Positions 1 through 64,000 of a stretch of 64,000 nt of DNA are shown here, one piece after another (positions within the stretch are counted from its first letter, which is position 1; the number at the start of each line of letters is the position of its first letter). The stretch is from Hyphomicrobiaceae bacterium (GTDB lineage: Bacteria; Pseudomonadota; Alphaproteobacteria; Rhizobiales; Hyphomicrobiaceae). The stretch spans positions 1-64,000 of the forward strand of contig JAJFHG010000026.1 of NCBI GenBank assembly GCA_021775735.1, given 5' to 3'. Under the pieces are notes generated by a model. It worked only from the letters and a program-made list of their open reading frames with translations. It did not search any database and had not been told where the DNA came from. Both the position numbers and the translations under genes were made by a program.

Positions 1-519
1 TTTATTATCGGCGAAATTCTGATCTTCATCGGCTTGTTTGCAAGCTATTGGACGATGCGAATTGGTTACGGCACTTCGGGAGGGGTATGGCCGCCCGAAG
101 GGACGCCTCATATCAACCTCGTCTTGCCTTTGATCATGACAGTCATTCTGGTGGCCTCCAGCATGACGTATCACTACGCGGAACATCTCCTCGATCTGGG
201 CCGCAAGGCTTCATTCCAGTTGTGGCTCATCATCTCTATCGTGCTCGGCTCGGCGTTTCTGGCGTGCACGGCTTATGAGTATGCCCATCTCGTCAACGAA
301 GGGTTCTTGCCAAGCACAAACCTCTATGGCTCAGCTTTTTATTCATTGACCGGCTTTCACGGGTCACACGTCCTCGTCGGTCTGCTGTCTTTTCTTGCAA
401 TCTTCATCTCCATGCTGTTCGGCAACGTCCACAGCATGTTTGTCAAGGTGGCGGGTATCTACTGGCACTTTGTCGACGTTATCTGGTTCTTCGTCGCATC
501 TCAGGTCTACTTCTGGTGA
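1..519 (+). CDS. coxC: Cytochrome c oxidase subunit III (5' truncated by window edge)
   Basis: The reading frame is open from base 1, so the N-terminus lies outside the window; the first in-frame start-like codon (TTG at 34) is not the real start. The visible 172 residues are hydrophobic, with four or five transmembrane segments. They carry subunit III hallmarks: a Trp-rich end (IYWHFVDVIWFFVASQVYFW), a STNLYGSAFYSLTGFHGSHV stretch and an acidic TAYEYAHL segment. Subunit III stabilises the heme-copper core of the inner-membrane terminal oxidase. It is followed by SCO, coxB and coxA on the same strand with overlaps or short gaps, so this is the tail of an oxidase operon. That it belongs to the same enzyme as coxA/coxB is inferred from adjacency. 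Confidence 0.9.
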   Translation, partial: FIIGEILIFIGLFASYWTMRIGYGTSGGVWPPEGTPHINLVLPLIMTVILVASSMTYHYAEHLLDLGRKASFQLWLIISIVLGSAFLACTAYEYAHLVNEGFLPSTNLYGSAFYSLTGFHGSHVLVGLLSFLAIFISMLFGNVHSMFVKVAGIYWHFVDVIWFFVASQVYFW

Positions 520-551
520 GCTTCACGGGTCAGAGTTGGGGGAAGACGCAA

Positions 552-1406
552 ATGAAACAGTATAGTCTTGCATTTCTAAGCGTGGTGCTGTTCACGAGCG
601 CAATATCGACCTCTGCTTACGCCCAATATTTCCGCAGACCGACATCGAATATTGATCCTCAGATCATGATAATCGATGAAACGAAAGTGTTGGGAGAAAA
701 GATCACTCCAGATGTAATGCTTATTGATCAGAATGGCCGGGAGTTTCAATGGCGGGAGATGCTAGGCAAGCCAACTATTCTCGTGCTCGCATATTACTCC
801 TGTGATGGTGCATGTTCGCTCATCAATTCGATGCTGCAGGAACGTTTGAGCGATCTCACGCGCGTGAAGGCAGGTGATGACTATCAAATCGTTACGCTTT
901 CGTTTGACCGCCATGACAACTTGAAAACAACCGGCGCCTTCAAAAGGCATTTGGACTTAACAGGGCCGCTTTCTAAGCATTGGACGTTTGCAACGTTTAA
1001 AAGTGAACAGGATCTGAAGCGGGAAACTGAGAAGATTGGTTTTAAGTTTTTCTGGGTGCCGGAAGATCGTCTATTTTTGCACCCGGGCGCCTTTTTGTTT
1101 TTTTCACCGCAAGGACGGCTTGTTCGCATTCTCTATCAGCAGGACGTCGACGCTGGCGATGTGGAATTGGCAATATTGGACGCAAAACAGGGCCAGTTTC
1201 GCCCCGCAGAAGTTATAAATTTCGCGATAAGTCTTTGTTATAGTTACAATTATAAGGACGGCAAATACGCGCTTAATATCCCATTATTCGTTGGCTTGGG
1301 TGCATTGATTTTTGGTTTATCTACTTTTTTTGGCTCGATCATTTTGTTTCGCATCAAAAAGGGAAAACAAAAAATAAGGGATCGCTACAATGCGGAAACG
1401 GCTTAG
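552..1406 (+). CDS. SCO1/SenC family copper chaperone with C-terminal membrane anchor
   Basis: SCO proteins deliver copper to, or set the redox state of, the CuA site of oxidase subunit II in the periplasm. The ATG at 552 is preceded by a GGGGGAAG ribosome site and gives a signal peptide (residues 1-24, ending SAYAQ); a GTG at 516 is in frame but lacks these features. The thioredoxin-like domain has the copper CxxxC motif (C84-D-G-A-C88) and the distal His in LFLHPGAF (H177). A C-terminal transmembrane helix (about 250-275) followed by a basic tail is unusual for classic SCO1, which is N-terminally anchored, but the second SCO in this window shares it. The end overlaps coxB by 17 bases. Confidence 0.88.
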   Translation: MKQYSLAFLSVVLFTSAISTSAYAQYFRRPTSNIDPQIMIIDETKVLGEKITPDVMLIDQNGREFQWREMLGKPTILVLAYYSCDGACSLINSMLQERLSDLTRVKAGDDYQIVTLSFDRHDNLKTTGAFKRHLDLTGPLSKHWTFATFKSEQDLKRETEKIGFKFFWVPEDRLFLHPGAFLFFSPQGRLVRILYQQDVDAGDVELAILDAKQGQFRPAEVINFAISLCYSYNYKDGKYALNIPLFVGLGALIFGLSTFFGSIILFRIKKGKQKIRDRYNAETA

Positions 1407-2091
1407 AGGCGTTGGTGTTCTGATGATTGGATTGTTCTGTCTGATCGAGAACGCGTTGGCAGAAACGACAAAAGGAAAAATCCAAAGTCCGACGGACGCA
1501 TGGAATCATACTTGGACGGAGGTCCTGTGGGATCTTTGGATTATTGGCGGCGTTTTTGCTGTTGTCGCTGTTTACCTCCTCATCAAGTACAGGGCAAAGT
1601 CGCCTGACGCTGTCGGAACGGCGGTACCATTGAACCTGGACAAGATGCTCGCTTGGGCACTGGTCCCGTTGGCTTTGTTCATGGCAGATGACTTTCTTCT
1701 GGCCGCCAAAGGCTGGACGCTTTGGAACATCCAACGCACGGTGCCGGAAAATGCGATGGAAGTGAAAGTCACTGGCAATCAGTGGTTCTTCGAATACGAA
1801 TACGAAAATGGAGTTGAATCAGAGGAACTTGTTGTCCCGGTCGGCAAGCCAGTTGTTCTGCGCATGACGTCGAATGACGTCATCCATTCTTTCGGGCTCT
1901 CCGACTACCGTCTGAAAGAAGACATCATTCCTGGACGCATCACCTATATGTGGTTCTACCCTGACAAACCGCACAAGTCGCATGTCTTATGTGTTGAATT
2001 TTGTGGCACCAATCATTCGCAGATGTATTCCGAAGTACGAGCCATCCCGCAGGCCGAGTTCGACACCTGGCTCGCCAAGCAAGCCGAGTGA
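1390..2091 (+). CDS. coxB: Cytochrome c oxidase subunit II (CuA)
   Basis: This subunit carries the CuA electron-entry site on the periplasmic face of the oxidase. The 233-aa protein has a signal peptide (about 1-24), two transmembrane helices (about 45-65 and 85-105) and a cupredoxin domain. All CuA ligands are present: H166 and C201-x-E203-x-C205-x3-H209-x2-M212. The aromatic GNQWFFEYEYENG patch (about 129-141) is the usual electron-entry region. There is no fused cytochrome c domain, so a separate cytochrome c must be the donor. It overlaps the upstream SCO gene, implying translational coupling, and a 114-base gap separates it from coxA. Confidence 0.95.
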   Translation: MRKRLRGVGVLMIGLFCLIENALAETTKGKIQSPTDAWNHTWTEVLWDLWIIGGVFAVVAVYLLIKYRAKSPDAVGTAVPLNLDKMLAWALVPLALFMADDFLLAAKGWTLWNIQRTVPENAMEVKVTGNQWFFEYEYENGVESEELVVPVGKPVVLRMTSNDVIHSFGLSDYRLKEDIIPGRITYMWFYPDKPHKSHVLCVEFCGTNHSQMYSEVRAIPQAEFDTWLAKQAE

Positions 2092-2205
2092 TGCGTCTCG
2101 CGATGCAAATGACAAACAAGCTAGGAACCATAAGTTCCTCGACAAAATACCAAGGGCACAAGATCCGCCGGATTGCCCCGATTACCGGTTAAGGGAGAAC
2201 GTTCG

Positions 2206-3849
2206 ATGACGACCGCAACGGAAATTGCAGACCATCAATCCGGATTCAGCCTCCGGGAATGGATTTTCACAACCGATCACAAGAAGGTTGGTGTCCTCTA
2301 TCTTATCGGTGCGATGGCGGCATTCGTTGTCGCTGGTCTGATGGCCGTCGGTATACGCCTGGAGCAGATGTCTCCTGGTGAATCGGGCCTCATCAACTAC
2401 TTCGTACTTGATTTCGCCGGCGCAATGTCGACCGGTGATGCCTACAACGTCGCGCTCTATTTTCATGGCGCGGCAATGATTTTGGCATTCCTCATTCCGG
2501 GGCTCACCGGGTTTGCCGCAAACTATTTGGTTCCGCTGATGATCGGTGCGCCTGACGTTGCATTTCCACGCGTTAACGCGCTGTCGCTGTGGTTGTTCTG
2601 GGGTGGCATCGTGTTGGCCCTGCTGACGTTTGTTATTCCCGATAAACCAGACATCATGTGGACGGGGTATCCGCCCTATTCCATCACCACGACGTCAAAT
2701 ACGGCTCTATATGTCTTTACCGTTCACCTCATTGGCTTTTCGTCGATTCTAGGTGCCGTTAACTTCCTGACGACGATCATCTATATGCGTGCGCCCGGCA
2801 TGGGCTGGAACCAGATGAACATGTTTGTTTGGACAACCTTTGCCGCTTTCATGATTCAGATTGTATTCGTGCCGGTACTGGCCGCGGCCGTGACGCTGCT
2901 GTTGCTAGACAAGTATATCGGCACCGGCTTTTTTGATGCCGCGCGTGGTGGTGATCCGCTGCTCTACCAGAACCTTTTCTGGTTTTATTCGCATCCCGCC
3001 GTTTACGTGATTTTCCTGCCCGCCGTCGGACTTCTGTTTGACATCATCGCCACCCAGGCCAAGAACATGGTCTTCAACTATAAAACGGCTGTTTACGGAG
3101 GTGTCATCGGCATTCTTGCGATCACCGGCGAAGTGTGGGTCCATCATCTTTATATCGCCGGCATGCCGGATTGGATCCGGATTGGCATGATGATCTCAAC
3201 GCTTTTGATCTCTCTTCCCGTTGGTCTCGTGCTGATATCGCTTTGGGGCACGCTTTATAAGGGCGCCATCACCTACAACCTTTCCATGTGGTACGCGGTG
3301 GTGTGTCTGTTCCTCATTCTTGTCGGCGGTTTGACCGGGATTCCGCTCGCCATCACGTCAATGACGGTACACCTCTCGGAGACGAGTTTCGTGCATGCGC
3401 ACTTCCATTTCATCATGGGGCTGATGGCAACGTTTGCCCTGTTCGCAGCCGTTTATCATTGGTTCCCAAAAATCACAGGCCGGTCTGCTGATAGCGGCAT
3501 GGCCAAGGCCGCATTCTGGTTCAAAGTGATTGGTACCCAGGTGACGTTCTGGCCGCTGTTTATCATTGGCGTTCGCGGAATGCCGCGGCGCTATTGGGAT
3601 TACCAGATGTTCCCTGAGTTCGAGCCTTACCATCAGGTTGCGACCTTTGGTGCCGCATTGATTGGCATTGGTGTGATCTTGATGATTGTGGGTTGGATCT
3701 ATTCTGCAATTCGAGGTCCACGCGTTGGCTCCAACCCCTGGGGTTCGCGGTCGCTTGAATGGACCCATACAGATAGTCCTCCAGGGCACGGAAACTTTTC
3801 AAAGCCGATTGAAATCGACGAGAAATGGATGCCATATAACTACCGCTAA
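2206..3849 (+). CDS. coxA: Cytochrome c oxidase subunit I, A2-type
   Basis: This is the catalytic heme-copper subunit, which reduces O2 and pumps protons. The ATG at 2206 has an AAGGGAGA ribosome site seven bases upstream; an earlier TTG at 2173 is in frame but less likely. Metal ligands are complete: H87 and H401 (low-spin heme), H399 (high-spin heme), and H263, H313 and H314 (CuB). The WFYSHPAVY motif keeps the cross-linking Tyr (Y267) but has Ala where A1 oxidases have the K/D-channel Glu of GHPEVY. YSHP is the known signature of the A2 subclass (caa3-like enzymes). This is therefore a genuine O2 reductase, in contrast to the Tyr-less paralog at 9912. Confidence 0.95.
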   Translation: MTTATEIADHQSGFSLREWIFTTDHKKVGVLYLIGAMAAFVVAGLMAVGIRLEQMSPGESGLINYFVLDFAGAMSTGDAYNVALYFHGAAMILAFLIPGLTGFAANYLVPLMIGAPDVAFPRVNALSLWLFWGGIVLALLTFVIPDKPDIMWTGYPPYSITTTSNTALYVFTVHLIGFSSILGAVNFLTTIIYMRAPGMGWNQMNMFVWTTFAAFMIQIVFVPVLAAAVTLLLLDKYIGTGFFDAARGGDPLLYQNLFWFYSHPAVYVIFLPAVGLLFDIIATQAKNMVFNYKTAVYGGVIGILAITGEVWVHHLYIAGMPDWIRIGMMISTLLISLPVGLVLISLWGTLYKGAITYNLSMWYAVVCLFLILVGGLTGIPLAITSMTVHLSETSFVHAHFHFIMGLMATFALFAAVYHWFPKITGRSADSGMAKAAFWFKVIGTQVTFWPLFIIGVRGMPRRYWDYQMFPEFEPYHQVATFGAALIGIGVILMIVGWIYSAIRGPRVGSNPWGSRSLEWTHTDSPPGHGNFSKPIEIDEKWMPYNYR

Positions 3850-3864
3850 CTTACGATATGGCGG

Positions 3865-3900
3865 CAATGCGGTTGGGGCTCACATGCCCCAGCCGCATTG
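3865..3900 (+). other. Intercistronic 15-bp hairpin after coxA
   Basis: CAATGCGGTTGGGGC (3865-3879) and GCCCCAGCCGCATTG (3886-3900) pair over 15 positions with one G-U wobble, around a 6-base loop. No T-run follows, and small-gene translation resumes 32 bases later. It therefore looks more like an mRNA-stabilising or processing hairpin than a full terminator. It may give coxBA more transcript than the downstream genes. Confidence 0.6.
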
Positions 3901-3931
3901 ATCAGACTATCGTTCGAGAAGGATTTCGAAC

Positions 3932-4075
3932 ATGCCAACCACAACGATCAAATTGAATGATCAAGACGCGGGCGAAAAGCGGCGCAAGCGCAGAACTGCT
4001 CTGTTGATTCTTTTCGCAATTTCGGCGCTGTTTTATGTGACGATCATGTACAAGATCATCAATTTTGGCCCATGA
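3932..4075 (+). CDS. 47-aa single-span membrane protein in cox operon
   Basis: This is a short gene with ATG at 3932, an AGAAGGA ribosome site eight bases upstream and stop at 4073-4075. The protein begins MPTTTIKLNDQD, then has a basic cluster (EKRRKRR), then one transmembrane helix (about 23-40) ending KIINFGP. The layout (cytoplasmic basic tail, one helix, tiny periplasmic end) resembles the small accessory or assembly peptides often found next to oxidase subunit I genes. I cannot assign it to a named family. The start region lies inside a TTCGA-N8-TCGAA inverted repeat (3912-3929) that exposes the ribosome site in its loop. The DUF420 gene starts six bases downstream, so they are probably cotranscribed. 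Confidence 0.65.
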   Translation: MPTTTIKLNDQDAGEKRRKRRTALLILFAISALFYVTIMYKIINFGP

Positions 4076-4081
4076 GGCAGT

Positions 4082-4516
4082 ATGTTAGGTGATGTTCACC
4101 TGCCAAGTTTGTTGGCGGTCATCAATTTGGCGACCATCATCGTGCTCGCGGTTGGCTACGTGATGATCCGTCGTGGCAACAAGGGTGCTCATCGCAAAGT
4201 TATGATCTGCGCCGCGGTTTTGGGCGTGGCGTTTATGGTTATTTACCTAACCTACCATCTTGCAGCGGGCTTGGCGAAATTTGGCGGCCAAGGTTTCATC
4301 CGGCCTATCTACTTTACACTGCTAACAGCGCACATTATCGCCGCGACCATTGCCGCCCCACTGGTTCCCTACACAATCTTTCGTGGTCTTGCTGGTCACT
4401 ATGAACAGCATCGCCGTGCTGCGCGCTGGGCGTGGCCGATTTGGTTCTTCGTCGCAAGCTCCGGGATCATCATCTATGTTATGGTTATGCTTATTTGGCC
4501 GGACAAGGGTCCCTAA
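4082..4516 (+). CDS. DUF420 membrane protein, oxidase assembly factor
   Basis: This 144-aa protein has four predicted transmembrane helices and the DUF420 pattern: conserved His residues at membrane edges (HRKVM near 39, YHLAAG near 60, TAHIIAA near 91) and a GHYEQHRRAARWAWPIWFF segment near 108-126. DUF420 relatives (Bacillus YozB, Staphylococcus CtaM) are linked to maturation of heme A oxidases. Its position directly after coxA and the 47-aa gene supports the same role here. The biochemical activity is not known from sequence. Confidence 0.8.
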   Translation: MLGDVHLPSLLAVINLATIIVLAVGYVMIRRGNKGAHRKVMICAAVLGVAFMVIYLTYHLAAGLAKFGGQGFIRPIYFTLLTAHIIAATIAAPLVPYTIFRGLAGHYEQHRRAARWAWPIWFFVASSGIIIYVMVMLIWPDKGP

Positions 4517-4540
4517 CCTTGAGGAAGTGACAAGCCAGAT

Positions 4541-5956
4541 ATGACGGCTGCCACAAGTACTGAGAGGGTTGAACAAGGCCACGCGATGCCCATAAGGCAA
4601 GCGATGGCAAGCAGCGAACTTCGCGCCTGGGCCACTTTGGCCATTGCCTCACTGGCGATCGCTGGCGTGTTTGCTCTTATGCTAGCAGTCTCACGCATTC
4701 CAGGCGTCGAGACGATTATATCCTGGCCGATTGATTTCTTTGCCAAGGGGCTGGTGATCCATGTTGTATTTTCGTTGGTTGTCTGGTTGTTGACCGTATT
4801 CGCTATGCTGGTGTCGCTAGCAACCATTGAGCATGTAGACGGCGACGCGATACGGTTTGCAGTCCTCGGGCGCATTGGCGCACGGTGTGTTGTTTGCGCG
4901 TTTCCGCTTCTTTTCATACCAGCATTTTTAGATGGCAGCGAAGCCTCTCTGAATAACTACATTCCAGTCATTGTTCACCCGTATTACTACATTGGTCTTT
5001 TATTGTTTGCGCTTGGCATTGTTCTCCCAGTTATTCGGATGTTTCTTAATCTGCGATCTGGATGGATGAGATCGGAACCGCTGACGCTGGCAATGACTGC
5101 AGGTGGCGTTTTATATGTTATCGCGCTTTTCTGCATTGCGCTGGCGCTGTCTCAGATTTGGGGGGCCGCGCCGACACGGGCCTTCAATTCGGATCTTTTT
5201 TGGGGTGGCGGACACATATTGCAGTTCTTGAATTGCCTGATGATGGTTACAGGTTGGTTTATTCTGTTTCAAAGCTGCTTTGGTAAAAACGCTCTCGACG
5301 CTGACCTGTTTCGCTTAGCCATTATTCTTATGGTCTTATTTGCACTGCCAGCACCGCTGATTTATCTAGCTTTTGATCCCTATTCGATGGTTCAGCAGGA
5401 AGCCTTCCGCAGATTGCTTTTTGTGCTCGGGTTTCCAACGCTGCTTGTAGCATTATCCGGCGTTTCCGCGGTCCTGAAGACTCGTGCATCAAAGCCGTTG
5501 CCATGGAAGAAACCTGCATTTGTTGCTGTTGCCTTGTCGGTCATCGTCTTCACCGCGGGCGGCGTCATGGGGTTGATGATTAGCGGATCAGATACGCGTA
5601 TACCGGCCCACTATCATGGTGTAATCGCTGCAGTGAATCTTGCCCTTATGGGACTTATTGTTTGCCGCTGCTTGCCAGCAATTGCCAGACCAGTGAAATC
5701 AGCCACTGCATTTCGCCGCCAGCTGCTGCTGTTTGGCGTGGGGCAGTTCGTGGCCTGCATCGGCTTGTTTCTAGCAGGAGGTTACGGTGCGCCGCGAAAG
5801 GTACCTTCCGGTGATGTTGTGCTCTTCGATGGCGCGGTCGTCGGCCTTTACATGAACGGGATTGGGGCCTTTTTTGCCGTCATAGGCGGAGTCCTATTCA
5901 TCGTTGCAGTCGCCCGTGCCCTGAACTCCAGCGCAACACCGACAATCTCTGGTTAG
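4541..5956 (+). CDS. Heme-copper oxidase subunit I paralog lacking the CuB His pair
   Basis: This 471-aa protein has about 12 transmembrane helices. By eye it aligns with the type-B-like catalytic subunit at 9912: VHPYYYIGLLLFALG matches its ADPNFYLGIILFAVG, and IPAHYHGV matches VPGHFHAT. The low-spin and high-spin heme ligands seem retained (H74, H357, H359) and one CuB His is present (H225 in FWGGGHILQFLN). The His-His pair of the seventh helix, which completes CuB, reads Ile274-Tyr275 (the LIYLAF stretch). A heme-binding, catalytically changed or non-catalytic paralog is therefore likely. It follows DUF420 by 24 bases. It is not NnrS by sequence pattern. Its function is unknown. Confidence 0.7.
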   Translation: MTAATSTERVEQGHAMPIRQAMASSELRAWATLAIASLAIAGVFALMLAVSRIPGVETIISWPIDFFAKGLVIHVVFSLVVWLLTVFAMLVSLATIEHVDGDAIRFAVLGRIGARCVVCAFPLLFIPAFLDGSEASLNNYIPVIVHPYYYIGLLLFALGIVLPVIRMFLNLRSGWMRSEPLTLAMTAGGVLYVIALFCIALALSQIWGAAPTRAFNSDLFWGGGHILQFLNCLMMVTGWFILFQSCFGKNALDADLFRLAIILMVLFALPAPLIYLAFDPYSMVQQEAFRRLLFVLGFPTLLVALSGVSAVLKTRASKPLPWKKPAFVAVALSVIVFTAGGVMGLMISGSDTRIPAHYHGVIAAVNLALMGLIVCRCLPAIARPVKSATAFRRQLLLFGVGQFVACIGLFLAGGYGAPRKVPSGDVVLFDGAVVGLYMNGIGAFFAVIGGVLFIVAVARALNSSATPTISG

Positions 5957-6059
5957 CCACAAAGCGTATCAAAATTGCGTTGACTTGCAGCGCTACCAGC
6001 ATAGTAATGAGCTTGATGCGTTACTTGTGTTGGTTTGTGGTGTGGATAGAGCTTCAGTC

Positions 6060-6782
6060 ATGATATCGCACAATTCCTGCCGCAAATGTGAGATTCGTGA
6101 ACAGGCGCTGTGCAGTGCATTAAAAGGTCATGATGCAAATAAGCTGCATCAGATATCCTATCGCCAACAGCTTACAAAGGGCAAAGTGATCCTCCAAGGT
6201 CACAAGGAGCCCAAATGGCTTGCGGTTATTGTCTCTGGCGTTGTTAAACTTGTTTGCACCAAGTGTGACGGACGCCAACAAATTGTCGGATTGCAGTTTC
6301 CGGGAGATTTTGTTGGCCGACCGTTTGGAAATCTTGGCTCGCTGCGAGTTGAAGCGGTTACCGATGTCAGCTTGTGCTGCTTCTCGCGGCAGCCTTTCGA
6401 AGAGATTCTGAGAGCATATCCCGATCTGGAACACAGCCTTTTGCATCGGATATACGATGAGCTGGAGGTTGCACGCCAATGGATATTTACGCTGGGCTGT
6501 CTGCCGGCACGCGCAAAGGTGGCTACCTTTCTCCAGCTTTTTGTTGAGCGTGTACATAAGAGTACGGGAATTAAGAACGCTAAGTTTAGTGTTGACAGAC
6601 AATATGACCTGCCATTGTCGCGCACCGAAATTGCCGAATTTCTCGGTATGACAATTGAGACCGTTAGTCGTGAGATCGGCTACCTTAAATCTGAAAGTGT
6701 CATTGAGACCATCGGTTTGCGTGGCCTCCGCGTGCAAGATTTTGATCGATTGAAGGCGCTGGCTGAGTGCGAGGAAACCTGA
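6060..6782 (+). CDS. fnr: FNR-type oxygen-sensing transcription factor (Crp/Fnr family)
   Basis: With the ATG at 6060 the protein is 240 aa, normal for FNR; an upstream TTG at 5985 is in frame. The N-terminus has C7-x2-C10-x7-C18, and a fourth Cys lies in the VSLCCF segment, where E. coli FNR has C122. Together these form the usual [4Fe-4S] ligand set. A cyclic-nucleotide-like beta barrel follows, with GDFVGRPFG, then a dimer helix and a C-terminal helix-turn-helix (SRTEIAEFLGMTIETVSREI). The recognition helix has E-T-V-S-R, as in FNR, so sites of the TTGAT-N4-ATCAA kind are expected. It probably switches the adjacent respiratory genes on when oxygen falls. Targets are inferred. Confidence 0.88.
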   Translation: MISHNSCRKCEIREQALCSALKGHDANKLHQISYRQQLTKGKVILQGHKEPKWLAVIVSGVVKLVCTKCDGRQQIVGLQFPGDFVGRPFGNLGSLRVEAVTDVSLCCFSRQPFEEILRAYPDLEHSLLHRIYDELEVARQWIFTLGCLPARAKVATFLQLFVERVHKSTGIKNAKFSVDRQYDLPLSRTEIAEFLGMTIETVSREIGYLKSESVIETIGLRGLRVQDFDRLKALAECEET

Positions 6783-6921
6783 ATCGTGTGATCCACCGCC
6801 TTAACATCGAGAACACGTTCGAGATTATCGACTTAGTGGTCGACATTGCCGCCGACTTGATCAGCGATTGAAGTCTCGAGTGATTGGCCGCTTGGGGTCA
6901 TTGGCTGACAAGTTATCTCTG

Positions 6922-6936
6922 AAACCGGATCGGTTT
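6922..6936 (+). promoter_or_regulatory. AAACCG-GAT-CGGTTT palindrome at the DUF4202 start
   Basis: A perfect 6-3-6 inverted repeat ends five bases before the ATG at 6942. No clear Shine-Dalgarno sequence is visible there. The palindrome could be an operator or a translation-blocking hairpin; which one cannot be told from sequence. Confidence 0.4.
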
Positions 6937-6941
6937 AACAC

Positions 6942-7532
6942 ATGAACAGTAGTCAAAGCCGTTTTCTGGCAGTTATTGCAGACGTAGATAAAGTCAATTC
7001 AGAAGATCCTCGTGTCGAAGTCGTCAATGGACAGCGTGTGAGCAAAGAGCAGCTCTATTCACGACGCATGACGGAATGTCTTGGCAAGTTATATCCATCG
7101 GCTTCAGAGACGCTCAAAATTGCGGCGCGTGCTCAACATATTCGCAGGTGGTCAATACCGCGCGACGAATACCCGGCGGGTCGATCTGGTTATAACGCTT
7201 GGAGGCTAGCGTGTCGCAAACTCCATGCTTCGTTGACCGCAGATATTATGTCTAAGCACGGTTACTCAGATCTGGCGATACGGCAAGTGGGTAGATTGAT
7301 TGCAAAGAAAGATCTTAAATCAGACGCTGATAGCCAACGGCTTGAGAATGTCGTCGGGGTCGTTTTTGTTGAATACTACCTAGGGGAGTTCAGTAAAAAA
7401 CACGACCAGGAGAAACTCATCAGCATTCTAAAAAAGACAACACGTAAAATGAGCGAGGATGGATTGCAGGCTGTGAGAGCATTAGAGTTGTCTCCATCGC
7501 TCGACGAGCTCTTAAAAGAAACGCTGTCCTAA
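6942..7532 (+). CDS. DUF4202 family protein
   Basis: This 196-aa soluble protein matches the DUF4202 pattern: NSEDPR near residue 18, a KEQLYSRRMTECL segment, AARAQHIRRWSIPRDEYPAG (about 63-82), an acidic FVEYYL stretch and KHDQEKLISILKKT. The conserved His, Arg and Asp residues suggest an HD-domain-like metal fold, but no activity is established for the family as far as I know. It sits alone between two Crp/Fnr regulators. A role in nitrogen oxide or oxygen physiology is only context-based. Confidence 0.75.
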   Translation: MNSSQSRFLAVIADVDKVNSEDPRVEVVNGQRVSKEQLYSRRMTECLGKLYPSASETLKIAARAQHIRRWSIPRDEYPAGRSGYNAWRLACRKLHASLTADIMSKHGYSDLAIRQVGRLIAKKDLKSDADSQRLENVVGVVFVEYYLGEFSKKHDQEKLISILKKTTRKMSEDGLQAVRALELSPSLDELLKETLS

Positions 7533-8060
7533 GTGGAATTCAAATTCCTAACAACACCCTATCATGCGGCCTTAGGCCAACGCCTGACAAAGTGTGAACA
7601 AAACGTGTGAACAAGGTGACACCCTGTTCGTCCAAGGCGACCCTGCATTGTCATCAATCAGTGACTCAAGCAGTGCAATCACATTCGCACGCATCAGGCG
7701 TTAAATATGCGTCCACCGGTGCCCGACACTCTACAAAGAACTGGCACATGAAACTGGGGCTGGACACGGTAAATGAATTTTGCTCAGCATTTAGTTGCTA
7801 CAGTTCGCGTTCATAGTGGCCGCTAACCGCATGGTGCCAACCTATTGCAGCCCAATGAAAAAATGCGATATATGCTTCTATATCGAATGACGGCTTACCT
7901 GTGGTCAGCGGACAGCTCATCAGGTATTGTTTATTCGGAGAGGCCTGTTGTTTGGGCCGTCTAGGAAGCTGGGATGTGAACTTGGACCACTGCAGTGCAG
8001 CGGCCTCGTCCCAGAAGGGTCGTTAAGTCTTACTGTCGTTTTGTTTCAGCGGGCACACAC
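7533..8060. other. Intergenic region between DUF4202 and the DNR-type gene
   Basis: Apart from the regulator remnant near 7588-7659 I see no gene in these 528 bases. A 69-codon frame from GTG 7607 has no family resemblance or ribosome site. The promoter of the regulator at 8061 should lie in the second half. No TTGAT-N4-ATCAA box stands out. Confidence 0.6.
7588..7659 (+). pseudogene. Remnant of a third Crp/Fnr regulator (cNMP-fold fragment)
   Basis: In one frame this stretch reads VNKTCEQGDTLFVQGDPA. It lines up with TIKTYESGEMLFVQGDAA of the regulator at 8061, with no start codon, a stop (TGA 7585-7587) just before it and a loss of similarity after about 7650. The DNA upstream (GCCAACGCCTGACAAAG) also resembles the gene's GCCAGCTTGCCTGACGAT with small gaps. 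I read it as a decayed duplicate or ancestral copy of the DNR-type gene 500 bases downstream. The evidence is a single short alignment done by eye. Confidence 0.45.
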
Positions 8061-8780
8061 ATGCACAAGGATCTTGATCTGGCGACAGTCAAAGAAGCGG
8101 CTCTCTTTGCCAGCTTGCCTGACGATTTGGTGGAAACCCTATTTCAACGTGCAACTATAAAGACTTACGAATCAGGTGAAATGCTGTTCGTGCAAGGTGA
8201 TGCGGCACAATCCGTCTACGTAGTTCTTGACGGATGGGTGAAGCTCTCTCGCGTGACCACAACTGGTGCAGAAGTTGTCGTTGGAGTTTTTACCCGCGGC
8301 CGAAGCTTTGGAGAGGCGGTCGTATTGCAAGAGGATGCCTATCCCGTTTCTGCCGCCGCCGTGACAAAATGCAAACTACTCCAGGTTCGAGCCAGTGTCC
8401 TGTTGGGCATGATGAGAGACCGTCCAGAACTCTGTTTAGCAATGCTAAGCTCCACATTTCGGCACCTGCATTCGCTTTTGACACAGGTGGAACAGCTTAA
8501 AGCCCATACGGGCGCGCAACGGGTGGCCGAGTTTCTGCTCGAATTTTGCGTTGATAAGTCTGGCTCTTGTGCGGTGACGCTGCCCTACGACAAGACACTA
8601 ATCGCAGGTCGTCTTGGTATGCAACCGCAGAGCCTTTCGCGGTCTTTCCAACGTCTGCGGGGGATCGGCGTCTGCATTCTGCACGATAAGGCCTCGATTG
8701 AGGATGTTGCCCTCCTGAGGGACTATGTTCTGAAAGATCGAAGCGCCCCGTGGACTGATGGCGAACAAAAACGAAGATAA
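8061..8780 (+). CDS. dnr: DNR/NnrR-type Crp/Fnr regulator (probable NO sensor)
   Basis: This 239-aa Crp/Fnr protein has no N-terminal Cys cluster. It carries an effector barrel (ESGEMLFVQGDAAQSVYVVL, about 34-53), then the dimer helix and a C-terminal helix-turn-helix ending GRLGMQPQSLSRSFQRLRG. The PQSLSR recognition helix, lacking the FNR Glu, is typical of the DNR/NnrR branch, which senses nitric oxide through heme and activates nir and nor genes. The ATG at 8061 was chosen because the protein then starts like its relatives (MHKDLDL); a GTG at 7995 adds 22 unrelated residues. It lies just upstream of the NOR-like operon and the nir cluster. NO sensing is inferred from the family. Confidence 0.78.
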   Translation: MHKDLDLATVKEAALFASLPDDLVETLFQRATIKTYESGEMLFVQGDAAQSVYVVLDGWVKLSRVTTTGAEVVVGVFTRGRSFGEAVVLQEDAYPVSAAAVTKCKLLQVRASVLLGMMRDRPELCLAMLSSTFRHLHSLLTQVEQLKAHTGAQRVAEFLLEFCVDKSGSCAVTLPYDKTLIAGRLGMQPQSLSRSFQRLRGIGVCILHDKASIEDVALLRDYVLKDRSAPWTDGEQKRR

Positions 8781-9146
8781 AAAAGATTGATGCGTGTAGA
8801 GCTTAGGTTGTCTCACGGGCATTCTCCGTCGGCGAAGGTCAGCCTTCGATCGTGAAACCCGGCCCTCGATAGTGATGTGCCCGAACCGCCGTGCAGGACG
8901 CATTTAAGCGGCAAATACTAACTTTCAGCATCAGTTATTAGTCGAGGCGAGCAACGGAGCTTGCCATGCATCACGTATCAAGTCGTTGATCGCAGCAATC
9001 GACCATGCCAATTGGGTCACTCCCTACCTGTTGCGACAGTTATCACCGATGTGTAGCTGGCTTGACTTTCGTTAAGTGCAAAGCACGACAAGTCACGCAT
9101 CATGGGGTCAACGCAATGGTTTTCACTAGGGCAGGGAGACGCGGCT
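8781..9146. other. Promoter region of the NOR-like operon
   Basis: This non-coding stretch separates the DNR-type gene from the first subunit gene. It contains a CGAAGG-TCAG-CCTTCG hairpin (8833-8848), perhaps a weak terminator, and the DNR-like palindrome at 9062-9075. A TTGATCGCAGCAATC stretch near 8992 is only a poor FNR match. No gene is seen. Confidence 0.6.
9062..9075 (+). promoter_or_regulatory. DNR/FNR-like box TTGAC-TTTC-GTTAA
   Basis: The 5-4-5 inverted repeat TTGAC (9062-9066), spacer TTTC, GTTAA (9071-9075) lies 71 bases before the first gene of the NOR-like operon. Its right arm and spacing are shared with the box before nirS. The spacing is that of Crp/Fnr family sites. The DNR-type protein encoded just upstream is the most likely binder. 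Confidence 0.6.
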
Positions 9147-9329
9147 ATGACTGATGCCACTGAGCAAGCGGATGATGTGCCGACGCCTGAGCGCAGCTTA
9201 CGAATTCCGGTGATGCAACGTGTTCTCGACAATCCGTTCTTGCTGCTCTTCATAGGCGTTACCGTTCCAACAGTTTTTTATATTCTGTGGGGTTTGATTG
9301 AGCTTACTCAGATACCGATCGCCAACTAG
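9147..9329 (+). CDS. Small single-helix subunit of the CuA NOR-like oxidoreductase
   Basis: The 60-aa protein starts at ATG 9147, with an AGGGAGA ribosome site; an in-frame ATG at 9102 adds 15 poorly supported residues. It has a hydrophilic N-terminus, then LRIPVMQRVLDNPFLLLFIG and one transmembrane helix (about 32-54). This is the form of the small subunit (IIa-like) found in B-type heme-copper enzymes. It is followed after 12 bases by the CuA subunit gene. A structural role in the complex is inferred from size, topology and position. Confidence 0.65.
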   Translation: MTDATEQADDVPTPERSLRIPVMQRVLDNPFLLLFIGVTVPTVFYILWGLIELTQIPIAN

Positions 9330-9341
9330 GGGGCAACAATC

Positions 9342-9896
9342 ATGGCAATACATCCTCCGGAAGAGCGCATTTGGTGGAATCAGAAAGTTGGAAAAGACGA
9401 ACTTATTTGGATCGTGATTGCGTTCCTATGGGGCGTCATTATGTTTTCGATGATGATCTACTGGCATGTTGTTGGAAAGCAGAACCTTTCCACCACAGCA
9501 TACAGGATTGATCCCGCGGCATTCGAGGAGAAGACCGAGGCGTTTGCTGATCAATTCAAAGTTCGTGAAGAAGGTGACACCGGGATCCCTGTTGTGCGAC
9601 CGCCTGCCGGTGGTGACGTCTACATGCTGGCGCGGCTTTGGCAATTCTGGCCTGTGCTTGAGTTGGAAAAAGGTGAGAGCTACCAACTCCACTTGTCGTC
9701 AATGGACTATCAGCACGGCTTTTCTTTACAGCCAGTGAATATCAATATTCAGGTTCACCCTTTAATAGAGCATGTGCTCACGGTGACACCTACGGAAACC
9801 GGAACCTTCAGCGTTGTTTGCAACGAGTTTTGCGGCATCGGCCATCACACTATGATTGGCCGAATTCATGTCGTTGAGAAGGGTACACAACGTTAA
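9342..9896 (+). CDS. CuA-containing subunit II of a B-type heme-copper enzyme (NOR-like)
   Basis: The 184-aa protein has one N-terminal transmembrane helix (about 22-44) and a periplasmic cupredoxin domain with all CuA ligands: H125 and C160-x-E162-x-C164-x3-H168-x2-M171. One helix and short length are typical of B-type (ba3-like) subunit II rather than the A-type coxB at 1390. An AGGGGG ribosome site precedes the ATG. CuA would accept electrons from a soluble donor and pass them to the catalytic subunit at 9912. In CuA-type NO reductases (described from Bacillus azotoformans) this replaces the NorC cytochrome c. Confidence 0.85.
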   Translation: MAIHPPEERIWWNQKVGKDELIWIVIAFLWGVIMFSMMIYWHVVGKQNLSTTAYRIDPAAFEEKTEAFADQFKVREEGDTGIPVVRPPAGGDVYMLARLWQFWPVLELEKGESYQLHLSSMDYQHGFSLQPVNINIQVHPLIEHVLTVTPTETGTFSVVCNEFCGIGHHTMIGRIHVVEKGTQR

Positions 9897-9911
9897 CGAG
9901 GGGGCGTAGCA

Positions 9912-11648
9912 ATGGCTATTGCAGAAGCTGAAACACAAATCATTGGTGGGATCGCGGCCAAGTTCCGTACCTGTCCTGCTTCCGGTCTAAAAATTGATCT
10001 TGCTGCTGAGAGGCTCATCAAAGCCAATGCAGTCGCCTCCATCGTGTTTCTGGCCATTGGTGGGCTGTTTGGTTTGTTGGTGGCTCTAACGCGCTGGCAG
10101 ACGGTACACATATTGCCAGCAGACATGTTCTACCTCGCTCTGACCGCGCACGGTCTCGATGTACTGCTCGTTTGGATTATTTTCTTCGAAATGGCGGTGC
10201 TCTATTTTTGTTCTGCCGTTCTTTTGAATTGTCGGTTGGCGACGCCCAAACTTGGTTGGGTTGCTTTCGTCCTGATGATCGCTGGTGCCGTGCTCGCAAA
10301 TGTTGCGGTGCTGCAAGGTAATTCGAGTGTTATGTTCACGAGCTATGTGCCGATGAAAGCCGACCCGAATTTCTATTTGGGCATCATCTTGTTTGCAGTC
10401 GGCGCTCTCATTGGCTGCTTTATGTTCCTTGGTACATTGGTCATCGCAAAAGATGAAAAAACCTATGAAGGGTCAATACCGTTGGTCACGTTCGGTGCGT
10501 TGACCGCATGCATCATCGCAATTTTTTCGATTGCAGCAGGTGCGATTATCTTGCTTCCGACGTGGCTCTGGTCACTCGGCTACATCTCACATATCGACAC
10601 GGTGATGTACAAACTCGTATGGTGGGCGATGGGCCACGGCACGCAGCAGGTCAATGTTGCTGCTCACGTGGCCATTTGGTATGCGGTCGCGGCGATACTC
10701 CTTGGTGCGAAGCCGTTGTCAGAAAAAGTTAGCCGCACCGCGTTTCTACTTTACATCCTGTTTTTGCAACTCGCGAGTGCGCACCATCTGCTTGTTGAGC
10801 CGGGGCTCTCAGAGGAATGGCAGATCTTCAATACGTCCTACGCGATTTACCTCGCCGTCCTCGGTTCGATGATCCACGGCATGACCGTGACGGGTGCAGT
10901 GGAAGCAGCACAGCGTCGCAATGGCTATACGCGTGGGGCGTTTGAATGGCTGCGTAAAGCGCCTTGGGGCAACCCAGCCTTTGCCGGTATGTTCCTTTCA
11001 CTTATAATGTTTGGTTTCCTTGGCGGTATCTCAGGCGTGGTTCTCGGCACTGAACAACTCAACATTATGCTCCACAACACAATCTATGTTCCAGGGCATT
11101 TCCATGCGACCGTGGTGGCTGGAACGACGCTTGCCTTCATGGCGCTCACATATCTCGTTTTGCCTCTCATCTTCCAGAAGCAGGTTGTGTGGCCTAAGCT
11201 TGCCAGGCTCCAGCCTTACATTTTCGCAGTTGGTGTCGCCGGTATATCGTTGTTTATGATGGGAGCTGGGACACTTGGCGTTGCACGCCGTCACTGGGAT
11301 ATCGGTTTCGCTGATGCGCCGATGTCGTTCAGTTACCCTGCTGCGGCGCACTTGATGCTTGCACTCAATGGAATTTTTGCGGTGATCGCCTCCATTGGTG
11401 GCATTCTGTTTGTTCTTATTGCAGTCGGGACGGTGCTTTGGGGTAAGCCAGTTACCGCAGAGAACATCGTTGAGAGTCTGGGACCAATGCCTAAAAAGCA
11501 AGTGACCGACGCTGTCTCAACTTACGGCAATGCGGGAACGTGGCATCTTCCAGGAACCTATATTTTGGTTGCTGTGTTCTTCTTGTCCTTCGTGCTCTAT
11601 TACTTCGTGAATTGGAAGTATCTGTCTGAGATCTGGCCATTGAGCTGA
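9912..11648 (+). CDS. Type-B-like heme-copper catalytic subunit with Gln for the active-site Tyr; probable NO reductase
   Basis: This 578-aa protein has at least 12 transmembrane helices. All six His ligands are present: H80 and H398 (low-spin heme), H396 (high-spin heme), and H242, H291 and H292 (CuB/FeB). The fourth residue after the first CuB His (motif WAMGHGTQQVN) is Gln246. In O2 reductases this place holds the cross-linked Tyr (HPxVY), and in cytochrome c NO reductase NorB it holds the FeB ligand Glu. Loss of Tyr argues against O2 reduction. With NO-linked neighbours, a CuA-type NO reductase is the best reading, though the precise NOR subclass cannot be settled by eye. A GAGGGGG ribosome site precedes the ATG. 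Confidence 0.75.
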   Translation: MAIAEAETQIIGGIAAKFRTCPASGLKIDLAAERLIKANAVASIVFLAIGGLFGLLVALTRWQTVHILPADMFYLALTAHGLDVLLVWIIFFEMAVLYFCSAVLLNCRLATPKLGWVAFVLMIAGAVLANVAVLQGNSSVMFTSYVPMKADPNFYLGIILFAVGALIGCFMFLGTLVIAKDEKTYEGSIPLVTFGALTACIIAIFSIAAGAIILLPTWLWSLGYISHIDTVMYKLVWWAMGHGTQQVNVAAHVAIWYAVAAILLGAKPLSEKVSRTAFLLYILFLQLASAHHLLVEPGLSEEWQIFNTSYAIYLAVLGSMIHGMTVTGAVEAAQRRNGYTRGAFEWLRKAPWGNPAFAGMFLSLIMFGFLGGISGVVLGTEQLNIMLHNTIYVPGHFHATVVAGTTLAFMALTYLVLPLIFQKQVVWPKLARLQPYIFAVGVAGISLFMMGAGTLGVARRHWDIGFADAPMSFSYPAAAHLMLALNGIFAVIASIGGILFVLIAVGTVLWGKPVTAENIVESLGPMPKKQVTDAVSTYGNAGTWHLPGTYILVAVFFLSFVLYYFVNWKYLSEIWPLS

Positions 11649-11708
11649 ACCTCCGGCAGTTAGGCGCAACTATATGCCTTATTAGGTCTGCAGGAGATGA
11701 GGGTCGTA

Positions 11709-12617
11709 ATGACAACGGCGCCTATCGAGAAGACAACAGCCGGCGCGGCAGTCACCGCCAAAGAGTACGTTGGCATCTTCAAGCCACGTATCGCGGTGGC
11801 TATCATGCTGAGCGCCCTTGGTGGGATGGCAATCTCGCCAGGTGTGTTGCCTGGGCCGGAGAACATGTTGATCCTCGCTGCGGCGGTATTCCTTGCCTCC
11901 GGTGCCGCAGGTGCTTTCAACCAGTGGGCCGAGGTTGATCTCGACGCAGCGATGCCGCGCACGGCGGGGCGGCCCTTTGCCAGCGGTCGCTTGCAACCCG
12001 ACATGGCGTGGCTTGCCGGTATTTTGTGCCTTCTTGGTTGTTCAGTTGCAATGGCAGCAGTGGCGGCGAACGGCTGGGCGGCGTTCTATACGTTTCTCGG
12101 CGCTTTTACGTACGCCATCATCTACACGTTATGGCTGAAACGAAAGACGTGGCTCAATATTGTATTTGGCGGCCTTGCGGGTAGCTTTGCTGTCCTGGCT
12201 GGTGCGGCGAGTGTCAACCCGTCTTTGACCCCTGAATCGATCCTATTGGCGATCGTTCTGTTCCTTTGGACGCCGCCCCACTTCTGGAGTCTCGCGATCG
12301 CCGCACATAACGACTATAAAGCAAATAAGGTTCCAATGCTGCCGGTGATTGTTGGGGATCAGGTGGCCGCACGCATTGTTTTGGCACACACAATTGCACT
12401 GGCGCTGATCGCGTTATTGCCCGCACTTTATGGGATGGGTGCAATTTATCTTGCCTTCGCGGTGGTGGGTGGCGTAATTTTTGTGTGTACAAGCGTTCGT
12501 CTGGTGCTTGCACCCACGCGGCGCCGGGCAATTGAGAACTTTCTCGCTTCTCTTGTTCAATTGCTGCTGCTGCTGGCAGGCATCATGCTCGACAGATTCA
12601 TAGCGCAGGGGGCTTAA
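11709..12617 (+). CDS. ctaB: Protoheme IX farnesyltransferase (heme O synthase)
   Basis: This UbiA-superfamily membrane enzyme adds a farnesyl group to heme B to make heme O. The first Asp-rich motif is NQWAEVDLDAAMPRT (about 77-91) and the second region is FLWTPPHFWSLAI with DYKANKVPMLPV. ATG 11709 has GAGGG five bases upstream; ATG 11697 is in frame but its ribosome site would touch the start. The 302-aa length is normal. A heme O synthase inside the NOR-like operon suggests this enzyme uses a farnesylated heme, or that heme supply is coregulated. ctaA lies far away at 59.5 kb. The stop overlaps the next ATG (TAATG). Confidence 0.88.
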   Translation: MTTAPIEKTTAGAAVTAKEYVGIFKPRIAVAIMLSALGGMAISPGVLPGPENMLILAAAVFLASGAAGAFNQWAEVDLDAAMPRTAGRPFASGRLQPDMAWLAGILCLLGCSVAMAAVAANGWAAFYTFLGAFTYAIIYTLWLKRKTWLNIVFGGLAGSFAVLAGAASVNPSLTPESILLAIVLFLWTPPHFWSLAIAAHNDYKANKVPMLPVIVGDQVAARIVLAHTIALALIALLPALYGMGAIYLAFAVVGGVIFVCTSVRLVLAPTRRRAIENFLASLVQLLLLLAGIMLDRFIAQGA

Positions 12618-13429
12618 TGCATACCCTTGTGGCCTTTTTGATCAGCGTTAGCGTCGTTGTGATAGGCAACCCTTGCAGTGCAGAAGCCCCGCTAAGCGAG
12701 AAACAGCGTGAATTGGTAGAGCTCTCGGAGGACGCGAAAGGCCGGGCGTTACCAAACATAAGTCTTACCGACGTCGATGGTAACGCTATTCTCTTGTCAA
12801 GCTACAAAGGCAGGCCGCTGCTCGTAACACTTGTCTACACTGGTTGTATTGATGTCTGCCCAACGCTCATTGAAAATCTTCACCCAGCAGTCGAAGCGGC
12901 GAGTGCTGCACTCGGTGAAGATAGTTTCTCGGTCATCACGGTCGGGTTCGACATTCAACAGGACACGCCGAAAAAACTAAAGGCGTTTGCTCAGGCGCGT
13001 GGTGTAAGCATGCCGAACTGGAAGTTCCTGTCTGCCGATTCAGATAGCCTCGATGCCTTGGCGCGTGCTGTCGGATTTGGCTTTTACAGTCGACCTGGCG
13101 GCTTCGATCACTTCTCCCAAGTGAGCCTGGTTAATTCCAACGGGCGTTTGCATGGGCAAGTTTATGGAGCTGTTTTTAGTCCACCGGTTATTGTTGAGCC
13201 GCTCAAAAAGTTAGTATTTGGTGTTGATGCGCCGTTGAAGTCCTTTGACGACATCATCAATCGATTCAAATTCTTTTGTACCGTCTATGATCCGCGCGCC
13301 GAACGTTATTACTTCAACTATTCGTTGTTTGTCGGTTTGGGGATCGGTTTTGCTTGTCTTTGTCTAATTGCCTTTGCAATTGTGCGTGAGTGGCGCCGGG
13401 CCAGCGAGAGCGAGGCCGGGCACCCATAA
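12617..13429 (+). CDS. Second SCO1/SenC family copper chaperone
   Basis: The 270-aa protein has a signal peptide (about 1-22), a thioredoxin-like fold with C77-I-D-V-C81 and the SCO His in GGFDHFSQV (H165), then a C-terminal helix (about 232-255) with a charged tail. Like the SCO at 552 it has a C-terminal anchor. Its place between heme O synthase and the cytochrome b fusion, overlapping both by TAATG junctions, suggests it metallates the CuA subunit encoded at 9342. The two SCO genes may serve one enzyme each. Confidence 0.88.
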   Translation: MHTLVAFLISVSVVVIGNPCSAEAPLSEKQRELVELSEDAKGRALPNISLTDVDGNAILLSSYKGRPLLVTLVYTGCIDVCPTLIENLHPAVEAASAALGEDSFSVITVGFDIQQDTPKKLKAFAQARGVSMPNWKFLSADSDSLDALARAVGFGFYSRPGGFDHFSQVSLVNSNGRLHGQVYGAVFSPPVIVEPLKKLVFGVDAPLKSFDDIINRFKFFCTVYDPRAERYYFNYSLFVGLGIGFACLCLIAFAIVREWRRASESEAGHP

Positions 13430-15003
13430 TGACCGCCGTCCGTTCGATCCTCTGTTTTTTCTTTGACGTGTTAGAAAGCAGCCTTGCGCGCTTTTTTCCG
13501 GCGCAGTGGAATCCGCTTCTCAATCTCGGCGCGCTTGGTTTCTTTTTTTACTGGATTATCGCAGTAAGCGGCGTCTATCTGTTTATCTTTTTTGATACCG
13601 GCGTGCAGGACGCTTATGCGTCAGTTGAATACATGACCAATGATCAGTGGTACGCCGCCGGTGTCATGCGCAGCCTGCACCGTTATGCATCGGATGGATT
13701 GGTTGTTGTGATGTTTCTCCATTTGTTGCGACAATTTGGGCTGGATCATTACCGTGGCGTGCGTTGGTTTAGCTGGGTGACCGGCGTGGTCATAATAGGC
13801 ATGGTCTATGTTTCTGGGATAACTGGGTATTGGCTTGTTTGGGATAGACTCGCGCAGTACGTGGCGATTGTATCGACGGAGTGGTTGGACCGTCTTAGTT
13901 TGTTCGGCGAGCCGATTGCGCGGAACTTTCTGCACCCCGGCGCGATCGAAGATCGTTTCTTTACTTTGATGGTTTTTATTCACATTGCTGTTCCGCTGAT
14001 TCTGTTGATCTTTCTCTGGATCCATCTGCAACGTGTCACCAGGCCACGGATTAATCCGCCACGCGGATTGGCGGCCGGTGTTTTTGCTTCGATGCTTGTG
14101 TTGTCCCTCGTTCATCCAGCTGTCAGTCAGGGGCCGGCAAATCTTGCACAAGTCCCTGAGTCACTCGGATTGGATTGGTTTTATCTTCCGTTGTTCCCAC
14201 TATTGGAACGCATGCCGACGGCGGTCACCTGGGGAGGGGCGGCGATTCTGACACTTCTATTTGTTGCCATTCCCTGGTTGCCACCGATGTGCCGCTTACA
14301 ACCCGCAACTGTCGATCTAGATAACTGCAACGGATGCATTCGCTGCTTTAACGATTGCCCTTATGATGCAATTACGATGGTTGAGCGTACGGATGGGCTC
14401 CCTTTTGAGAGACAGCCTATTGTCGACCCGTCGTTGTGCACATCATGTGGCATTTGTGCGGGTTCCTGCCCGACATCAATGCCCTTTCGTGTTGGTTCGA
14501 AATTATCTGCGGGTATTGATCTTCCAGATGCTTCAATGGCAGAGTTGCGTACCTCGTTACATGCCGCTGCCGCGCATCTCAAAGGGGATCGCAGAGTCAT
14601 CATTTTTGGATGTGAACCCTGCCTGCCACAACTCTTAGTCACCAATGAAACAGTTGCGACGGTTCCAGTGCGCTGTATCGGCCAGCTACCGCCAGCGTTT
14701 ATTGACTATGCGCTTACGAAAGGCTTTGCGGATTGTATTGTCGTGGCTGGGTGCGCAGAAAATAGCTGCTATTATCGCTTCGGCGTCCAATGGACTAATG
14801 GTCGGCTGGGGCGTACCCGAGATCCGTATCTGCGCAAACGTGTGTCTGACGACCAGGTAAGGGTAATTTGGGCTGGTCGGCATGGACGACGTAACCTACA
14901 ACACTTGCTCTTGAAGATTGATGCTGACCTTGAAGAGCAAAAGAACAGAAAAGCTCGAAAGAACGACCGTGTAGTTGCAGAGCGGAGCAAGTCCCATGCT
15001 TAG
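13429..15003 (+). CDS. Cytochrome b / 2x[4Fe-4S] ferredoxin / MvhD-like fusion protein
   Basis: This 524-aa protein joins three modules. Residues about 1-290 form a membrane cytochrome b-like domain with both heme pairs, H84-x13-H98 and H185-x13-H199, plus further helices. Residues 300-347 hold two ferredoxin motifs (C300-x2-C-x2-C-x3-C310 and C337-x2-C-x2-C-x3-C347). Residues about 390-500 resemble the MvhD/hydrogenase delta subunit, with C395-x2-C398, C416 and C442-x4-C447 for a [2Fe-2S] cluster. I infer a membrane electron conduit between quinone and Fe-S partners, probably feeding the NOR-like enzyme or a cytoplasmic reductase. The start overlaps the SCO stop. I know no characterised protein with this architecture. 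Confidence 0.75.
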   Translation: MTAVRSILCFFFDVLESSLARFFPAQWNPLLNLGALGFFFYWIIAVSGVYLFIFFDTGVQDAYASVEYMTNDQWYAAGVMRSLHRYASDGLVVVMFLHLLRQFGLDHYRGVRWFSWVTGVVIIGMVYVSGITGYWLVWDRLAQYVAIVSTEWLDRLSLFGEPIARNFLHPGAIEDRFFTLMVFIHIAVPLILLIFLWIHLQRVTRPRINPPRGLAAGVFASMLVLSLVHPAVSQGPANLAQVPESLGLDWFYLPLFPLLERMPTAVTWGGAAILTLLFVAIPWLPPMCRLQPATVDLDNCNGCIRCFNDCPYDAITMVERTDGLPFERQPIVDPSLCTSCGICAGSCPTSMPFRVGSKLSAGIDLPDASMAELRTSLHAAAAHLKGDRRVIIFGCEPCLPQLLVTNETVATVPVRCIGQLPPAFIDYALTKGFADCIVVAGCAENSCYYRFGVQWTNGRLGRTRDPYLRKRVSDDQVRVIWAGRHGRRNLQHLLLKIDADLEEQKNRKARKNDRVVAERSKSHA

Positions 15004-15502
15004 AGCTGCCATGCAATGGGTTGGGCAGGTGATTGTCTATGTTATCCTTTGCGCTGGTGTCGGGGCATTGGCGAGCTGGCCCCATTATCAGCAGATCGAA
15101 CCAAACCAAGCGCAAATCAAACTTAGCCTTGCGCACAGCGGACAGCGGAGCAAGAAGTGCCGCCGCCTGACCCCGCAAGAGATTGCCAAGATGCCGGCCA
15201 ACGAACGCCGGCCAAATACGTGTGCGCGTCAGCGCGTGGCGGTTCGAATCCAACTCCTGGTCGATGGGAACCAACTTTATGACGCCGTTGTTGAGCCGGC
15301 TGGCTTATCCCGCGATGGGCCGGCACGCATCTACGAAAAATTTGTCGTTTCAGCATGCAATCATTCTGTGACGGTTCGACTGAAAGATACGCCAGGATTG
15401 GGCGACTTTGACTATGAGACGACGAAGCAGGTCGCGTTTGCGCCTTATCAAAGTCTCGCCATTGATTTTAGTACTGATAAAGGCGGCTTCGTCTTCTTTT
15501 GA
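14996..15502 (+). CDS. Exported or membrane-anchored protein of unknown function in the NOR-like operon
   Basis: ATG 14996 overlaps the end of the cytochrome b fusion gene by eight bases. The 168-aa product has one N-terminal hydrophobic helix (about 8-27), then a predicted periplasmic domain with Cys residues in KKCRR, NTCAR and VSACNHS and a beta-rich C-terminal half. I recognise no family. Tight coupling suggests a role in assembly of, or electron delivery to, the same complex. Confidence 0.6.
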   Translation: MLRAAMQWVGQVIVYVILCAGVGALASWPHYQQIEPNQAQIKLSLAHSGQRSKKCRRLTPQEIAKMPANERRPNTCARQRVAVRIQLLVDGNQLYDAVVEPAGLSRDGPARIYEKFVVSACNHSVTVRLKDTPGLGDFDYETTKQVAFAPYQSLAIDFSTDKGGFVFF

Positions 15503-15536
15503 GGAGGAGAGAAGAATTTTGAGGAGGAGAGAAGAA
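15497..15536 (+). repeat. Perfect 20-bp tandem duplication carrying the ribosome site
   Basis: TTTTGAGGAGGAGAGAAGAA occurs twice in a row (15497-15516 and 15517-15536). The first copy contains the stop of the upstream gene, and the second supplies the AGGAGGAGAG ribosome site of the hemerythrin gene, whose ATG uses its last base. The duplication gives two strong Shine-Dalgarno sequences in series. Confidence 0.85.
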
Positions 15537-15934
15537 TGGCACTTATAGATTGGCGCAAGGAATTCGAAACAGGTGTCGAGGAGGTTGATCATGAGCACAA
15601 GGAGCTTATTGATCTACTGAATACGCTCCATGAAAAACTTGGTACAGATGTCTCCCGAGAGGAGGTGCGCGGGTTCTTAGGTGATGTCTTTACAAATATT
15701 TCGTCGCACTTTGCGCTCGAAGAAACAGTGATGAGAAAACACAAGTATGACGAGTATCAAGCACATAAAAGTGAGCATGAACAACTTTTGGATGATCTTA
15801 GAGACATCATGGACGCCTTCGAGGCGAATGAGGCTTTAGACTATAAGTCGACCCTGGCAGATGCTGTGCGGGACTGGTTCGTAAACCACTTCAAGACAAA
15901 GGATGCGCGTCTGCATCGATTGTTAGGGGTGTAA
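15536..15934 (+). CDS. Bacteriohemerythrin
   Basis: This 132-aa single-domain hemerythrin has the di-iron ligand pattern: VDHEHKEL (about 17-24), HFALEE (about 57-62), HKSEHEQ (about 77-83) and HFKTKDAR (about 117-124). Such proteins bind O2 and in some bacteria bind or detoxify NO. The last ligand motif is HxxxxD, as expected. It sits between the NOR-like operon and nirS, directly after a doubled ribosome site, so high expression under denitrifying conditions is plausible. NO or O2 scavenging around the reductases is inferred. Confidence 0.9.
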   Translation: MALIDWRKEFETGVEEVDHEHKELIDLLNTLHEKLGTDVSREEVRGFLGDVFTNISSHFALEETVMRKHKYDEYQAHKSEHEQLLDDLRDIMDAFEANEALDYKSTLADAVRDWFVNHFKTKDARLHRLLGV

Positions 15935-16022
15935 GATTGTTGGCGCATTGAAATAGGCTCACGCAACAGACGATTGCGGCCAGCTACGTCGGTGGCGCGG
16001 GCGAATAGCAATATTTCTCTGA

Positions 16023-17915
<1,893 letters not shown>

Positions 17916-17925
17916 CATCAGGGGT

Positions 17926-17955
17926 TCAGGACGCGATCATTCGGTCGCGTCCTGA
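17926..17955 (+). terminator. Hairpin between nirS and nirE
   Basis: TCAGGACGCGA (17926-17936) pairs perfectly with TCGCGTCCTGA (17945-17955) around an 8-base loop, followed by GCTTTATTGT. The weak T-run suggests partial termination or 3' end stabilisation. That would make nirS transcript more abundant than the heme d1 biosynthesis genes. Confidence 0.7.
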
Positions 17956-17993
17956 GCTTTATTGTAAGTTCTCTAAAGACCTGTGAGGTCACC

Positions 17994-18791
17994 ATGAACA
18001 AACCAGGACATGTTTTTCTGGTTGGAGCAGGACCTGGCGATCCTGATTTGCTTACAGTCAAGGCAGTGCGAACCCTCGCGCAGGCTGATGTCGTTGTTCA
18101 CGATCGCTTGGTGTCCGATGAAGTACTTGAACTCGTCCCGAAGACGACGCGACTCATCTCTGTCGGCAAGTCGCCGAACTGCCACCCCATCCCACAATCA
18201 GAGATCAATCGCATCCTGGTTCACGAAGCTAGGCAAGGTCACACTGTTGCGAGACTAAAAGGTGGTGATCCCTTTATCTTCGGACGTGGGTCAGAGGAAG
18301 CCATGGAGCTTGCTGCAGCAGGGCTGAAAGTTGAGGTGATCCCTGGCATTACAGCGGCGCAGGGGTGTTCAGCCGTTACAGGTGTTCCACTTACCCATCG
18401 AGGACTTGCCACAGGTGTGCGCTTTGTTACGGGGCATTGTCGTGGGGACTTGCCGCTTGAACTGGATTGGGATGGCCTAGCGGATCGCAATACGACGCTG
18501 GTCATCTACATGGGGAGTGCAAATATCGCTCAAATTGCGGATCAGTTGGCATCATCTGGTTTGTCGCAGAAGACGCCTGTTCTGGCCATTAACAACGGGA
18601 CGACACCACGCGAGAAGCGCCTCATATCTGACCTTGCATCGATTGCGTTGGATATCAGACGTGCGGAGTTTTCTGGTCCCGTACTTTTCATCGTTGGTCA
18701 TGTTGTTAGCCTCATTGAGCAAACTCGTCCGCAACGCCTTGCCAAAGCCATTGAGATGCTGGCAACCGATCGGATCTATGTTCATGGCTAG
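17994..18791 (+). CDS. nirE: Uroporphyrinogen-III C-methyltransferase
   Basis: This SUMT enzyme methylates uroporphyrinogen III at C2 and C7 to precorrin-2, the first dedicated step to heme d1. The 265-aa protein shows the family motifs: LVGAGPGDPDLLT near the N-terminus, ARLKGGDPFIFGRGSEE (about 85-101) and VIPGITAAQGCSAV (about 113-126). There is no fused CysG-like domain. Position inside the nir cluster identifies it as NirE rather than a cobalamin or siroheme enzyme. It overlaps nirC by eight bases. Confidence 0.93.
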   Translation: MNKPGHVFLVGAGPGDPDLLTVKAVRTLAQADVVVHDRLVSDEVLELVPKTTRLISVGKSPNCHPIPQSEINRILVHEARQGHTVARLKGGDPFIFGRGSEEAMELAAAGLKVEVIPGITAAQGCSAVTGVPLTHRGLATGVRFVTGHCRGDLPLELDWDGLADRNTTLVIYMGSANIAQIADQLASSGLSQKTPVLAINNGTTPREKRLISDLASIALDIRRAEFSGPVLFIVGHVVSLIEQTRPQRLAKAIEMLATDRIYVHG

Positions 18792-19110
18792 AAGAGAACT
18801 CCTTGCACTGCTAGCTGCAATGAGTGCAGGTGCAGCGGACTGTCTCGGCGGAACAATCAACCCTGAGCGGGCCCGCGAACTGGAAAGATTGGTGCTCCAC
18901 GATTGTGGCTCGTGTCATGGTATGACTCTTAAAGGTGGTCTGGGGCCAGATATACGCGCACCAACCTTGGCTGGCCGCTTGCCTCAATCTTTGGCCAAGA
19001 CGATCCTTGATGGCGTTCCTGGCACCGCAATGCCCGCATGGCGGCCGTTGTTAACGGAGCGCGAAGCGCGTTGGATCGCCGACTACCTATTAGACGGAGA
19101 TCGGCAATGA
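18784..19110 (+). CDS. nirC: Periplasmic c-type cytochrome, NirC-like
   Basis: The 108-aa product starts at ATG 18784, inside the end of nirE. It has an N-terminal export-like segment and one heme site, C41-G-S-C44-H45, with a Met ligand candidate in GTAMPAW. The pattern fits NirC, a small cytochrome proposed to donate electrons to NirS or take part in heme d1 maturation. No separate nirM-like cytochrome c551 is seen in the cluster. Junctions with both neighbours overlap, indicating coupled translation. Confidence 0.8.
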   Translation: MARRELLALLAAMSAGAADCLGGTINPERARELERLVLHDCGSCHGMTLKGGLGPDIRAPTLAGRLPQSLAKTILDGVPGTAMPAWRPLLTEREARWIADYLLDGDRQ

Positions 19111-20297
19111 TGCGGTGTGGCGCACTATTCGCAAGTATGATCTGTTTGTTCTTGTGGTCAGGGCTTGGCGTGGCGCATCCCGGCCAGGAGCCCCTCCGGG
19201 GAACAGGAAACCTGGGGTTAGTCATTGAACGATCAACGGCCTCTGTGTTGATTATCGATACAACCAAACGCGCGTCTGTCGCCCGGGTCGAAGGTTTGGG
19301 CGATCTTTCACACGCGTCTGTTGTGTTTTCATCAGATCAGAGATTTGCGTTTGTGTTCGGTCGTGATGGTGGGTTGTCAAAAATTGATCTCCTTTTGGGC
19401 AAGGTGACCAAGCGCATCGTTCAGGCTGGAAATTCAATAGGCGGCGCTATTTCTGACGACGGGACGTTGGTCGCCTGCTCGAATTATGAACCAGGTGGTG
19501 TTCGTGTTTTTGATTCTAAAACGCTCAAGATGGTGGCCGACATCCCAGCGAAGTGGACGAACGGAGTTTCAAAGACGATCGGGCTCGTAGATGCTCCAGG
19601 GCGACGCTTTGTGTTTTCGCTATGGGATGCTGGTGAGACGTGGATTGCTGACTTTTCGTCCGGTGCAACGCCTGTTCTCACAAAGATCAAGGGTGTTGGA
19701 AAGCAACCCTACGATGGTTTGATTACATCCGACGGGCGTTACTACATGGTGGGCCTGTTCGGTGAAGACGGGATGTCCGTATTTGATCTTTGGCAAAAGC
19801 CTATCTCACCGCGCAGGATTTTATCCGGCTATGGACGCGGTGAAACGCGACTACCGGTCTATAAGATGCCCCATCTTGAGGGCTGGGCACTTGCTGGAGA
19901 CCGGTTTGTCTTGCCGGCCGTCGGTCGGTCCGAAATTCTGTGGGTCGACAAGCGGTCGTTAGAGGAAGTGGGCCGGACAAAAGTTCACGGCCAGCCAGTG
20001 TTTGCCGTCGCGCGACCCGATGGTCGTCATGTATGGGTGAACTTCGCCCACCCCAACAACGACACGATCCAGGTGATTGACACGCTGACTGCAGCGGTTG
20101 TGCATCAGTTGAAGCCAGGACCTGCGGTCCTGCATATGGAGTTTCTGCCGCGCGGAAATGAAGTTTGGGTTTCCGTTCGAGATTCAAACCTTGTTCAAGT
20201 TTACAATACGCGTGATTTCACAAAGCTTGCAGAAATACCGGCAAAAACGCCAAGCGGGATTTTTCTCGCATCTCGAGCCAACCGAACGGGGCTTTGA
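19107..20297 (+). CDS. nirF: Heme d1 biosynthesis protein NirF
   Basis: NirF is a d1-propeller protein of the late, periplasmic part of heme d1 synthesis. The 396-aa product starts at the ATGA overlap with nirC, has a signal peptide (about 1-25, ending VAHP) and beta-propeller repeats such as SDDGTLVACSNYEPGGVRVF and TSDGRYYMVGLFGEDG. It lacks a CXXCH motif, which distinguishes it from NirS and NirN. It precedes nirDL with a 3-base gap. Confidence 0.92.
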   Translation: MMRCGALFASMICLFLWSGLGVAHPGQEPLRGTGNLGLVIERSTASVLIIDTTKRASVARVEGLGDLSHASVVFSSDQRFAFVFGRDGGLSKIDLLLGKVTKRIVQAGNSIGGAISDDGTLVACSNYEPGGVRVFDSKTLKMVADIPAKWTNGVSKTIGLVDAPGRRFVFSLWDAGETWIADFSSGATPVLTKIKGVGKQPYDGLITSDGRYYMVGLFGEDGMSVFDLWQKPISPRRILSGYGRGETRLPVYKMPHLEGWALAGDRFVLPAVGRSEILWVDKRSLEEVGRTKVHGQPVFAVARPDGRHVWVNFAHPNNDTIQVIDTLTAAVVHQLKPGPAVLHMEFLPRGNEVWVSVRDSNLVQVYNTRDFTKLAEIPAKTPSGIFLASRANRTGL

Positions 20298-20299
20298 GC

Positions 20300-21304
20300 A
20301 TGGAACAAAGTGTGCGTGATCCCATCGACATGCGGCTGCTGAGCGACTGGCAGCGTGAACTGCCCTTGGTTTCACGTCCATTTTCGGTATTGGCACGCGA
20401 CTTAGGGATATCTGAATCCGATGTCATTACACGCCTGAAGTCCCTTACCAAATTGGGTGTCGTTTCACGTGTTGGAGGCGTCATCCGTCCCAACATCATT
20501 GGCGCCAGCACACTTGCTGCAATTGCTGTCCCGGCTCTCCAAGTTGATGAGGCTGCCTCTGTTATCGGTAATGAAGCAGGTGTGAATCATTTGTATTTGC
20601 GCGAGAACAAACTGAACCTTTGGTTTGTTGCCACAGGCCCTGACCGCGATCACGTTTCGTCGACACTCGCGCGCATCGAAAGGCGGGTGGGCGCCCGCGT
20701 CTTTGACCTCAACTTGGAGCAGTCCTACCATATTGACCTCGGGTTTCCTCTCGACAAGCGCGGCACCAAAGTATGCGAAGCCCTCGATGCGCATGAGAAA
20801 AGCGCTGCATTTGAACTCAAGGATGGAGATTCCCACCTTGTGCAGACGTTGACGCGGGGTTTGCAACTCGAAGAACAACCCTTCCAGTCGATTGCGACCA
20901 AGCTTGGCCGATCCGAGGCAGACGTACTTTTGCGCTTAGAGCAACTTTGCGCAGCCAAGATTATCAAGCGTATTGGTGTCATCGTGCGCCATCGCGCTCT
21001 CGGGTGGAGATCCAATGCGATGGTGGTGTGGGACGTTGCCGAAGACGTTGTCGATCGCGCGGGTACTGCTATGGCGACGTTCGCGGGTATAACCTTGTGC
21101 TACCGGCGCAGACGTGTTGAGCCCGATTGGCCGTATAATCTTTACTGTATGGTGCATGCAAAGGCACGGTCTGAGGCCTTGGACATTATTGCGGCAGCTA
21201 CTGAAACCACAGGGTTGAATACATGCCCGCGTCGAATCCTCTTCAGCACCCGTTGCTTCAAGCAGACGGGAGCAATGCTGATTTCTTCCATGGAGGCAGC
21301 ATGA
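20300..21304 (+). CDS. nirDL: Siroheme decarboxylase NirD-NirL fusion
   Basis: The 334-aa protein contains two AsnC/Lrp-like halves. Each begins with a winged-helix (ARDLGISESDVITRLKSL near 34, ATKLGRSEADVLLRLEQL near 195) followed by a RAM-like domain, the second containing RRRVEPDWPYNLYCMVH. It corresponds to NirD plus NirL in one chain, as in other NirDL fusions. With NirG and NirH it decarboxylates siroheme to didecarboxysiroheme. The ATG at 20300 follows the nirF stop directly; a TTG at 20294 is also in frame. Confidence 0.92.
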   Translation: MEQSVRDPIDMRLLSDWQRELPLVSRPFSVLARDLGISESDVITRLKSLTKLGVVSRVGGVIRPNIIGASTLAAIAVPALQVDEAASVIGNEAGVNHLYLRENKLNLWFVATGPDRDHVSSTLARIERRVGARVFDLNLEQSYHIDLGFPLDKRGTKVCEALDAHEKSAAFELKDGDSHLVQTLTRGLQLEEQPFQSIATKLGRSEADVLLRLEQLCAAKIIKRIGVIVRHRALGWRSNAMVVWDVAEDVVDRAGTAMATFAGITLCYRRRRVEPDWPYNLYCMVHAKARSEALDIIAAATETTGLNTCPRRILFSTRCFKQTGAMLISSMEAA

Positions 21305-21780
21305 CAGGCCGCAATTCTGCGCTTTCAAAGATCAATATGGATAAGCACGACGCTGCACTCATCAACCTTCTTCAGGACGGGTTGCCACTTGTGGCGCGAC
21401 CGTTTGCGGACGTCGGTGAAAAGCTCGGCATAAGTGAGCGTAACGTCGTTGAACGCGTTGATCGACTTCGAAGATCTGGAATTTTTACGCGCTTTGGACC
21501 GTTTTTTGACGCAAGCGCAATGGGAGGTGCATTCTGCCTGTGCGCGATGGCCGTGCCGCAAGACCATTTTGACGAAGTCGCCAATTTGGTCAACGCACAC
21601 ATAGAAGTCGCGCACAATTACGAACGTGCACATCGTTTGAACATGTGGTTCGTCCTGGCAACACAGACCAATGCGAGGATTGATGAAGTGGTACGTGACA
21701 TAGAACGAGAAACCGGCGTGAAAGTTCTATGTTTCCCCAAGCTTGAGGAGTTTTTTATTGGCTTCAAGGTGGCAGCATGA
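21301..21780 (+). CDS. nirG: Siroheme decarboxylase subunit NirG
   Basis: This 159-aa AsnC/Lrp-like protein starts at the ATGA overlap with nirDL. The helix-turn-helix-like part includes GEKLGISERNVVERVDRL, and the C-terminal half has EVAHNYERAHRLNMWFVLAT, a siroheme decarboxylase signature found in the NirD/NirG type chain. It is expected to pair with NirH, whose gene overlaps its stop. Confidence 0.9.
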   Translation: MTGRNSALSKINMDKHDAALINLLQDGLPLVARPFADVGEKLGISERNVVERVDRLRRSGIFTRFGPFFDASAMGGAFCLCAMAVPQDHFDEVANLVNAHIEVAHNYERAHRLNMWFVLATQTNARIDEVVRDIERETGVKVLCFPKLEEFFIGFKVAA

Positions 21781-22268
21781 TGACTCTCGACCCTCTCGAT
21801 CTGCAATTGATTGAAGCCACGCAAGCTGGGCTGCCAATCGTTGAAGCACCATATGAGAAGATTGCTAGTGAGATCGGCATCAGTGAAGCAGATGTGATTA
21901 ACCGGCTCGGTCGACTGATAGAGTCGGGTGTGATCCGGCGGATTGGTGCTGCACCAAATCACTACGCCTTGGGGATGACGTCTAATGGCATGACGGTTTG
22001 GGATATTGAGGATAAATCCGCCAGTTCCAAAGGCGCAGAAGTCGGTGCGCTTGACTACGTCAGCCACTGCTACCTTCGACCACGGGCATTGCCGGACTGG
22101 CCCTACAATTTGTTCGCGATGGTCCACGGATCCTCCCGCGATGAAGTTGAGGGCAAGCGTGCGGCCATCGCCAAACTTTTAGGGCCCTCGTGTCGCTCAA
22201 ACGACATCCTTTATTCGAAGCGCATTCTAAAAAAAACGGGGCTTCGACTGTCCCGCAAGGGGGTCTAG
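21777..22268 (+). CDS. nirH: Siroheme decarboxylase subunit NirH
   Basis: The 163-aa AsnC/Lrp-like protein starts at ATG 21777 (an ATGATG pair overlapping the nirG stop). It carries [20 protein letters not shown] and [18 protein letters not shown], the NirL/NirH type signature, and [13 protein letters not shown], where active-site basic residues lie in related enzymes. It forms the decarboxylase with NirG and NirDL. nirJ begins four bases after the stop. Confidence 0.9.
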
Positions 22269-22272
22269 GTTC

Positions 22273-23496
22273 ATGTTCCGACTGTCCCATTACATGAAGC
22301 AGTTGATTAATCCATCGCCAGTGCGCGCCCGCAAGGGGCGGGTCCGACCTGTGGTGATTTGGAATTTGACACGGCGCTGTAATCTTAAATGCCGTCACTG
22401 TTATGCGGTGGCGGCAGATCACGACTTCCCAGGTGAGTTGACCACACGGGAAGCGTATCAAGTTCTCGACGACCTGGCCGCCTATAAGATCCCTGCTTTG
22501 ATCCTGTCCGGCGGCGAACCGCTTTCAAGGGCTGACACCCTAGAACTTGCGCATCGATCGAAGTCCTATGGGCTTTACACCGCGTTATCAACGAACGGTA
22601 CACCGATTGTTGGTGATATAGCTGACAAAGTTGCAGACATTGGCTTCGACTACGTTGGTATCAGTCTTGATGGTATCGGTAAGACAAACGACTGGTTCCG
22701 CGGTAAGGCTGGTGCGTTTGACGAAGCTCTTGCAGGCGTGCGGGCGTGCAAAGAGCGCGGTATTAAAGTGGGCCTACGGTTCACATTGACAAGCGACAAT
22801 GCCGCAGAGCTACCTGATCTGTTGTCGTTGGCCGAAAGTGAAGGTGTAGAGAAGTTTTACCTTTCCCATCTTGTCTACGCCGGCCGGGGAAATAAACATC
22901 GCGGCGACGATACCGACTGGTCGGTGACACGGTCTGCGGTCGACATGCTTATTGATCGCGCCTGGGTGGCCGCCAAAAGAGGCGAACCGTTAGAAATTGT
23001 TACGGGCAACAACGATGCGGATGCAGTGGCGTTTTTGCGCTGGGCGTCAAGTGTTGCTTCACCTGAGCGCGTTGCACATGTGCGCAGGCATTTGGAGGCC
23101 TGGGGTGGAAACTCGTCGGGGTTGGGCGTTGCCAATATTGATACGCAAGGCATTGTTCATCCCGACACATATTGGTCTGATTATGAGATTGATAGTGTGC
23201 GCAAACGGCCGTTCAGAGAGATCTGGGATGATGTATCCGATCCAATGCTGGCGGCGTTGCGAACCCGCCCACGGCCATTGAAGGGCCGCTGCGGTGCATG
23301 CGCCTACAAGTCAGTATGTGGTGGCAACACGCGGATTCGCGCACTGCAACTGACGGGAGATCCTTGGGCTGCCGACCCTGCCTGCTATTTGGGTGATGCC
23401 GAGATTGGGCTTGAGGCTAAGAGTGAAGACTCGGAGCGACTTGTCGTGACACCGTTTAGAGGCAAGAGCCATGATCCTGCGCATCGTTTCAGCTAG
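22273..23496 (+). CDS. nirJ: Radical SAM enzyme NirJ
   Basis: NirJ converts didecarboxysiroheme by replacing propionates with oxo groups on the way to heme d1. The 407-aa protein has the radical-SAM cluster motif C36-x3-C40-x2-C43 ([12 protein letters not shown]), an SGGEPL motif and a SPASM-like C-terminal Cys region ([15 protein letters not shown], then DPACY). A C-terminal extension of about 30 residues is polar. The stop overlaps nirN by 26 bases. Confidence 0.94.
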
Positions 23497-25024
23497 TCTG
23501 GCTATCGGATTGACATGGGCAACGTGTGCGGGGGCAGATGTTGCCGGTACCTATGCTCGATACTGTGCGCAATGCCATGGCGTTGACCGTCTCGGTGGAA
23601 CAGGTCCTGCCCTGATCCCCGAAACTTTAAAAAGAATGCGTGGTCCAAAAGTCGAGCGAGTCATTTCCCGTGGGCGAGATGCAACGCAAATGCCAGCTTT
23701 TGCAGGTACGTTATCACCAGATGACATTGCGTCTCTGGCGAATTTCCTCAAAACACCGCTCGCCAAAATTCCACGATGGACCGTCGAAGATATTCGCGGA
23801 AGCAAGCGCTTGAACGATGGCTACAAGCCGGTTGAAAAGCCACGTTTTGAATCAGATCCTCTCAATCTCTTTTTGGTTGTTGAAACTGGCGATCACTATG
23901 TCAGCGTTCTGGATGGAGATAACTTTAAGACGCTCGACAGGTTTGCAACCCCGTTTGCAGTGCATGGTGGGCCAAAATTTACACCAGACGGCCGTTATGT
24001 CTTCATCATGTCACGTGACGGTTGGGTCCAAAAATATGATCTTTGGAGCCTTGCTGAAGTCGGTCGCATTCGTGCGGGGATCAATTCGCGCAATATTGCG
24101 ATTTCAAAAGACGGCCGCTGGCTCGCCGTTGCCAACTATTTGCCAAATATGCTGACAATCTTAGCCACAAATGACCTCTCGGTGGCTCGGACATTTGAGA
24201 TTTCCGATGCCAACGGCGCAGCTTCGCGCGTGTCTGCTGTCTATCAAGCGCCGCCACGCGACAGTTTTATTCTTGCGTTGAAAGACGTGCCGGAGATCTG
24301 GGAAATTGCCACGGACCCCGATGCAGACCCTGTCTTTGAAGGTTATGTGCATAGCCATGAACAAGGTATGGTTGAAGGTCTTGCATCATCACAGGGGCTG
24401 TTTGCGCGTCGTCGTATCCGTCTGTCAGAACCAATTGATGATTTTTTCTTTGATCCACAATACACCAACCTTGTTGGTGCGGCACGTGACGGAGCGCATG
24501 CCGTAGTTGTTAATCTGATTGTTGGTCGGGAGATTGCTCAACTTCCGTTGGCTGGGTTGCCTCACCTTGGATCGGGGATCAGCTGGTTACGAAATGGTCG
24601 CCGTGTTATGGCGACACCACACCTTAAAGTTGGCAAGCTCAGCGTTATTGATGTTACCGATTGGTCTATCGTCGAAACGATCAAGACCGGTGGTCCTGGC
24701 TTCTTTTTGCGTAGCCATGACAAAACACCCTTCATGTGGGCCGATGTATTCTTCGGGCCCAATAAAGATCAAGTGCACGTTATCGACAAGCAGACACTTG
24801 AGATCAAAAAAACACTTCGACCGGTTCCTGGCGCAACCGTCGCTCATGTGGAATTTGACCGCTATGGCCGCTACGCACTGGTATCGGTCTGGGAGAACGA
24901 TGGAGCGATCATTGTTTATGATGCACAAACACTAAAAGAAGTAAGACGATTGCCGATGCGTAAACCATCGGGGAAGTATAATGTCTGGAATAAAATCACG
25001 TTTTCCGACGGGACGAGCCACTAA
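23471..25024 (+). CDS. nirN: NirN, cytochrome cd1-like heme d1 maturation protein
   Basis: NirN dehydrogenates dihydro-heme d1 and can hand heme d1 to NirS in the periplasm. The 517-aa protein has a signal peptide (1-22), one heme c site (C32-A-Q-C35-H36) with Met in ATQMPAF, and a d1-type propeller with [17 protein letters not shown] and [18 protein letters not shown]. It is shorter than NirS and lacks the FLHDGG active-site pattern. This is the last gene of the nir cluster; the next gene is 212 bases away. Confidence 0.9.
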
Positions 25025-25236
25025 ACTGTCTGGTGCTCAGTGATTAACAGCTTTCACACCTCCATCTTGGAGCTGCGAGTGGTGACGCTGGGCCAGCCTT
25101 CTCAAACAAGTTGCGTAATTCGTTAGGCCATATTGACACTTGACCTTTCGTGAGGCCGATCATTCGAACAGAATGTTATGCTTTCCCTCAAATTGCAAAA
25201 TGCTCTAGTTTAAAAAAAATATGAGGAAGCCTGCCA

Positions 25237-25608
25237 ATGTCTGAAGTCTCTCTCTATGCACGACTTGGTGGATACGACGCCATCGCTGCGGTATGTTCAG
25301 ATCTTTTACCTCGCCTTCAGAGCGATGCACTGCTCGGGCGTTTTTGGGAGCACCGTGGTGACGATGGTCTCGCGCGTGAACAGCAATTACTGATTGATTT
25401 TCTTTGTGCTCAAGCTGGCGGTCCAATGGTTTATACGGGCCGCGACATGAAGATCTCTCACATTGGAATGAGGATTAGCGCTGCAGACTGGGCGGCCTTC
25501 ATTGGACATCTAGAAGCAACGCTTGACAAGTTCTCTTTACCCGAAACAGAGCGGAACGACGTTCTTGCTTTTATCGACAGCACGAAAACAGATATTGTTG
25601 AAGTGTAA
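25237..25608 (+). CDS. Group 1 truncated hemoglobin
   Basis: The 123-aa globin has the 2-on-2 truncated hemoglobin pattern: LYARLGGYDAI at the start, the GGPMVYTGRDMKISH motif with the proximal His H75, and AFIGHLEATLDKF. Group 1 proteins typically dioxygenate NO to nitrate or bind O2. Placement after the nir genes suggests protection against NO made by NirS. A GAGGAAG ribosome site lies upstream. No convincing DNR box was seen in its 5' region. Confidence 0.92.
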   Translation: MSEVSLYARLGGYDAIAAVCSDLLPRLQSDALLGRFWEHRGDDGLAREQQLLIDFLCAQAGGPMVYTGRDMKISHIGMRISAADWAAFIGHLEATLDKFSLPETERNDVLAFIDSTKTDIVEV

Positions 25609-25735
25609 ATCACATAGGTTTCGCAATTGACGGCGATGGCTACTTGTAAAGCCCATCCCTCAGTTTGATTCAGTTTGATGTAGGGCTTCAGGGTAGGAGC
25701 GGGGACTCGGAATGCTTGATGTGACCGGATGCAAT

Positions 25736-28700
25736 TTATCCTGCTCCCTTAGGTTCAAGGATTGAGCCTCTTAAAATTTTTGCTAAGCGACCGATATCGC
25801 CGCCAATGCCGACCAGCGCAGGCACCAAAACGAGCACCAGGATCGTCGCAGCTGCAAGCCCAAAGACAAGCGTGACGGCCATAGGAATCAAAAACTGGGC
25901 TTGGCGGCTGGTCTCAAACAACAATGGCAGAAGACCACCTATTGTGGTGAGTGATGTCAACAGTACGGCACGCAAGCGGTCTTGTGACCCGCCAATCACG
26001 GCCAGATCAAATTGCTCTCCGGTTGCCAGTCGTTCTTTGATGCGTGATACCAGCACGATGGAATCATTGACCAGAATGCCGGATAGGCCAAGCAAACCAA
26101 TCATGGAAATAATAGTGAGGCTGTAGCCCATTACATAATGGCCAAGCACGGCACCAACAAAGCCAAATGGGATGATGAGCATTACCGCAAAAGGTTTCCA
26201 GTAACTGCCAAAGACCCAGGCGAGCGTAATGTAAATCAGACAAAGTGCTAACAGCGCGCCTTGTTTTAAATCGCGGAACGAGCTTTCTGTTTCATCGGCG
26301 CGGCCTTTGTAGGTGTAGTCAATGCTATATTTCCGCACTAGGTCAGGCATTACATCCTTTTCAAGCAGAGCAATGGCATCTTGCACCGTGTTAACATCAG
26401 GATCGATGTCGCCTGTGACTGCAACTGTGCGCACACCATCTTTGCGTTGCACAATGGAGAACGTACGCCGTTCGCTCATCGATACGACTTCTTTAAGAGG
26501 CACCCGCGTACCAGACGGGCTGACCAGATATAACTGATCCAAATCTTGTTTGCCGGGGTGTTCCTGGGCGCGCATGACACGGACCGTGATTTCTTCTTCC
26601 CCACGCGCAAAACGGATTCCAATGGCACCTTCAAATGCGTTCCGCACTTGGCTGCCAACGCTTGCACCTGTAAAGCCGAGGGCCTGTCCCCGCGGTGTCA
26701 GTTCAAATACGTATTCCTGTTTGCCATAGGGGATATCATCAGAAATGGCAGACACACCGGGTATGCTCGCGAGTGCCTGTTTAAGGTCTTCAGATGCTTG
26801 TTTGAGAATTTCAATTGGAGCATTTTGGAGCCGTACATCAACATCGCGCCCAGGCGGTCCACCACGGCGCCCTGCGATCGCAACACGCTCAACGCCTGCA
26901 ATCTTTGGCAACGCTTTGCGCCATGCTTGGATGATTGTTTTGGTGCGTACATCGCGTTCTTCACTCGGCGTAAGCTGGACATTGACCTCACCAAGGTTTT
27001 CACCCTGCGCGCGTCCGGCCCGGCCAATCACGCTGACGGCAGCGTCAACTAGGCGTGTTTCGTTTGCGCCAGCATTTGCAGGTCCAAAAAACGCGGCAAT
27101 GGGTTCTGGTAGTGTGGACTGCAGTTTGTCGGAAACCGTGTTCGTATTTTTGGGTTTTTGTGCGCGAAGAAGAATTTTCTCCTGCGCATAAAGTGCTTTG
27201 GTGAGCTGTGTGAGGGCGTCTTGTCTGTCTTTGCGAGGCATGCCAGCAGCAAAATCCACCTTCGCTGAGACGTTTTCGCTTTCAGGAGAGGGGAAGAACT
27301 GAAAGACGACGCGTTTGCCAACCAGCGCTCCGACAGCGACGATGAAACAAGCGACAAGCACCGCCACTGTTGTGTAACGCCAGGCGTACGCCACAGTCAC
27401 CATGCGTCTAAACGGCCCGTCGCGAAAGCGCGCGAATAACGCGTCAAAGCGTTGTCGCAAACGACTTGGTTCGTGGGCTTTCTTGCCGCCGTGACGAAGG
27501 TGGCCTGGTAAGATGAGAAAGCACTCGATTAAAGACGCGATAATGACAGATAGGACGACCAACGGGATCGCCACCATGATGTCGCCGATACGATCGCCGA
27601 TGAATAAGATGGGCATGAATGCCGCCATGGTGGTCAAGCTGGCAGCAGTTACAGGCGGGAGCATTGTTTCGGCACCCTTTTGGGCCGCTTCAATACTCGA
27701 ATAGCCTTGCGACTCTAAGGTCGCGGCTTGTTCACCAACCACAATAGCATCGTCAACAATAATACCGAGCATCATGATCAGTGCGAACATGGAAATCATG
27801 TTGATGGATTGGCCTGTGGCCAGCATCACCCCAAGGGCAGCCAACAATGCGACGGGAATGCCCACAGCTGTCCAAAAAGCAATTCGTGCGTTGAGAAAAA
27901 TAAACAGCATCGCCAACACAAGGACCAGCCCTTGCAGGCCATTTTTCATTAATATGCCAAGGCGCTGGGCGACGAATTTACCGCGGATGTCATAGACTTT
28001 GACGTTGAGAGACTTCGGCAATGTCGGCAGCGTTTTTTCGAGGTAGCCTTGCATGATGCCCATCATCTCGATGGTATCGCCAGATAGCGACCGTTTGACG
28101 GTCAGCTCGATTGCTGTTTCGCCCTTGTTATAAGCTGTGTTTCCCTCGCGTTCGAAGCGGGTTTCGATGGTCGCGATGTCTTTGAGGAATACTTTTTCGC
28201 CTGTCTCAAGAGATTTGATCTCAATTTCGCGGATGGTCTCTGGTGTCTTGCGATCTGACTTGGCGCGCAATTGTATTTCGACATCGCCTTCCAGTCGACC
28301 TGCAGGAAGATCTTGTGTGCTTTGGCGTACGCGCTGAGAAATTTGATCGAGTGTCAGATCCAAACGACGCAGATCACGTTCTTTCACCTGCACCCATATC
28401 TCTTCATCGCGCGCGCCATCTAACGTAACGCGATCGATGCCAGCCGCGAGCAGTCCATCACGCAATTGTTTGGCAAATTTTTTCAGGGACTGCTCGCTGA
28501 AAGGGCCTGAAATAGCAATACGTGCGACACGATCAAAGATCGTTGCACGAGAGACGATTGGGCGCTCAGAGTCCTCCGGTAGCGTCACCACCTGTCCAAT
28601 AGCCTGCTCAACATCGCTTTGTGCTTTTTGCAAATCCGCACCAGAGGTAAATTCGAGCACGATTGTCGCGGCACCTTCGCGCGCAATGGATGTGACCTCG

Positions 28701-28969
28701 TGAACTCCATCAAGAAACCTTAGTTCAGGTTCCAAGGTGTCTAGAATATTGGTCTCTACGTCTTCGGCGCTGGAACCTGGCCATGGCACGGAGACGCTAA
28801 TGGTGGGAAGTTCAAAATCTGGAAAAAACTGGCGATTGAGTTTTGCGATTGAAAAAACGCCGACCAAAATCATCATGAGCATCAAAAGGTTGGCAGCGGT
28901 TGGATGGCGCACAAAAACGCCAATTACGCCGCTGCCGAATGCTGGTCTTTTTTGTTTTGAAGACGCCAT
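25736..28969 (-). CDS. RND-family efflux permease (AcrB-like)
   Basis: The roughly 1077-aa protein has 12 predicted helices and two large periplasmic loops. The fourth helix contains the proton-relay Asp pair (IIVDDAIVVGEQ), and the start has the RND pattern FVRHPTAANLLMLM with SVPWPGSSAEDVETNI. The ATG at 28969 overlaps the adaptor stop (TGATG), so the two are cotranslated. It probably exports drugs, solvents or lipophilic compounds; hydrophobic RND type is favoured over heavy-metal type because no Met/Asp/Glu metal motif is visible. No outer-membrane channel gene is adjacent. Confidence 0.9.
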   Translation of the reverse strand: MASSKQKRPAFGSGVIGVFVRHPTAANLLMLMMILVGVFSIAKLNRQFFPDFELPTISVSVPWPGSSAEDVETNILDTLEPELRFLDGVHEVTSIAREGAATIVLEFTSGADLQKAQSDVEQAIGQVVTLPEDSERPIVSRATIFDRVARIAISGPFSEQSLKKFAKQLRDGLLAAGIDRVTLDGARDEEIWVQVKERDLRRLDLTLDQISQRVRQSTQDLPAGRLEGDVEIQLRAKSDRKTPETIREIEIKSLETGEKVFLKDIATIETRFEREGNTAYNKGETAIELTVKRSLSGDTIEMMGIMQGYLEKTLPTLPKSLNVKVYDIRGKFVAQRLGILMKNGLQGLVLVLAMLFIFLNARIAFWTAVGIPVALLAALGVMLATGQSINMISMFALIMMLGIIVDDAIVVGEQAATLESQGYSSIEAAQKGAETMLPPVTAASLTTMAAFMPILFIGDRIGDIMVAIPLVVLSVIIASLIECFLILPGHLRHGGKKAHEPSRLRQRFDALFARFRDGPFRRMVTVAYAWRYTTVAVLVACFIVAVGALVGKRVVFQFFPSPESENVSAKVDFAAGMPRKDRQDALTQLTKALYAQEKILLRAQKPKNTNTVSDKLQSTLPEPIAAFFGPANAGANETRLVDAAVSVIGRAGRAQGENLGEVNVQLTPSEERDVRTKTIIQAWRKALPKIAGVERVAIAGRRGGPPGRDVDVRLQNAPIEILKQASEDLKQALASIPGVSAISDDIPYGKQEYVFELTPRGQALGFTGASVGSQVRNAFEGAIGIRFARGEEEITVRVMRAQEHPGKQDLDQLYLVSPSGTRVPLKEVVSMSERRTFSIVQRKDGVRTVAVTGDIDPDVNTVQDAIALLEKDVMPDLVRKYSIDYTYKGRADETESSFRDLKQGALLALCLIYITLAWVFGSYWKPFAVMLIIPFGFVGAVLGHYVMGYSLTIISMIGLLGLSGILVNDSIVLVSRIKERLATGEQFDLAVIGGSQDRLRAVLLTSLTTIGGLLPLLFETSRQAQFLIPMAVTLVFGLAAATILVLVLVPALVGIGGDIGRLAKILRGSILEPKGAG

Positions 28970-30354
28970 CAATTCGTTTGCTCAATTTCTTGGACCCGCA
29001 CGCCGCTACCTGGCGTGGATACCCGTGTTGCCAAAATGCGCGCTCCTGATTTTATGGGGCCTTCAATGAGAAGATCATTTTGGACGGCGCCCACAACTTT
29101 GATTGAACGTTCCGATAGACGACCATCTTCAATCACATAAATTGTATTGCTGGCATAAAGTGCGGTCGGCGGTACGCGAAACACATCTACAAATTTTTTG
29201 TCTGGCACCATCACTTCGACAAATGCACCTGACCTTAGCGCAATGGGTTGGTTGGGGTTTAAGAGGCGAGCTAAGACCTCAACGCCGCCTGTTGTCGCGT
29301 TGACCTGAGCTCCAACACGTTCAACAGTGGCAGGGTAAACAATCTTTTTTTCACCAAGCACCCAGACCACTTCAACCTCGCGACCTTCAAGTGCCTGACT
29401 GCCGCCAAGGATACGGCCAAACTGTTCATCGCTGAGCGTGAACTTTGCTTCAATCCAGTCACGGTCGATCAAAGTTGCAATTTTGTCGTTGGCGCCCACC
29501 ATACGCCCGACTTGACTGGTCACATCAGCTACATAAGCGTTGAACGGTGCTTTAAGCGAAGTTTCTTCTAGGCGCCGTTGCGCCAGCGCTAACGAGGAGG
29601 TCAATCGCGCAATGATAGCTTTTTGCTGGGCGACCTTTGCCTTCCAAACTTTGATCGAATTTGAAAGTTGGTCGGTGGTCTGTTCGCGCTGCAGAAAAAT
29701 TTGCTTGCGTTCATCGAGAGTGCGTTTTGAAACCGTGCCGCGGCGGGCAAGCGGTTCGGCACGTTCCAAATCTGTACGTGCCAGTTCCATTTGTTTCTTG
29801 GCAGATTTAAGTGATGTCGTGTCGCTTGCAATTGAAGCGTCTAGTTCGAGGACACGGGCTTTGGCTTCTGCCAGCAAGGCTTTGGATTCTTGAACAGCAC
29901 TTTCGTAACTGAAGGGATCAATGCGCAGTAGCATGTCACCGTTGTTAATACGGCCTCCCTCTTTGAGTGCGCTGCTTGCCTCAACAACCCGTCCGGCAAC
30001 GAGCGCGCGAATATCAACGCGGCGACCTGCAACGGTAGATCCATAGAGTTTTAGTTTTGGCTGGATGGTTTCAGCGCGGGCTGGAATGCTCTTGACGGAA
30101 AAGGTCCGTTCTTGAGCTGGGCGCTTGTTTTTTTCAGGCCGCGTTTGCTTCAGATAGGAGTAGGTGGCATAGCCGAGCGCGATGACGAGTATGGGAAAAA
30201 TAGCTTGAAGGAGGCGACGCACTACTTTGCTAGGCGGTGGGACCGCCGGTCGCGCCTGGGGAGTGCTTTTGCCAGCATCTAGGTCGCCTGCACTTTGAGG
30301 TGTGGCGGTTATGTTTGGTGGCGATATGCCAACTTTTTTCTCATGCACATTCAT
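28969..30354 (-). CDS. RND periplasmic adaptor (membrane fusion protein)
   Basis: The 461-aa protein has a Pro-rich cytoplasmic N-terminus, one membrane anchor (about 47-67), a lipoyl-like barrel (YGSTVAGRRVDIRALVAGRV), a long alpha hairpin coiled coil (about 140-255) and beta-barrel and membrane-proximal domains (ATVERVGAQVNATTGGVEV). It bridges the RND pump at 25736 to an outer-membrane channel encoded elsewhere. The upstream gap of 0.4 kb holds its promoter. Confidence 0.9.
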   Translation of the reverse strand: MNVHEKKVGISPPNITATPQSAGDLDAGKSTPQARPAVPPPSKVVRRLLQAIFPILVIALGYATYSYLKQTRPEKNKRPAQERTFSVKSIPARAETIQPKLKLYGSTVAGRRVDIRALVAGRVVEASSALKEGGRINNGDMLLRIDPFSYESAVQESKALLAEAKARVLELDASIASDTTSLKSAKKQMELARTDLERAEPLARRGTVSKRTLDERKQIFLQREQTTDQLSNSIKVWKAKVAQQKAIIARLTSSLALAQRRLEETSLKAPFNAYVADVTSQVGRMVGANDKIATLIDRDWIEAKFTLSDEQFGRILGGSQALEGREVEVVWVLGEKKIVYPATVERVGAQVNATTGGVEVLARLLNPNQPIALRSGAFVEVMVPDKKFVDVFRVPPTALYASNTIYVIEDGRLSERSIKVVGAVQNDLLIEGPIKSGARILATRVSTPGSGVRVQEIEQTN

Positions 30355-30693
30355 ATGTCTTATGCCGCTTGGCTCAATGGGTACCTCTCAAACGGTTGAG
30401 CTGAGTACGATCCGTCGAAGCCTTATATTTTCTTAGGCCGTGGAATAGCAGAGGGCCCGGGCCACCATAAGGCAAGCTAAATCATCATAAGCCAGAATGG
30501 CCTGGAACTGGCCGTTCTGCGGCTTACAAGGCTTAATTTTAGCCACGAGCTCACCGAATGCAGGCCCAAATCCGATTTTTCGACGCCTACTCCATTGCTA
30601 ACTACGGCGCGCAGCACGCCGCGGTTTACTCAATGTCTTATCTGCCCCCGGGCTAGAACCGATCAACGGGAAGACGATCTGACTGTGTCTTCC
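30355..30693. other. Non-coding region upstream of the RND operon
   Basis: No gene is seen between the adaptor gene and the channel gene's terminator. The most visible structure is a long imperfect hairpin at 30489-30525: AAGCC, AGAATGGCC, loop TGGAACT, GGCCGTTCT, GC, GGCTT. It could be a regulator site or transcript structure for the RND operon. The promoter for the minus-strand adaptor should lie near 30360-30430. Confidence 0.5.
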
Positions 30694-30724
30694 AAAAAAA
30701 ACGGGCCGGATTACTACCGGCCCG
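30694..30724 (-). terminator. Intrinsic terminator of the MscS-like gene
   Basis: On the minus strand CGGGCCGG, loop TAGTAAT, CCGGCCCG is followed by eight T residues. It lies 45 bases after the stop of the channel gene. The GC-rich stem plus T-run make it a clear Rho-independent terminator. Confidence 0.9.
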
Positions 30725-30768
30725 CTCTCATTGCGTAATGTGTGTTTTGTATGTCGTGTTGTTCAGGA

Positions 30769-31941
30769 TCAGAGGTTACGGGTCCACTTGTCGAGTAAGC
30801 GCCCCGCCACATCTTTACCACCCCAGCCAATGGCAATTGCGGTACCGACAGCGAGCGCGCCGATTAACGCTGTAAAGCCTGTGGTGATGATCTCATTTGC
30901 AAGACCCATTTGACGCAAGCCCATGGCCGCTGCCAGGACAATGATTGCAATTTTAAGTGGCGTGGCAATCACTTTAGCATCTTTCGATTTGGCGACTAGA
31001 GACGCAATAAAATCCGCAGCTATGACACCAAAACCGATAATGACGCTACCAAGGAGAACCCGTCCGCCAAGACCTAAGATTTCCGACAGCATTTTTGAGA
31101 CGATTTCAAAGTCCAATAGCTTTGCGGCTTCGACGAGGCCGAAGATCATAATCGCTGCAAATGCCAACATGCCAGCAACACGTGACATTGATGTTCCGCC
31201 GAGCACTTCATCGGTTAGGCCAAGTCGTTTGCCCACATGATCAAAGCCAACAGTTGGCAAGAGTGTGGACAGCGTGTCAGAGGCAAATTTGGCGATAACG
31301 TACGCCAGCAAAGCAACGATAGCTGCTGCAAAGACTCTCGGTATCGCATCAAGGAAGCTCTGTAGCATTTGTTTTGCAGGGGTGGAAATTGACTCCATGC
31401 CAAGTGCATCAAGTGCTGCAATTGCGATAGGAACGATAATGAGTGCGAACACAAGAGTTCCAACAAAACTGGAAATACCCGTGCTTCCGGTTACGGATTT
31501 TAAACCTGCGCTTTCAGCCCAATCGTCAACCTGAGCTGCTTTCAACACGCTGGTGAGTGCTTGTTTGGCGACCGTAGCAACAGCATAGCCAAGGCCGAAG
31601 ATTAGGCCGGCACCAACAACATTTGGAATAAATCCAAGGAACTTTTGGGCCATCGCCTGCATAGGTTCCATAAGGCTCTGCATGCCGACTGCACCCAAGA
31701 TAGCGGGGGTTGCAATCAACATCGTGACCCAAAACAGCGCCTTTCCGATTGCTGAACCCATATCAGAGCGCGCGCTCGCATCGTCGCCAAAATTGGATTT
31801 GGTGATGAGATAGTTCGCCGCCTTAGATAACAAGGTGCCGATAATCCAAGCGATAATGAGGATTGCGATCGCCGCAAGTACCTTGGGTGCGAATGCCACG
31901 ACCAAGTCCTGAAATGCTGTCCAGTGTTTTTGAACATCCAT
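30769..31941 (-). CDS. Mechanosensitive-channel-like membrane protein (TM-helix repeat type)
   Basis: The 390-aa protein has repeated amphipathic segments with conserved GxxIGKALFW and GFIPNVVGAGLIFGLGY-like helices, as in the conserved-TM-helix proteins related to MscS/CmpX. Repeats recur near residues 90-130, 190-230 and 270-310. The ATG at 31941 follows AAAGGAGAT by eight bases; an in-frame GTG at 31965 adds eight residues upstream of that ribosome site and is unlikely. It lacks a clear MscS beta domain, so gating of osmolytes is plausible but unproven. Confidence 0.75.
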   Translation of the reverse strand: MDVQKHWTAFQDLVVAFAPKVLAAIAILIIAWIIGTLLSKAANYLITKSNFGDDASARSDMGSAIGKALFWVTMLIATPAILGAVGMQSLMEPMQAMAQKFLGFIPNVVGAGLIFGLGYAVATVAKQALTSVLKAAQVDDWAESAGLKSVTGSTGISSFVGTLVFALIIVPIAIAALDALGMESISTPAKQMLQSFLDAIPRVFAAAIVALLAYVIAKFASDTLSTLLPTVGFDHVGKRLGLTDEVLGGTSMSRVAGMLAFAAIMIFGLVEAAKLLDFEIVSKMLSEILGLGGRVLLGSVIIGFGVIAADFIASLVAKSKDAKVIATPLKIAIIVLAAAMGLRQMGLANEIITTGFTALIGALAVGTAIAIGWGGKDVAGRLLDKWTRNL

Positions 31942-32289
31942 GATTTTATCTCCTTTCGTTGACACGGAAATCCAACATTTGCTGTGCTTTCAGTGCCTTA
32001 CAGATAGCCTTTAATGGAGCAGGTTCAGGCCATAGTATCTAGGCCCGTGATCTGATGATTTGAACAATCTGTTGTGCCTATCCGTTGATGGTTGAGCCCT
32101 GTGCACGCGATGGAGTGCTGACCAACGGGAGATCAAGACGCGCACGCTTAGTTGAGTGAAGGAGGGTCTGTGGCTGGAAAAATTGAGCCATTCCGCGTTT
32201 CAAAATAATACACTTTAAAGTATAGCTTTAATATTAAATACACGCTATAGTTGTAATTTTAATCGTAGCGTTTTGAGAGCGTACCTGCA
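31942..32289. other. Divergent promoter region between channel and rpfF genes
   Basis: Non-coding. The 32200-32270 part is very AT-rich and includes the short palindrome ACTTTAAAGT; it probably holds the rpfF promoter. No gene is seen. Confidence 0.5.
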
Positions 32290-33249
32290 ATGGATCGAAA
32301 TTCTTTTTCTGCACAGCACAACGGGCTCACTTCCAACAGCAGAGGCCCAATGCCTGGCCTTTCCGACAATGTCGTTGTCGGCAATCAACCTGCACTGCCT
32401 ATTGCGAGCCTTGTGACACATCCTTACGAGGAAATTCTGGTTGATCTCGATGCCGAACAACGCACGTTTTGGTGTTGGTTCAAGCCGCGCGGACGGGCGT
32501 GTTTTTCTCAACCATTGTTGGATGAGCTGCGCATCATGCAGGCTTTTATCAAAAATCAGTGGCCGGATCATGCGCCGTCAGACGCAGAATTTGACTACAT
32601 GGTTGTCGCCTCGAAAAGTCCCGGTGCTTTTAATCTCGGTGGAGACTTGAGTCTATTCAATCGCCTTGTACGCGAGAAAAATAGAAATGAATTAAAACGT
32701 TATGCCAAGCTGTGTGTTGATGTTGTGCGTGACAATGCAGATAGCTATGGGCGCTCCATCGTGACGATAGCTGCCATTGAAGGAAGCTGTCTGGGTGGAG
32801 GATTTGAGGCCGCATTGTCCTGCGATGTGATTATCGCAGAGGATCATGTCAAATTTGGATTTCCAGAAATCCTATTTGGTCTGTTTCCTGGAATGGGCGC
32901 AGTGAATTTCTTATCTCGTCGCTTAAGCAAAACCCAAATTGATGAACTTCTTTTAAGCGGGCGTACCTATTCAGCCCATATGATGCATGAAATGGGGTTG
33001 GTTGATGAGGTTGTGCCGCCGGGTGGCGCAATCGAGGCAACGCGACGCTACATCTCTCAGCATCAAAAACGCGCGCGACCACAAGCGGCTGTTTGTGAAG
33101 CGTTACGCTGTGCACGCCAATTCAGTGTTGGTGAATTTGAGCGGATTACAGATTTGTGGGTTGAGACAGCAATGCGCTTGTCAGACCGCGACCTCAACAA
33201 AATGATCAAGCTTGTTGACGCCCAAATGCGCAAAGCACAACCCATATAG
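32290..33249 (+). CDS. rpfF: DSF synthase, RpfF-like crotonase
   Basis: RpfF enzymes make cis-2-unsaturated fatty acid signals (diffusible signal factor) from acyl-ACP by thioesterase and dehydratase action. The 319-aa protein has the crotonase core with E173 (GGGFEAALSCDV) and E193 (FPEILFGLFPGMG). These are 20 residues apart, exactly as the two catalytic Glu of Xanthomonas RpfF (E141 and E161). The RTFWCWFKPRGRACFSQPLL segment is typical of RpfF rather than ordinary enoyl-CoA hydratases. The adjacent convergent genes for an RpfC-like kinase and a c-di-GMP regulator complete a DSF signalling locus. Confidence 0.87.
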   Translation: MDRNSFSAQHNGLTSNSRGPMPGLSDNVVVGNQPALPIASLVTHPYEEILVDLDAEQRTFWCWFKPRGRACFSQPLLDELRIMQAFIKNQWPDHAPSDAEFDYMVVASKSPGAFNLGGDLSLFNRLVREKNRNELKRYAKLCVDVVRDNADSYGRSIVTIAAIEGSCLGGGFEAALSCDVIIAEDHVKFGFPEILFGLFPGMGAVNFLSRRLSKTQIDELLLSGRTYSAHMMHEMGLVDEVVPPGGAIEATRRYISQHQKRARPQAAVCEALRCARQFSVGEFERITDLWVETAMRLSDRDLNKMIKLVDAQMRKAQPI

Positions 33250-33346
33250 GTAGCGCAACAAACTGACATTTCAGATCTAGTGTTGTTATGCACACATAAA
33301 TAAGAGCAGCTTGCGTTTAACCAACCACAGGCTGCTCTACGCGTTT

Positions 33347-35986
33347 CTAGTGACTGACTTGCGGCGACAAGTTTCTCGTGGTGTCGCAGTGAGACATAGC
33401 GAGGGTAATCAGAGCTGAGCGAACCTCTTCGTAGTCGGTGCGAAGATCAGCAACAGCCGCAGCTGCCGAACTGAGAATATCTTGGCGATCTCCATATTCC
33501 AGGAGCTCGCATTTTTGTACAATATTCATCGCGCCAAAATTTATAGCGCTACTTTTTAGTGCATGGGCCAACGTTCGGATGTTTTCGAGGTCGTGTGCAT
33601 CTGTTGCCATACGCAATTGTGACAGAATTTCCAAGGCTTCGCTGTCAAACTCATTGATCAAGTCGTTGAAGAATTTTGTGTCACCGAGCTTGGCCAGTGT
33701 TTTAACACGATCAAGATCAATAGACTTTAGAGAGTCCTGGGATGTTTCGTTAGCCGGGTTTTTGCAGGCTGAGTGCACTGGTTCCGGTTCTTTTTCAAGA
33801 TCCAACCTTTGAGGCTGTGGGCGGCATGTTTCTGGAACGCTTGATGTAAATTTTTGAATGGTTTGTAATAGAGTGTTGGGATTGTATGGTTTGGTGATGC
33901 AGGCATCAAATCCAGCATCGAGACATTTCTTGTTTGTGTCCATACTTGCATCTGCGGTCAACGCGATGATCGGTATATCCTGGTCATGCAATGAAAAATG
34001 CATAAATTTAAGGGCCTCAAATCCATTCATGCGTGGCATATTCAGATCAAGAAGAATGACGTCAAAATTCTGCTGTGACAGCTCTTCAAGAGCTTCTTCA
34101 CCATCATTTGCCATGACTGGATTGTGGCCTGCATGGGTCAGAATCTTACGCACCACCATTTGGTTAGCGTGATTATCTTCTGCAACAAGGATCGAAAGTT
34201 TGCGGGTGTCTTTGTTTGGAGCCATCAACGTCCCTTTTTCTTGCCTGATTGCACGATGATAGCCCAGCCATTTGATCATTGCTTCGAGTTCAACATCAAT
34301 TGCGCGAAGGCGTACCTGGCTAAATGAAGTTGCTTTGATCGTAGGGTTGGGCAACTGCTGTTCGTCTGTCTCTGAGACACAGATGACCTTCACATTCGTC
34401 GATTGCTTCGCAAAGGAGTAGATCAAATTGGGGTCGTGGAGCGTATCGTTGACAATGAGAACTGATCCAGTTGAGTTTTTGTGATGGTGGTCTAACCACG
34501 ATGCGACCTGAGTGGTGTTTTCTAGAATTTCAACGTGATCATAGCCCGTTGCGATCTTAATCGCGTTCCGGTTATGTGCATTGTCAGAAAAAATGGCGAT
34601 CTTGAGTTGTTGTGGGGGTGTGGGTTTTACGGCATTAACAGCAATTGGCATGTCAAACTCGCACCAAAATGTACTGCCTTCGTCAGGTGTGCTGGTAACG
34701 CCAATTTGCCCACCGAGAAGTTCTACCAGCTCTTGCACAATTGCAAGACCAAGACCTGTGCCGCCATATTGATCGACGATACGATTATCTGCTTGCGTGA
34801 AGCGTTGAAATATATGTTTTTGAGATGTTGGTGAGATGCCAATACCTGTGTCTGTCACTTCAAATCGAAGACGCACATTGGATCCGTCATTGGACAGTGC
34901 GTCTACACCAAGGGAGATTGAGCCACGCTCTGTGAACTTCACCGCGTTGCCAATGAGGTTGGTCAAAATCTGAGCGAGTTTGCCACGGTCACCGATAAGA
35001 TCAGCCGGCGTTCTCGGTGTTACATGAAGGCCGACAATCAGGTCCTTGTCGCGCGCTTGTGCGTGTCCAATACCATTGAGTTCGGTCATCAGTGAGACAA
35101 GACAAAAGGCAGCCTTATTGGTTGGCATTGCGCCAGCTTCAAGTCGTGAATAATCAAGAAAATTATCAACCAGCCCACACAGCGAGCGTCCAGACGCGTT
35201 GATAGATGTCGACATTTCGCGCTGGTCCTCATTGAGGTGTGTTGAGGATAATAAATCACTTAGGCCAATGATAGCGTTAAGCGGTGTACGCAACTCATGG
35301 CTTACGCTTGCCAGAAACAGTGATTTCATTTCGCTGGCAGTTTCGGCATTTTTTCGAGCATCAGATAAGTCCCTGATCAGTTTGCGCGAATAAAGCGGTA
35401 CAACAATCAGCGCAATGAGCAGGCCAAAAGACAAGTTGTACAAGGATTGCCAGTAGCTTGTCGTCAATAAGACAACTGCAAAGCATGCCGTTGCTGCGAA
35501 TGAGGATAGAGTTAGAAAAAGAAGACCAAACCGAAAACCGTTGCCAAATATGATCCATAAATAGATGGGAAACGTGGAGGCAGTGATTTCTGCTCCAATA
35601 TTGAGGCCAATCGATAGCGTTCCTATGTCTCCACACATGGCGAGGATGCGGCGGCGATAGTTTGCTGCAGGTGATGAGATGATATGAAAAGCGAGCGCGA
35701 GGGAAAACAGAAAAAATGACGTGATAACAAACAGTGGAAGCGTGAGGTCGCGCCCGTTCCAGGCGACCTCGAATAAAAAATAGATTAGAATGAGACCGCT
35801 GATGACGAGGCGATTGCGCGCCATTTCGCCCTCCCCCGTTTCTGCTAGCGTTTTAAAAAACGATTTTTTTGCGCTAGATTTGGGGGTATCAGACGATGAG
35901 TGTGCATGCGTCTCGACGTGATGATGAGCGTCACGATCCGTCTTTGTCAGGATTTGATCCATAAATGGATTGAGCGTTGCGGTCAT
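33347..35986 (-). CDS. rpfC: RpfC-like hybrid sensor histidine kinase (TM-HisKA-HATPase-REC-Hpt)
   Basis: The 879-aa protein has a cytoplasmic His-rich head, a GEGEMARNRLVISG segment and about five or six helices (60-200) that match the DSF-sensor domain of RpfC. These are followed by HisKA with H230 (ASVSHELRTPLN), HATPase motifs (NLIGNAVKFTERG, DTGIGIS, GGTGLGLAI), a degenerate receiver-like stretch (470-590), a true REC (VILLDLNMPR, near 650) and an Hpt domain with LAHALKSSAINFG near 820. Its start overlaps the next regulator's stop. It most likely senses the signal made by RpfF and relays phosphate to the regulator at 35983. Confidence 0.85.
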   Translation of the reverse strand: MTATLNPFMDQILTKTDRDAHHHVETHAHSSSDTPKSSAKKSFFKTLAETGEGEMARNRLVISGLILIYFLFEVAWNGRDLTLPLFVITSFFLFSLALAFHIISSPAANYRRRILAMCGDIGTLSIGLNIGAEITASTFPIYLWIIFGNGFRFGLLFLTLSSFAATACFAVVLLTTSYWQSLYNLSFGLLIALIVVPLYSRKLIRDLSDARKNAETASEMKSLFLASVSHELRTPLNAIIGLSDLLSSTHLNEDQREMSTSINASGRSLCGLVDNFLDYSRLEAGAMPTNKAAFCLVSLMTELNGIGHAQARDKDLIVGLHVTPRTPADLIGDRGKLAQILTNLIGNAVKFTERGSISLGVDALSNDGSNVRLRFEVTDTGIGISPTSQKHIFQRFTQADNRIVDQYGGTGLGLAIVQELVELLGGQIGVTSTPDEGSTFWCEFDMPIAVNAVKPTPPQQLKIAIFSDNAHNRNAIKIATGYDHVEILENTTQVASWLDHHHKNSTGSVLIVNDTLHDPNLIYSFAKQSTNVKVICVSETDEQQLPNPTIKATSFSQVRLRAIDVELEAMIKWLGYHRAIRQEKGTLMAPNKDTRKLSILVAEDNHANQMVVRKILTHAGHNPVMANDGEEALEELSQQNFDVILLDLNMPRMNGFEALKFMHFSLHDQDIPIIALTADASMDTNKKCLDAGFDACITKPYNPNTLLQTIQKFTSSVPETCRPQPQRLDLEKEPEPVHSACKNPANETSQDSLKSIDLDRVKTLAKLGDTKFFNDLINEFDSEALEILSQLRMATDAHDLENIRTLAHALKSSAINFGAMNIVQKCELLEYGDRQDILSSAAAAVADLRTDYEEVRSALITLAMSHCDTTRNLSPQVSH

Positions 35987-38145
35987 GCGCAGCGCTCTTT
36001 TTGGGTTGTGCCGAGCGTTTTGCCTGAATCTAACATGGTATTGAAGACCCTCAGTGGTGTTGGCGGACTAAAATAGTAGCCTTGCGCAGACTTGCATCCA
36101 GCGTTTTCCAGTGAGTTCGCATCTTCAAGCGTTTCAACTCCCTCTGCCACGACATCAAGATTGAGCGTTTTGCCAAGGCCGATGATGGCGCTAACGATGG
36201 CAAAGTCATTGCTATCCACGGTGTGATTTTTGACGAAGCTGCGGTCTATTTTCAACTCTGTCAGGGGGAAGTTTTGAACATAGCGCAAAGAGGCGTAGCC
36301 AGTACCAAAGTCGTCAAGGGAAAGTTGAATTCCCATTTGACGTAAGGCGTCTAGGTCATCTCGTAAAGTTTGTGTGTTGCGCATGATGCTTTGCTCAGTG
36401 AGTTCGATGACCAGGCGGTCAGGACTGAGATGCGAGTGACGCAGGGCGCTTGCTGATAATTCCGAAATAAGTTGTTTGGCAAATTGATTGGGAGAGATGT
36501 TGACAGACACACTCACGTCGTGGTGTCCATTTTGACTCCATAAACCAGCATCCTGGCAGGCCTTATGAACAACCCACTCGCCGATCGGCAGGATAAGTCC
36601 ACTATCTTCAGCAAGAGGTAGGAAGTCAGCCGGAGATACCAGACCCCTATCTGGATGTTGCCAGCGGATCAGCGCCTCAGCACCAATCAACTTGCGGTCA
36701 CGCAATCGTACTTTGGGTTGGTAGTAGAGGCGTAGTTGATCTCGGCTAATGGCGCGTCGCAGGTCTGATTCAAGGGACGCTTTGCTGCAGGCTCTTTCAT
36801 GGTCGCGGCGGTTGGCGGTGTGAAATCCATTGCCACCATCAGATTTGGCACGATACATTGCAAGGTCAGCACGCGATAATAGTTCGTCAACCGTTGTTCC
36901 GTCGTGAGGATAGCAGGCAATGCCAACGCTGACGCTAATACGGACTTCTTGATTGCCTAAGAAAATAGGCGCGCGTAACTGGTCGCAGATTTCTTGTGCC
37001 TGACATGAAACATTATTCTGGTTGTCTATTTTGGAAATGACGACAGCAAACTCATCCCCGCCAAGTCGCGCGACGAAGTTTGGCTTTGCGATAAACTTGT
37101 CAAGCCGTCCGGCAACGGTGGACAAGAGGCAATCACCAAAATCGTGACCTAGTGTATCGTTGATGTCCTTAAACCGATCAACATCAATAAACAGCAAAGC
37201 AAATGATGTGGTTTTTTGCTTTGCATTAGAAATCTTGCGCTCCATGTGATGGCGCAGGCTTAACCTGTTGGGCAGTTCTGTCAGCGAATCATGTTCTGCA
37301 ACATGCAACAGGTTTTCTTCAGCCTGCTTGCGTGCGGTAATGTCCACTGAGGTTGTTAAAATGGCGATTGTATTATTTTGATCATCACAAATTGGTTTCT
37401 TGGTTGTTAGCAATACGTGGCGTGTACCCTCGTTGTCCGTCAGGTCTTGTTCAAATTCTTTTTCCGTTTGATGGCTGGAGAGTACCTTTGCATCAATTTC
37501 ACTATCCAGATAGTTGCGGATATAATCGGGTAGATCGGACAAATACTTGCCTGTTATTTCGGCAGGATCACAATCGAAGAATGCAGCCTGCATGGCGTTT
37601 ACAAACAAGCATTGTCCCATCGGCGAGACCGCGCTTAACATGACGGGGACATTATCGAGTACGTGCACCAGCTTGAGCCATTCTGGCGTTCCAGGCATGA
37701 GACCTTGTTGGCGTGACCAACGACGGACTTGTTGGACTTCGAGGGCGCGTTCTCTAACGTCAAGTGATTTGCGCCGCAAATGCAGCAAGTGCCCAATGCG
37801 GGCAACGAAATCGTCTTGATTAACCGGGCTGTTTAGGAATTCTGTGGCGCCAGCGCGCATCGCTTCGAGACAAACCTTTCGGCGTCGGGCAGACGTCACC
37901 ATAACAATGGGGATGTCTTTGCCATTTGGTGTTGCCCGGCACTGACGCGTGAACTCAATGCCATTGATATCAGGCATGTTGTAATCAGCGATAATGAGGT
38001 CAGGTTTGTTGCCGCTCAACCAACGCAACGCTTTGTCAACATGGTCTGTTGCTTCAACAACAATGTCATCATCAACATGCTGAGTTAAATGCGATAGGAG
38101 CGCTAGATTGGTGCGACTGTCATCAACAATCAGGACTTGAGACAT
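35983..38145 (-). CDS. Response regulator with REC-PAS-GGDEF-EAL domains
   Basis: The 720-aa protein has a REC domain (phospho-acceptor D54 in LIIADYNMPD), a PAS domain (about 165-275), a GGDEF domain with intact ARLGGDEFAVV, and an EAL domain with AEALIRWQH, ELTEQS, DDFGTGYASLRY and AEGVETLED all present. It could make and degrade cyclic di-GMP. In Xanthomonas the DSF output is RpfG, a REC-HD-GYP protein; here a GGDEF-EAL regulator takes that position, cotranscribed with the RpfC-like kinase (ATGA overlap). Confidence 0.88.
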   Translation of the reverse strand: MSQVLIVDDSRTNLALLSHLTQHVDDDIVVEATDHVDKALRWLSGNKPDLIIADYNMPDINGIEFTRQCRATPNGKDIPIVMVTSARRRKVCLEAMRAGATEFLNSPVNQDDFVARIGHLLHLRRKSLDVRERALEVQQVRRWSRQQGLMPGTPEWLKLVHVLDNVPVMLSAVSPMGQCLFVNAMQAAFFDCDPAEITGKYLSDLPDYIRNYLDSEIDAKVLSSHQTEKEFEQDLTDNEGTRHVLLTTKKPICDDQNNTIAILTTSVDITARKQAEENLLHVAEHDSLTELPNRLSLRHHMERKISNAKQKTTSFALLFIDVDRFKDINDTLGHDFGDCLLSTVAGRLDKFIAKPNFVARLGGDEFAVVISKIDNQNNVSCQAQEICDQLRAPIFLGNQEVRISVSVGIACYPHDGTTVDELLSRADLAMYRAKSDGGNGFHTANRRDHERACSKASLESDLRRAISRDQLRLYYQPKVRLRDRKLIGAEALIRWQHPDRGLVSPADFLPLAEDSGLILPIGEWVVHKACQDAGLWSQNGHHDVSVSVNISPNQFAKQLISELSASALRHSHLSPDRLVIELTEQSIMRNTQTLRDDLDALRQMGIQLSLDDFGTGYASLRYVQNFPLTELKIDRSFVKNHTVDSNDFAIVSAIIGLGKTLNLDVVAEGVETLEDANSLENAGCKSAQGYYFSPPTPLRVFNTMLDSGKTLGTTQKERCA

Positions 38146-38294
38146 CTTTATTCTTCTTAGGTTGACAGATGCAGGGGTTGTACTGCACTAGAGGCCTTAA
38201 ACCTAAGGTAGATAGTCTATCCTTTTTTATCGCTAAGCGTGCAATGATGATTAATCTAAATTTGTCATTAAACTTTGTGTAAATCGCATCGCAT

Positions 38295-39659
38295 TTATCG
38301 AGTTAAGCGTGCTGCAAGACAAGCGTAGAGGATGTACAGCGTCACCAGAGACACGGCTGTCGCAACTGCGGCACCCGGGCCGGCGAATGTTGGAATGAGT
38401 ATAAGATTTAAAACAATGTTGAGGGTGATCGCTATGACGTTGGCATAGGCGGCATACTTTGCATTTCCGCTCATGGTGAGCAGCGGCAAGGCCGGGCTCA
38501 GGAACGCAATACAGGTAAATGCAATTAGGAAAATTGTGAGGACTGGACCTGCGTTAGAAAAGTCTGCGCCAATCCACGGCAAGACAACATAAAAAGCGAA
38601 ATATACAAGGGTTGATAAAAGACCAGCGAGAAGGAACAACGTAGCGCATAGCATTGGCAGGCGTGCCAAAAGCCTTTCCAGCTGATTCTCATGGCTGAGT
38701 TTAGATATCTTCGGGCTTAGAACCGCTTGTGAGACAGTGGTGATCATCAATACGATAGCTGCAATCTGAGCGGCCAAACGATACTGACCAATGGTTTCCG
38801 CCTCCGTCAGGGCCGCCAACATCATGATGTCGACTCGTCCAGCGAGCAGAGTCGTCAGTCCAACGAAGAGAAACGGCAGGGCGTCCTTGATGAGGTTGGG
38901 CTCAAAAGAAAACTTCCCAGAGTTTTCCAGTGCCGTTTTCGGTGCTGTTTTGGCAACCAGATAAAAGGCACCGGCAATGGAAACGGCATACGCTATTCCC
39001 TGTGCTCCAATTGCATGGGTGGCTGCAAGGTCCGTACCGAAAAACAACGCCAACGAGAGGACGGCAATAAGCATTGTTGTTGGCCGAAAGAGGCGTTCGG
39101 GTAACAAAGACAGGATGGGCTGATGACGGCCAAGTAGGATGGCTTCACGTAAACGTTGGCTTGCCATCGGTACCACCATAGCCATCGCGATCACAAATGC
39201 CCACCCGGTCGACACATTGGACGAGGGGAGCAGCCAACCTGACATCGTCAGTCCCAAAAGAGCCAAAGCGCTGCCGGCAACGATTGCGGTCAGCATGGCC
39301 ATCTTTTGCACGGTTCGTGATTGAGTTTGCGTTTCAGAAGTGGTCGCCCGCGCTTGTGTGCGGACAATCAATTGCGGAAAACCAAGACAGGCAATAAAGG
39401 CAAATACGTTCGCATAAACGATCGCGACGGCATAAATGCCGTAGTTGGCCGCGCCAACCAGGCGCGCCAAAATCAACGTTGAAATCAAGCTGACGGCGGC
39501 TGAGAAAATGTTTAGCGAAAACGAGGCGATTGCATCGCGGCTGAAAGATGCGGTCCCGACCCAATTTTTGGCAAAGGCAACACTATGGTCGACCAAAGAG
39601 GCAGACGCTGGGCGCAAAGGGTTCTCAGTATCATCTGATGTCTGGCTCGTTTGCGCCAC
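38295..39659 (-). CDS. Polysaccharide flippase (Wzx/MATE-like)
   Basis: The 454-aa protein has about 14 helices with the oligosaccharide flippase pattern: FSLNIFSAAVSLISTLILAR, LVGAANYGIYAVAIVYANV at the first helices and ALPFLFVGLTTLLAGRVDIMMLA in the middle. It starts with GTG and has a weak ribosome site. Such proteins move undecaprenyl-linked sugars across the inner membrane. It may serve the exopolysaccharide locus at 49-59 kb although it lies 10 kb away. Confidence 0.8.
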   Translation of the reverse strand: MAQTSQTSDDTENPLRPASASLVDHSVAFAKNWVGTASFSRDAIASFSLNIFSAAVSLISTLILARLVGAANYGIYAVAIVYANVFAFIACLGFPQLIVRTQARATTSETQTQSRTVQKMAMLTAIVAGSALALLGLTMSGWLLPSSNVSTGWAFVIAMAMVVPMASQRLREAILLGRHQPILSLLPERLFRPTTMLIAVLSLALFFGTDLAATHAIGAQGIAYAVSIAGAFYLVAKTAPKTALENSGKFSFEPNLIKDALPFLFVGLTTLLAGRVDIMMLAALTEAETIGQYRLAAQIAAIVLMITTVSQAVLSPKISKLSHENQLERLLARLPMLCATLFLLAGLLSTLVYFAFYVVLPWIGADFSNAGPVLTIFLIAFTCIAFLSPALPLLTMSGNAKYAAYANVIAITLNIVLNLILIPTFAGPGAAVATAVSLVTLYILYACLAARLTR

Positions 39660-39815
39660 GATATTGGGGTCCGTTCAAGGTTGCCGTGAGGCGCATTCAA
39701 CGCGTCAGGCCGTCAGAGTGCGAGGTGTTTGGTGGAACGGTACCGTTAGAGCCTTAACAAGCTCACAAGCTCGCAGCATCTCAGCGGAAAATTAGGGTTT
39801 TGGTAACGGACTGAA

Positions 39816-41642
39816 CTAGCTTGGTTCAGAAACGCGGTTTGAAGGTGATGTTTGAGACTTACCATGATCGTTGTTGTCGAGGCGGGCATGGGTCCAGCGA
39901 TATGCGCTGTCGATGAGTTCTTGGTATCTGTGCCAATCAAGTGGTCCGATATCGGTTGAGATGGGCGGTACCAACAACCTGTCGGTTGTGTGCAAATGGC
40001 GCTTAAAGTCGTGTCGGTTGGCCATCATAGCGCGCATGAGGACTGCAAAAAGACCAGGCGCGTCAGGGAGTTTTCTTCGCTGTAATGGATTGAGTAGAGC
40101 TTTTATTAGGTCTGCGCGCGCAGGCAGGCCGTCATAGTCAACATCGAAGCGCTCCATTTCGGGCACTAAGAAACTGACAACCGTGTTTGGTCCACTCTTC
40201 AATTGGTGCATCACGCGGATTGGCACGTTGTCAAGCAAGCATCCGTCGACCAGCATTTGCCCATCGTCAGTGTATATAGGTGGTAGCAACATTGGGATTG
40301 AGGCGGAAGCGCGAATGGCTGTGAACAGATCGCCACTCCGATGAACGTGCAACTTATAGCTTGAGAGATTGGTCGAAACCGCAAATGTCGGTAGCCACAA
40401 ATCTTCTATATCGAGGCCTGCAAAGTAGCGCTTTAGCTGTGCATCAAAATTTGCATGGTCCAGTATTGAGTAGCGTGGATAGGTATAGCGGCGCATGGCT
40501 TTGTGAGAGACGAACATGTCCTCAATGGTTTCGGCCATCTGGTCGGGGCTGTGTCCTAGGGCAAAGGCTGCGACCATGGCACTACCAGCAGATGTGCCGC
40601 CAAGAATGTCGTAGCTGTTGCCCTGTTCTTGAAGCGCTTTGATGACGCCAATGTGAGCTGAGCACAGTGCTCCACCACCGCACGCTACAAAACCACGTGC
40701 TGTACCTTCAATAAATCGACGCAGACGTTCAAAATCTTCCATGTCATCAAGCGCTACATGGTGATGCATGATGACATTACGATCTTCCAGCCATGCTTGC
40801 GTGCCTTTTACCTTTGTTCGAGTTTCGTGAACAAGAACGAGGCGCCTCTGGTCGGCTGCAACATATCCAGACGCAAATCCTTCAAGAACATTGGCGTTTG
40901 GATCTTTGGCGTGGTGGCCAACGAGTAAGAGCAAATCCGCATGGCGGACGACTTTTTCTGTCCATGGCGTTAGGTTGTGATCTGCAAGTAGAAGAATGAA
41001 ATCATAATTTGTTTCAAGGGCGTTGAGGGCGCGGGTGGCACTTGTTGAGTGAATATCCTTACCGCAGTCCAACAAGTCTCCAGCATTGTCTGATGTGACG
41101 ACCAGAGTCTTGAGATCGCGGCTAAACACATCAATGAAGCGTTCGATGAAGCGCTTGGGTATCGCGCTGTTCCCAGCCCGAAGGATTGCAATGGTATGTG
41201 GCCGGGGGTCAGGTGGATCTGGCGTTGCAGCTGTTGTTGCCGCAAGGCGATCTGCCATTGTTGTGGTCAGACTGCGCCAGATGTCCGGATTGTCTTGCGA
41301 TAGCGTGTCAAAATCCTGCTTATCAAGGCGCAACACGATACTGTCGCGCAGCGCTGTCACGGTTGCTGTACGCTTGCCACCAGTGAGAAAAGCAATTTCA
41401 CCAATCGGCTGGTTGTGTCCAATTTCTGATACGGGTTCTTTGCGCCCCTCAATCGTGACGGCAAAACGCCCCGAGACGACAAGATAAAATGCCTCTGCCG
41501 GACGCCCCTGACGCACCAGGGCTTCACCGCGATGAACAAATCGTGTTTCGAGATGGTCAGAAAGAGCCGCTCGGGCGTTTACTTCAAGGGCCGAGAAAAA
41601 CTGAGTGGCATTCCATGTTTTGGTTTTGAGGTCTTTGGTCAT
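39816..41642 (-). CDS. Cyclic-nucleotide-binding patatin-like phospholipase
   Basis: The 608-aa protein starts with a cNMP-binding domain (about 15-130; PIGEIAFLTGGKRTATV), a middle linker domain (150-320) and a patatin domain. The latter has the oxyanion loop ACGGGALCSAHIGV, the Ser nucleophile in GGTSAGSA (G-x-S-x-G) and the catalytic Asp in VDGCLLDNVP. The order matches the neuropathy-target-esterase-like bacterial lipases. It probably hydrolyses membrane lysophospholipids under nucleotide control. Confidence 0.87.
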   Translation of the reverse strand: MTKDLKTKTWNATQFFSALEVNARAALSDHLETRFVHRGEALVRQGRPAEAFYLVVSGRFAVTIEGRKEPVSEIGHNQPIGEIAFLTGGKRTATVTALRDSIVLRLDKQDFDTLSQDNPDIWRSLTTTMADRLAATTAATPDPPDPRPHTIAILRAGNSAIPKRFIERFIDVFSRDLKTLVVTSDNAGDLLDCGKDIHSTSATRALNALETNYDFILLLADHNLTPWTEKVVRHADLLLLVGHHAKDPNANVLEGFASGYVAADQRRLVLVHETRTKVKGTQAWLEDRNVIMHHHVALDDMEDFERLRRFIEGTARGFVACGGGALCSAHIGVIKALQEQGNSYDILGGTSAGSAMVAAFALGHSPDQMAETIEDMFVSHKAMRRYTYPRYSILDHANFDAQLKRYFAGLDIEDLWLPTFAVSTNLSSYKLHVHRSGDLFTAIRASASIPMLLPPIYTDDGQMLVDGCLLDNVPIRVMHQLKSGPNTVVSFLVPEMERFDVDYDGLPARADLIKALLNPLQRRKLPDAPGLFAVLMRAMMANRHDFKRHLHTTDRLLVPPISTDIGPLDWHRYQELIDSAYRWTHARLDNNDHGKSQTSPSNRVSEPS

Positions 41643-41793
41643 CGGGGCAGACGGGTCTCCAATTCAATGGAGTATAACCCAATGTTGCCCAAGCCGAGAG
41701 ACGAATGACGGTTAGCGTCAACTTTCTTTCAGTCGGCCATTACGGCTAGTATGGCGAGTATTGAATGTCCCGCCCATAAGCAACGCGTGGTGC

Positions 41794-42252
41794 TTAGGCT
41801 GCCAGTTGCGTGCCTTCGTGTTGCGACGCACGCATCGCAGGAAGACGGATCTTGGTATCTACTTCGCTCTGAGGTGCTGAGTTCAATTTTTCAAGCAAAG
41901 CCATCAGGAACTTTTGGGGGTTAAAGCCCCAGTTGGTGTTGAGACGCTGGTCAGCGGCCACGGCGAAGACTGGGCCAAGAAGCGCAAGACCATGAGCGGT
42001 GAATTGATCTCGAAGGCGGCGGCTTGCAAACAACTCAATCAAACACTCAAAGCGCACCATGATCGCTAGGCGATGTTCAGGCTCATCGGCGAACGTGGTC
42101 CAGATCGCATCTTCAAGCGCTGTCCGCGTTTCTTCATTGATCCCCTTTAAAAAGATCAGACCATTTTCGGTTGCGATCAGCGTCTGCATGATACGCATCA
42201 GATCCTGTGGCGCGACATGGGGTACGTCGTTGAGATCAATCAGGGCGGTCAT
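41794..42252 (-). CDS. Hypothetical protein, unknown family
   Basis: The 152-aa soluble protein begins MTALIDLNDVPHVAPQDL; ATG 42252 has GAGGA upstream, while the in-frame TTG at 42267 would have none. It is mostly helical, has one aromatic NTNWGFNPQKFL segment, no Cys, no signal peptide and no motif I recognise. It precedes nothing on the same strand within 150 bases and follows a cold-shock-like gene by 30 bases, so they may form one operon. Confidence 0.6.
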   Translation of the reverse strand: MTALIDLNDVPHVAPQDLMRIMQTLIATENGLIFLKGINEETRTALEDAIWTTFADEPEHRLAIMVRFECLIELFASRRLRDQFTAHGLALLGPVFAVAADQRLNTNWGFNPQKFLMALLEKLNSAPQSEVDTKIRLPAMRASQHEGTQLAA

Positions 42253-42282
42253 TGGTTCATTCCTCAAAGGGCGGAGTTTAGA

Positions 42283-42504
42283 TTAGCTGCGTGGTTGCGG
42301 ACCAAAAGCGGACCACGGCGTGCCTTGCAGAAGAAAGATTTCAGTGGAACGGCGTGCGTTGATGAGAAAGTCAACTTCGTGACCAACCAGCTTGCCATTG
42401 AGGTTTTTGACATCAGTTTTTGCAAACCGATACTTTTCACCATTCTCAGCTTTGATGACACCAAAGCCGATTTTCTCTCTGAACTTGATAATTTCGCCTT
42501 TCAT
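42283..42504 (-). CDS. Divergent cold-shock-domain protein
   Basis: From ATG 42504, with AGGAGAG upstream, the 73-aa product reads MKGEIIKFREKIGFGVIKAE and continues as a small beta-barrel. The IGFGVI stretch resembles RNP1 of cold-shock proteins (GFGFI), but the RNP2 aromatic set (VFVHFS) is replaced by YRFAKTD. It may bind nucleic acid weakly or act as a fold variant. It is upstream of the unknown 152-aa gene in the same direction. Confidence 0.65.
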   Translation of the reverse strand: MKGEIIKFREKIGFGVIKAENGEKYRFAKTDVKNLNGKLVGHEVDFLINARRSTEIFLLQGTPWSAFGPQPRS

Positions 42505-42830
42505 CACTTCTCTCCTGTTTTGTGTGGTGCGCATTTGCCTTTGCGCTTCGATCATGAGGAGAGAATGCGAGATGTGCGGCGTTTGTGCTGTTACCGCCGT
42601 GACAGGGGAGGCGCTTTCTTTTGCCCCAGGAGAGACATGGTTAATATATTGCTTTTGTTGGATAATATCGGTTTTGCAGCATGCAGGCGAAAGCCTTTGA
42701 AGCGCGTTTTTTCAGGCTCCAAAATAAAAAACCAGTCACGACGGTTGCCGTGACTGGTTTTTTTTAAACGCGTTTGCGTCGGCCCTTTGGCGGACGGCGT
42801 TGTTGCTGCGACGGTAGCGTCGTTCCAGGT
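42505..42830. other. Non-coding region with terminator between cold-shock and ABC exporter genes
   Basis: It holds the upstream region of the cold-shock gene and the strong bidirectional hairpin at 42726-42765. No gene is seen. A frame at 42217-42753 on the plus strand is a shadow without family resemblance. Confidence 0.6.
42726..42765 (-). terminator. Bidirectional intrinsic terminator after the devB-like gene
   Basis: AACCAGTCACG (42730-42740) pairs with CGTGACTGGTT (42749-42759); T-runs follow on both strands (eight T on plus; mixed A/T run opposite). It ends transcription of the ABC exporter operon. Confidence 0.85.
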
Positions 42831-43856
42831 TTAACGAAAAAAGGCGTCCACCCGCATGCCCGGTAAGAGAGGTGTGTTGCCATCAACATTGATGGTCACT
42901 TCAAGTACTTCTACATCGTTTGGAAGTCGTGGGCCTCGTGGGTGAATGATTGGGCGTGATAGAGAGGGGGCGATCTTCGCAACGGAGCCAGAAAAATCCT
43001 TGCCAGGGTAACTTGTCGAACGAACAAATGCTTTTTGGCCAAGTTTTATTTTTGCAATGTCGCTGGCATCAACTTCTGCTTTCACAGTCAAATTTGACAT
43101 GTCGCCGACGACAACCAGAGCTAGATCAGGTCTCGGTGCGACCACTTCTCCTGGGTTTGTGTGGACTTGCAATACGGTGCCGGAGATCGGCGAGCGCACG
43201 CGGGTCTTATCAAGAAGAGCTTCAGCCATACGAACTTCCGCACGTGCTTTATTAAACGTAGATTCAGCGCGACTTGGTGCTGGTAAGTTCGATTTTGATT
43301 GGGCCTTCACATACGCGATGCGTTCGCGTTCCAGGCGATCATTAGCGGTGCGCAGTCGAGACCGTGCATTTGACAGGGCTTGAGCTGAGCCTGTCCCACG
43401 GCGTTTTGCAGCCAATGCATAGTCAAGTTCGATACGCGCACCCGTGACAGCGCGTTCTGCAGAATACAGGGCATCTTCAGCCTTGCGTAAATTTTCACGA
43501 CCTGATGGCAATTGACTTTCACGGACATCACGAGAAGCTTCGGCTGCAACTTCAGCAGAGGCCAGTTTTGCGCGGGCATCAGCATCATCAAGGCGGAACA
43601 ACAGCTCACCTTTTTCAACTTTGTCTTTAACCTTGACGAGGACTTCTTCAACTCGACCCAATAGTCCTGGACCAATTTTTATTTCGCCTGATTTTGGTTC
43701 AACACGGCCAGGCGCGGCAACGGCCCAGTCAACTTGCGAGCCTACCGTTTCTTCTTCGGCACTGTCGTTTTTGTCGTCAAAGACTTCTTTGCTGACGAAA
43801 TAACCGCCAACACCAACAAGGGCGAGTAGGATGAGAGTAGCGAGGTTCTTAAGCAT
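42831..43856 (-). CDS. devB: HlyD-type membrane fusion protein of a DevBCA-like exporter
   Basis: The 341-aa protein has an N-terminal anchor (7-25), a barrel part (VAAPGRVEPKSGEIKIGPG), a long alpha hairpin (85-210) and a C-terminal barrel with VRSPISGTVLQVHTNPGEVV. It completes a tripartite exporter with the ABC ATPase and permease next to it. The DevBCA group is known from cyanobacteria for glycolipid export and also occurs in proteobacteria. Substrate is unknown here. Confidence 0.85.
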   Translation of the reverse strand: MLKNLATLILLALVGVGGYFVSKEVFDDKNDSAEEETVGSQVDWAVAAPGRVEPKSGEIKIGPGLLGRVEEVLVKVKDKVEKGELLFRLDDADARAKLASAEVAAEASRDVRESQLPSGRENLRKAEDALYSAERAVTGARIELDYALAAKRRGTGSAQALSNARSRLRTANDRLERERIAYVKAQSKSNLPAPSRAESTFNKARAEVRMAEALLDKTRVRSPISGTVLQVHTNPGEVVAPRPDLALVVVGDMSNLTVKAEVDASDIAKIKLGQKAFVRSTSYPGKDFSGSVAKIAPSLSRPIIHPRGPRLPNDVEVLEVTINVDGNTPLLPGMRVDAFFR

Positions 43857-43876
43857 GGCGGGTCAATTTCCCTTGT

Positions 43877-44641
43877 TTAATGAGCGTGTGAAGCCGGATC
43901 GTGATCGAGGGCCGCTGGATTATCTTTTGGACGTTCATCAGATGAGATGATGCCATCCTCAATGAGAATAATGCGGTCGGCATATTTGAGCGTGCGGTGA
44001 TCGTGCGTTACGGCGAGCACAGCGCGCGTTGGGTCTTTTGAGACAGTAGCAAGTAGTTCCATCACTGCCTTGCCATTTTCACTGTCAAGCGCTGCGGTCG
44101 GCTCGTCAGCGAGAATTACGGCGGGCGCTCCGGCTAACGACCGGGCGATCGCAACGCGTTGTTTTTCACCGCCTGATAACTTTTTAGGGAAGGTGTCGAT
44201 GCGGTGGGAGAGGCCCACTTCCTCGAGTGCAGTCCGGGCAGAGGCTTTGGGGTCCGGCAGCGGTACACCCCGGACATCCAGCGCAATCAACACGTTCTCA
44301 TGGGCTGTCATGGTCGGAAATAGGTTGTATTGCTGGAAAACAAAACCGATATTGCGCCGTCTGAGATCAGCAAGACCTTCTGCATCAAGACCAACTGCTT
44401 CTTCGCCTGCAATACTGAGCGTGCCGGTCGTTGCCGACAGGATGCAGCCAAGGATCGACAATAGCGTTGTTTTGCCGGAGCCGGATGGTCCCATCAGCAG
44501 CGTAAGTTCACCAGGCAGCAGATCAACGTCGACGCCTTTGAGAACGGTAATCTCACCTGCGCCAGTGCCGAACACCTTTTTGATACCCCGCGCTTCGAGC
44601 AGCGGTTTGCGACCGCCTGATGCGCTTTGGTTTTGGGCCAT
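43877..44641 (-). CDS. devA: ABC transporter ATP-binding protein (DevA/LolD-like)
   Basis: The 254-aa ATPase has Walker A GPSGSGKTTLL (about 51-61), Q-loop FVFQQYNLFP, signature LSGGEKQRVAIARSL and Walker B VILADEPTAAL. This belongs to the MacB/LolD/DevA group. It lies between permease and fusion protein genes of the same operon. A 20-base gap separates it from devB. Confidence 0.92.
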   Translation of the reverse strand: MAQNQSASGGRKPLLEARGIKKVFGTGAGEITVLKGVDVDLLPGELTLLMGPSGSGKTTLLSILGCILSATTGTLSIAGEEAVGLDAEGLADLRRRNIGFVFQQYNLFPTMTAHENVLIALDVRGVPLPDPKASARTALEEVGLSHRIDTFPKKLSGGEKQRVAIARSLAGAPAVILADEPTAALDSENGKAVMELLATVSKDPTRAVLAVTHDHRTLKYADRIILIEDGIISSDERPKDNPAALDHDPASHAH

Positions 44642-44694
44642 GAAGTCGTCTCCTAAATCTTTCTATTGTTCCAGAGGGTGTTTGAAGGACTGTG

Positions 44695-45870
44695 TTAGCC
44701 GCTGAACACGCCTGCTGGATCAATACGGGTGACTTTGAAAATTGCGGAAATGGCAGCGAGGATACACATGCCAAGCGTGAGCAAGAACAAGGCGACCGCG
44801 AGCTTTGGTGTCATGACGATCGTCAATGTGGTGTCTTTGGTGAGTGAAATCAGGCCCATACTAAGTGTGAAGCCAAGTGCATAGCCGATGATTGCACTCA
44901 AGATGGCCTGCACCAGAATGACGATATGAATGTAGCTTGCTGAAGCACCAAGCGCGCGTAGAGTTGCAAACTCGGCCAAGTGATCTTTTGTGCTGGCGTA
45001 TAGTGTTTGAGCGACAATCACGATACCAACGATAATACCAAGGGCGGCACCTGCAATCAGGGCAGCGCCAGCACCGGTATTAAACAGCCAATAGTTGACA
45101 CTGCGATCACGAAACTCCTGCTGAGTGAGCACTTCGGTGTTTGGCAGACGTTTTTCCAGCGCTTGGCGGATATCTTCAATCTGATCTTTGTCTTTTACGC
45201 TGACGAGTTGATAGGTCGCCTGATTGATGGAGGCGCCCGCCAGTTTTCTTGCGCGATCAATTGGTGTGAAGGCTAGGGGAAGTGTTGTAAACGAACGGAT
45301 GCCTTTGGTGACCGCACCAACAGTGACGCGTTGGCCATTGATTTCAGCATGTGACCCGTTACCCTCGATGCCAAGGTCTTTGAAGTAGGACTTGTCAATT
45401 GCAACGGTATTTGGTGTTGCAAGCGTATCGATGCTACCTTCCACCAAATTCCATGGTTTAAGTCCGCCGTTCTTCCAATCAAGTCCAACAAGTATAAAAG
45501 CTTTCTTGCCACCTTCGGGTTTGCGCCAGCGCGCAAAACTAACCATCATCTCTTCGACACGGGAAACACCAGGCGTCGATAAAGCCACATATTTTTCATG
45601 GCCAGTGAGCAGGGCTGGATCATCGAAGCTCTTGGTGCCAAGTGGCACAATCCAAAGATCAGCTGGGGCTTGGTCAAGTACCGCTGCAATCTTCTTTTCC
45701 GAACCAATGTAAAGACCACACTGGACGGCAACCAACAGTACTGAAAAGACAATCCCGACCAAGGTAACGAGAAGACTGAGGCGGTCATGGAACAGATTGC
45801 GATAGGCGATTCGTGGCGCCATCTTGATAATCTTGCCACCTTGGGCGCCGGCGTTTGCTTGCGAAGCCAT
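44695..45870 (-). CDS. devC: ABC transporter permease, DevC-like (FtsX/MacB fold)
   Basis: The 391-aa protein has the FtsX-type layout: one helix near 30-52, a large periplasmic domain (about 55-265), then three helices (270-390), ending AISAIFKVTRIDPAGVFSG. The DRLSLLVTLVGIVFSVLLVAV and APRIAYRNLF starts match DevC. It is the first gene of the devCAB operon. Confidence 0.87.
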   Translation of the reverse strand: MASQANAGAQGGKIIKMAPRIAYRNLFHDRLSLLVTLVGIVFSVLLVAVQCGLYIGSEKKIAAVLDQAPADLWIVPLGTKSFDDPALLTGHEKYVALSTPGVSRVEEMMVSFARWRKPEGGKKAFILVGLDWKNGGLKPWNLVEGSIDTLATPNTVAIDKSYFKDLGIEGNGSHAEINGQRVTVGAVTKGIRSFTTLPLAFTPIDRARKLAGASINQATYQLVSVKDKDQIEDIRQALEKRLPNTEVLTQQEFRDRSVNYWLFNTGAGAALIAGAALGIIVGIVIVAQTLYASTKDHLAEFATLRALGASASYIHIVILVQAILSAIIGYALGFTLSMGLISLTKDTTLTIVMTPKLAVALFLLTLGMCILAAISAIFKVTRIDPAGVFSG

Positions 45871-45994
45871 TACTGTCTCTTTTGTTGGGACGAATACGTC
45901 CTGGGCCCGATTGGGTCCATGTGAGCGGGAACTGTAGTTTGTTCAATTTCGCTTCCCGGCACAACCCGGTTAGCCTTATTTACTAGAGCTACGG

Positions 45995-46339
45995 CTAACA
46001 TCTTTTGGGATCGGTGAAACCAAAAGTACGAGTGATAGGCGTCTCCGGGCCATTATGTTGCGTGTCTGGCGGTGATTGTGACTGTTTCTCAAGGGGTTCG
46101 GGTTTTGTCAGTGCGCTTTGATCCAGCAACGGAGCAAATCCCTGAGGCAGAGCCTCTGTGGACTTACCATTGAAGTTGTTTCGAGTCCTTGACGCTGGCG
46201 TTGATGGCGCAACTTGCGCGTGCTGTGGTTTGGTCAAGAGACCGCCTCGAACACGTGCAGCAGGCGGGCTCTTAACCCTGCCAAAGCTTTGTCGCTCGGC
46301 TACCAACTGTTTGGCACTGGAGAAAAGGGATAGTCGCAT
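45995..46339 (-). CDS. Hypothetical Pro/Ser-rich protein
   Basis: From ATG 46339, with AAAGGA upstream, the product is 114 aa with no signal peptide and no membrane helix. It is rich in Pro, Gln, Thr and Arg, reads RVRGGLLTKPQHAQ early and ends TDPKRC. It is probably disordered. I recognise no family. Low-complexity composition weakens confidence that it is translated, but the ribosome site is good. Confidence 0.45.
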   Translation of the reverse strand: MRLSLFSSAKQLVAERQSFGRVKSPPAARVRGGLLTKPQHAQVAPSTPASRTRNNFNGKSTEALPQGFAPLLDQSALTKPEPLEKQSQSPPDTQHNGPETPITRTFGFTDPKRC

Positions 46340-46579
46340 CTTTTGGTCCTTTAGTTTGATGTGCTTTGTGCACCTCAAACGCTCGCATTAAAGAGTGCGT
46401 GGACCATCACACACAGATAAGCCAGCTACTGTCCCGGATGGAACACAGCCTGTCTGGGCGTCAAAAAAATATTACGCATAGAAAATGGAATGGTGGTGGA
46501 CAACGAGAGGCAAAGAAAAACTGGCAGCTAAGCGTGTTCGTTGCTAGTTTGTTGATGCATTGACATTTATGCGTGTCTG

Positions 46580-47104
46580 CTAGTCACAGGACACAGAGAC
46601 GGCGATGCCAACCGCTGGCACAAACTTTTTACAACCACCCTCGCCAATTGATGCTGCTGATGACGACGTATCGGGTTTGCTGTCATCAGATGTTGTTGCG
46701 ACTGTAACTTTGTCATCTGGTGGCGACCGTTTGTTGGGTGTGCGTGCCTCGACATCAAGGTCTTTTTTGGTCAGCAATGCTGCGGTGGAGGGTACAGCTG
46801 TTGAGTTGCTTTCCGTTGCCCGTGCTTTGGCCGCTGCTCTTGCTTTCTTATTTTTCGCTGCAAGCGCACGACGACGTGCTCTTGCACGTGCCCGTGCGCG
46901 GGTGTTGACCTTCGCCTTGGGATTGGTGGTGTTGTACGCGTTGCCGCCATGCTGATTATTGTTGAAAGCGCCAGGAGGCCCGCGAAAAAATTGCTTCTTT
47001 CCACCCGCTTCAGCTGGGTTTTGCCCGCTTGCCATCAGTGAGGCGAGGCCCAATGCAGCAATGGCAAACAGTGTCTGCAGCTTTTTGGCCCAAGAGGGTA
47101 TCAT
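46580..47104 (-). CDS. Secreted Ala/Arg-rich protein with STAALLT box, paralog 1
   Basis: ATG 47104 follows GGGGAGA. The 174-aa product has a signal peptide (about 1-33), a Gly/Asn-rich part, a block of Ala-Arg/Lys repeats (NTRARARARARRRALAAKNK and on), the box PSTAALLTKKDLD, a polar Ser/Thr/Asp stretch and the C-terminal motif GCKKFVPAVGIAVSVSCD. The last two Cys (GC...SC) recur in the two neighbours at 47381 and 48279. Strong positive charge in the middle suggests polymer, DNA or polysaccharide binding. I know no such family. Confidence 0.75.
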   Translation of the reverse strand: MIPSWAKKLQTLFAIAALGLASLMASGQNPAEAGGKKQFFRGPPGAFNNNQHGGNAYNTTNPKAKVNTRARARARARRRALAAKNKKARAAAKARATESNSTAVPSTAALLTKKDLDVEARTPNKRSPPDDKVTVATTSDDSKPDTSSSAASIGEGGCKKFVPAVGIAVSVSCD

Positions 47105-47321
47105 GTAGGTCTCCCCGTTTCCGAGTTTCGCCAAGGTTGAGCTTGGCGAAACCTTGATGGCATAGCGTTATTCTCAAACTTACGTTGCGACAAGCTCCCA
47201 CAGCAAGTTTGTTCATCATGGTGCCATTTGGATCTGGTTGAATTGTTAACTTACTCCATCAGCAGTTCAGTTTTTCAGACCTTGTCTCTGATTTGCAATA
47301 CAACCCGTTGCGGAATGGAAG

Positions 47322-47356
47322 AAAAACGGCGCCGAGCTGTCGCTCCGCGCCGTTTT
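47322..47356 (-). terminator. Terminator of paralog 2
   Basis: AAAACGGCGC (47323-47332) pairs with GCGCCGTTTT (47347-47356). Read on the minus strand the stem is followed by a short T-run. It lies 25-60 bases after the stop of the gene at 47381. Confidence 0.8.
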
Positions 47357-47380
47357 GTCCATCTGGAATATTCAGTTTGT

Positions 47381-47872
47381 TTATTCGCATTCAAGGGTAA
47401 CGGTACGTCCAATCGCCGGAATAAAGCGCGTGCAACCAGCATCTCCTGCGACGGCTACAACGGTTTTTGGTTCAACGTCCGCATCAGCAATTTTCTGGTT
47501 TGACTCTTCAGTCTTCTTGTCGGTCTTGACATCACCATCGGTCAGCAGAGCGGCGGTCGATTGCGTTGGAACAAAGTTGCTTTCTGTCTTTGCATTAGCG
47601 AGACGAAGAGCTTTTGCTTTTGCACGTGCTTTAGCAAGACGGAGGGCCTTGGCTTTAGCCTTAGCTCTAGCAACAGCGCGCGCTTTAGCTTTTGCCCTTG
47701 CGCGAGCCCGGGCCCGTGCTTTAGCGCGCTGCTTTGCCTTGTAGCTTGCGTTATAGCTGTAGTTTTTTGAAAATCCGTGCTTGCCGCCGCAGCCAGCTTG
47801 AGCCGTAGCTGCGAAGCAGAATGTTGCTGTGAAAATGGCGGTTGCGATAGCTGTCAGGGTTTTGATGGACAT
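47381..47872 (-). CDS. Secreted Ala/Arg/Lys-rich protein, paralog 2
   Basis: The 163-aa product has an AGGAGA ribosome site, a signal peptide (1-26, TAQAG), an N-terminal Cys (GCGGKHG) and about 55 residues of near-perfect Ala-Lys/Arg dipeptides (KARARARARAKAKARAV and on). Between the repeats is a doubled unit KALRLAKARAKAKALRLA. Then come TQSTAALLTDGDV, an acidic Glu/Lys stretch and GCTRFIPAIGRTVTLECE. Its overall plan equals paralogs 1 and 3. The Arg/Lys-rich repeat would be strongly cationic. Confidence 0.8.
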   Translation of the reverse strand: MSIKTLTAIATAIFTATFCFAATAQAGCGGKHGFSKNYSYNASYKAKQRAKARARARARAKAKARAVARAKAKAKALRLAKARAKAKALRLANAKTESNFVPTQSTAALLTDGDVKTDKKTEESNQKIADADVEPKTVVAVAGDAGCTRFIPAIGRTVTLECE

Positions 47873-48278
47873 TGGTGGTCTCCTAAAGATCTAATTTTCG
47901 TTTGTGCGTTTCAAGCGCCGAGCTTGGCGCCGCGCTTGAGGAGACATTCGCAAGTTGGGCAGTTTGTTTCTGTTTCTGTGGGAACAAAGCAAAATTTTTT
48001 TGTAAAAAAAATTGAACCTGCGCGTTACCTGTCTTGCGGGCAAGGTCTCACGGTGCGTTTGCACGCGCTTGTTGCTGTAGCCCGGTCCTCAGAAACCCTG
48101 GACAAATAGAAAAGAAACCGAAGGCTGTGTCGCCGAATATGCGCTCTGCAAAGGATGCCCTGAACCTCTGAGTGAAATCACGCGAGTCAAAATAGTGGTG
48201 GGATGAGATCGATCGGAAATAAAAAAGCTGGGCTTTGTAAAACACAAAGCCCAGCCAATATAGCGTTGTTTGTTTAAC
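47873..48278. other. Non-coding region between paralogs 2 and 3
   Basis: It holds the promoter of paralog 2 and the terminator of paralog 3 (48221-48255). An A/T-run (48002-48014) lies in the middle. I see no gene in these 406 bases; plus-strand and minus-strand frames here are short and without ribosome sites. Confidence 0.6.
48221..48255 (-). terminator. Terminator of paralog 3
   Basis: GCTGGGCTTTGT (48227-48238) pairs with ACAAAGCCCAGC (48244-48255), and on the minus strand six T residues follow. It lies 25 bases after the stop of the gene at 48279. Confidence 0.9.
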
Positions 48279-48935
48279 TTAGCAGCCTACTGAAACTGTC
48301 AGGCCGACTGCTGGGATGAAGCGCTTGCAGTTGCCTTCACCGGCATTGCTGTTTTCAACAACTGGTGCAGTTTCCGTTGCGTCGTTGTCTGTTTCATCAG
48401 CAATGGCAACTTCCGTAGCATCGCTTGTGGTGCTGGTTTCGGTGGCATCAGAAGCAACGTCCTGACTTGTCAGCAATGCTGCTGTTGATGGAGCGTTAAC
48501 AAATGCACCTTCTGTTTTTTCAGCATCAGCTTTGGCTTGAGCTTCTGCTTCAGCCCGTGCATCAGCTTCAGCCGCAGCAACCTTTTGTTGCTTAGCCTTC
48601 TTGGCTGCAACAGCGCGCTGTTGAGCGGCTTTTTTCTTGCGAGCTGCAATGGCGCGTTGTTGGGCAGCTTTCTTTTTCTTGGCTGCGTAAGCGTTCTTCT
48701 TAGCCGCACGGTGCTTGGCTTTTGCTCGAGCGCGGGCCTTTGCTTTCGCACGAGAGCGGGCTTGTGCTTTGCGTTGGTTGTTCTTGGAAGCATTAGCTGC
48801 CGCACCTAGAACAACAGCAGCGCCGAGAATGCCGAGGCCAATTGCTGTTTTTTTGCCAGCTTGTGCCGCTGTCGTAAGTGGCAGACTTGCTGCCATGAAA
48901 ACGGACATAAAAGTAATCAGTGTTTTGCGGGTCAT
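48279..48935 (-). CDS. Secreted Ala/Lys/Arg-rich protein, paralog 3
   Basis: The 218-aa product follows GGGAG and has a signal peptide (1-26, AAQAG) and a second short hydrophobic helix (31-47). A long basic Ala-rich block follows (50-125) with duplicated units such as KKKKAAQQRAIAAR and KKKAAQQRAVAAK. Then come an Ala/Glu helix, APSTAALLTSQDVAS, an acidic Thr/Glu/Asp part (160-200) and NCKRFIPAVGLTVSVGC at the very end. It is the longest member, with both a cationic and a strongly anionic segment. Confidence 0.8.
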   Translation of the reverse strand: MTRKTLITFMSVFMAASLPLTTAAQAGKKTAIGLGILGAAVVLGAAANASKNNQRKAQARSRAKAKARARAKAKHRAAKKNAYAAKKKKAAQQRAIAARKKKAAQQRAVAAKKAKQQKVAAAEADARAEAEAQAKADAEKTEGAFVNAPSTAALLTSQDVASDATETSTTSDATEVAIADETDNDATETAPVVENSNAGEGNCKRFIPAVGLTVSVGC

Positions 48936-49224
48936 ATCAGTAACTCCCTTGGATCTCGGTTTTGAAAGAACAACCCGTCGGGTAGAGCCGCCGTTTGTTG
49001 CTTGAGAACAATTTCGCGTATTTCAGTCAATTCTGCTGTTCCGTTTGGAACAGGTCATAAAAAACACCTCGTCCGCGCCAAAGTCCCTTAAAAACCTTTA
49101 TTATTTGCGCGCCAAAAGGGGCACACACAGGGAAGATCTCGGCAAAGTTAAGAGCACCCAACTTGCCTAAAGCAGGCCAAATGCTGCTAACGACCATTTG
49201 GCCATCGAATCGAGAATTTGTCCA

Positions 49225-50082
49225 CTAAGCGGCGATGTTTATTACTGTTTTTGAGTGAACTTTCTTGGTTTTTGGTTGCACCGCCCCGGTCAGGCGCGCA
49301 ACAAAGTTTTGTGTGCGCTGCAACACAATATCGCGTTGCCGGTCAATCGTAACAATATGATAGCTGTCTTCAAGCACCACCATGTCGACATGGCCGAGCA
49401 GGTTTTTCTGTAAGAAGAAGGCATTGTCCATGCCGGCATAATCATCCTCACGCGGATGAATAATCAGGGTTGGCTGGGTAATAAACTTGGTGATTTGGGA
49501 TACTTTTTGCGCCAGCCAGCGACGTTCTAAGACAGTGGGTCCTGGTGTTGTCATCGGCATATTAGGTGCGCCGGGTGCCTTGAGGGCCTTTGTAATAAAG
49601 GCCCGCAACCTGTCATCTTTGATGCCAAATTTGTGCGGAACTGGAAAATCAAAGAGGTTTGCGAGCGATTTGATTGTGACCAGGTTAAATAATTTGAAGT
49701 ACCAGGGTACCTGACGTCCGGTTAGCCACAGCGTCGGCGAAAACAGGGTCAGACCTTCTACTTTATCTTTATGTTCATGTGCCAGCAGCACGGCGAGCAG
49801 TGCCCCGGTAGAGAGACCACCAACGATGACCTTCTCGCAGCGTTGAGACAGTTCTTTGAGGCCCTGTTCGGCAGAATGATACCAGTCATTCCAGGTTGAT
49901 GTGCGCAATGGGCCGTCGCCATTGCAATGGCCAGCTAGTTGTGGACATGAAACCGTATAGCCCTGGCGTGCGAGGCCGTTTGCGACATAGCGCAGTTCAG
50001 ATGGTGAACCACATAAGCCGTGAATTAACAGAACCCCAACCGGTCCACCGTCAAAAAATGTGCTGTGATCGTTATCAGACAT
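49225..50082 (-). CDS. Alpha/beta-hydrolase (carboxylesterase-like)
   Basis: The 285-aa protein has the oxyanion segment LLIHGLCGSPSE, a Ser nucleophile in GGLSTGALLA, a catalytic Asp in HPREDDYAG and His in DSYHIVTIDRQ. This set is typical of Est30-like carboxylesterases and related monoacylglycerol lipases. GAGGAGG precedes the start by nine bases. It lies first in line after the exopolysaccharide genes; a link, for example acyl or acetyl removal, is only positional. Confidence 0.85.
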   Translation of the reverse strand: MSDNDHSTFFDGGPVGVLLIHGLCGSPSELRYVANGLARQGYTVSCPQLAGHCNGDGPLRTSTWNDWYHSAEQGLKELSQRCEKVIVGGLSTGALLAVLLAHEHKDKVEGLTLFSPTLWLTGRQVPWYFKLFNLVTIKSLANLFDFPVPHKFGIKDDRLRAFITKALKAPGAPNMPMTTPGPTVLERRWLAQKVSQITKFITQPTLIIHPREDDYAGMDNAFFLQKNLLGHVDMVVLEDSYHIVTIDRQRDIVLQRTQNFVARLTGAVQPKTKKVHSKTVINIAA

Positions 50083-50228
50083 TGCCGCAAGGCCTCCTCA
50101 TTTGGTCTTGTGGCCGAACCTAGGTTTGCGGTTGATGACACGCTGTTCCGATGGGGACACGAGCGGTCGGTTTGTGCCGTCCGCGCTTAAGGAGGTGTTA
50201 AGCCGTGTCGTTCTGAGCTGGGATTGGA

Positions 50229-51686
50229 TTAGTGGCGTGCGCGCACGATGCGTGGCGCCCGGTGTGCGTAAGCTGAGTAGCCGCGCACATCATAGAGGAC
50301 AGGTTTTGCCTCTACGCGTGCTTGAATACGGGGTGCCCGCTTAGGTTCAGCATTAGGCAGCGGTATGTTTGGAATGCCCGCAAGCTGCATGCGTTGTTCT
50401 GAAATATCAGCAACAATACGTGGCCGACGCACAATGGTTCTGTCCGACAGCATCAGGCCCCAGACCACAGCAAATAGCAAATAGAAGTGGCGCCAGTGGT
50501 CATTGTCGATGATTGCGCCTTCTAGAATGATTGCAAGCAAAGCTGCAAAAGCAACGATGAATAAGGATTGACTCGCTGTGCGCCGAAACGCATGGCGCAG
50601 ACCAGCGGCAATCGTCACAGCCATCAAAATCAGAAACAGACCACCACCCAACCAACCCGCTTTAAGAAACATCGTCAGATAGACGTTGTGAACTTCTTCT
50701 GAGTGGTAAGTTCTCGCAAACTCAAGTGCGCCGATCCCAAATGGATGGGACACGATGAGATCCATCGCTTTAGACTGCCCGCCAAAGCGTCCTTCATGAC
50801 CCATGTCGTAAGCTTGGACGAGTTGTGCGCGTTCAGCGAGGAGGTTGCCGACGGCATCGGTTTGAGCCGCAGCTGTGATGGCGAGCGTCGCCAGAATGCC
50901 GCCAATCAATACCATCGCGACAATGTTCAATTGTTGTCGGTGATATTTTGCGGTCAAGAAGGACAACCCAAGATAGACCATGATGGAGATCATGCTTGCC
51001 GCCCAAGCGCCGCGTGAAAAGCTCAACAAGGCGGCCAGGGTCAGCACACCTAGGCTCATGCTCATCGCGATTTTACGCAGACCTGGATCGTTTAGAAAGC
51101 TGTGCAAAGCATAGACGATGGCGGGCACAAGGAATGCGCCAAACACGTTTGGATCTTTAAACGGGCCAGTTGCACGTCCAAATTTTGTGAACACTTCGCT
51201 GGCGCCTGGAAGGATGCCGAAGTAACCAATTATCCCGGCAATGGCAGCAATCACAGCTGCGGCGGTGTAGGCGGAAAAGATTAGCTGGGCGTGATCTTTG
51301 GGGCGACGTGCAACAAATGCGGCAAAGACGGCAGCTGCAACAAAAAGATAAAGACTAACGGCCACGTGAATCAACGAGTCACCGGTATGTTTTGAGACCA
51401 TAACTGAGACGACATGGCAGGCGGCGATCACCAGCAAAATGGCCAGCAACATTTTTAGCCCGCCATTGAAGTACGTCAAACCAACAACAGGGAGGCCAAT
51501 GATCAACCCCATGGTCAAGAGATCAACCGGGGCCGGCTCTGCAAACACGAAAGCGCCTGAGATCACGGTCAAATAGACCAGCCACAACGCGGCTTGGTGA
51601 ACAAAACTTTTTTTTCCGCCAAGGGTCAGCGAAGGGTGCAGCGCCGGGCGCTGAGAAGCTTTGAGACCTGAAGTTACGCTATACAC
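50229..51686 (-). CDS. O-antigen ligase/polymerase-like membrane protein (Wzy type)
   Basis: The 485-aa protein has about 12 helices and the Wzy_C-type periplasmic loop SHPFGIGALEFARTYHSEEV with VHNVYLTMFLKAGWLGG, where the conserved His and Arg lie. It starts with GTG and has a weak ribosome site. The C-terminal 80 residues are basic and cytoplasmic. In this context it most likely polymerises exopolysaccharide repeat units. Confidence 0.8.
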   Translation of the reverse strand: MYSVTSGLKASQRPALHPSLTLGGKKSFVHQAALWLVYLTVISGAFVFAEPAPVDLLTMGLIIGLPVVGLTYFNGGLKMLLAILLVIAACHVVSVMVSKHTGDSLIHVAVSLYLFVAAAVFAAFVARRPKDHAQLIFSAYTAAAVIAAIAGIIGYFGILPGASEVFTKFGRATGPFKDPNVFGAFLVPAIVYALHSFLNDPGLRKIAMSMSLGVLTLAALLSFSRGAWAASMISIMVYLGLSFLTAKYHRQQLNIVAMVLIGGILATLAITAAAQTDAVGNLLAERAQLVQAYDMGHEGRFGGQSKAMDLIVSHPFGIGALEFARTYHSEEVHNVYLTMFLKAGWLGGGLFLILMAVTIAAGLRHAFRRTASQSLFIVAFAALLAIILEGAIIDNDHWRHFYLLFAVVWGLMLSDRTIVRRPRIVADISEQRMQLAGIPNIPLPNAEPKRAPRIQARVEAKPVLYDVRGYSAYAHRAPRIVRARH

Positions 51687-51756
51687 GAGTACTATTTCTT
51701 ACTTTGCAGACGGTGTGATCAATCGCACCGCGGTTTGAATGTTTGTGCCGCCGCGC

Positions 51757-53289
51757 TCAATAGGCATTCTCATTGTTGAGCAAGGATGTTGGTGTCTTGA
51801 CGAGGATATAGAGGTCAAACAGCAGGGACCAATTCTCTATGTAGTAGAGGTCATGGGCAACGCGGTTTTCAATCTTTTCAGTGGTGTCCGTTTCCCCGCG
51901 CCACCCATTTATTTGGGCCCAGCCGGTGATGCCTGGTTTTACTTTGTGGCGCGCGAAGTAACCTTCGACAGCCTTGTCGTAGAGTTGGTCGCCTGCTTTT
52001 GCTTTCACAGCGTGGGGGCGTGGGCCAACCAGCGATAGCGTGCCAAGTAAAACATTGAACAGCTGTGGCAATTCATCGATGCTTGTTTTGCGAATAAAAC
52101 GGCCAATAGGCGTGACACGTGGATCATGTTTTGTGACCAGTTGGCTGGCATCTGCATCGCAACGGTCTGTGTACATTGAACGAAACTTGAATACTTCAAT
52201 CAGCTCATTGTTAAACCCATAACGCTTTTGACAAAACAGAACGGGTCCCTTGCTGGTCGCTTTAATGACAATGGCGATGGCCGCCATCAGAGGTGCCAAC
52301 AGTATCAATGCTGTCGCCCCAACAACTTTGTCGAATAGCCACTTTGAGACAGTGTCCCAATTGGCAATCGGTTTGTCGTACAAATCGATCATTGCAACAG
52401 AGCCAACGTGGGAATACGTGCGTGGTGAAAACCGAACCGCCGTAGCGCGTGCGGGCAGCTTAATGTCGGCAGGCAAGACCGAGATTTTTTCGACAACTTG
52501 TGCAAGACGCGCTTCTCCAGCAACAGGAAGCGCAACAATGATAAGGTCAACACGCGTTTCGCGGCAGAATAATTCGAGATCTGTCAGCCCACCACGGCGT
52601 GGATAGTCTCTGATTTCTTTTTCTGCGCGGCTATCGCCGCGATCATCAAAGATGCCAGTGATGCGTATATCGCTGTCGCTATCAGATTCAAGGTCGTCGA
52701 TCACGCTTTTGGTGACATCGCTGACACCATAGAGAACGGCGCGACGGAAAAGGCGACCTTGGCGCGCCCAAGCGCGCACGCACGAAGCCAGCACTGTCCG
52801 GCCTGTGAGAAGCAATACGCTGCCGGCGACAAACCAAAGAGCCAGCCAGGCGCGTGAAAATTCAGCGCCAGCTTTGAGGAAGAACACAGCCGCAGCGTAA
52901 ATCGCCAGCGCTATTGTCCAGCCAAGCAGGACGCGTGGCAGACTGCGCATATAAGATGCGAATGCGCGTGGGGTATAGAGCCCCATCAGCTCAAACGAGA
53001 TAACGGTGAATGCTGCAACTGCCACAAACGATGTCAGGTAACGTACATCGTAGAGAACAGACGGGACGGAGACATAAGAAACAGCCATGATGAGGCCGCT
53101 TAGAGATAACATCAAAAACTCAATGACACGTACAGCGCTGTGCACCATTGTCGGTGAGATGTGACTTGCCCGACCGGTCAGCCTCTTGTCAGCAATTTGA
53201 GCCAGCTTTTCTGACAATGGCGCGTCAGTTGTACCAATACCGCTTGTTTTTGCGGTGCAGTTTTCGGGTAAAGTAAAGGTGTCGGACAT
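51757..53289 (-). CDS. Exopolysaccharide polyprenyl glycosylphosphotransferase
   Basis: This 510-aa WbaP/WcaJ-type enzyme transfers a sugar-1-phosphate to undecaprenyl phosphate to begin repeat-unit synthesis. It has about five N-terminal helices, a CoA-binding-like middle domain (about 190-330) and the catalytic C-terminal domain with KGPVLFCQKRYGFNN, FKFRSMYTD, RRTSIDELPQ-like RKTSIDELPQLFNVL, LVGPRPHAV and KPGITGWAQINGWRGE. All motifs look intact. It lies between the polymerase and the GT4 genes. Confidence 0.93.
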   Translation of the reverse strand: MSDTFTLPENCTAKTSGIGTTDAPLSEKLAQIADKRLTGRASHISPTMVHSAVRVIEFLMLSLSGLIMAVSYVSVPSVLYDVRYLTSFVAVAAFTVISFELMGLYTPRAFASYMRSLPRVLLGWTIALAIYAAAVFFLKAGAEFSRAWLALWFVAGSVLLLTGRTVLASCVRAWARQGRLFRRAVLYGVSDVTKSVIDDLESDSDSDIRITGIFDDRGDSRAEKEIRDYPRRGGLTDLELFCRETRVDLIIVALPVAGEARLAQVVEKISVLPADIKLPARATAVRFSPRTYSHVGSVAMIDLYDKPIANWDTVSKWLFDKVVGATALILLAPLMAAIAIVIKATSKGPVLFCQKRYGFNNELIEVFKFRSMYTDRCDADASQLVTKHDPRVTPIGRFIRKTSIDELPQLFNVLLGTLSLVGPRPHAVKAKAGDQLYDKAVEGYFARHKVKPGITGWAQINGWRGETDTTEKIENRVAHDLYYIENWSLLFDLYILVKTPTSLLNNENAY

Positions 53290-53417
53290 GCGCTTCGTAC
53301 TCGGCCCCTGGTCGTGGACATGTGTTTACGTACGAGTAAGCACTTGCCATGCCAACACGACTCAAATGCCGTGCAGGGGTTCAAGTCTCAGCGATGTTAG
53401 GGTTAACCGAGGTCGGC

Positions 53418-54566
53418 TTATCCGCGTACAAGCGCATAAAAATCAGTGATCGCGCCACTCATGCCGGCAACCGTGTAATTGGTTGCAATTTTGGATTTGA
53501 AACCTTGTGACACTTTTTGAGCCACATCGGGGTGATCCAAAAACTGCTGCATTGCAGATTTGAGCGCGTTAATATTGTTTGGTTGGATCAGCTTCAAATC
53601 CGTTCCGTCCGCCATTTCAGGAATGCCGCCAACGTCTGTTGCGATCAACGGCATGGCCATGGCACCAGCTTCTAAGACAATATAGGGGAAGCTCTCCGCA
53701 CGAGACGGCACGACAAGACAACGGCCATTTGCAAACATTTCTTGAGCAGGGCCTGGGCCTGGAAAGATGGTCCGGTCGGTAAGACCAAGGCGCTGGGCGA
53801 GATCCTTGTACGCTTCTGCATCCGGCCCAGCACCGACAAAGCAAGCGCTCACGCACTGTGTTTGGTTAAGATCAGCCAGGGCATGCAACATGACGTCAAC
53901 GCCCTTGAGGTTGCGCAATTCTCCGACGAACAAAAAGTCAGAAGCCTCAGGGCCAGGGTGATGGGATCCAAAGTCGTCTGGGCGCAGTCCATTTGGGATG
54001 ACTTTGACTGCTCGGCGAGGAAGGCCGATGCGTGCTTCAAACGCATCGCGGGCAAAGGTGCTCTCAAAAATCAAGCCGTCCGTAAACCGGGCAAGGAGTT
54101 TTTCAAGCGTGAGATAGACACGTCCCTCGATACTTTTGGAATCAAAGTGCAAACTGCCGCCATGGGGTGTGTAGAAGCTGGCCACGCGATGCCGGCGTGC
54201 CTTAAGGGTGCGGCTTGCAAGGCGGGCATAAGCACCGCCTTTTGCACCATGTCCATGCAATACATTTGCTTCTTTTTGACGGGCAAGGCGTATCAGAAAC
54301 CGCGCAGCGGCAAAATCGCCAAGGCCTGGTTTGCGGCTCATGGGGACCAGATGCAGTCCTAGAGCGAGGTGCGGTTCGATGTTTTTGAGGTGCATGCTTG
54401 TGAGGTCATCCGCAGCATTGGCATCAGCAACCATGCCAACTTTGTGTCCGGCTTTGGCTTGCGCGCTTGCCAAATCCAAGACATGCCGGAAGAGACCACC
54501 AACCGGTGCACGGAGACAATGCAGAATGCTGAATGTCGATTGCACTGGGTTTAGATCCGCTATCAA
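53418..54566 (-). CDS. Family 4 glycosyltransferase
   Basis: The 382-aa protein has the GT-B fold with CLRAPVGGLFRHVLDLA at the N-terminus and the GT4 C-terminal E-x7-E type region SRAESFPYIVLEAGAMAMP (about 300-318). Start is probably TTG 54566; a GTG at 54545 is an alternative. It adds a sugar during exopolysaccharide repeat-unit assembly on the cytoplasmic face. Substrate cannot be told. Confidence 0.88.
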   Translation of the reverse strand: MIADLNPVQSTFSILHCLRAPVGGLFRHVLDLASAQAKAGHKVGMVADANAADDLTSMHLKNIEPHLALGLHLVPMSRKPGLGDFAAARFLIRLARQKEANVLHGHGAKGGAYARLASRTLKARRHRVASFYTPHGGSLHFDSKSIEGRVYLTLEKLLARFTDGLIFESTFARDAFEARIGLPRRAVKVIPNGLRPDDFGSHHPGPEASDFLFVGELRNLKGVDVMLHALADLNQTQCVSACFVGAGPDAEAYKDLAQRLGLTDRTIFPGPGPAQEMFANGRCLVVPSRAESFPYIVLEAGAMAMPLIATDVGGIPEMADGTDLKLIQPNNINALKSAMQQFLDHPDVAQKVSQGFKSKIATNYTVAGMSGAITDFYALVRG

Positions 54567-54581
54567 CAGGTAGCTGTCGGA

Positions 54582-55325
54582 CTACAAGAACCGTTCATGG
54601 ATAAAGACGGTGTCACCAGGGCGCACAACATAATCTGAGGGCGCTTCAATTGTTTCAACATACCCGTTGACGCGGCGGGTGATGCGGAAAGACCGGGTGC
54701 TGGCGCGTTCGGAATAGCCACCGGAAATAGCAACCGCAGTTTCCACTGTCATGCCAGAGACATAAGGGAAGGCACCGGCGTTACGAACTTCACCAAGGAT
54801 GAAGAATGGGCGATTTTGTTGAACATCAACCGTCACTTGTGGGTTGCGGACATATTCTGCGCCAAGGCGGTTGCGAATAGAGCGCTGCAGGTCACGGGTC
54901 GTCTTGCCACGCGCTTTGACCCGGCCAATCAGCGGAACTGTAATGGCACCGCTGTGATCAACTGTGTAGCCGCGCGAAAGGTTGGGTTGGCCGTAGACAA
55001 AGATGCGCAACCGGTCACCGGTGTCGAGTAAATAGGGACCATCGGTATCTGCAACTGCATGTGGTGCACCAGCCAGTTCTGCTGGGATAACGTCAGGCGC
55101 ACCCCAGCTGACCGTGCTCATGACATTGCCAACAACCCCGCCAATGCCAAATCCACGTGATGGCGATTCCGTTACCAGTTGTCCCTCAGTCGGGATAACT
55201 TCCGTGGTCTGCCAGGCTGGATCCTTGATCGACATGGCGTCATACCCCATCTGGGGCCCGCGGGCACAGCCAGCGAAGGCCACCATGACAAGGCTAAGGC
55301 CAAGGAGTGTAAAGCGCGTCAACAT
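54582..55325 (-). CDS. Polysaccharide export lipoprotein (Wza/ExoF-like)
   Basis: From ATG 55325, with AGGA upstream, the 247-aa product has a lipoprotein signal with lipobox VAFAGC, a polysaccharide export domain (YLLDTGDRLRIFVYGQPNLS, then YTVDHSGAITVPLIGRVKARG) and SLBB-like repeats (PFFILGEVRNAGAFPYVSGM). It would form the outer-membrane channel or its periplasmic part. The longer frame from 55415 is not needed. It is divergent from the Wzc-like gene. Confidence 0.9.
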   Translation of the reverse strand: MLTRFTLLGLSLVMVAFAGCARGPQMGYDAMSIKDPAWQTTEVIPTEGQLVTESPSRGFGIGGVVGNVMSTVSWGAPDVIPAELAGAPHAVADTDGPYLLDTGDRLRIFVYGQPNLSRGYTVDHSGAITVPLIGRVKARGKTTRDLQRSIRNRLGAEYVRNPQVTVDVQQNRPFFILGEVRNAGAFPYVSGMTVETAVAISGGYSERASTRSFRITRRVNGYVETIEAPSDYVVRPGDTVFIHERFL

Positions 55326-55485
55326 GGTACTATCCTGAAAATCGAACTCTGTATGATGCTGATTAAACCCGTCTTTGGTTAACAAAGGCTTGGCGCTCAA
55401 ATCATTTTGGGACACTTAAGCAATTCATTAACCGCCACTGCTCTAATGTCTGATCAGTTGATCATGCCAAGAGAGAGCTGTAGCT

Positions 55486-57729
55486 ATGCCCGCGCGCACC
55501 TATGCGTCCCCAGACGACATCGACATGACCTCCATTTGGCCGGCGCTTAAGCGCAGCCTTGTGAAAGTGTTGCTCGCCTCCGTGCTGGTGGGTGTGCTGA
55601 CCTTTGCGGTATTTTCTATGGTGGCGCCGAAATATCTCTCAGAAGCGCAGCTTTCTATTGTGGCCCGCGCGGGCGGAAACCCGTTCTCAGCGCCACGTCC
55701 GGATGGCTCAAATTCTAGCTCGAACACCTACCGCATGGACAAAGAGGCTATTAACACCCATGTCCGGGCTATCAAATCAACGGGTCTTGCGACGCAAATT
55801 GCTAAAGATCTGAAGCTTGAGGAGCGCGCAGAATTCAACAGTGCCCTCGGAAGCGTCGACACGATGGGCTCCGTGTTGCGCATGATCGGCATTGGAGCGC
55901 CACCAAAGACACAGTCCGTCGAGGACCGTGTTCTCAATGCCTATTACAAACGCCTCAATGTTTTTGCTCCAAAAGAAAGCCGCTTTATCGTCGTTGGTTT
56001 TGAATCTGTTGATCCGCAGCTTGCGGCAACGATCGCCAATACGCTGTCGACGAAATATCGTTCGACGATGGCCAACCTGACTGTCGTTGAAAATGATGAG
56101 GTGCTCGAAAAACTGCGCCCAGAGATCGACCGGTTGATGAAGGAAGTCGATACGGCTCAAGCCTTGGTCGAGAAATTTCGTGGAGAAGCTAATATCTTTA
56201 AAGGTGGCCGTGATGCTACGGGCCTTAATCAACAGCAGCTTGCGGAGCTCACGGCGGAACATTCAAGGGCCAAGGCTGCCCGCTCCAGTGCTGAAGCACG
56301 TACGCGCTCTGCACGTGAGATGTATGAGGGTGGGACGGCTGATGCGCTTGCCGATGTTCAACGATCTCCGATTGTCCAAAACCTTGTTCAACAGCGTGTA
56401 CGCGTTGAACGTCAAATTTCTGAACTGTCTGCACTACTTTTGCCTGGCCATCCGCGTATGAAGCAGCTTTATGCAGATCTGCGTGGCCTCAAGCGCCAGG
56501 TGAAGAACGAAGTGGGTAAAGTCGTAGATAGTCTTGAAAAAGAGGCAAAAGTGGCAGTTTTGCGTGAAGCGTCTATTGCCCGCAGCCTCGCAGAGCTAAA
56601 GGCCAAAGTCGTCGATACGGGGCCGGATGAAGTGAAACTGGCGAGTTTGGAAGCGGTTGCAAAATCCAAGCGCTCTGAATTGGCGCGTGTTCGTTCTCAG
56701 TTTGAGGCCGCCAAGGCGCGTGCGCAAAGCGGTGCGGTGCCTGTTGAAGCACAAATCATCTCACGTGCGCGCGCGGCAAGTCTGCCAAGCTCACCGAAGA
56801 AACTGCAGTATGCAGCGCTTGCGAGTTTTGCAACATTGTTGTTCGGCTTAGCAGGTACGATCCTGGGGCTGCTCTGGGGTGGTGCACGTTCTGGGGCTCC
56901 ACAGGCGCGATTTGCTGGTGACCCGCCGATGTCTCCATCATCGTCTTCCGGTGGTATGAACCGGGTTCATCCAATCCCCCAGCAACCAGCAACAGAACCA
57001 CCTTTGGCGGCCGCACCCATTCCATCTGCCCAGCCGCAACCTGTGCCACCAGGGCCGGAGTCTGCGGTTACAAGCACCTTGTCGTTAGCGAGTATTGGTG
57101 AACTTGTAAGTCGCATAGAAGCCAATAATGGCGCCAGCGGTTACCGCACTCTCATCACGTCTGATGTCGTGAATCTGGATGCGCGCGATGAAGCTCTTGT
57201 TGTCGCCAAGGACCTATCATCGGCACGTAATTCAGTCATTTTGGTGGACTGGGCTCCAGATGGTGAAGGTATGGCTCAAAATATTGGGGCTGCACGTTCA
57301 CCCGGCTTAAATGACCTGTTTGCAGGTGCGGCAACCTTCCAAGATGTTATCCAAGTTGTGCCTGATAGTGGCGTGCACTTCATCGCAACAGGTGCCAGCA
57401 GCTCAGTGCCGCTTGACCCAGATAAGATCAATCTGGTGCTTGACGCCCTTGATGAAGCCTACAGCAACATTATTGTTGTTGCTCATCATGATGCGGCCCG
57501 TCACCTGTTTGAGGTCATTGAAGGCCGCTTTGATGCAGGTGTTACCGTCACCGAGCCGAAAGGTAGCGTGGCAATGATCCAGGATCAGCCAGGTACATTC
57601 CTTGGATTCCAGGTTGCAGATATCGATTTGATCACCCTTGAGCGCAAATCAGGTGATGGCTTGGCGCCAGGTCGCGCGTTGCTCCGTGGCATGCAGGTGG
57701 AAGATCACGATGGAGCCAACGGTGCGTGA
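55486..57729 (+). CDS. Wzc/GumC-like polysaccharide co-polymerase with degenerate BY-kinase domain
   Basis: The 747-aa protein has a Wzz domain with helices near 23-45 and 435-460, a long periplasmic coiled coil (210-400), a Pro-rich linker (475-525) and a C-terminal domain like bacterial tyrosine kinases (540-700). In the last, the P-loop place reads TSDVVNLDARDEALVVAKDL with no GK(S/T), and Walker A' reads VILVDWAPDGEG. No Tyr cluster ends the chain. It therefore probably controls chain length and export without kinase activity, or depends on a partner. Confidence 0.85.
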   Translation: MPARTYASPDDIDMTSIWPALKRSLVKVLLASVLVGVLTFAVFSMVAPKYLSEAQLSIVARAGGNPFSAPRPDGSNSSSNTYRMDKEAINTHVRAIKSTGLATQIAKDLKLEERAEFNSALGSVDTMGSVLRMIGIGAPPKTQSVEDRVLNAYYKRLNVFAPKESRFIVVGFESVDPQLAATIANTLSTKYRSTMANLTVVENDEVLEKLRPEIDRLMKEVDTAQALVEKFRGEANIFKGGRDATGLNQQQLAELTAEHSRAKAARSSAEARTRSAREMYEGGTADALADVQRSPIVQNLVQQRVRVERQISELSALLLPGHPRMKQLYADLRGLKRQVKNEVGKVVDSLEKEAKVAVLREASIARSLAELKAKVVDTGPDEVKLASLEAVAKSKRSELARVRSQFEAAKARAQSGAVPVEAQIISRARAASLPSSPKKLQYAALASFATLLFGLAGTILGLLWGGARSGAPQARFAGDPPMSPSSSSGGMNRVHPIPQQPATEPPLAAAPIPSAQPQPVPPGPESAVTSTLSLASIGELVSRIEANNGASGYRTLITSDVVNLDARDEALVVAKDLSSARNSVILVDWAPDGEGMAQNIGAARSPGLNDLFAGAATFQDVIQVVPDSGVHFIATGASSSVPLDPDKINLVLDALDEAYSNIIVVAHHDAARHLFEVIEGRFDAGVTVTEPKGSVAMIQDQPGTFLGFQVADIDLITLERKSGDGLAPGRALLRGMQVEDHDGANGA

Positions 57730-57913
57730 CCCGGAACGCTCATCTGACACCCCACGCGCATTAAGCTTTTGCTAACCATAACTGACCTCGCGAACCCGTT
57801 AACACGGTGCGCCGGGTCAGAATTGCATGATGCTTGCATTGTTTTGTCTGTCGGCAGCCCGATTACGGCTGTCAAAATATGCGAATTTCAACAGACGAAG
57901 TCACGACGGTATT

Positions 57914-59026
57914 ATGAGCGAGCCATCCAAGTTCATTTTCAAGTCAGTGCTGAAGGCACTGCACTATTCTGGATTAGCCAAAGCTATGGCACCTGTTGCG
58001 CGTGGGCACGGGGTGATTTTTATGCTGCACCGGGTGTGCCCGGTTGAAGACGCGGGTTTTTCGCCGAACCGCATCTTGAAGGTGACACCAAAATTTCTTG
58101 AGCACGTGATCACGCTCGTGAAGCGGTCAGGTATTGATATTATCAGCCTGGATGATGTACCAGCCCGCATCAAGGACAAGGATAACAAGCGCCGCTTTGC
58201 GTGCTTTACGTTGGACGACGGTTATCGTGACAACATAGATCATGCCTATCCAGTTTTCAAAAAGCACAATGTGCCGTTCACCATCTATCTACCAACAGCT
58301 TTTGCTGATGGCGAAGGGGATTTGTGGTGGTTGGTGCTGCAGGAATCTATCCTGAAGGCAGACCGTATTCAGACTACGATTGATGGTGCACGACGCATCT
58401 TTACGACGCGTACGCAAAAGCAGAAAGATACAGCCTTCAATGACATCTACTGGTGGTTGAGATCGCAACCTGAACAAGAGGCGCGCAGGATTGTGAGTGG
58501 CATTGCCAAAGATGCGGGCTATGACGCATCACCACTGTGTTCCGATCTCGTGATGACCTGGGATCAAGCGCGTGCGTTGGCCAAAGACCCGCTTGTGACA
58601 TTCGGTGGGCACACCTGTCGCCACCTTGCGTTGGCAAAGCTACCGGCTAACGAGGCCCGTCGTGAGATCGCAGAAAGTATTGTCCGACTTGAGCGTGAAC
58701 TTGGTCGCCCGTGCCATCACTTTTCCTACCCCTATGGTGATGCGGGGAGTGCAGGCGTGCGCGAGTTTGAATTTGTAACATCCTTGGGGCTCGCAACCGC
58801 TGTGACAACCCGCAAAGGCCATGTATACGCTCATCATCAAGACCACATGTCGGCATTGCCGCGCATTTCTCTCAATGGTGACTATCAGGATCTGCGCTAT
58901 GTCAGTGTGTTTCTGACAGGTGTTCCATTTGTGCTATGGAATGCGCTGGGTCGAGCACGGTCGCTGCTTGTTGGCTTGAAACCCGCGAAAGCGCAGAGCG
59001 TGGAAAACGGAAAACTTGCAGCGTAA
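57914..59026 (+). CDS. Polysaccharide deacetylase (NodB domain)
   Basis: ATG 57914 yields 370 aa; an upstream in-frame codon at 57827 lacks support. NodB motifs are present: LDDGYRDN (metal and catalytic Asp), GGHTCRHLALAKL (two metal His) and HFSYPYGDAG. No signal peptide is evident and an insertion between motifs 1 and 2 (about 110-190) is long. It may deacetylate exopolysaccharide or lipid-linked sugars. Location after the Wzc-like gene on the same strand supports that. Confidence 0.88.
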   Translation: MSEPSKFIFKSVLKALHYSGLAKAMAPVARGHGVIFMLHRVCPVEDAGFSPNRILKVTPKFLEHVITLVKRSGIDIISLDDVPARIKDKDNKRRFACFTLDDGYRDNIDHAYPVFKKHNVPFTIYLPTAFADGEGDLWWLVLQESILKADRIQTTIDGARRIFTTRTQKQKDTAFNDIYWWLRSQPEQEARRIVSGIAKDAGYDASPLCSDLVMTWDQARALAKDPLVTFGGHTCRHLALAKLPANEARREIAESIVRLERELGRPCHHFSYPYGDAGSAGVREFEFVTSLGLATAVTTRKGHVYAHHQDHMSALPRISLNGDYQDLRYVSVFLTGVPFVLWNALGRARSLLVGLKPAKAQSVENGKLAA

Positions 59027-59142
59027 GCTGCCATGCCTGATCGTTGACTATGAAAAATGCGCGTTCAGACAATTTTTCGCCGCTCACCGACGCCACATGA
59101 TTGCATACGCTGTAATTGATCCGCCAATCGATCGGCGTGACG

Positions 59143-59346
59143 TCAGCTATCTCTATGCATCCAGGAAATCACCCAGCAGGCAACTGGCACCCATAACGTG
59201 CCGGCCACGATGTAATAGGAAAGCTCAGCGAACCGGGAGCTATTGACCTGCATTGTGATTGCAACAGCCATCGCAGCCAGAACATAAACGATCAAAAAGA
59301 CGAGCAGTGCGAGCATGCCAATGAGCTTGCGTTTGGCGGGTGTCAT
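59143..59346 (-). CDS. DUF2842 membrane protein
   Basis: The 67-aa protein has the DUF2842 pattern: basic start (TPAKRKLIGMLALLVFL), two helices and the tail YYIVAGTLWVPVACWVISWM. The family is common in Alphaproteobacteria and often lies next to ctaA as here, divergent by 125 bases. Function is unknown. Confidence 0.85.
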   Translation of the reverse strand: MTPAKRKLIGMLALLVFLIVYVLAAMAVAITMQVNSSRFAELSYYIVAGTLWVPVACWVISWMHRDS

Positions 59347-59471
59347 GTCGACTTGGCCTCAAGGGTGTCTTTGCGCAGCTCTAAGCGCGCGCTATAGTCG
59401 TATTGTGGAGATGATGGGGTGCCATTACCACCGTTTTGAAACAAGAACGAAAATAGAGATAGAGCCGCATC

Positions 59472-60554
59472 ATGCCTGGGACAAAACCCCGCAATCAATT
59501 TGCCACGTCAAACCAGCGATCTATTGCCATGTGGTTGCTTGGCGTTGCCGGTCTCGTTGTGTTGATGATCGTAGTGGGTGGCGCTACCAGGCTGACGGAT
59601 TCAGGTCTCTCGATCACCGAGTGGAAACCCATCCTGGGCGCTATACCCCCGCTCAGTGAGGGTGATTGGTTAGCGGCCTTTGAGAAGTATAAGCAGATCC
59701 CTGAGTTCAAGCTGGTAAACAAAAACATCACCATGGATGGTTTTAAGGCCATCTTCTGGTGGGAATGGGGACATCGCTTTTTAGGCCGCTTTATTGGTTT
59801 GGCGTTTGGTCTTCCATTTTTGTATTTCCTTGCAACCAGCACACTGACCAAGAGTTTGGCACTGCGCCTCTTTGGCATTCTGTTGCTTGGCGGCCTTCAA
59901 GGCGTCATTGGTTGGTATATGGTTATGTCAGGCTTGGTTGATCGCGTTGATGTAAGTCAGTACCGCTTGGCACTCCACCTTACCGTCGCTTTTATCATCC
60001 TTGGGCTTTTGATCTGGGTGGCGTTGGATGTGCTAGCGCCTGTCGAAGATTTTGGAGCGCGTCATAAGATGTCGCTCACAAGCTTGTTTGCAGGTTTGAT
60101 TGTTGGTCTTCTGTTATTGCAAGTTGTGTTGGGTGCGTTTGTGGCGGGTACTAAAGCTGGTCTCGCCTTTACCACGTGGCCAGATATGAACGGCGAATGG
60201 ATACCGTCAGACATGGCGCAACTCAGTCCCTGGTACAGAAATCTGTTTGAGGACATTGCGACCATTCAATTTAATCACCGTTTGATGGCTTATGTGATTT
60301 CTGTTGTTGTCTTGATCAACTTTTTTGTCGTGCTGCTGACACCTCAACGTCGGGGCGCACTCATCACATCTGCTGTTCTGGTTGTACTCGCAGTTGCAAG
60401 CCAAGTTGGGCTTGGCATCTGGACGTTGCTCAATGCGGTGCCGATTGACCTTGGTATTGCCCACCAAGGTTGGGCCGCTATCGTTTTTGCGATTGCCGTG
60501 CGCCATTGGCATCTTGCACGACGTCGCGATGCAGTCCAATTGCAAACTGGTTGA
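59472..60554 (+). CDS. ctaA: Heme A synthase (COX15/CtaA type 2)
   Basis: This enzyme oxidises the C8 methyl of heme O to make heme A for the aa3-type oxidase. The 360-aa protein has eight predicted helices with conserved His at helix ends: FWWEWGHRFLGR (about 97-108), RLALHLTVAF (about 164-173), IQFNHRLMAY (near 273) and LGIAHQGWAAI (near 335). The start VVGGATRLTDSGLSITEWKP is diagnostic. It partners the CtaB at 11709 or another copy elsewhere. It converges on argC, 13 bases apart. Confidence 0.95.
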   Translation: MPGTKPRNQFATSNQRSIAMWLLGVAGLVVLMIVVGGATRLTDSGLSITEWKPILGAIPPLSEGDWLAAFEKYKQIPEFKLVNKNITMDGFKAIFWWEWGHRFLGRFIGLAFGLPFLYFLATSTLTKSLALRLFGILLLGGLQGVIGWYMVMSGLVDRVDVSQYRLALHLTVAFIILGLLIWVALDVLAPVEDFGARHKMSLTSLFAGLIVGLLLLQVVLGAFVAGTKAGLAFTTWPDMNGEWIPSDMAQLSPWYRNLFEDIATIQFNHRLMAYVISVVVLINFFVVLLTPQRRGALITSAVLVVLAVASQVGLGIWTLLNAVPIDLGIAHQGWAAIVFAIAVRHWHLARRRDAVQLQTG

Positions 60555-60567
60555 GTTTGCGTGCGCC

Positions 60568-61494
60568 CTAATCCAAGCCCAGCATGAGCTTGATATTTTG
60601 AACCGCAGCGCCAGCGGCACCTTTGCCAAGATTGTCGAGCTGCGCGACCAGCAGCATTTGCTTTTGCGCTTCGTTAGCAAAGAGATAAATATGCATAGCA
60701 TCGTCGTCTTGGGCATCATCGGCAGATAGCGTCGTTGGTGTATCTTCGTGGACGATGACTTGGGCATTATCCGCGCGGCCATAGTAGGTGCGGAACAACT
60801 GCACGAGATCAGAGGCTGTTGGTGGCGTGTTGCGCGTTGCGAGCTGTAACGGCACGCAGACCAACATGCCTTGTGCAAAGTTGCCAACAGATGGCACGAA
60901 CAGAGGGGCTTGGGTAAGTCCCGTGTGGGCTATCACTTCCGGCAGGTGCTTGTGCTGAAGCGTAAGGCCATAGAGATGAAAAGCAGGTGCATCACCCTTT
61001 TCAAAGTCTGCAATCATGGATTTGCCGCCGCCGGAATATCCACTGACGGCATTGATTGTGAAGCTTTCATCAGGGTTAAACCATTCTGACTCCAGCAATG
61101 GCCGAATGAGTGCAATCGCGCCCGTTGCATAGCAGCCCGGATTGGCCACGCGTTTTGCAGCACGAATAGTATCCGCATGTCCTGGTTTCAGTTCTGAAAA
61201 CCCATAAACCCAACCTGGCTCGGTGCGATGGGCCGTTGAGGCATCAACAATACGCGGGCTCGTATTGCCCAGAGCATCTGCAAGCGCAACAGCTTCACGT
61301 GCCGCGCCATCAGGCAAACACAAGACGGCAATGTCGACCTCAGCCATCATCGCTTGGCGTGCTTTTGGATCTTTGCGGTCTGCATCAGCAATGCTTTTGA
61401 CGCTAATCTCAGGGATTGCAGCCAAACGCTCGCGAATTTGGAGGCCGGTCGTGCCTGCTTCGCCATCAATAAAGACTGTTCTTTTTTGGCTCAT
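60568..61494 (-). CDS. argC: N-acetyl-gamma-glutamyl-phosphate reductase (type 2)
   Basis: ArgC reduces N-acetylglutamyl phosphate to the semialdehyde in arginine synthesis. The 308-aa protein has the NADP-binding start VFIDGEAGTTGLQIRERL, active-site Cys in VANPGCYATGAIAL and the AVSGYSGGGKSM loop. Its short form (about 310 aa) is the type 2 enzyme. It lies downstream of rplM-rpsI, an order common in Alphaproteobacteria, with terC inserted. Confidence 0.95.
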   Translation of the reverse strand: MSQKRTVFIDGEAGTTGLQIRERLAAIPEISVKSIADADRKDPKARQAMMAEVDIAVLCLPDGAAREAVALADALGNTSPRIVDASTAHRTEPGWVYGFSELKPGHADTIRAAKRVANPGCYATGAIALIRPLLESEWFNPDESFTINAVSGYSGGGKSMIADFEKGDAPAFHLYGLTLQHKHLPEVIAHTGLTQAPLFVPSVGNFAQGMLVCVPLQLATRNTPPTASDLVQLFRTYYGRADNAQVIVHEDTPTTLSADDAQDDDAMHIYLFANEAQKQMLLVAQLDNLGKGAAGAAVQNIKLMLGLD

Positions 61495-61593
61495 TGTGAA
61501 AATTGCTTACACCAAGAGAATGTATGGATGCCCCATTTGTGTCCGTGGAGGAGGCGTTGGACTTGTTAAACAACAGCTGGGTGCATCGAGGCG

Positions 61594-62343
61594 CTACCCG
61601 CCGGCCGGCACGCCCAATCGATGTTTGATGGCTTCCCACAGGCTTTCTGAGCAAGCGAAGTCATATGCTGCACAAACAACCTGTTGCGAGCCGGAATAGA
61701 TCATATCAAGTGCGACCCAAAGAATGATCAGCAATCCAAGCCATGTGATCCAAGGGTAGCTGACGAGTAGGCGGGCAATAAAGTGTGCGGCAACTGCCAT
61801 CAAAATGACGGATATGGCAAGGCCAATGACCAGCACGAGGGGTTCGTCTTTTGCAGCGCCTGCAACGGCCAATACATTGTCGAGCGACATTGCGACGTCG
61901 GCCAACGTAATTTGCCAAACAGCTCCCCAAAATCCGATTTTGGCACCAGTAGAGGTTGCGTTGGAAGCGGCATCCAAGTCTTGTTCGTCGGTAACGATCT
62001 GGCGGTACATTTTCCAGCAGACAAACAACAGCAATAAGCCACCAGCAAGCGTTAACCCGACGATTGCTAACAGTTGTACGGTGATCGAGGCGAACAAGAT
62101 GCGCAGAACTACGGCTGCGGCAATGCCCCAGAAAATGACTTTAGAGCGAATAGATTTATCGACACGCGAGGCGGCGAGACCAACGACGATGGCATTGTCT
62201 CCTGCAAGTACCAAGTCAATGAGCAACACATTGAACAGCGCAACCATGTTGGTGCGGTACCAGTCCAGCGACAATAGGTTTTCGAAAGACGTACCAACCG
62301 ACCCAAGCATTTGGGCAAAATCGCCGGAAAATGACTCTAGCAT
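61594..62343 (-). CDS. TerC-family membrane protein (YjbE-like)
   Basis: The 249-aa protein has seven helices and the TerC motifs LIDLVLAGDNAIVVGLAA (about 40-57) and ITLADVAMSLDNVLAVAGAA (about 145-164), each with the conserved Asp-Asn. Relatives export manganese or help load metal onto exported proteins. GAGAGGA precedes the ATG. A role in tellurium resistance is not implied. Confidence 0.9.
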   Translation of the reverse strand: MLESFSGDFAQMLGSVGTSFENLLSLDWYRTNMVALFNVLLIDLVLAGDNAIVVGLAASRVDKSIRSKVIFWGIAAAVVLRILFASITVQLLAIVGLTLAGGLLLLFVCWKMYRQIVTDEQDLDAASNATSTGAKIGFWGAVWQITLADVAMSLDNVLAVAGAAKDEPLVLVIGLAISVILMAVAAHFIARLLVSYPWITWLGLLIILWVALDMIYSGSQQVVCAAYDFACSESLWEAIKHRLGVPAGG

Positions 62344-62601
62344 ATCGGTCCTCTCATAAGCCGCATGTCTGGCTTGCGACCCCCGCGTTTTGTTCCAATT
62401 GAATTGGCCATTAACATCATAAGATTAGGTCTGCAAACACCCGGTCGCATTAAAACAGTCATTGTATGTTGCAGATAACGGACAGCAGCCCCACTCGGTT
62501 GCCTCTCAATTTCATGCGTTAGATAGGCGTCAGCCCTGCATCGGCAAGGGATACAGGGCTGAAGTATATCGTTTTTTGAGACCCTGATTGGGTCAAACGC
62601 C

Positions 62602-63084
62602 TTAGCGCTTCGAGAACTGGAAGCTACGACGGGCTTTCGCACGACCGTATTTTTTACGTTCCACAGTCCGGCTATCGCGGGTCAGGAAGCCACCTTTTTT
62701 CAAAACACCGCGTAGCTCGGGTTCAAAATAGGTTAGTGCCTTCGAGATGCCGTGGCGTACAGCCCCAGCCTGGCCGGAAAGACCACCGCCAGAAACAGAC
62801 GCCATAATATCGTATTGCGTGCCGCGTTCCGCTGTATCCAAAGGTTGCTTCAACAGCATCTGTAATACCGGGCGCGCAAAATATTCGCTGTAGTCTTTTT
62901 TGTTGACCTTGATTTGACCGCTACCGGGTTTGAGCCAAACACGTGCAACGGCATCTTTCCGCTTGCCGGTCGCGTAAGCGCGGCCATACTTATCAAGCTT
63001 TTGCTCATACACAGGGGCTTGGTTTTCAGTTGACTCGGTCTTCAATTCACCAAGCTCTTCAAGCGTTTTTGTTTCTTCTGCCAT
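62602..63084 (-). CDS. rpsI: 30S ribosomal protein S9
   Basis: The 160-aa protein has an alphaproteobacterial acidic N-terminal extension (1-30), then the S9 core [20 protein letters not shown], a central [15 protein letters not shown] and the C-terminal [17 protein letters not shown] that reaches the P-site. It follows rplM by five bases in one operon. Confidence 0.98.
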
Positions 63085-63089
63085 GAGAC

Positions 63090-63551
63090 TTAAGTCCTCA
63101 CGTTTTTAGAATTGAGTTTGGCAACATCAAGCGTTTCAGGCTTTTGCGCCTCGTGTGGGTGCTCTGTGCCTTTGTAGACTTTGAGATTACCCATCAATTT
63201 GCGTTGCAACGGTCCACGCTTCAGCATCCGCTCAACAGCCTTTTCAATGACGCGCTCTGGAAACTTACCTTCCAAAAGACGTTTCGGCGTTGTCGTCTTG
63301 ATGCCACCAGGATACCCGGTATGACGGTGGTATTCTTTGTCGTTGAATTTGTTGCCGGTGAAGGCAACTTTGGCGGCATTGATGACAACGATGTTGTCGC
63401 CACAATCAACGTGCGGAGTATAAATTGCGCGATGTTTACCCTTGAGGCGAAGTGCGATCAGCGATGCTAAGCGGCCAACAACAAGGCCCTCGGCGTCGAT
63501 CAAGATCCACTTCTTGTCCACCTCTTCAGATTTGGCGGCAAAAGTCTTCAT
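63090..63551 (-). CDS. rplM: 50S ribosomal protein L13
   Basis: The 153-aa protein has the L13 pattern: [48 protein letters not shown]-like [12 protein letters not shown] and [23 protein letters not shown] lies ten bases before the ATG. Transcription runs left into rpsI. Confidence 0.98.
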
Positions 63552-63715
63552 GGGGCAGCACTCCTGCCAGTTTTAGGTTGGGTCGGGCCGCTTAAGCCCA
63601 GGAGTGGGCTTGCAGAGCAGCAAAATCATGGGTGAGGTACGTGTTTTGCAGTGGGACGTCAACGAAAACTCGCCTATTGCGTCAAAAAGGCTAAGAGTAT
63701 CAATTGGCTAGTGTC

Positions 63716-63756
63716 ACGGTATTATAAAACCGTATATTACGGTAATATAATACCGT
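63716..63756. promoter_or_regulatory. Four alternating ACGGT/ACCGT half-sites
   Basis: ACGGT starts at 63716, ACCGT at 63729, ACGGT at 63739 and ACCGT at 63752, that is at steps of 13, 10 and 13 bases, in AT-rich DNA. The inner pair forms the perfect palindrome ACCGTA-TAT-TACGGT (63729-63743); the outer ones form CGGTATTAT/ATAATACCG. Regular spacing near one helical turn suggests cooperative binding by a dimeric regulator. Confidence 0.6.
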
Positions 63757-63770
63757 TTAATGTATATTTT

Positions 63771-63810
63771 GGAGGATTAAGTGCGTCAGCGTGCGCAACA
63801 GACAATCTAG
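63771..63810 (+). other. Strong ribosome site followed by a 9-codon open frame
   Basis: GGAGG (63771-63775) stands five bases before GTG 63781, which opens a frame of nine codons (MRQRAQQTI) ending at TAG 63808-63810. It follows the operator array directly. It may be a leader peptide or the stub of a lost gene. Confidence 0.35.
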
Positions 63811-64000
63811 GGGCCCACTTATTTGACATGTTAGGCCATTAGATCCTGGTAACGACTATGGCTGATCGAACTGATGACACCCAATACGGGCACGTCGCGT
63901 CATGATTGCTGGGCCTGTTTACAGGAATTGAGATGGCAACCTATGACTAAGGTTGAATGCAGACCCACAGAAGTGGGCTCGAGTGGAGACAAAAATATGA

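Follow-up and report, generated by a model that had tools for sequence, protein, structure and literature searches.

What does a membrane cytochrome b fused to a ferredoxin and an MvhD domain do beside the genes of a putative NO reductase? The question is raised by the window, the whole stretch of 64,000 nucleotides of Hyphomicrobiaceae DNA analysed here, in which a single ORF encodes such a fusion. Its product, the cytochrome b-ferredoxin-MvhD protein, is called CBFM below. The genes around it resemble those of eNOR, a family of N2O-producing NO reductases that is counted in environmental surveys. We describe the protein and its cluster, the genomes in which both recur and a sibling with a different cytoplasmic half, and weigh the roles that CBFM may have.

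CBFM and its gene cluster in the window

The genes of the cluster stand in the order eNOR2, eNOR1, CtaB, SCO, CBFM, partner gene and hemerythrin (Table 1). No gap between them exceeds 48 bases and there are three overlaps, the SCO and CBFM genes sharing one base; nirS and further nir genes follow (16149-25024). Replacement of the active-site Tyr by Gln is the hallmark of eNOR (PMC8756737). Gln occupies this position, in an HGTQQ/HSSQQ motif, in 71 of 71 subunit I homologues, that of the window included, so that the co-occurrence of the fusion with a Tyr-less heme-copper subunit, which the initial annotation had proposed to check, is borne out. The heme and CuB His are conserved in the same 71 homologues, and in subunit II the CuA ligands H125, C160, C164, H168 and M171 are invariant, also in 71 homologues. 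With both the hallmark and a CuA-bearing subunit II present, the genes at 9342-11648 most likely encode eNOR and would act in NO reduction. No FNR-type site was found 5' of the operon, at 8781-9341, with up to 2 mismatches allowed.

Table 1. Features of the putative eNOR cluster and of the CBFM protein, in window coordinates
Feature	Position	Strand	Evidence
Putative eNOR subunit II (CuA cupredoxin subunit)	9342..9896	+	CoxB-like; NCBIfam TIGR02866, E 1.6e-12, under its cut-off
Putative eNOR subunit I (heme-copper; Gln replaces active-site Tyr)	9912..11648	+	COX1 Pfam, E 2.7e-63
CtaB, heme o synthase	11697..12617	+	TIGR01473, above cut-off
SCO-family copper chaperone	12617..13429	+	PF02630, E 2.1e-13; C77, C81, H165 conserved
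Cytochrome b-ferredoxin-MvhD protein (CBFM)	13429..15003	+	ORF, Pfam, conservation, AlphaFold model
CBFM cytochrome b part, residues 13-288	13465..14292	+	Fold match, invariant His, charge distribution
CBFM two [4Fe-4S] motifs, residues 293-352: CNGCIRCFNDCP, CTSCGICAGSCP	14305..14484	+	Fer4 matches, 8 Cys invariant
CBFM MvhD/FlpD domain, residues 389-502	14593..14934	+	PF02662, MvhD profile match, Cys conservation
Partner protein (one N-terminal membrane helix, periplasmic beta-sandwich)	14999..15502	+	Next gene after CBFM; model
Hemerythrin-like protein	15536..15934	+	PF01814, E 8.4e-13; diiron ligands conserved

CBFM is a protein of 524 residues encoded by a single unbroken ORF (ATG at 13429, stop ending at 15003). 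Pfam matches above cut-off cover residues 24-201 (Cytochrome_B, E 2.5e-19), 293-350 (Fer4-type) and 406-502 (FlpD/MvhD, E 1.9e-10, 41.2 bits against a curated cut-off of 22.3), and a profile search matched the C-terminal part to the MvhD chains 9sw2_D and 5odc_D. Among 89 CBFM homologues, the heme ligands H84, H98, H185 and H199, which form two H-x13-H pairs, and all eight ferredoxin Cys are invariant. So are C395, C416 and C442 of the MvhD part; C447 is found in 86 of the 89, and most lack C398, the latter Cys of the CxxC. The probable [2Fe-2S] site consists of C395, C416, C442 and C447. The ORF, the Pfam matches and the homologues together confirm that two heme-ligand pairs, two [4Fe-4S] motifs and an MvhD Cys set reside in one chain, as first annotated. 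An artefact in which a frameshift or sequencing error had joined separate genes is excluded, since the full-length fusion recurs in 80 loci from independent assemblies, including the isolate genomes of Roseovarius amoyensis GCL-8 and Bradyrhizobium sp. AUGA SZCCT0283. Nor is the fusion one of a kind: in one genome collection, a relative of CBFM is encoded by 493 candidate stretches, and Table A3 in the appendix to a 2022 paper already lists RME88945.1, a single protein that combines cytochrome b6, ferredoxin-type and FlpD domains, among cytochrome c (C1) domain homolog proteins, but comments neither on its function nor on a link to eNOR (PMC8756737).

In fold comparisons, residues 13-288 of the AlphaFold model (pLDDT 84.5) resembled bc-complex cytochrome b in its entirety (Z 23.8, rmsd 3.4, 260 residues aligned), with six predicted membrane helices. 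The assignment to the cytochrome b type therefore stands, but its restriction to the N-terminal b6 half does not. The likeness to cytochrome b of bc1/b6f (PF00033) takes in the two H-x13-H pairs, a four-helix core with two bis-His hemes, the heme-propionate Arg positions (R81, R101) and a b6-like WD motif, whereas CBFM has a cytoplasmic Fe-S extension and no Rieske or cytochrome c1/f gene occurs among the annotated window neighbours or in the conserved locus set. Its cytoplasmic half recalls MvhD/FlpD subunits and the C-terminus of HdrA2-type proteins, a ferredoxin pair being followed by an MvhD domain with four Cys retained, but is fused to a membrane cytochrome b and has no recognisable HdrA partner. 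The whole genome gave no HdrA2 match over cut-off, the other matches being short pieces, mostly ferredoxin-like, which argues against CBFM as the MvhD partner of an HdrA complex.

The predicted hemes are both bis-His ligated, by H84/H185 towards the periplasmic side and by H98/H199 towards the cytoplasmic side, and the trend in positive charge would place the Fe-S half in the cytoplasm. Positions conserved at 95% or more account for 26 of 91 in the periplasmic-side loops against 3 of 43 in the cytoplasmic-side loops. Among the residues kept on the periplasmic side are several that resemble the quinone pocket of cytochrome b (WD139, Q143 and DWFY at 249-252), but the canonical PEWY of the quinol-oxidation site is not, reading LDWF in the window and xDWF across the family. 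No conserved His, Met or Cys able to hold copper was found on the periplasmic side of CBFM in the homologue alignment; conserved residues of this potential occur only in the partner protein. In the latter (model pLDDT 95.8), H46, C54, R70, C75, R77 and R79 occur without exception among 57 members. The partner family has no convincing Pfam or PDB relative, and its fold search returned weak, scattered beta-sandwich matches.

Some further features of the window and the genome can be recorded here. A DUF4202 protein (6942-7532) is encoded 5' of eNOR and has counterparts near the eNOR/nir clusters of several relatives. The product of 4541-5956 is a homologue of heme-copper subunit I that has lost both CuB His of helix VII; in 24 relatives, encoded in or beside eNOR clusters of Burkholderiales-like and some small genomes, these two positions are likewise changed (to Tyr/Leu in most), while the remaining heme-side His are retained. 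Contig C9 of the same genome (L202, 1465-2904) encodes another Tyr-less heme-copper subunit I, in which Asn replaces the Tyr (GHVFIN), as it does in enzymes of the sNOR type. The - strand at 46580-48935 carries a tandem set of three genes whose small products look secreted, abound in Ala/Arg/Lys repeats and have in common a C-terminal C-(K/T)-(K/R)-F-(V/I)-P-A-(V/I)-G motif as well as a Cys close to the C-terminus.

Conservation of the locus and co-occurrence with eNOR

The 80 CBFM loci come mostly from alphaproteobacteria and in part from beta- and gammaproteobacteria, and each count below refers to the loci whose contig reaches far enough. The SCO gene lies directly upstream of CBFM in 74 of 74 loci and the partner gene next after it in 79 of 79. 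Subunit I of eNOR is encoded upstream in all 65 testable loci, subunit II in 61 of 62, CtaB in 63 of 71 and hemerythrin in 69 of 72. The eNOR operon of proteobacteria has CBFM as one of its conserved genes. Two tandem CBFM copies occur in the loci L147, L151, L152 and L156, from small genomes (1.2-1.9 Mb), and the heme and ferredoxin motifs are intact in those tandem copies that we read.

Across 398 Pseudomonadota genomes, CBFM was present in 34, eNOR in 30 and both in 29 (Fisher p ~1e-37, relatedness ignored; 14/15 by genus). In the sole eNOR genome without CBFM (G166) the contig stops just past SCO, and a genome-wide search also found none; the five genomes with CBFM but without eNOR are represented by fragmented or incomplete assemblies. 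Among 28 mapped genomes, CBFM and eNOR are on separate contigs in 11 and on the same contig but more than 15 kb apart in 2, and in the unlinked loci that we read (G142, G182, G231) the partner gene still adjoins CBFM. Because unlinked genomes still have both, the association is more than synteny, and the case for mere hitch-hiking is weakened. The link to NO reduction put forward in the initial annotation is thus real and strong; a wide occurrence of the gene without NO reductase neighbours was looked for and not found.

The accompanying link to nitrite reduction did not hold, as CBFM tracks eNOR and not NirS. It is absent from 22 of the 24 NirS genomes that lack eNOR, the remaining two belonging to genera in which other members have eNOR and one of them being only 82% complete, and the five eNOR genomes in which NirS was not detected all have CBFM. 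In Thermus, Thermomicrobium and Haloarcula, the plasmid neighbourhoods of eNOR include neither CBFM nor SCO, so that CBFM is not a universal subunit of eNOR but a lineage-specific accessory.

A sibling with an NAD(P)H reductase half

In one genome (G459; L148, 8640-10631), a protein of 664 residues encoded beside SCO has a cytochrome b of the CBFM type (52% identity) and carries Fer2, FAD_binding_6 and NAD_binding_1 domains where CBFM has its ferredoxin-MvhD half. This cytochrome b-[2Fe-2S]-FAD-NAD(P)H reductase architecture, apparently undescribed in eNOR clusters (L148 and L170-L192) before, was found in 20 genomes, which appear to be those of Burkholderiales and relatives. Where the locus was long enough to tell, the sibling was almost always part of the eNOR cluster or adjacent to it; G634 has its eNOR operon ~19 kb distant, on the contig that carries the sibling. 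The single-contig genome G620 has no CBFM, and there the sibling takes its place between SCO and the partner gene, while L177 has two partner genes, one adjoining each cytochrome b protein. Some genomes keep CBFM and the NAD(P)H version together, or have two CBFM copies. Common to both versions are the heme ligands and, on the periplasmic side, W138, D139, Q143, E151, D154, D249 and W250. The cytoplasmic half is interchangeable, being either ferredoxin-MvhD or Fer2-FAD-NAD(P)H.

The simplest reading of a cytoplasmic NAD(P)H-FAD-[2Fe-2S] module is as an electron input, from which we infer that CBFM, too, probably works outward, from the cytoplasm to the periplasmic face. The MvhD [2Fe-2S] and the two [4Fe-4S] clusters would accept electrons from a soluble cytoplasmic donor, and these would then cross CBFM via heme bH and heme bL. 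The earlier suggestion that the fusion joins a cytoplasmic Fe-S input to the membrane cytochrome b is consistent with such a path.

Possible roles of CBFM

We tentatively favour a role for CBFM as an accessory dedicated to proteobacterial eNOR, in which outward electron flow would serve the reductive maturation of the enzyme. CBFM, the partner protein and SCO would together provide the electrons with which the copper centres of eNOR are built or repaired, as is proposed for CcoG and CrpH with other heme-copper oxidases, the reductive step being Cu(II) to Cu(I), or the reduction of thiols. That the electrons go to a maturation route rather than to quinone is the least certain element of this scheme. 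We prefer it, firstly, because SCO and the partner are invariable neighbours while CtaB is sometimes missing and, secondly, because the layout of CBFM and its partner recalls that of CcoG/FixG and FixH, in which a membrane [4Fe-4S] protein is paired with a small periplasmic protein. Like CcoG/RdxA/FixG with FixH in cbb3 assembly, CBFM is a membrane protein with two [4Fe-4S] clusters, a small one-helix periplasmic neighbour and copper-handling genes beside it, whereas its sequence and membrane part are unrelated, with heme b instead, and it gave no FixG/Fer4_5 Pfam match at E 0.01. Thirdly, CrpH, a two-heme membrane protein of the PepSY_TM family that supports heme-copper oxidoreductases, is proposed as a periplasmic copper reductase in the portion of its report available to us, which describes no fused cytoplasmic redox domain for it (PMC13038864); the fold of CBFM differs, and CBFM has no PepSY_TM Pfam match. 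Against maturation we count the lack of conserved copper-holding residues on the periplasmic side of CBFM, and the quinone-pocket-like residues, which would fit quinone equally well. In addition, keeping both versions or two CBFM copies exceeds the need of a simple assembly factor, and Thermus, Thermomicrobium and Haloarcula manage their eNOR without CBFM.

A close rival, nearly as likely, is that of respiratory supply: CBFM, or its sibling from NAD(P)H, may send cytoplasmic electrons to a quinone on the periplasmic side or to the CuA of eNOR, which would let cytoplasmic reductant drive NO reduction, for growth or for NO detoxification. The full cytochrome b fold, the conservation of the pocket-like residues in both versions, the two alternative input halves within the same cluster and the tandem copies in several small genomes all speak for such a supply. 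Yet it leaves the invariable SCO neighbour and the periplasmic partner unexplained, other routes already reduce quinone and cytochrome c, and the PEWY motif is not kept.

Flow in the inward sense is unlikely. CBFM would then oxidise quinol on the periplasmic side and pass electrons through the hemes b to the cytoplasmic clusters and, via MvhD, to an acceptor, with eNOR as the high-potential sink. A whole cytochrome b fold with a quinol-oxidation-like pocket would suit this arrangement, and MvhD domains are typical of electron-bifurcating complexes, but the cluster has neither a Rieske nor a cytochrome c1 gene, the genome has no HdrA partner over cut-off, and in the sibling quinol would have to reduce NAD(P)+, a strongly uphill step. 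We consider it very improbable that CBFM and the sibling bifurcate quinol electrons, one to eNOR and the other inward via the hemes b to the cytoplasmic Fe-S clusters as low-potential reductant; were this true, NO respiration would itself drive the making of reducing power in the cytoplasm, with no need for complex I. Service to nitrite reductase or to heme d1 biosynthesis, suggested by the nir genes next door and by the position of CBFM beside nirS in some genomes, can be dismissed as the least probable role on the genome co-occurrence given above.

The open literature that we found describes neither the electron supply nor the assembly of eNOR, and searches of open-access papers, the main eNOR survey (Murali and colleagues) not among them, gave no account of CBFM or the NAD(P)H version alongside eNOR. 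The new result is an apparently dedicated eNOR accessory with interchangeable cytoplasmic halves. As a near-constant companion of eNOR in the sampled proteobacteria, with two input halves and a periplasmic partner, CBFM offers a concrete, testable lead. In genomes, its gene can also flag those eNOR loci of proteobacteria whose annotation would otherwise read oxygen-reducing oxidase.
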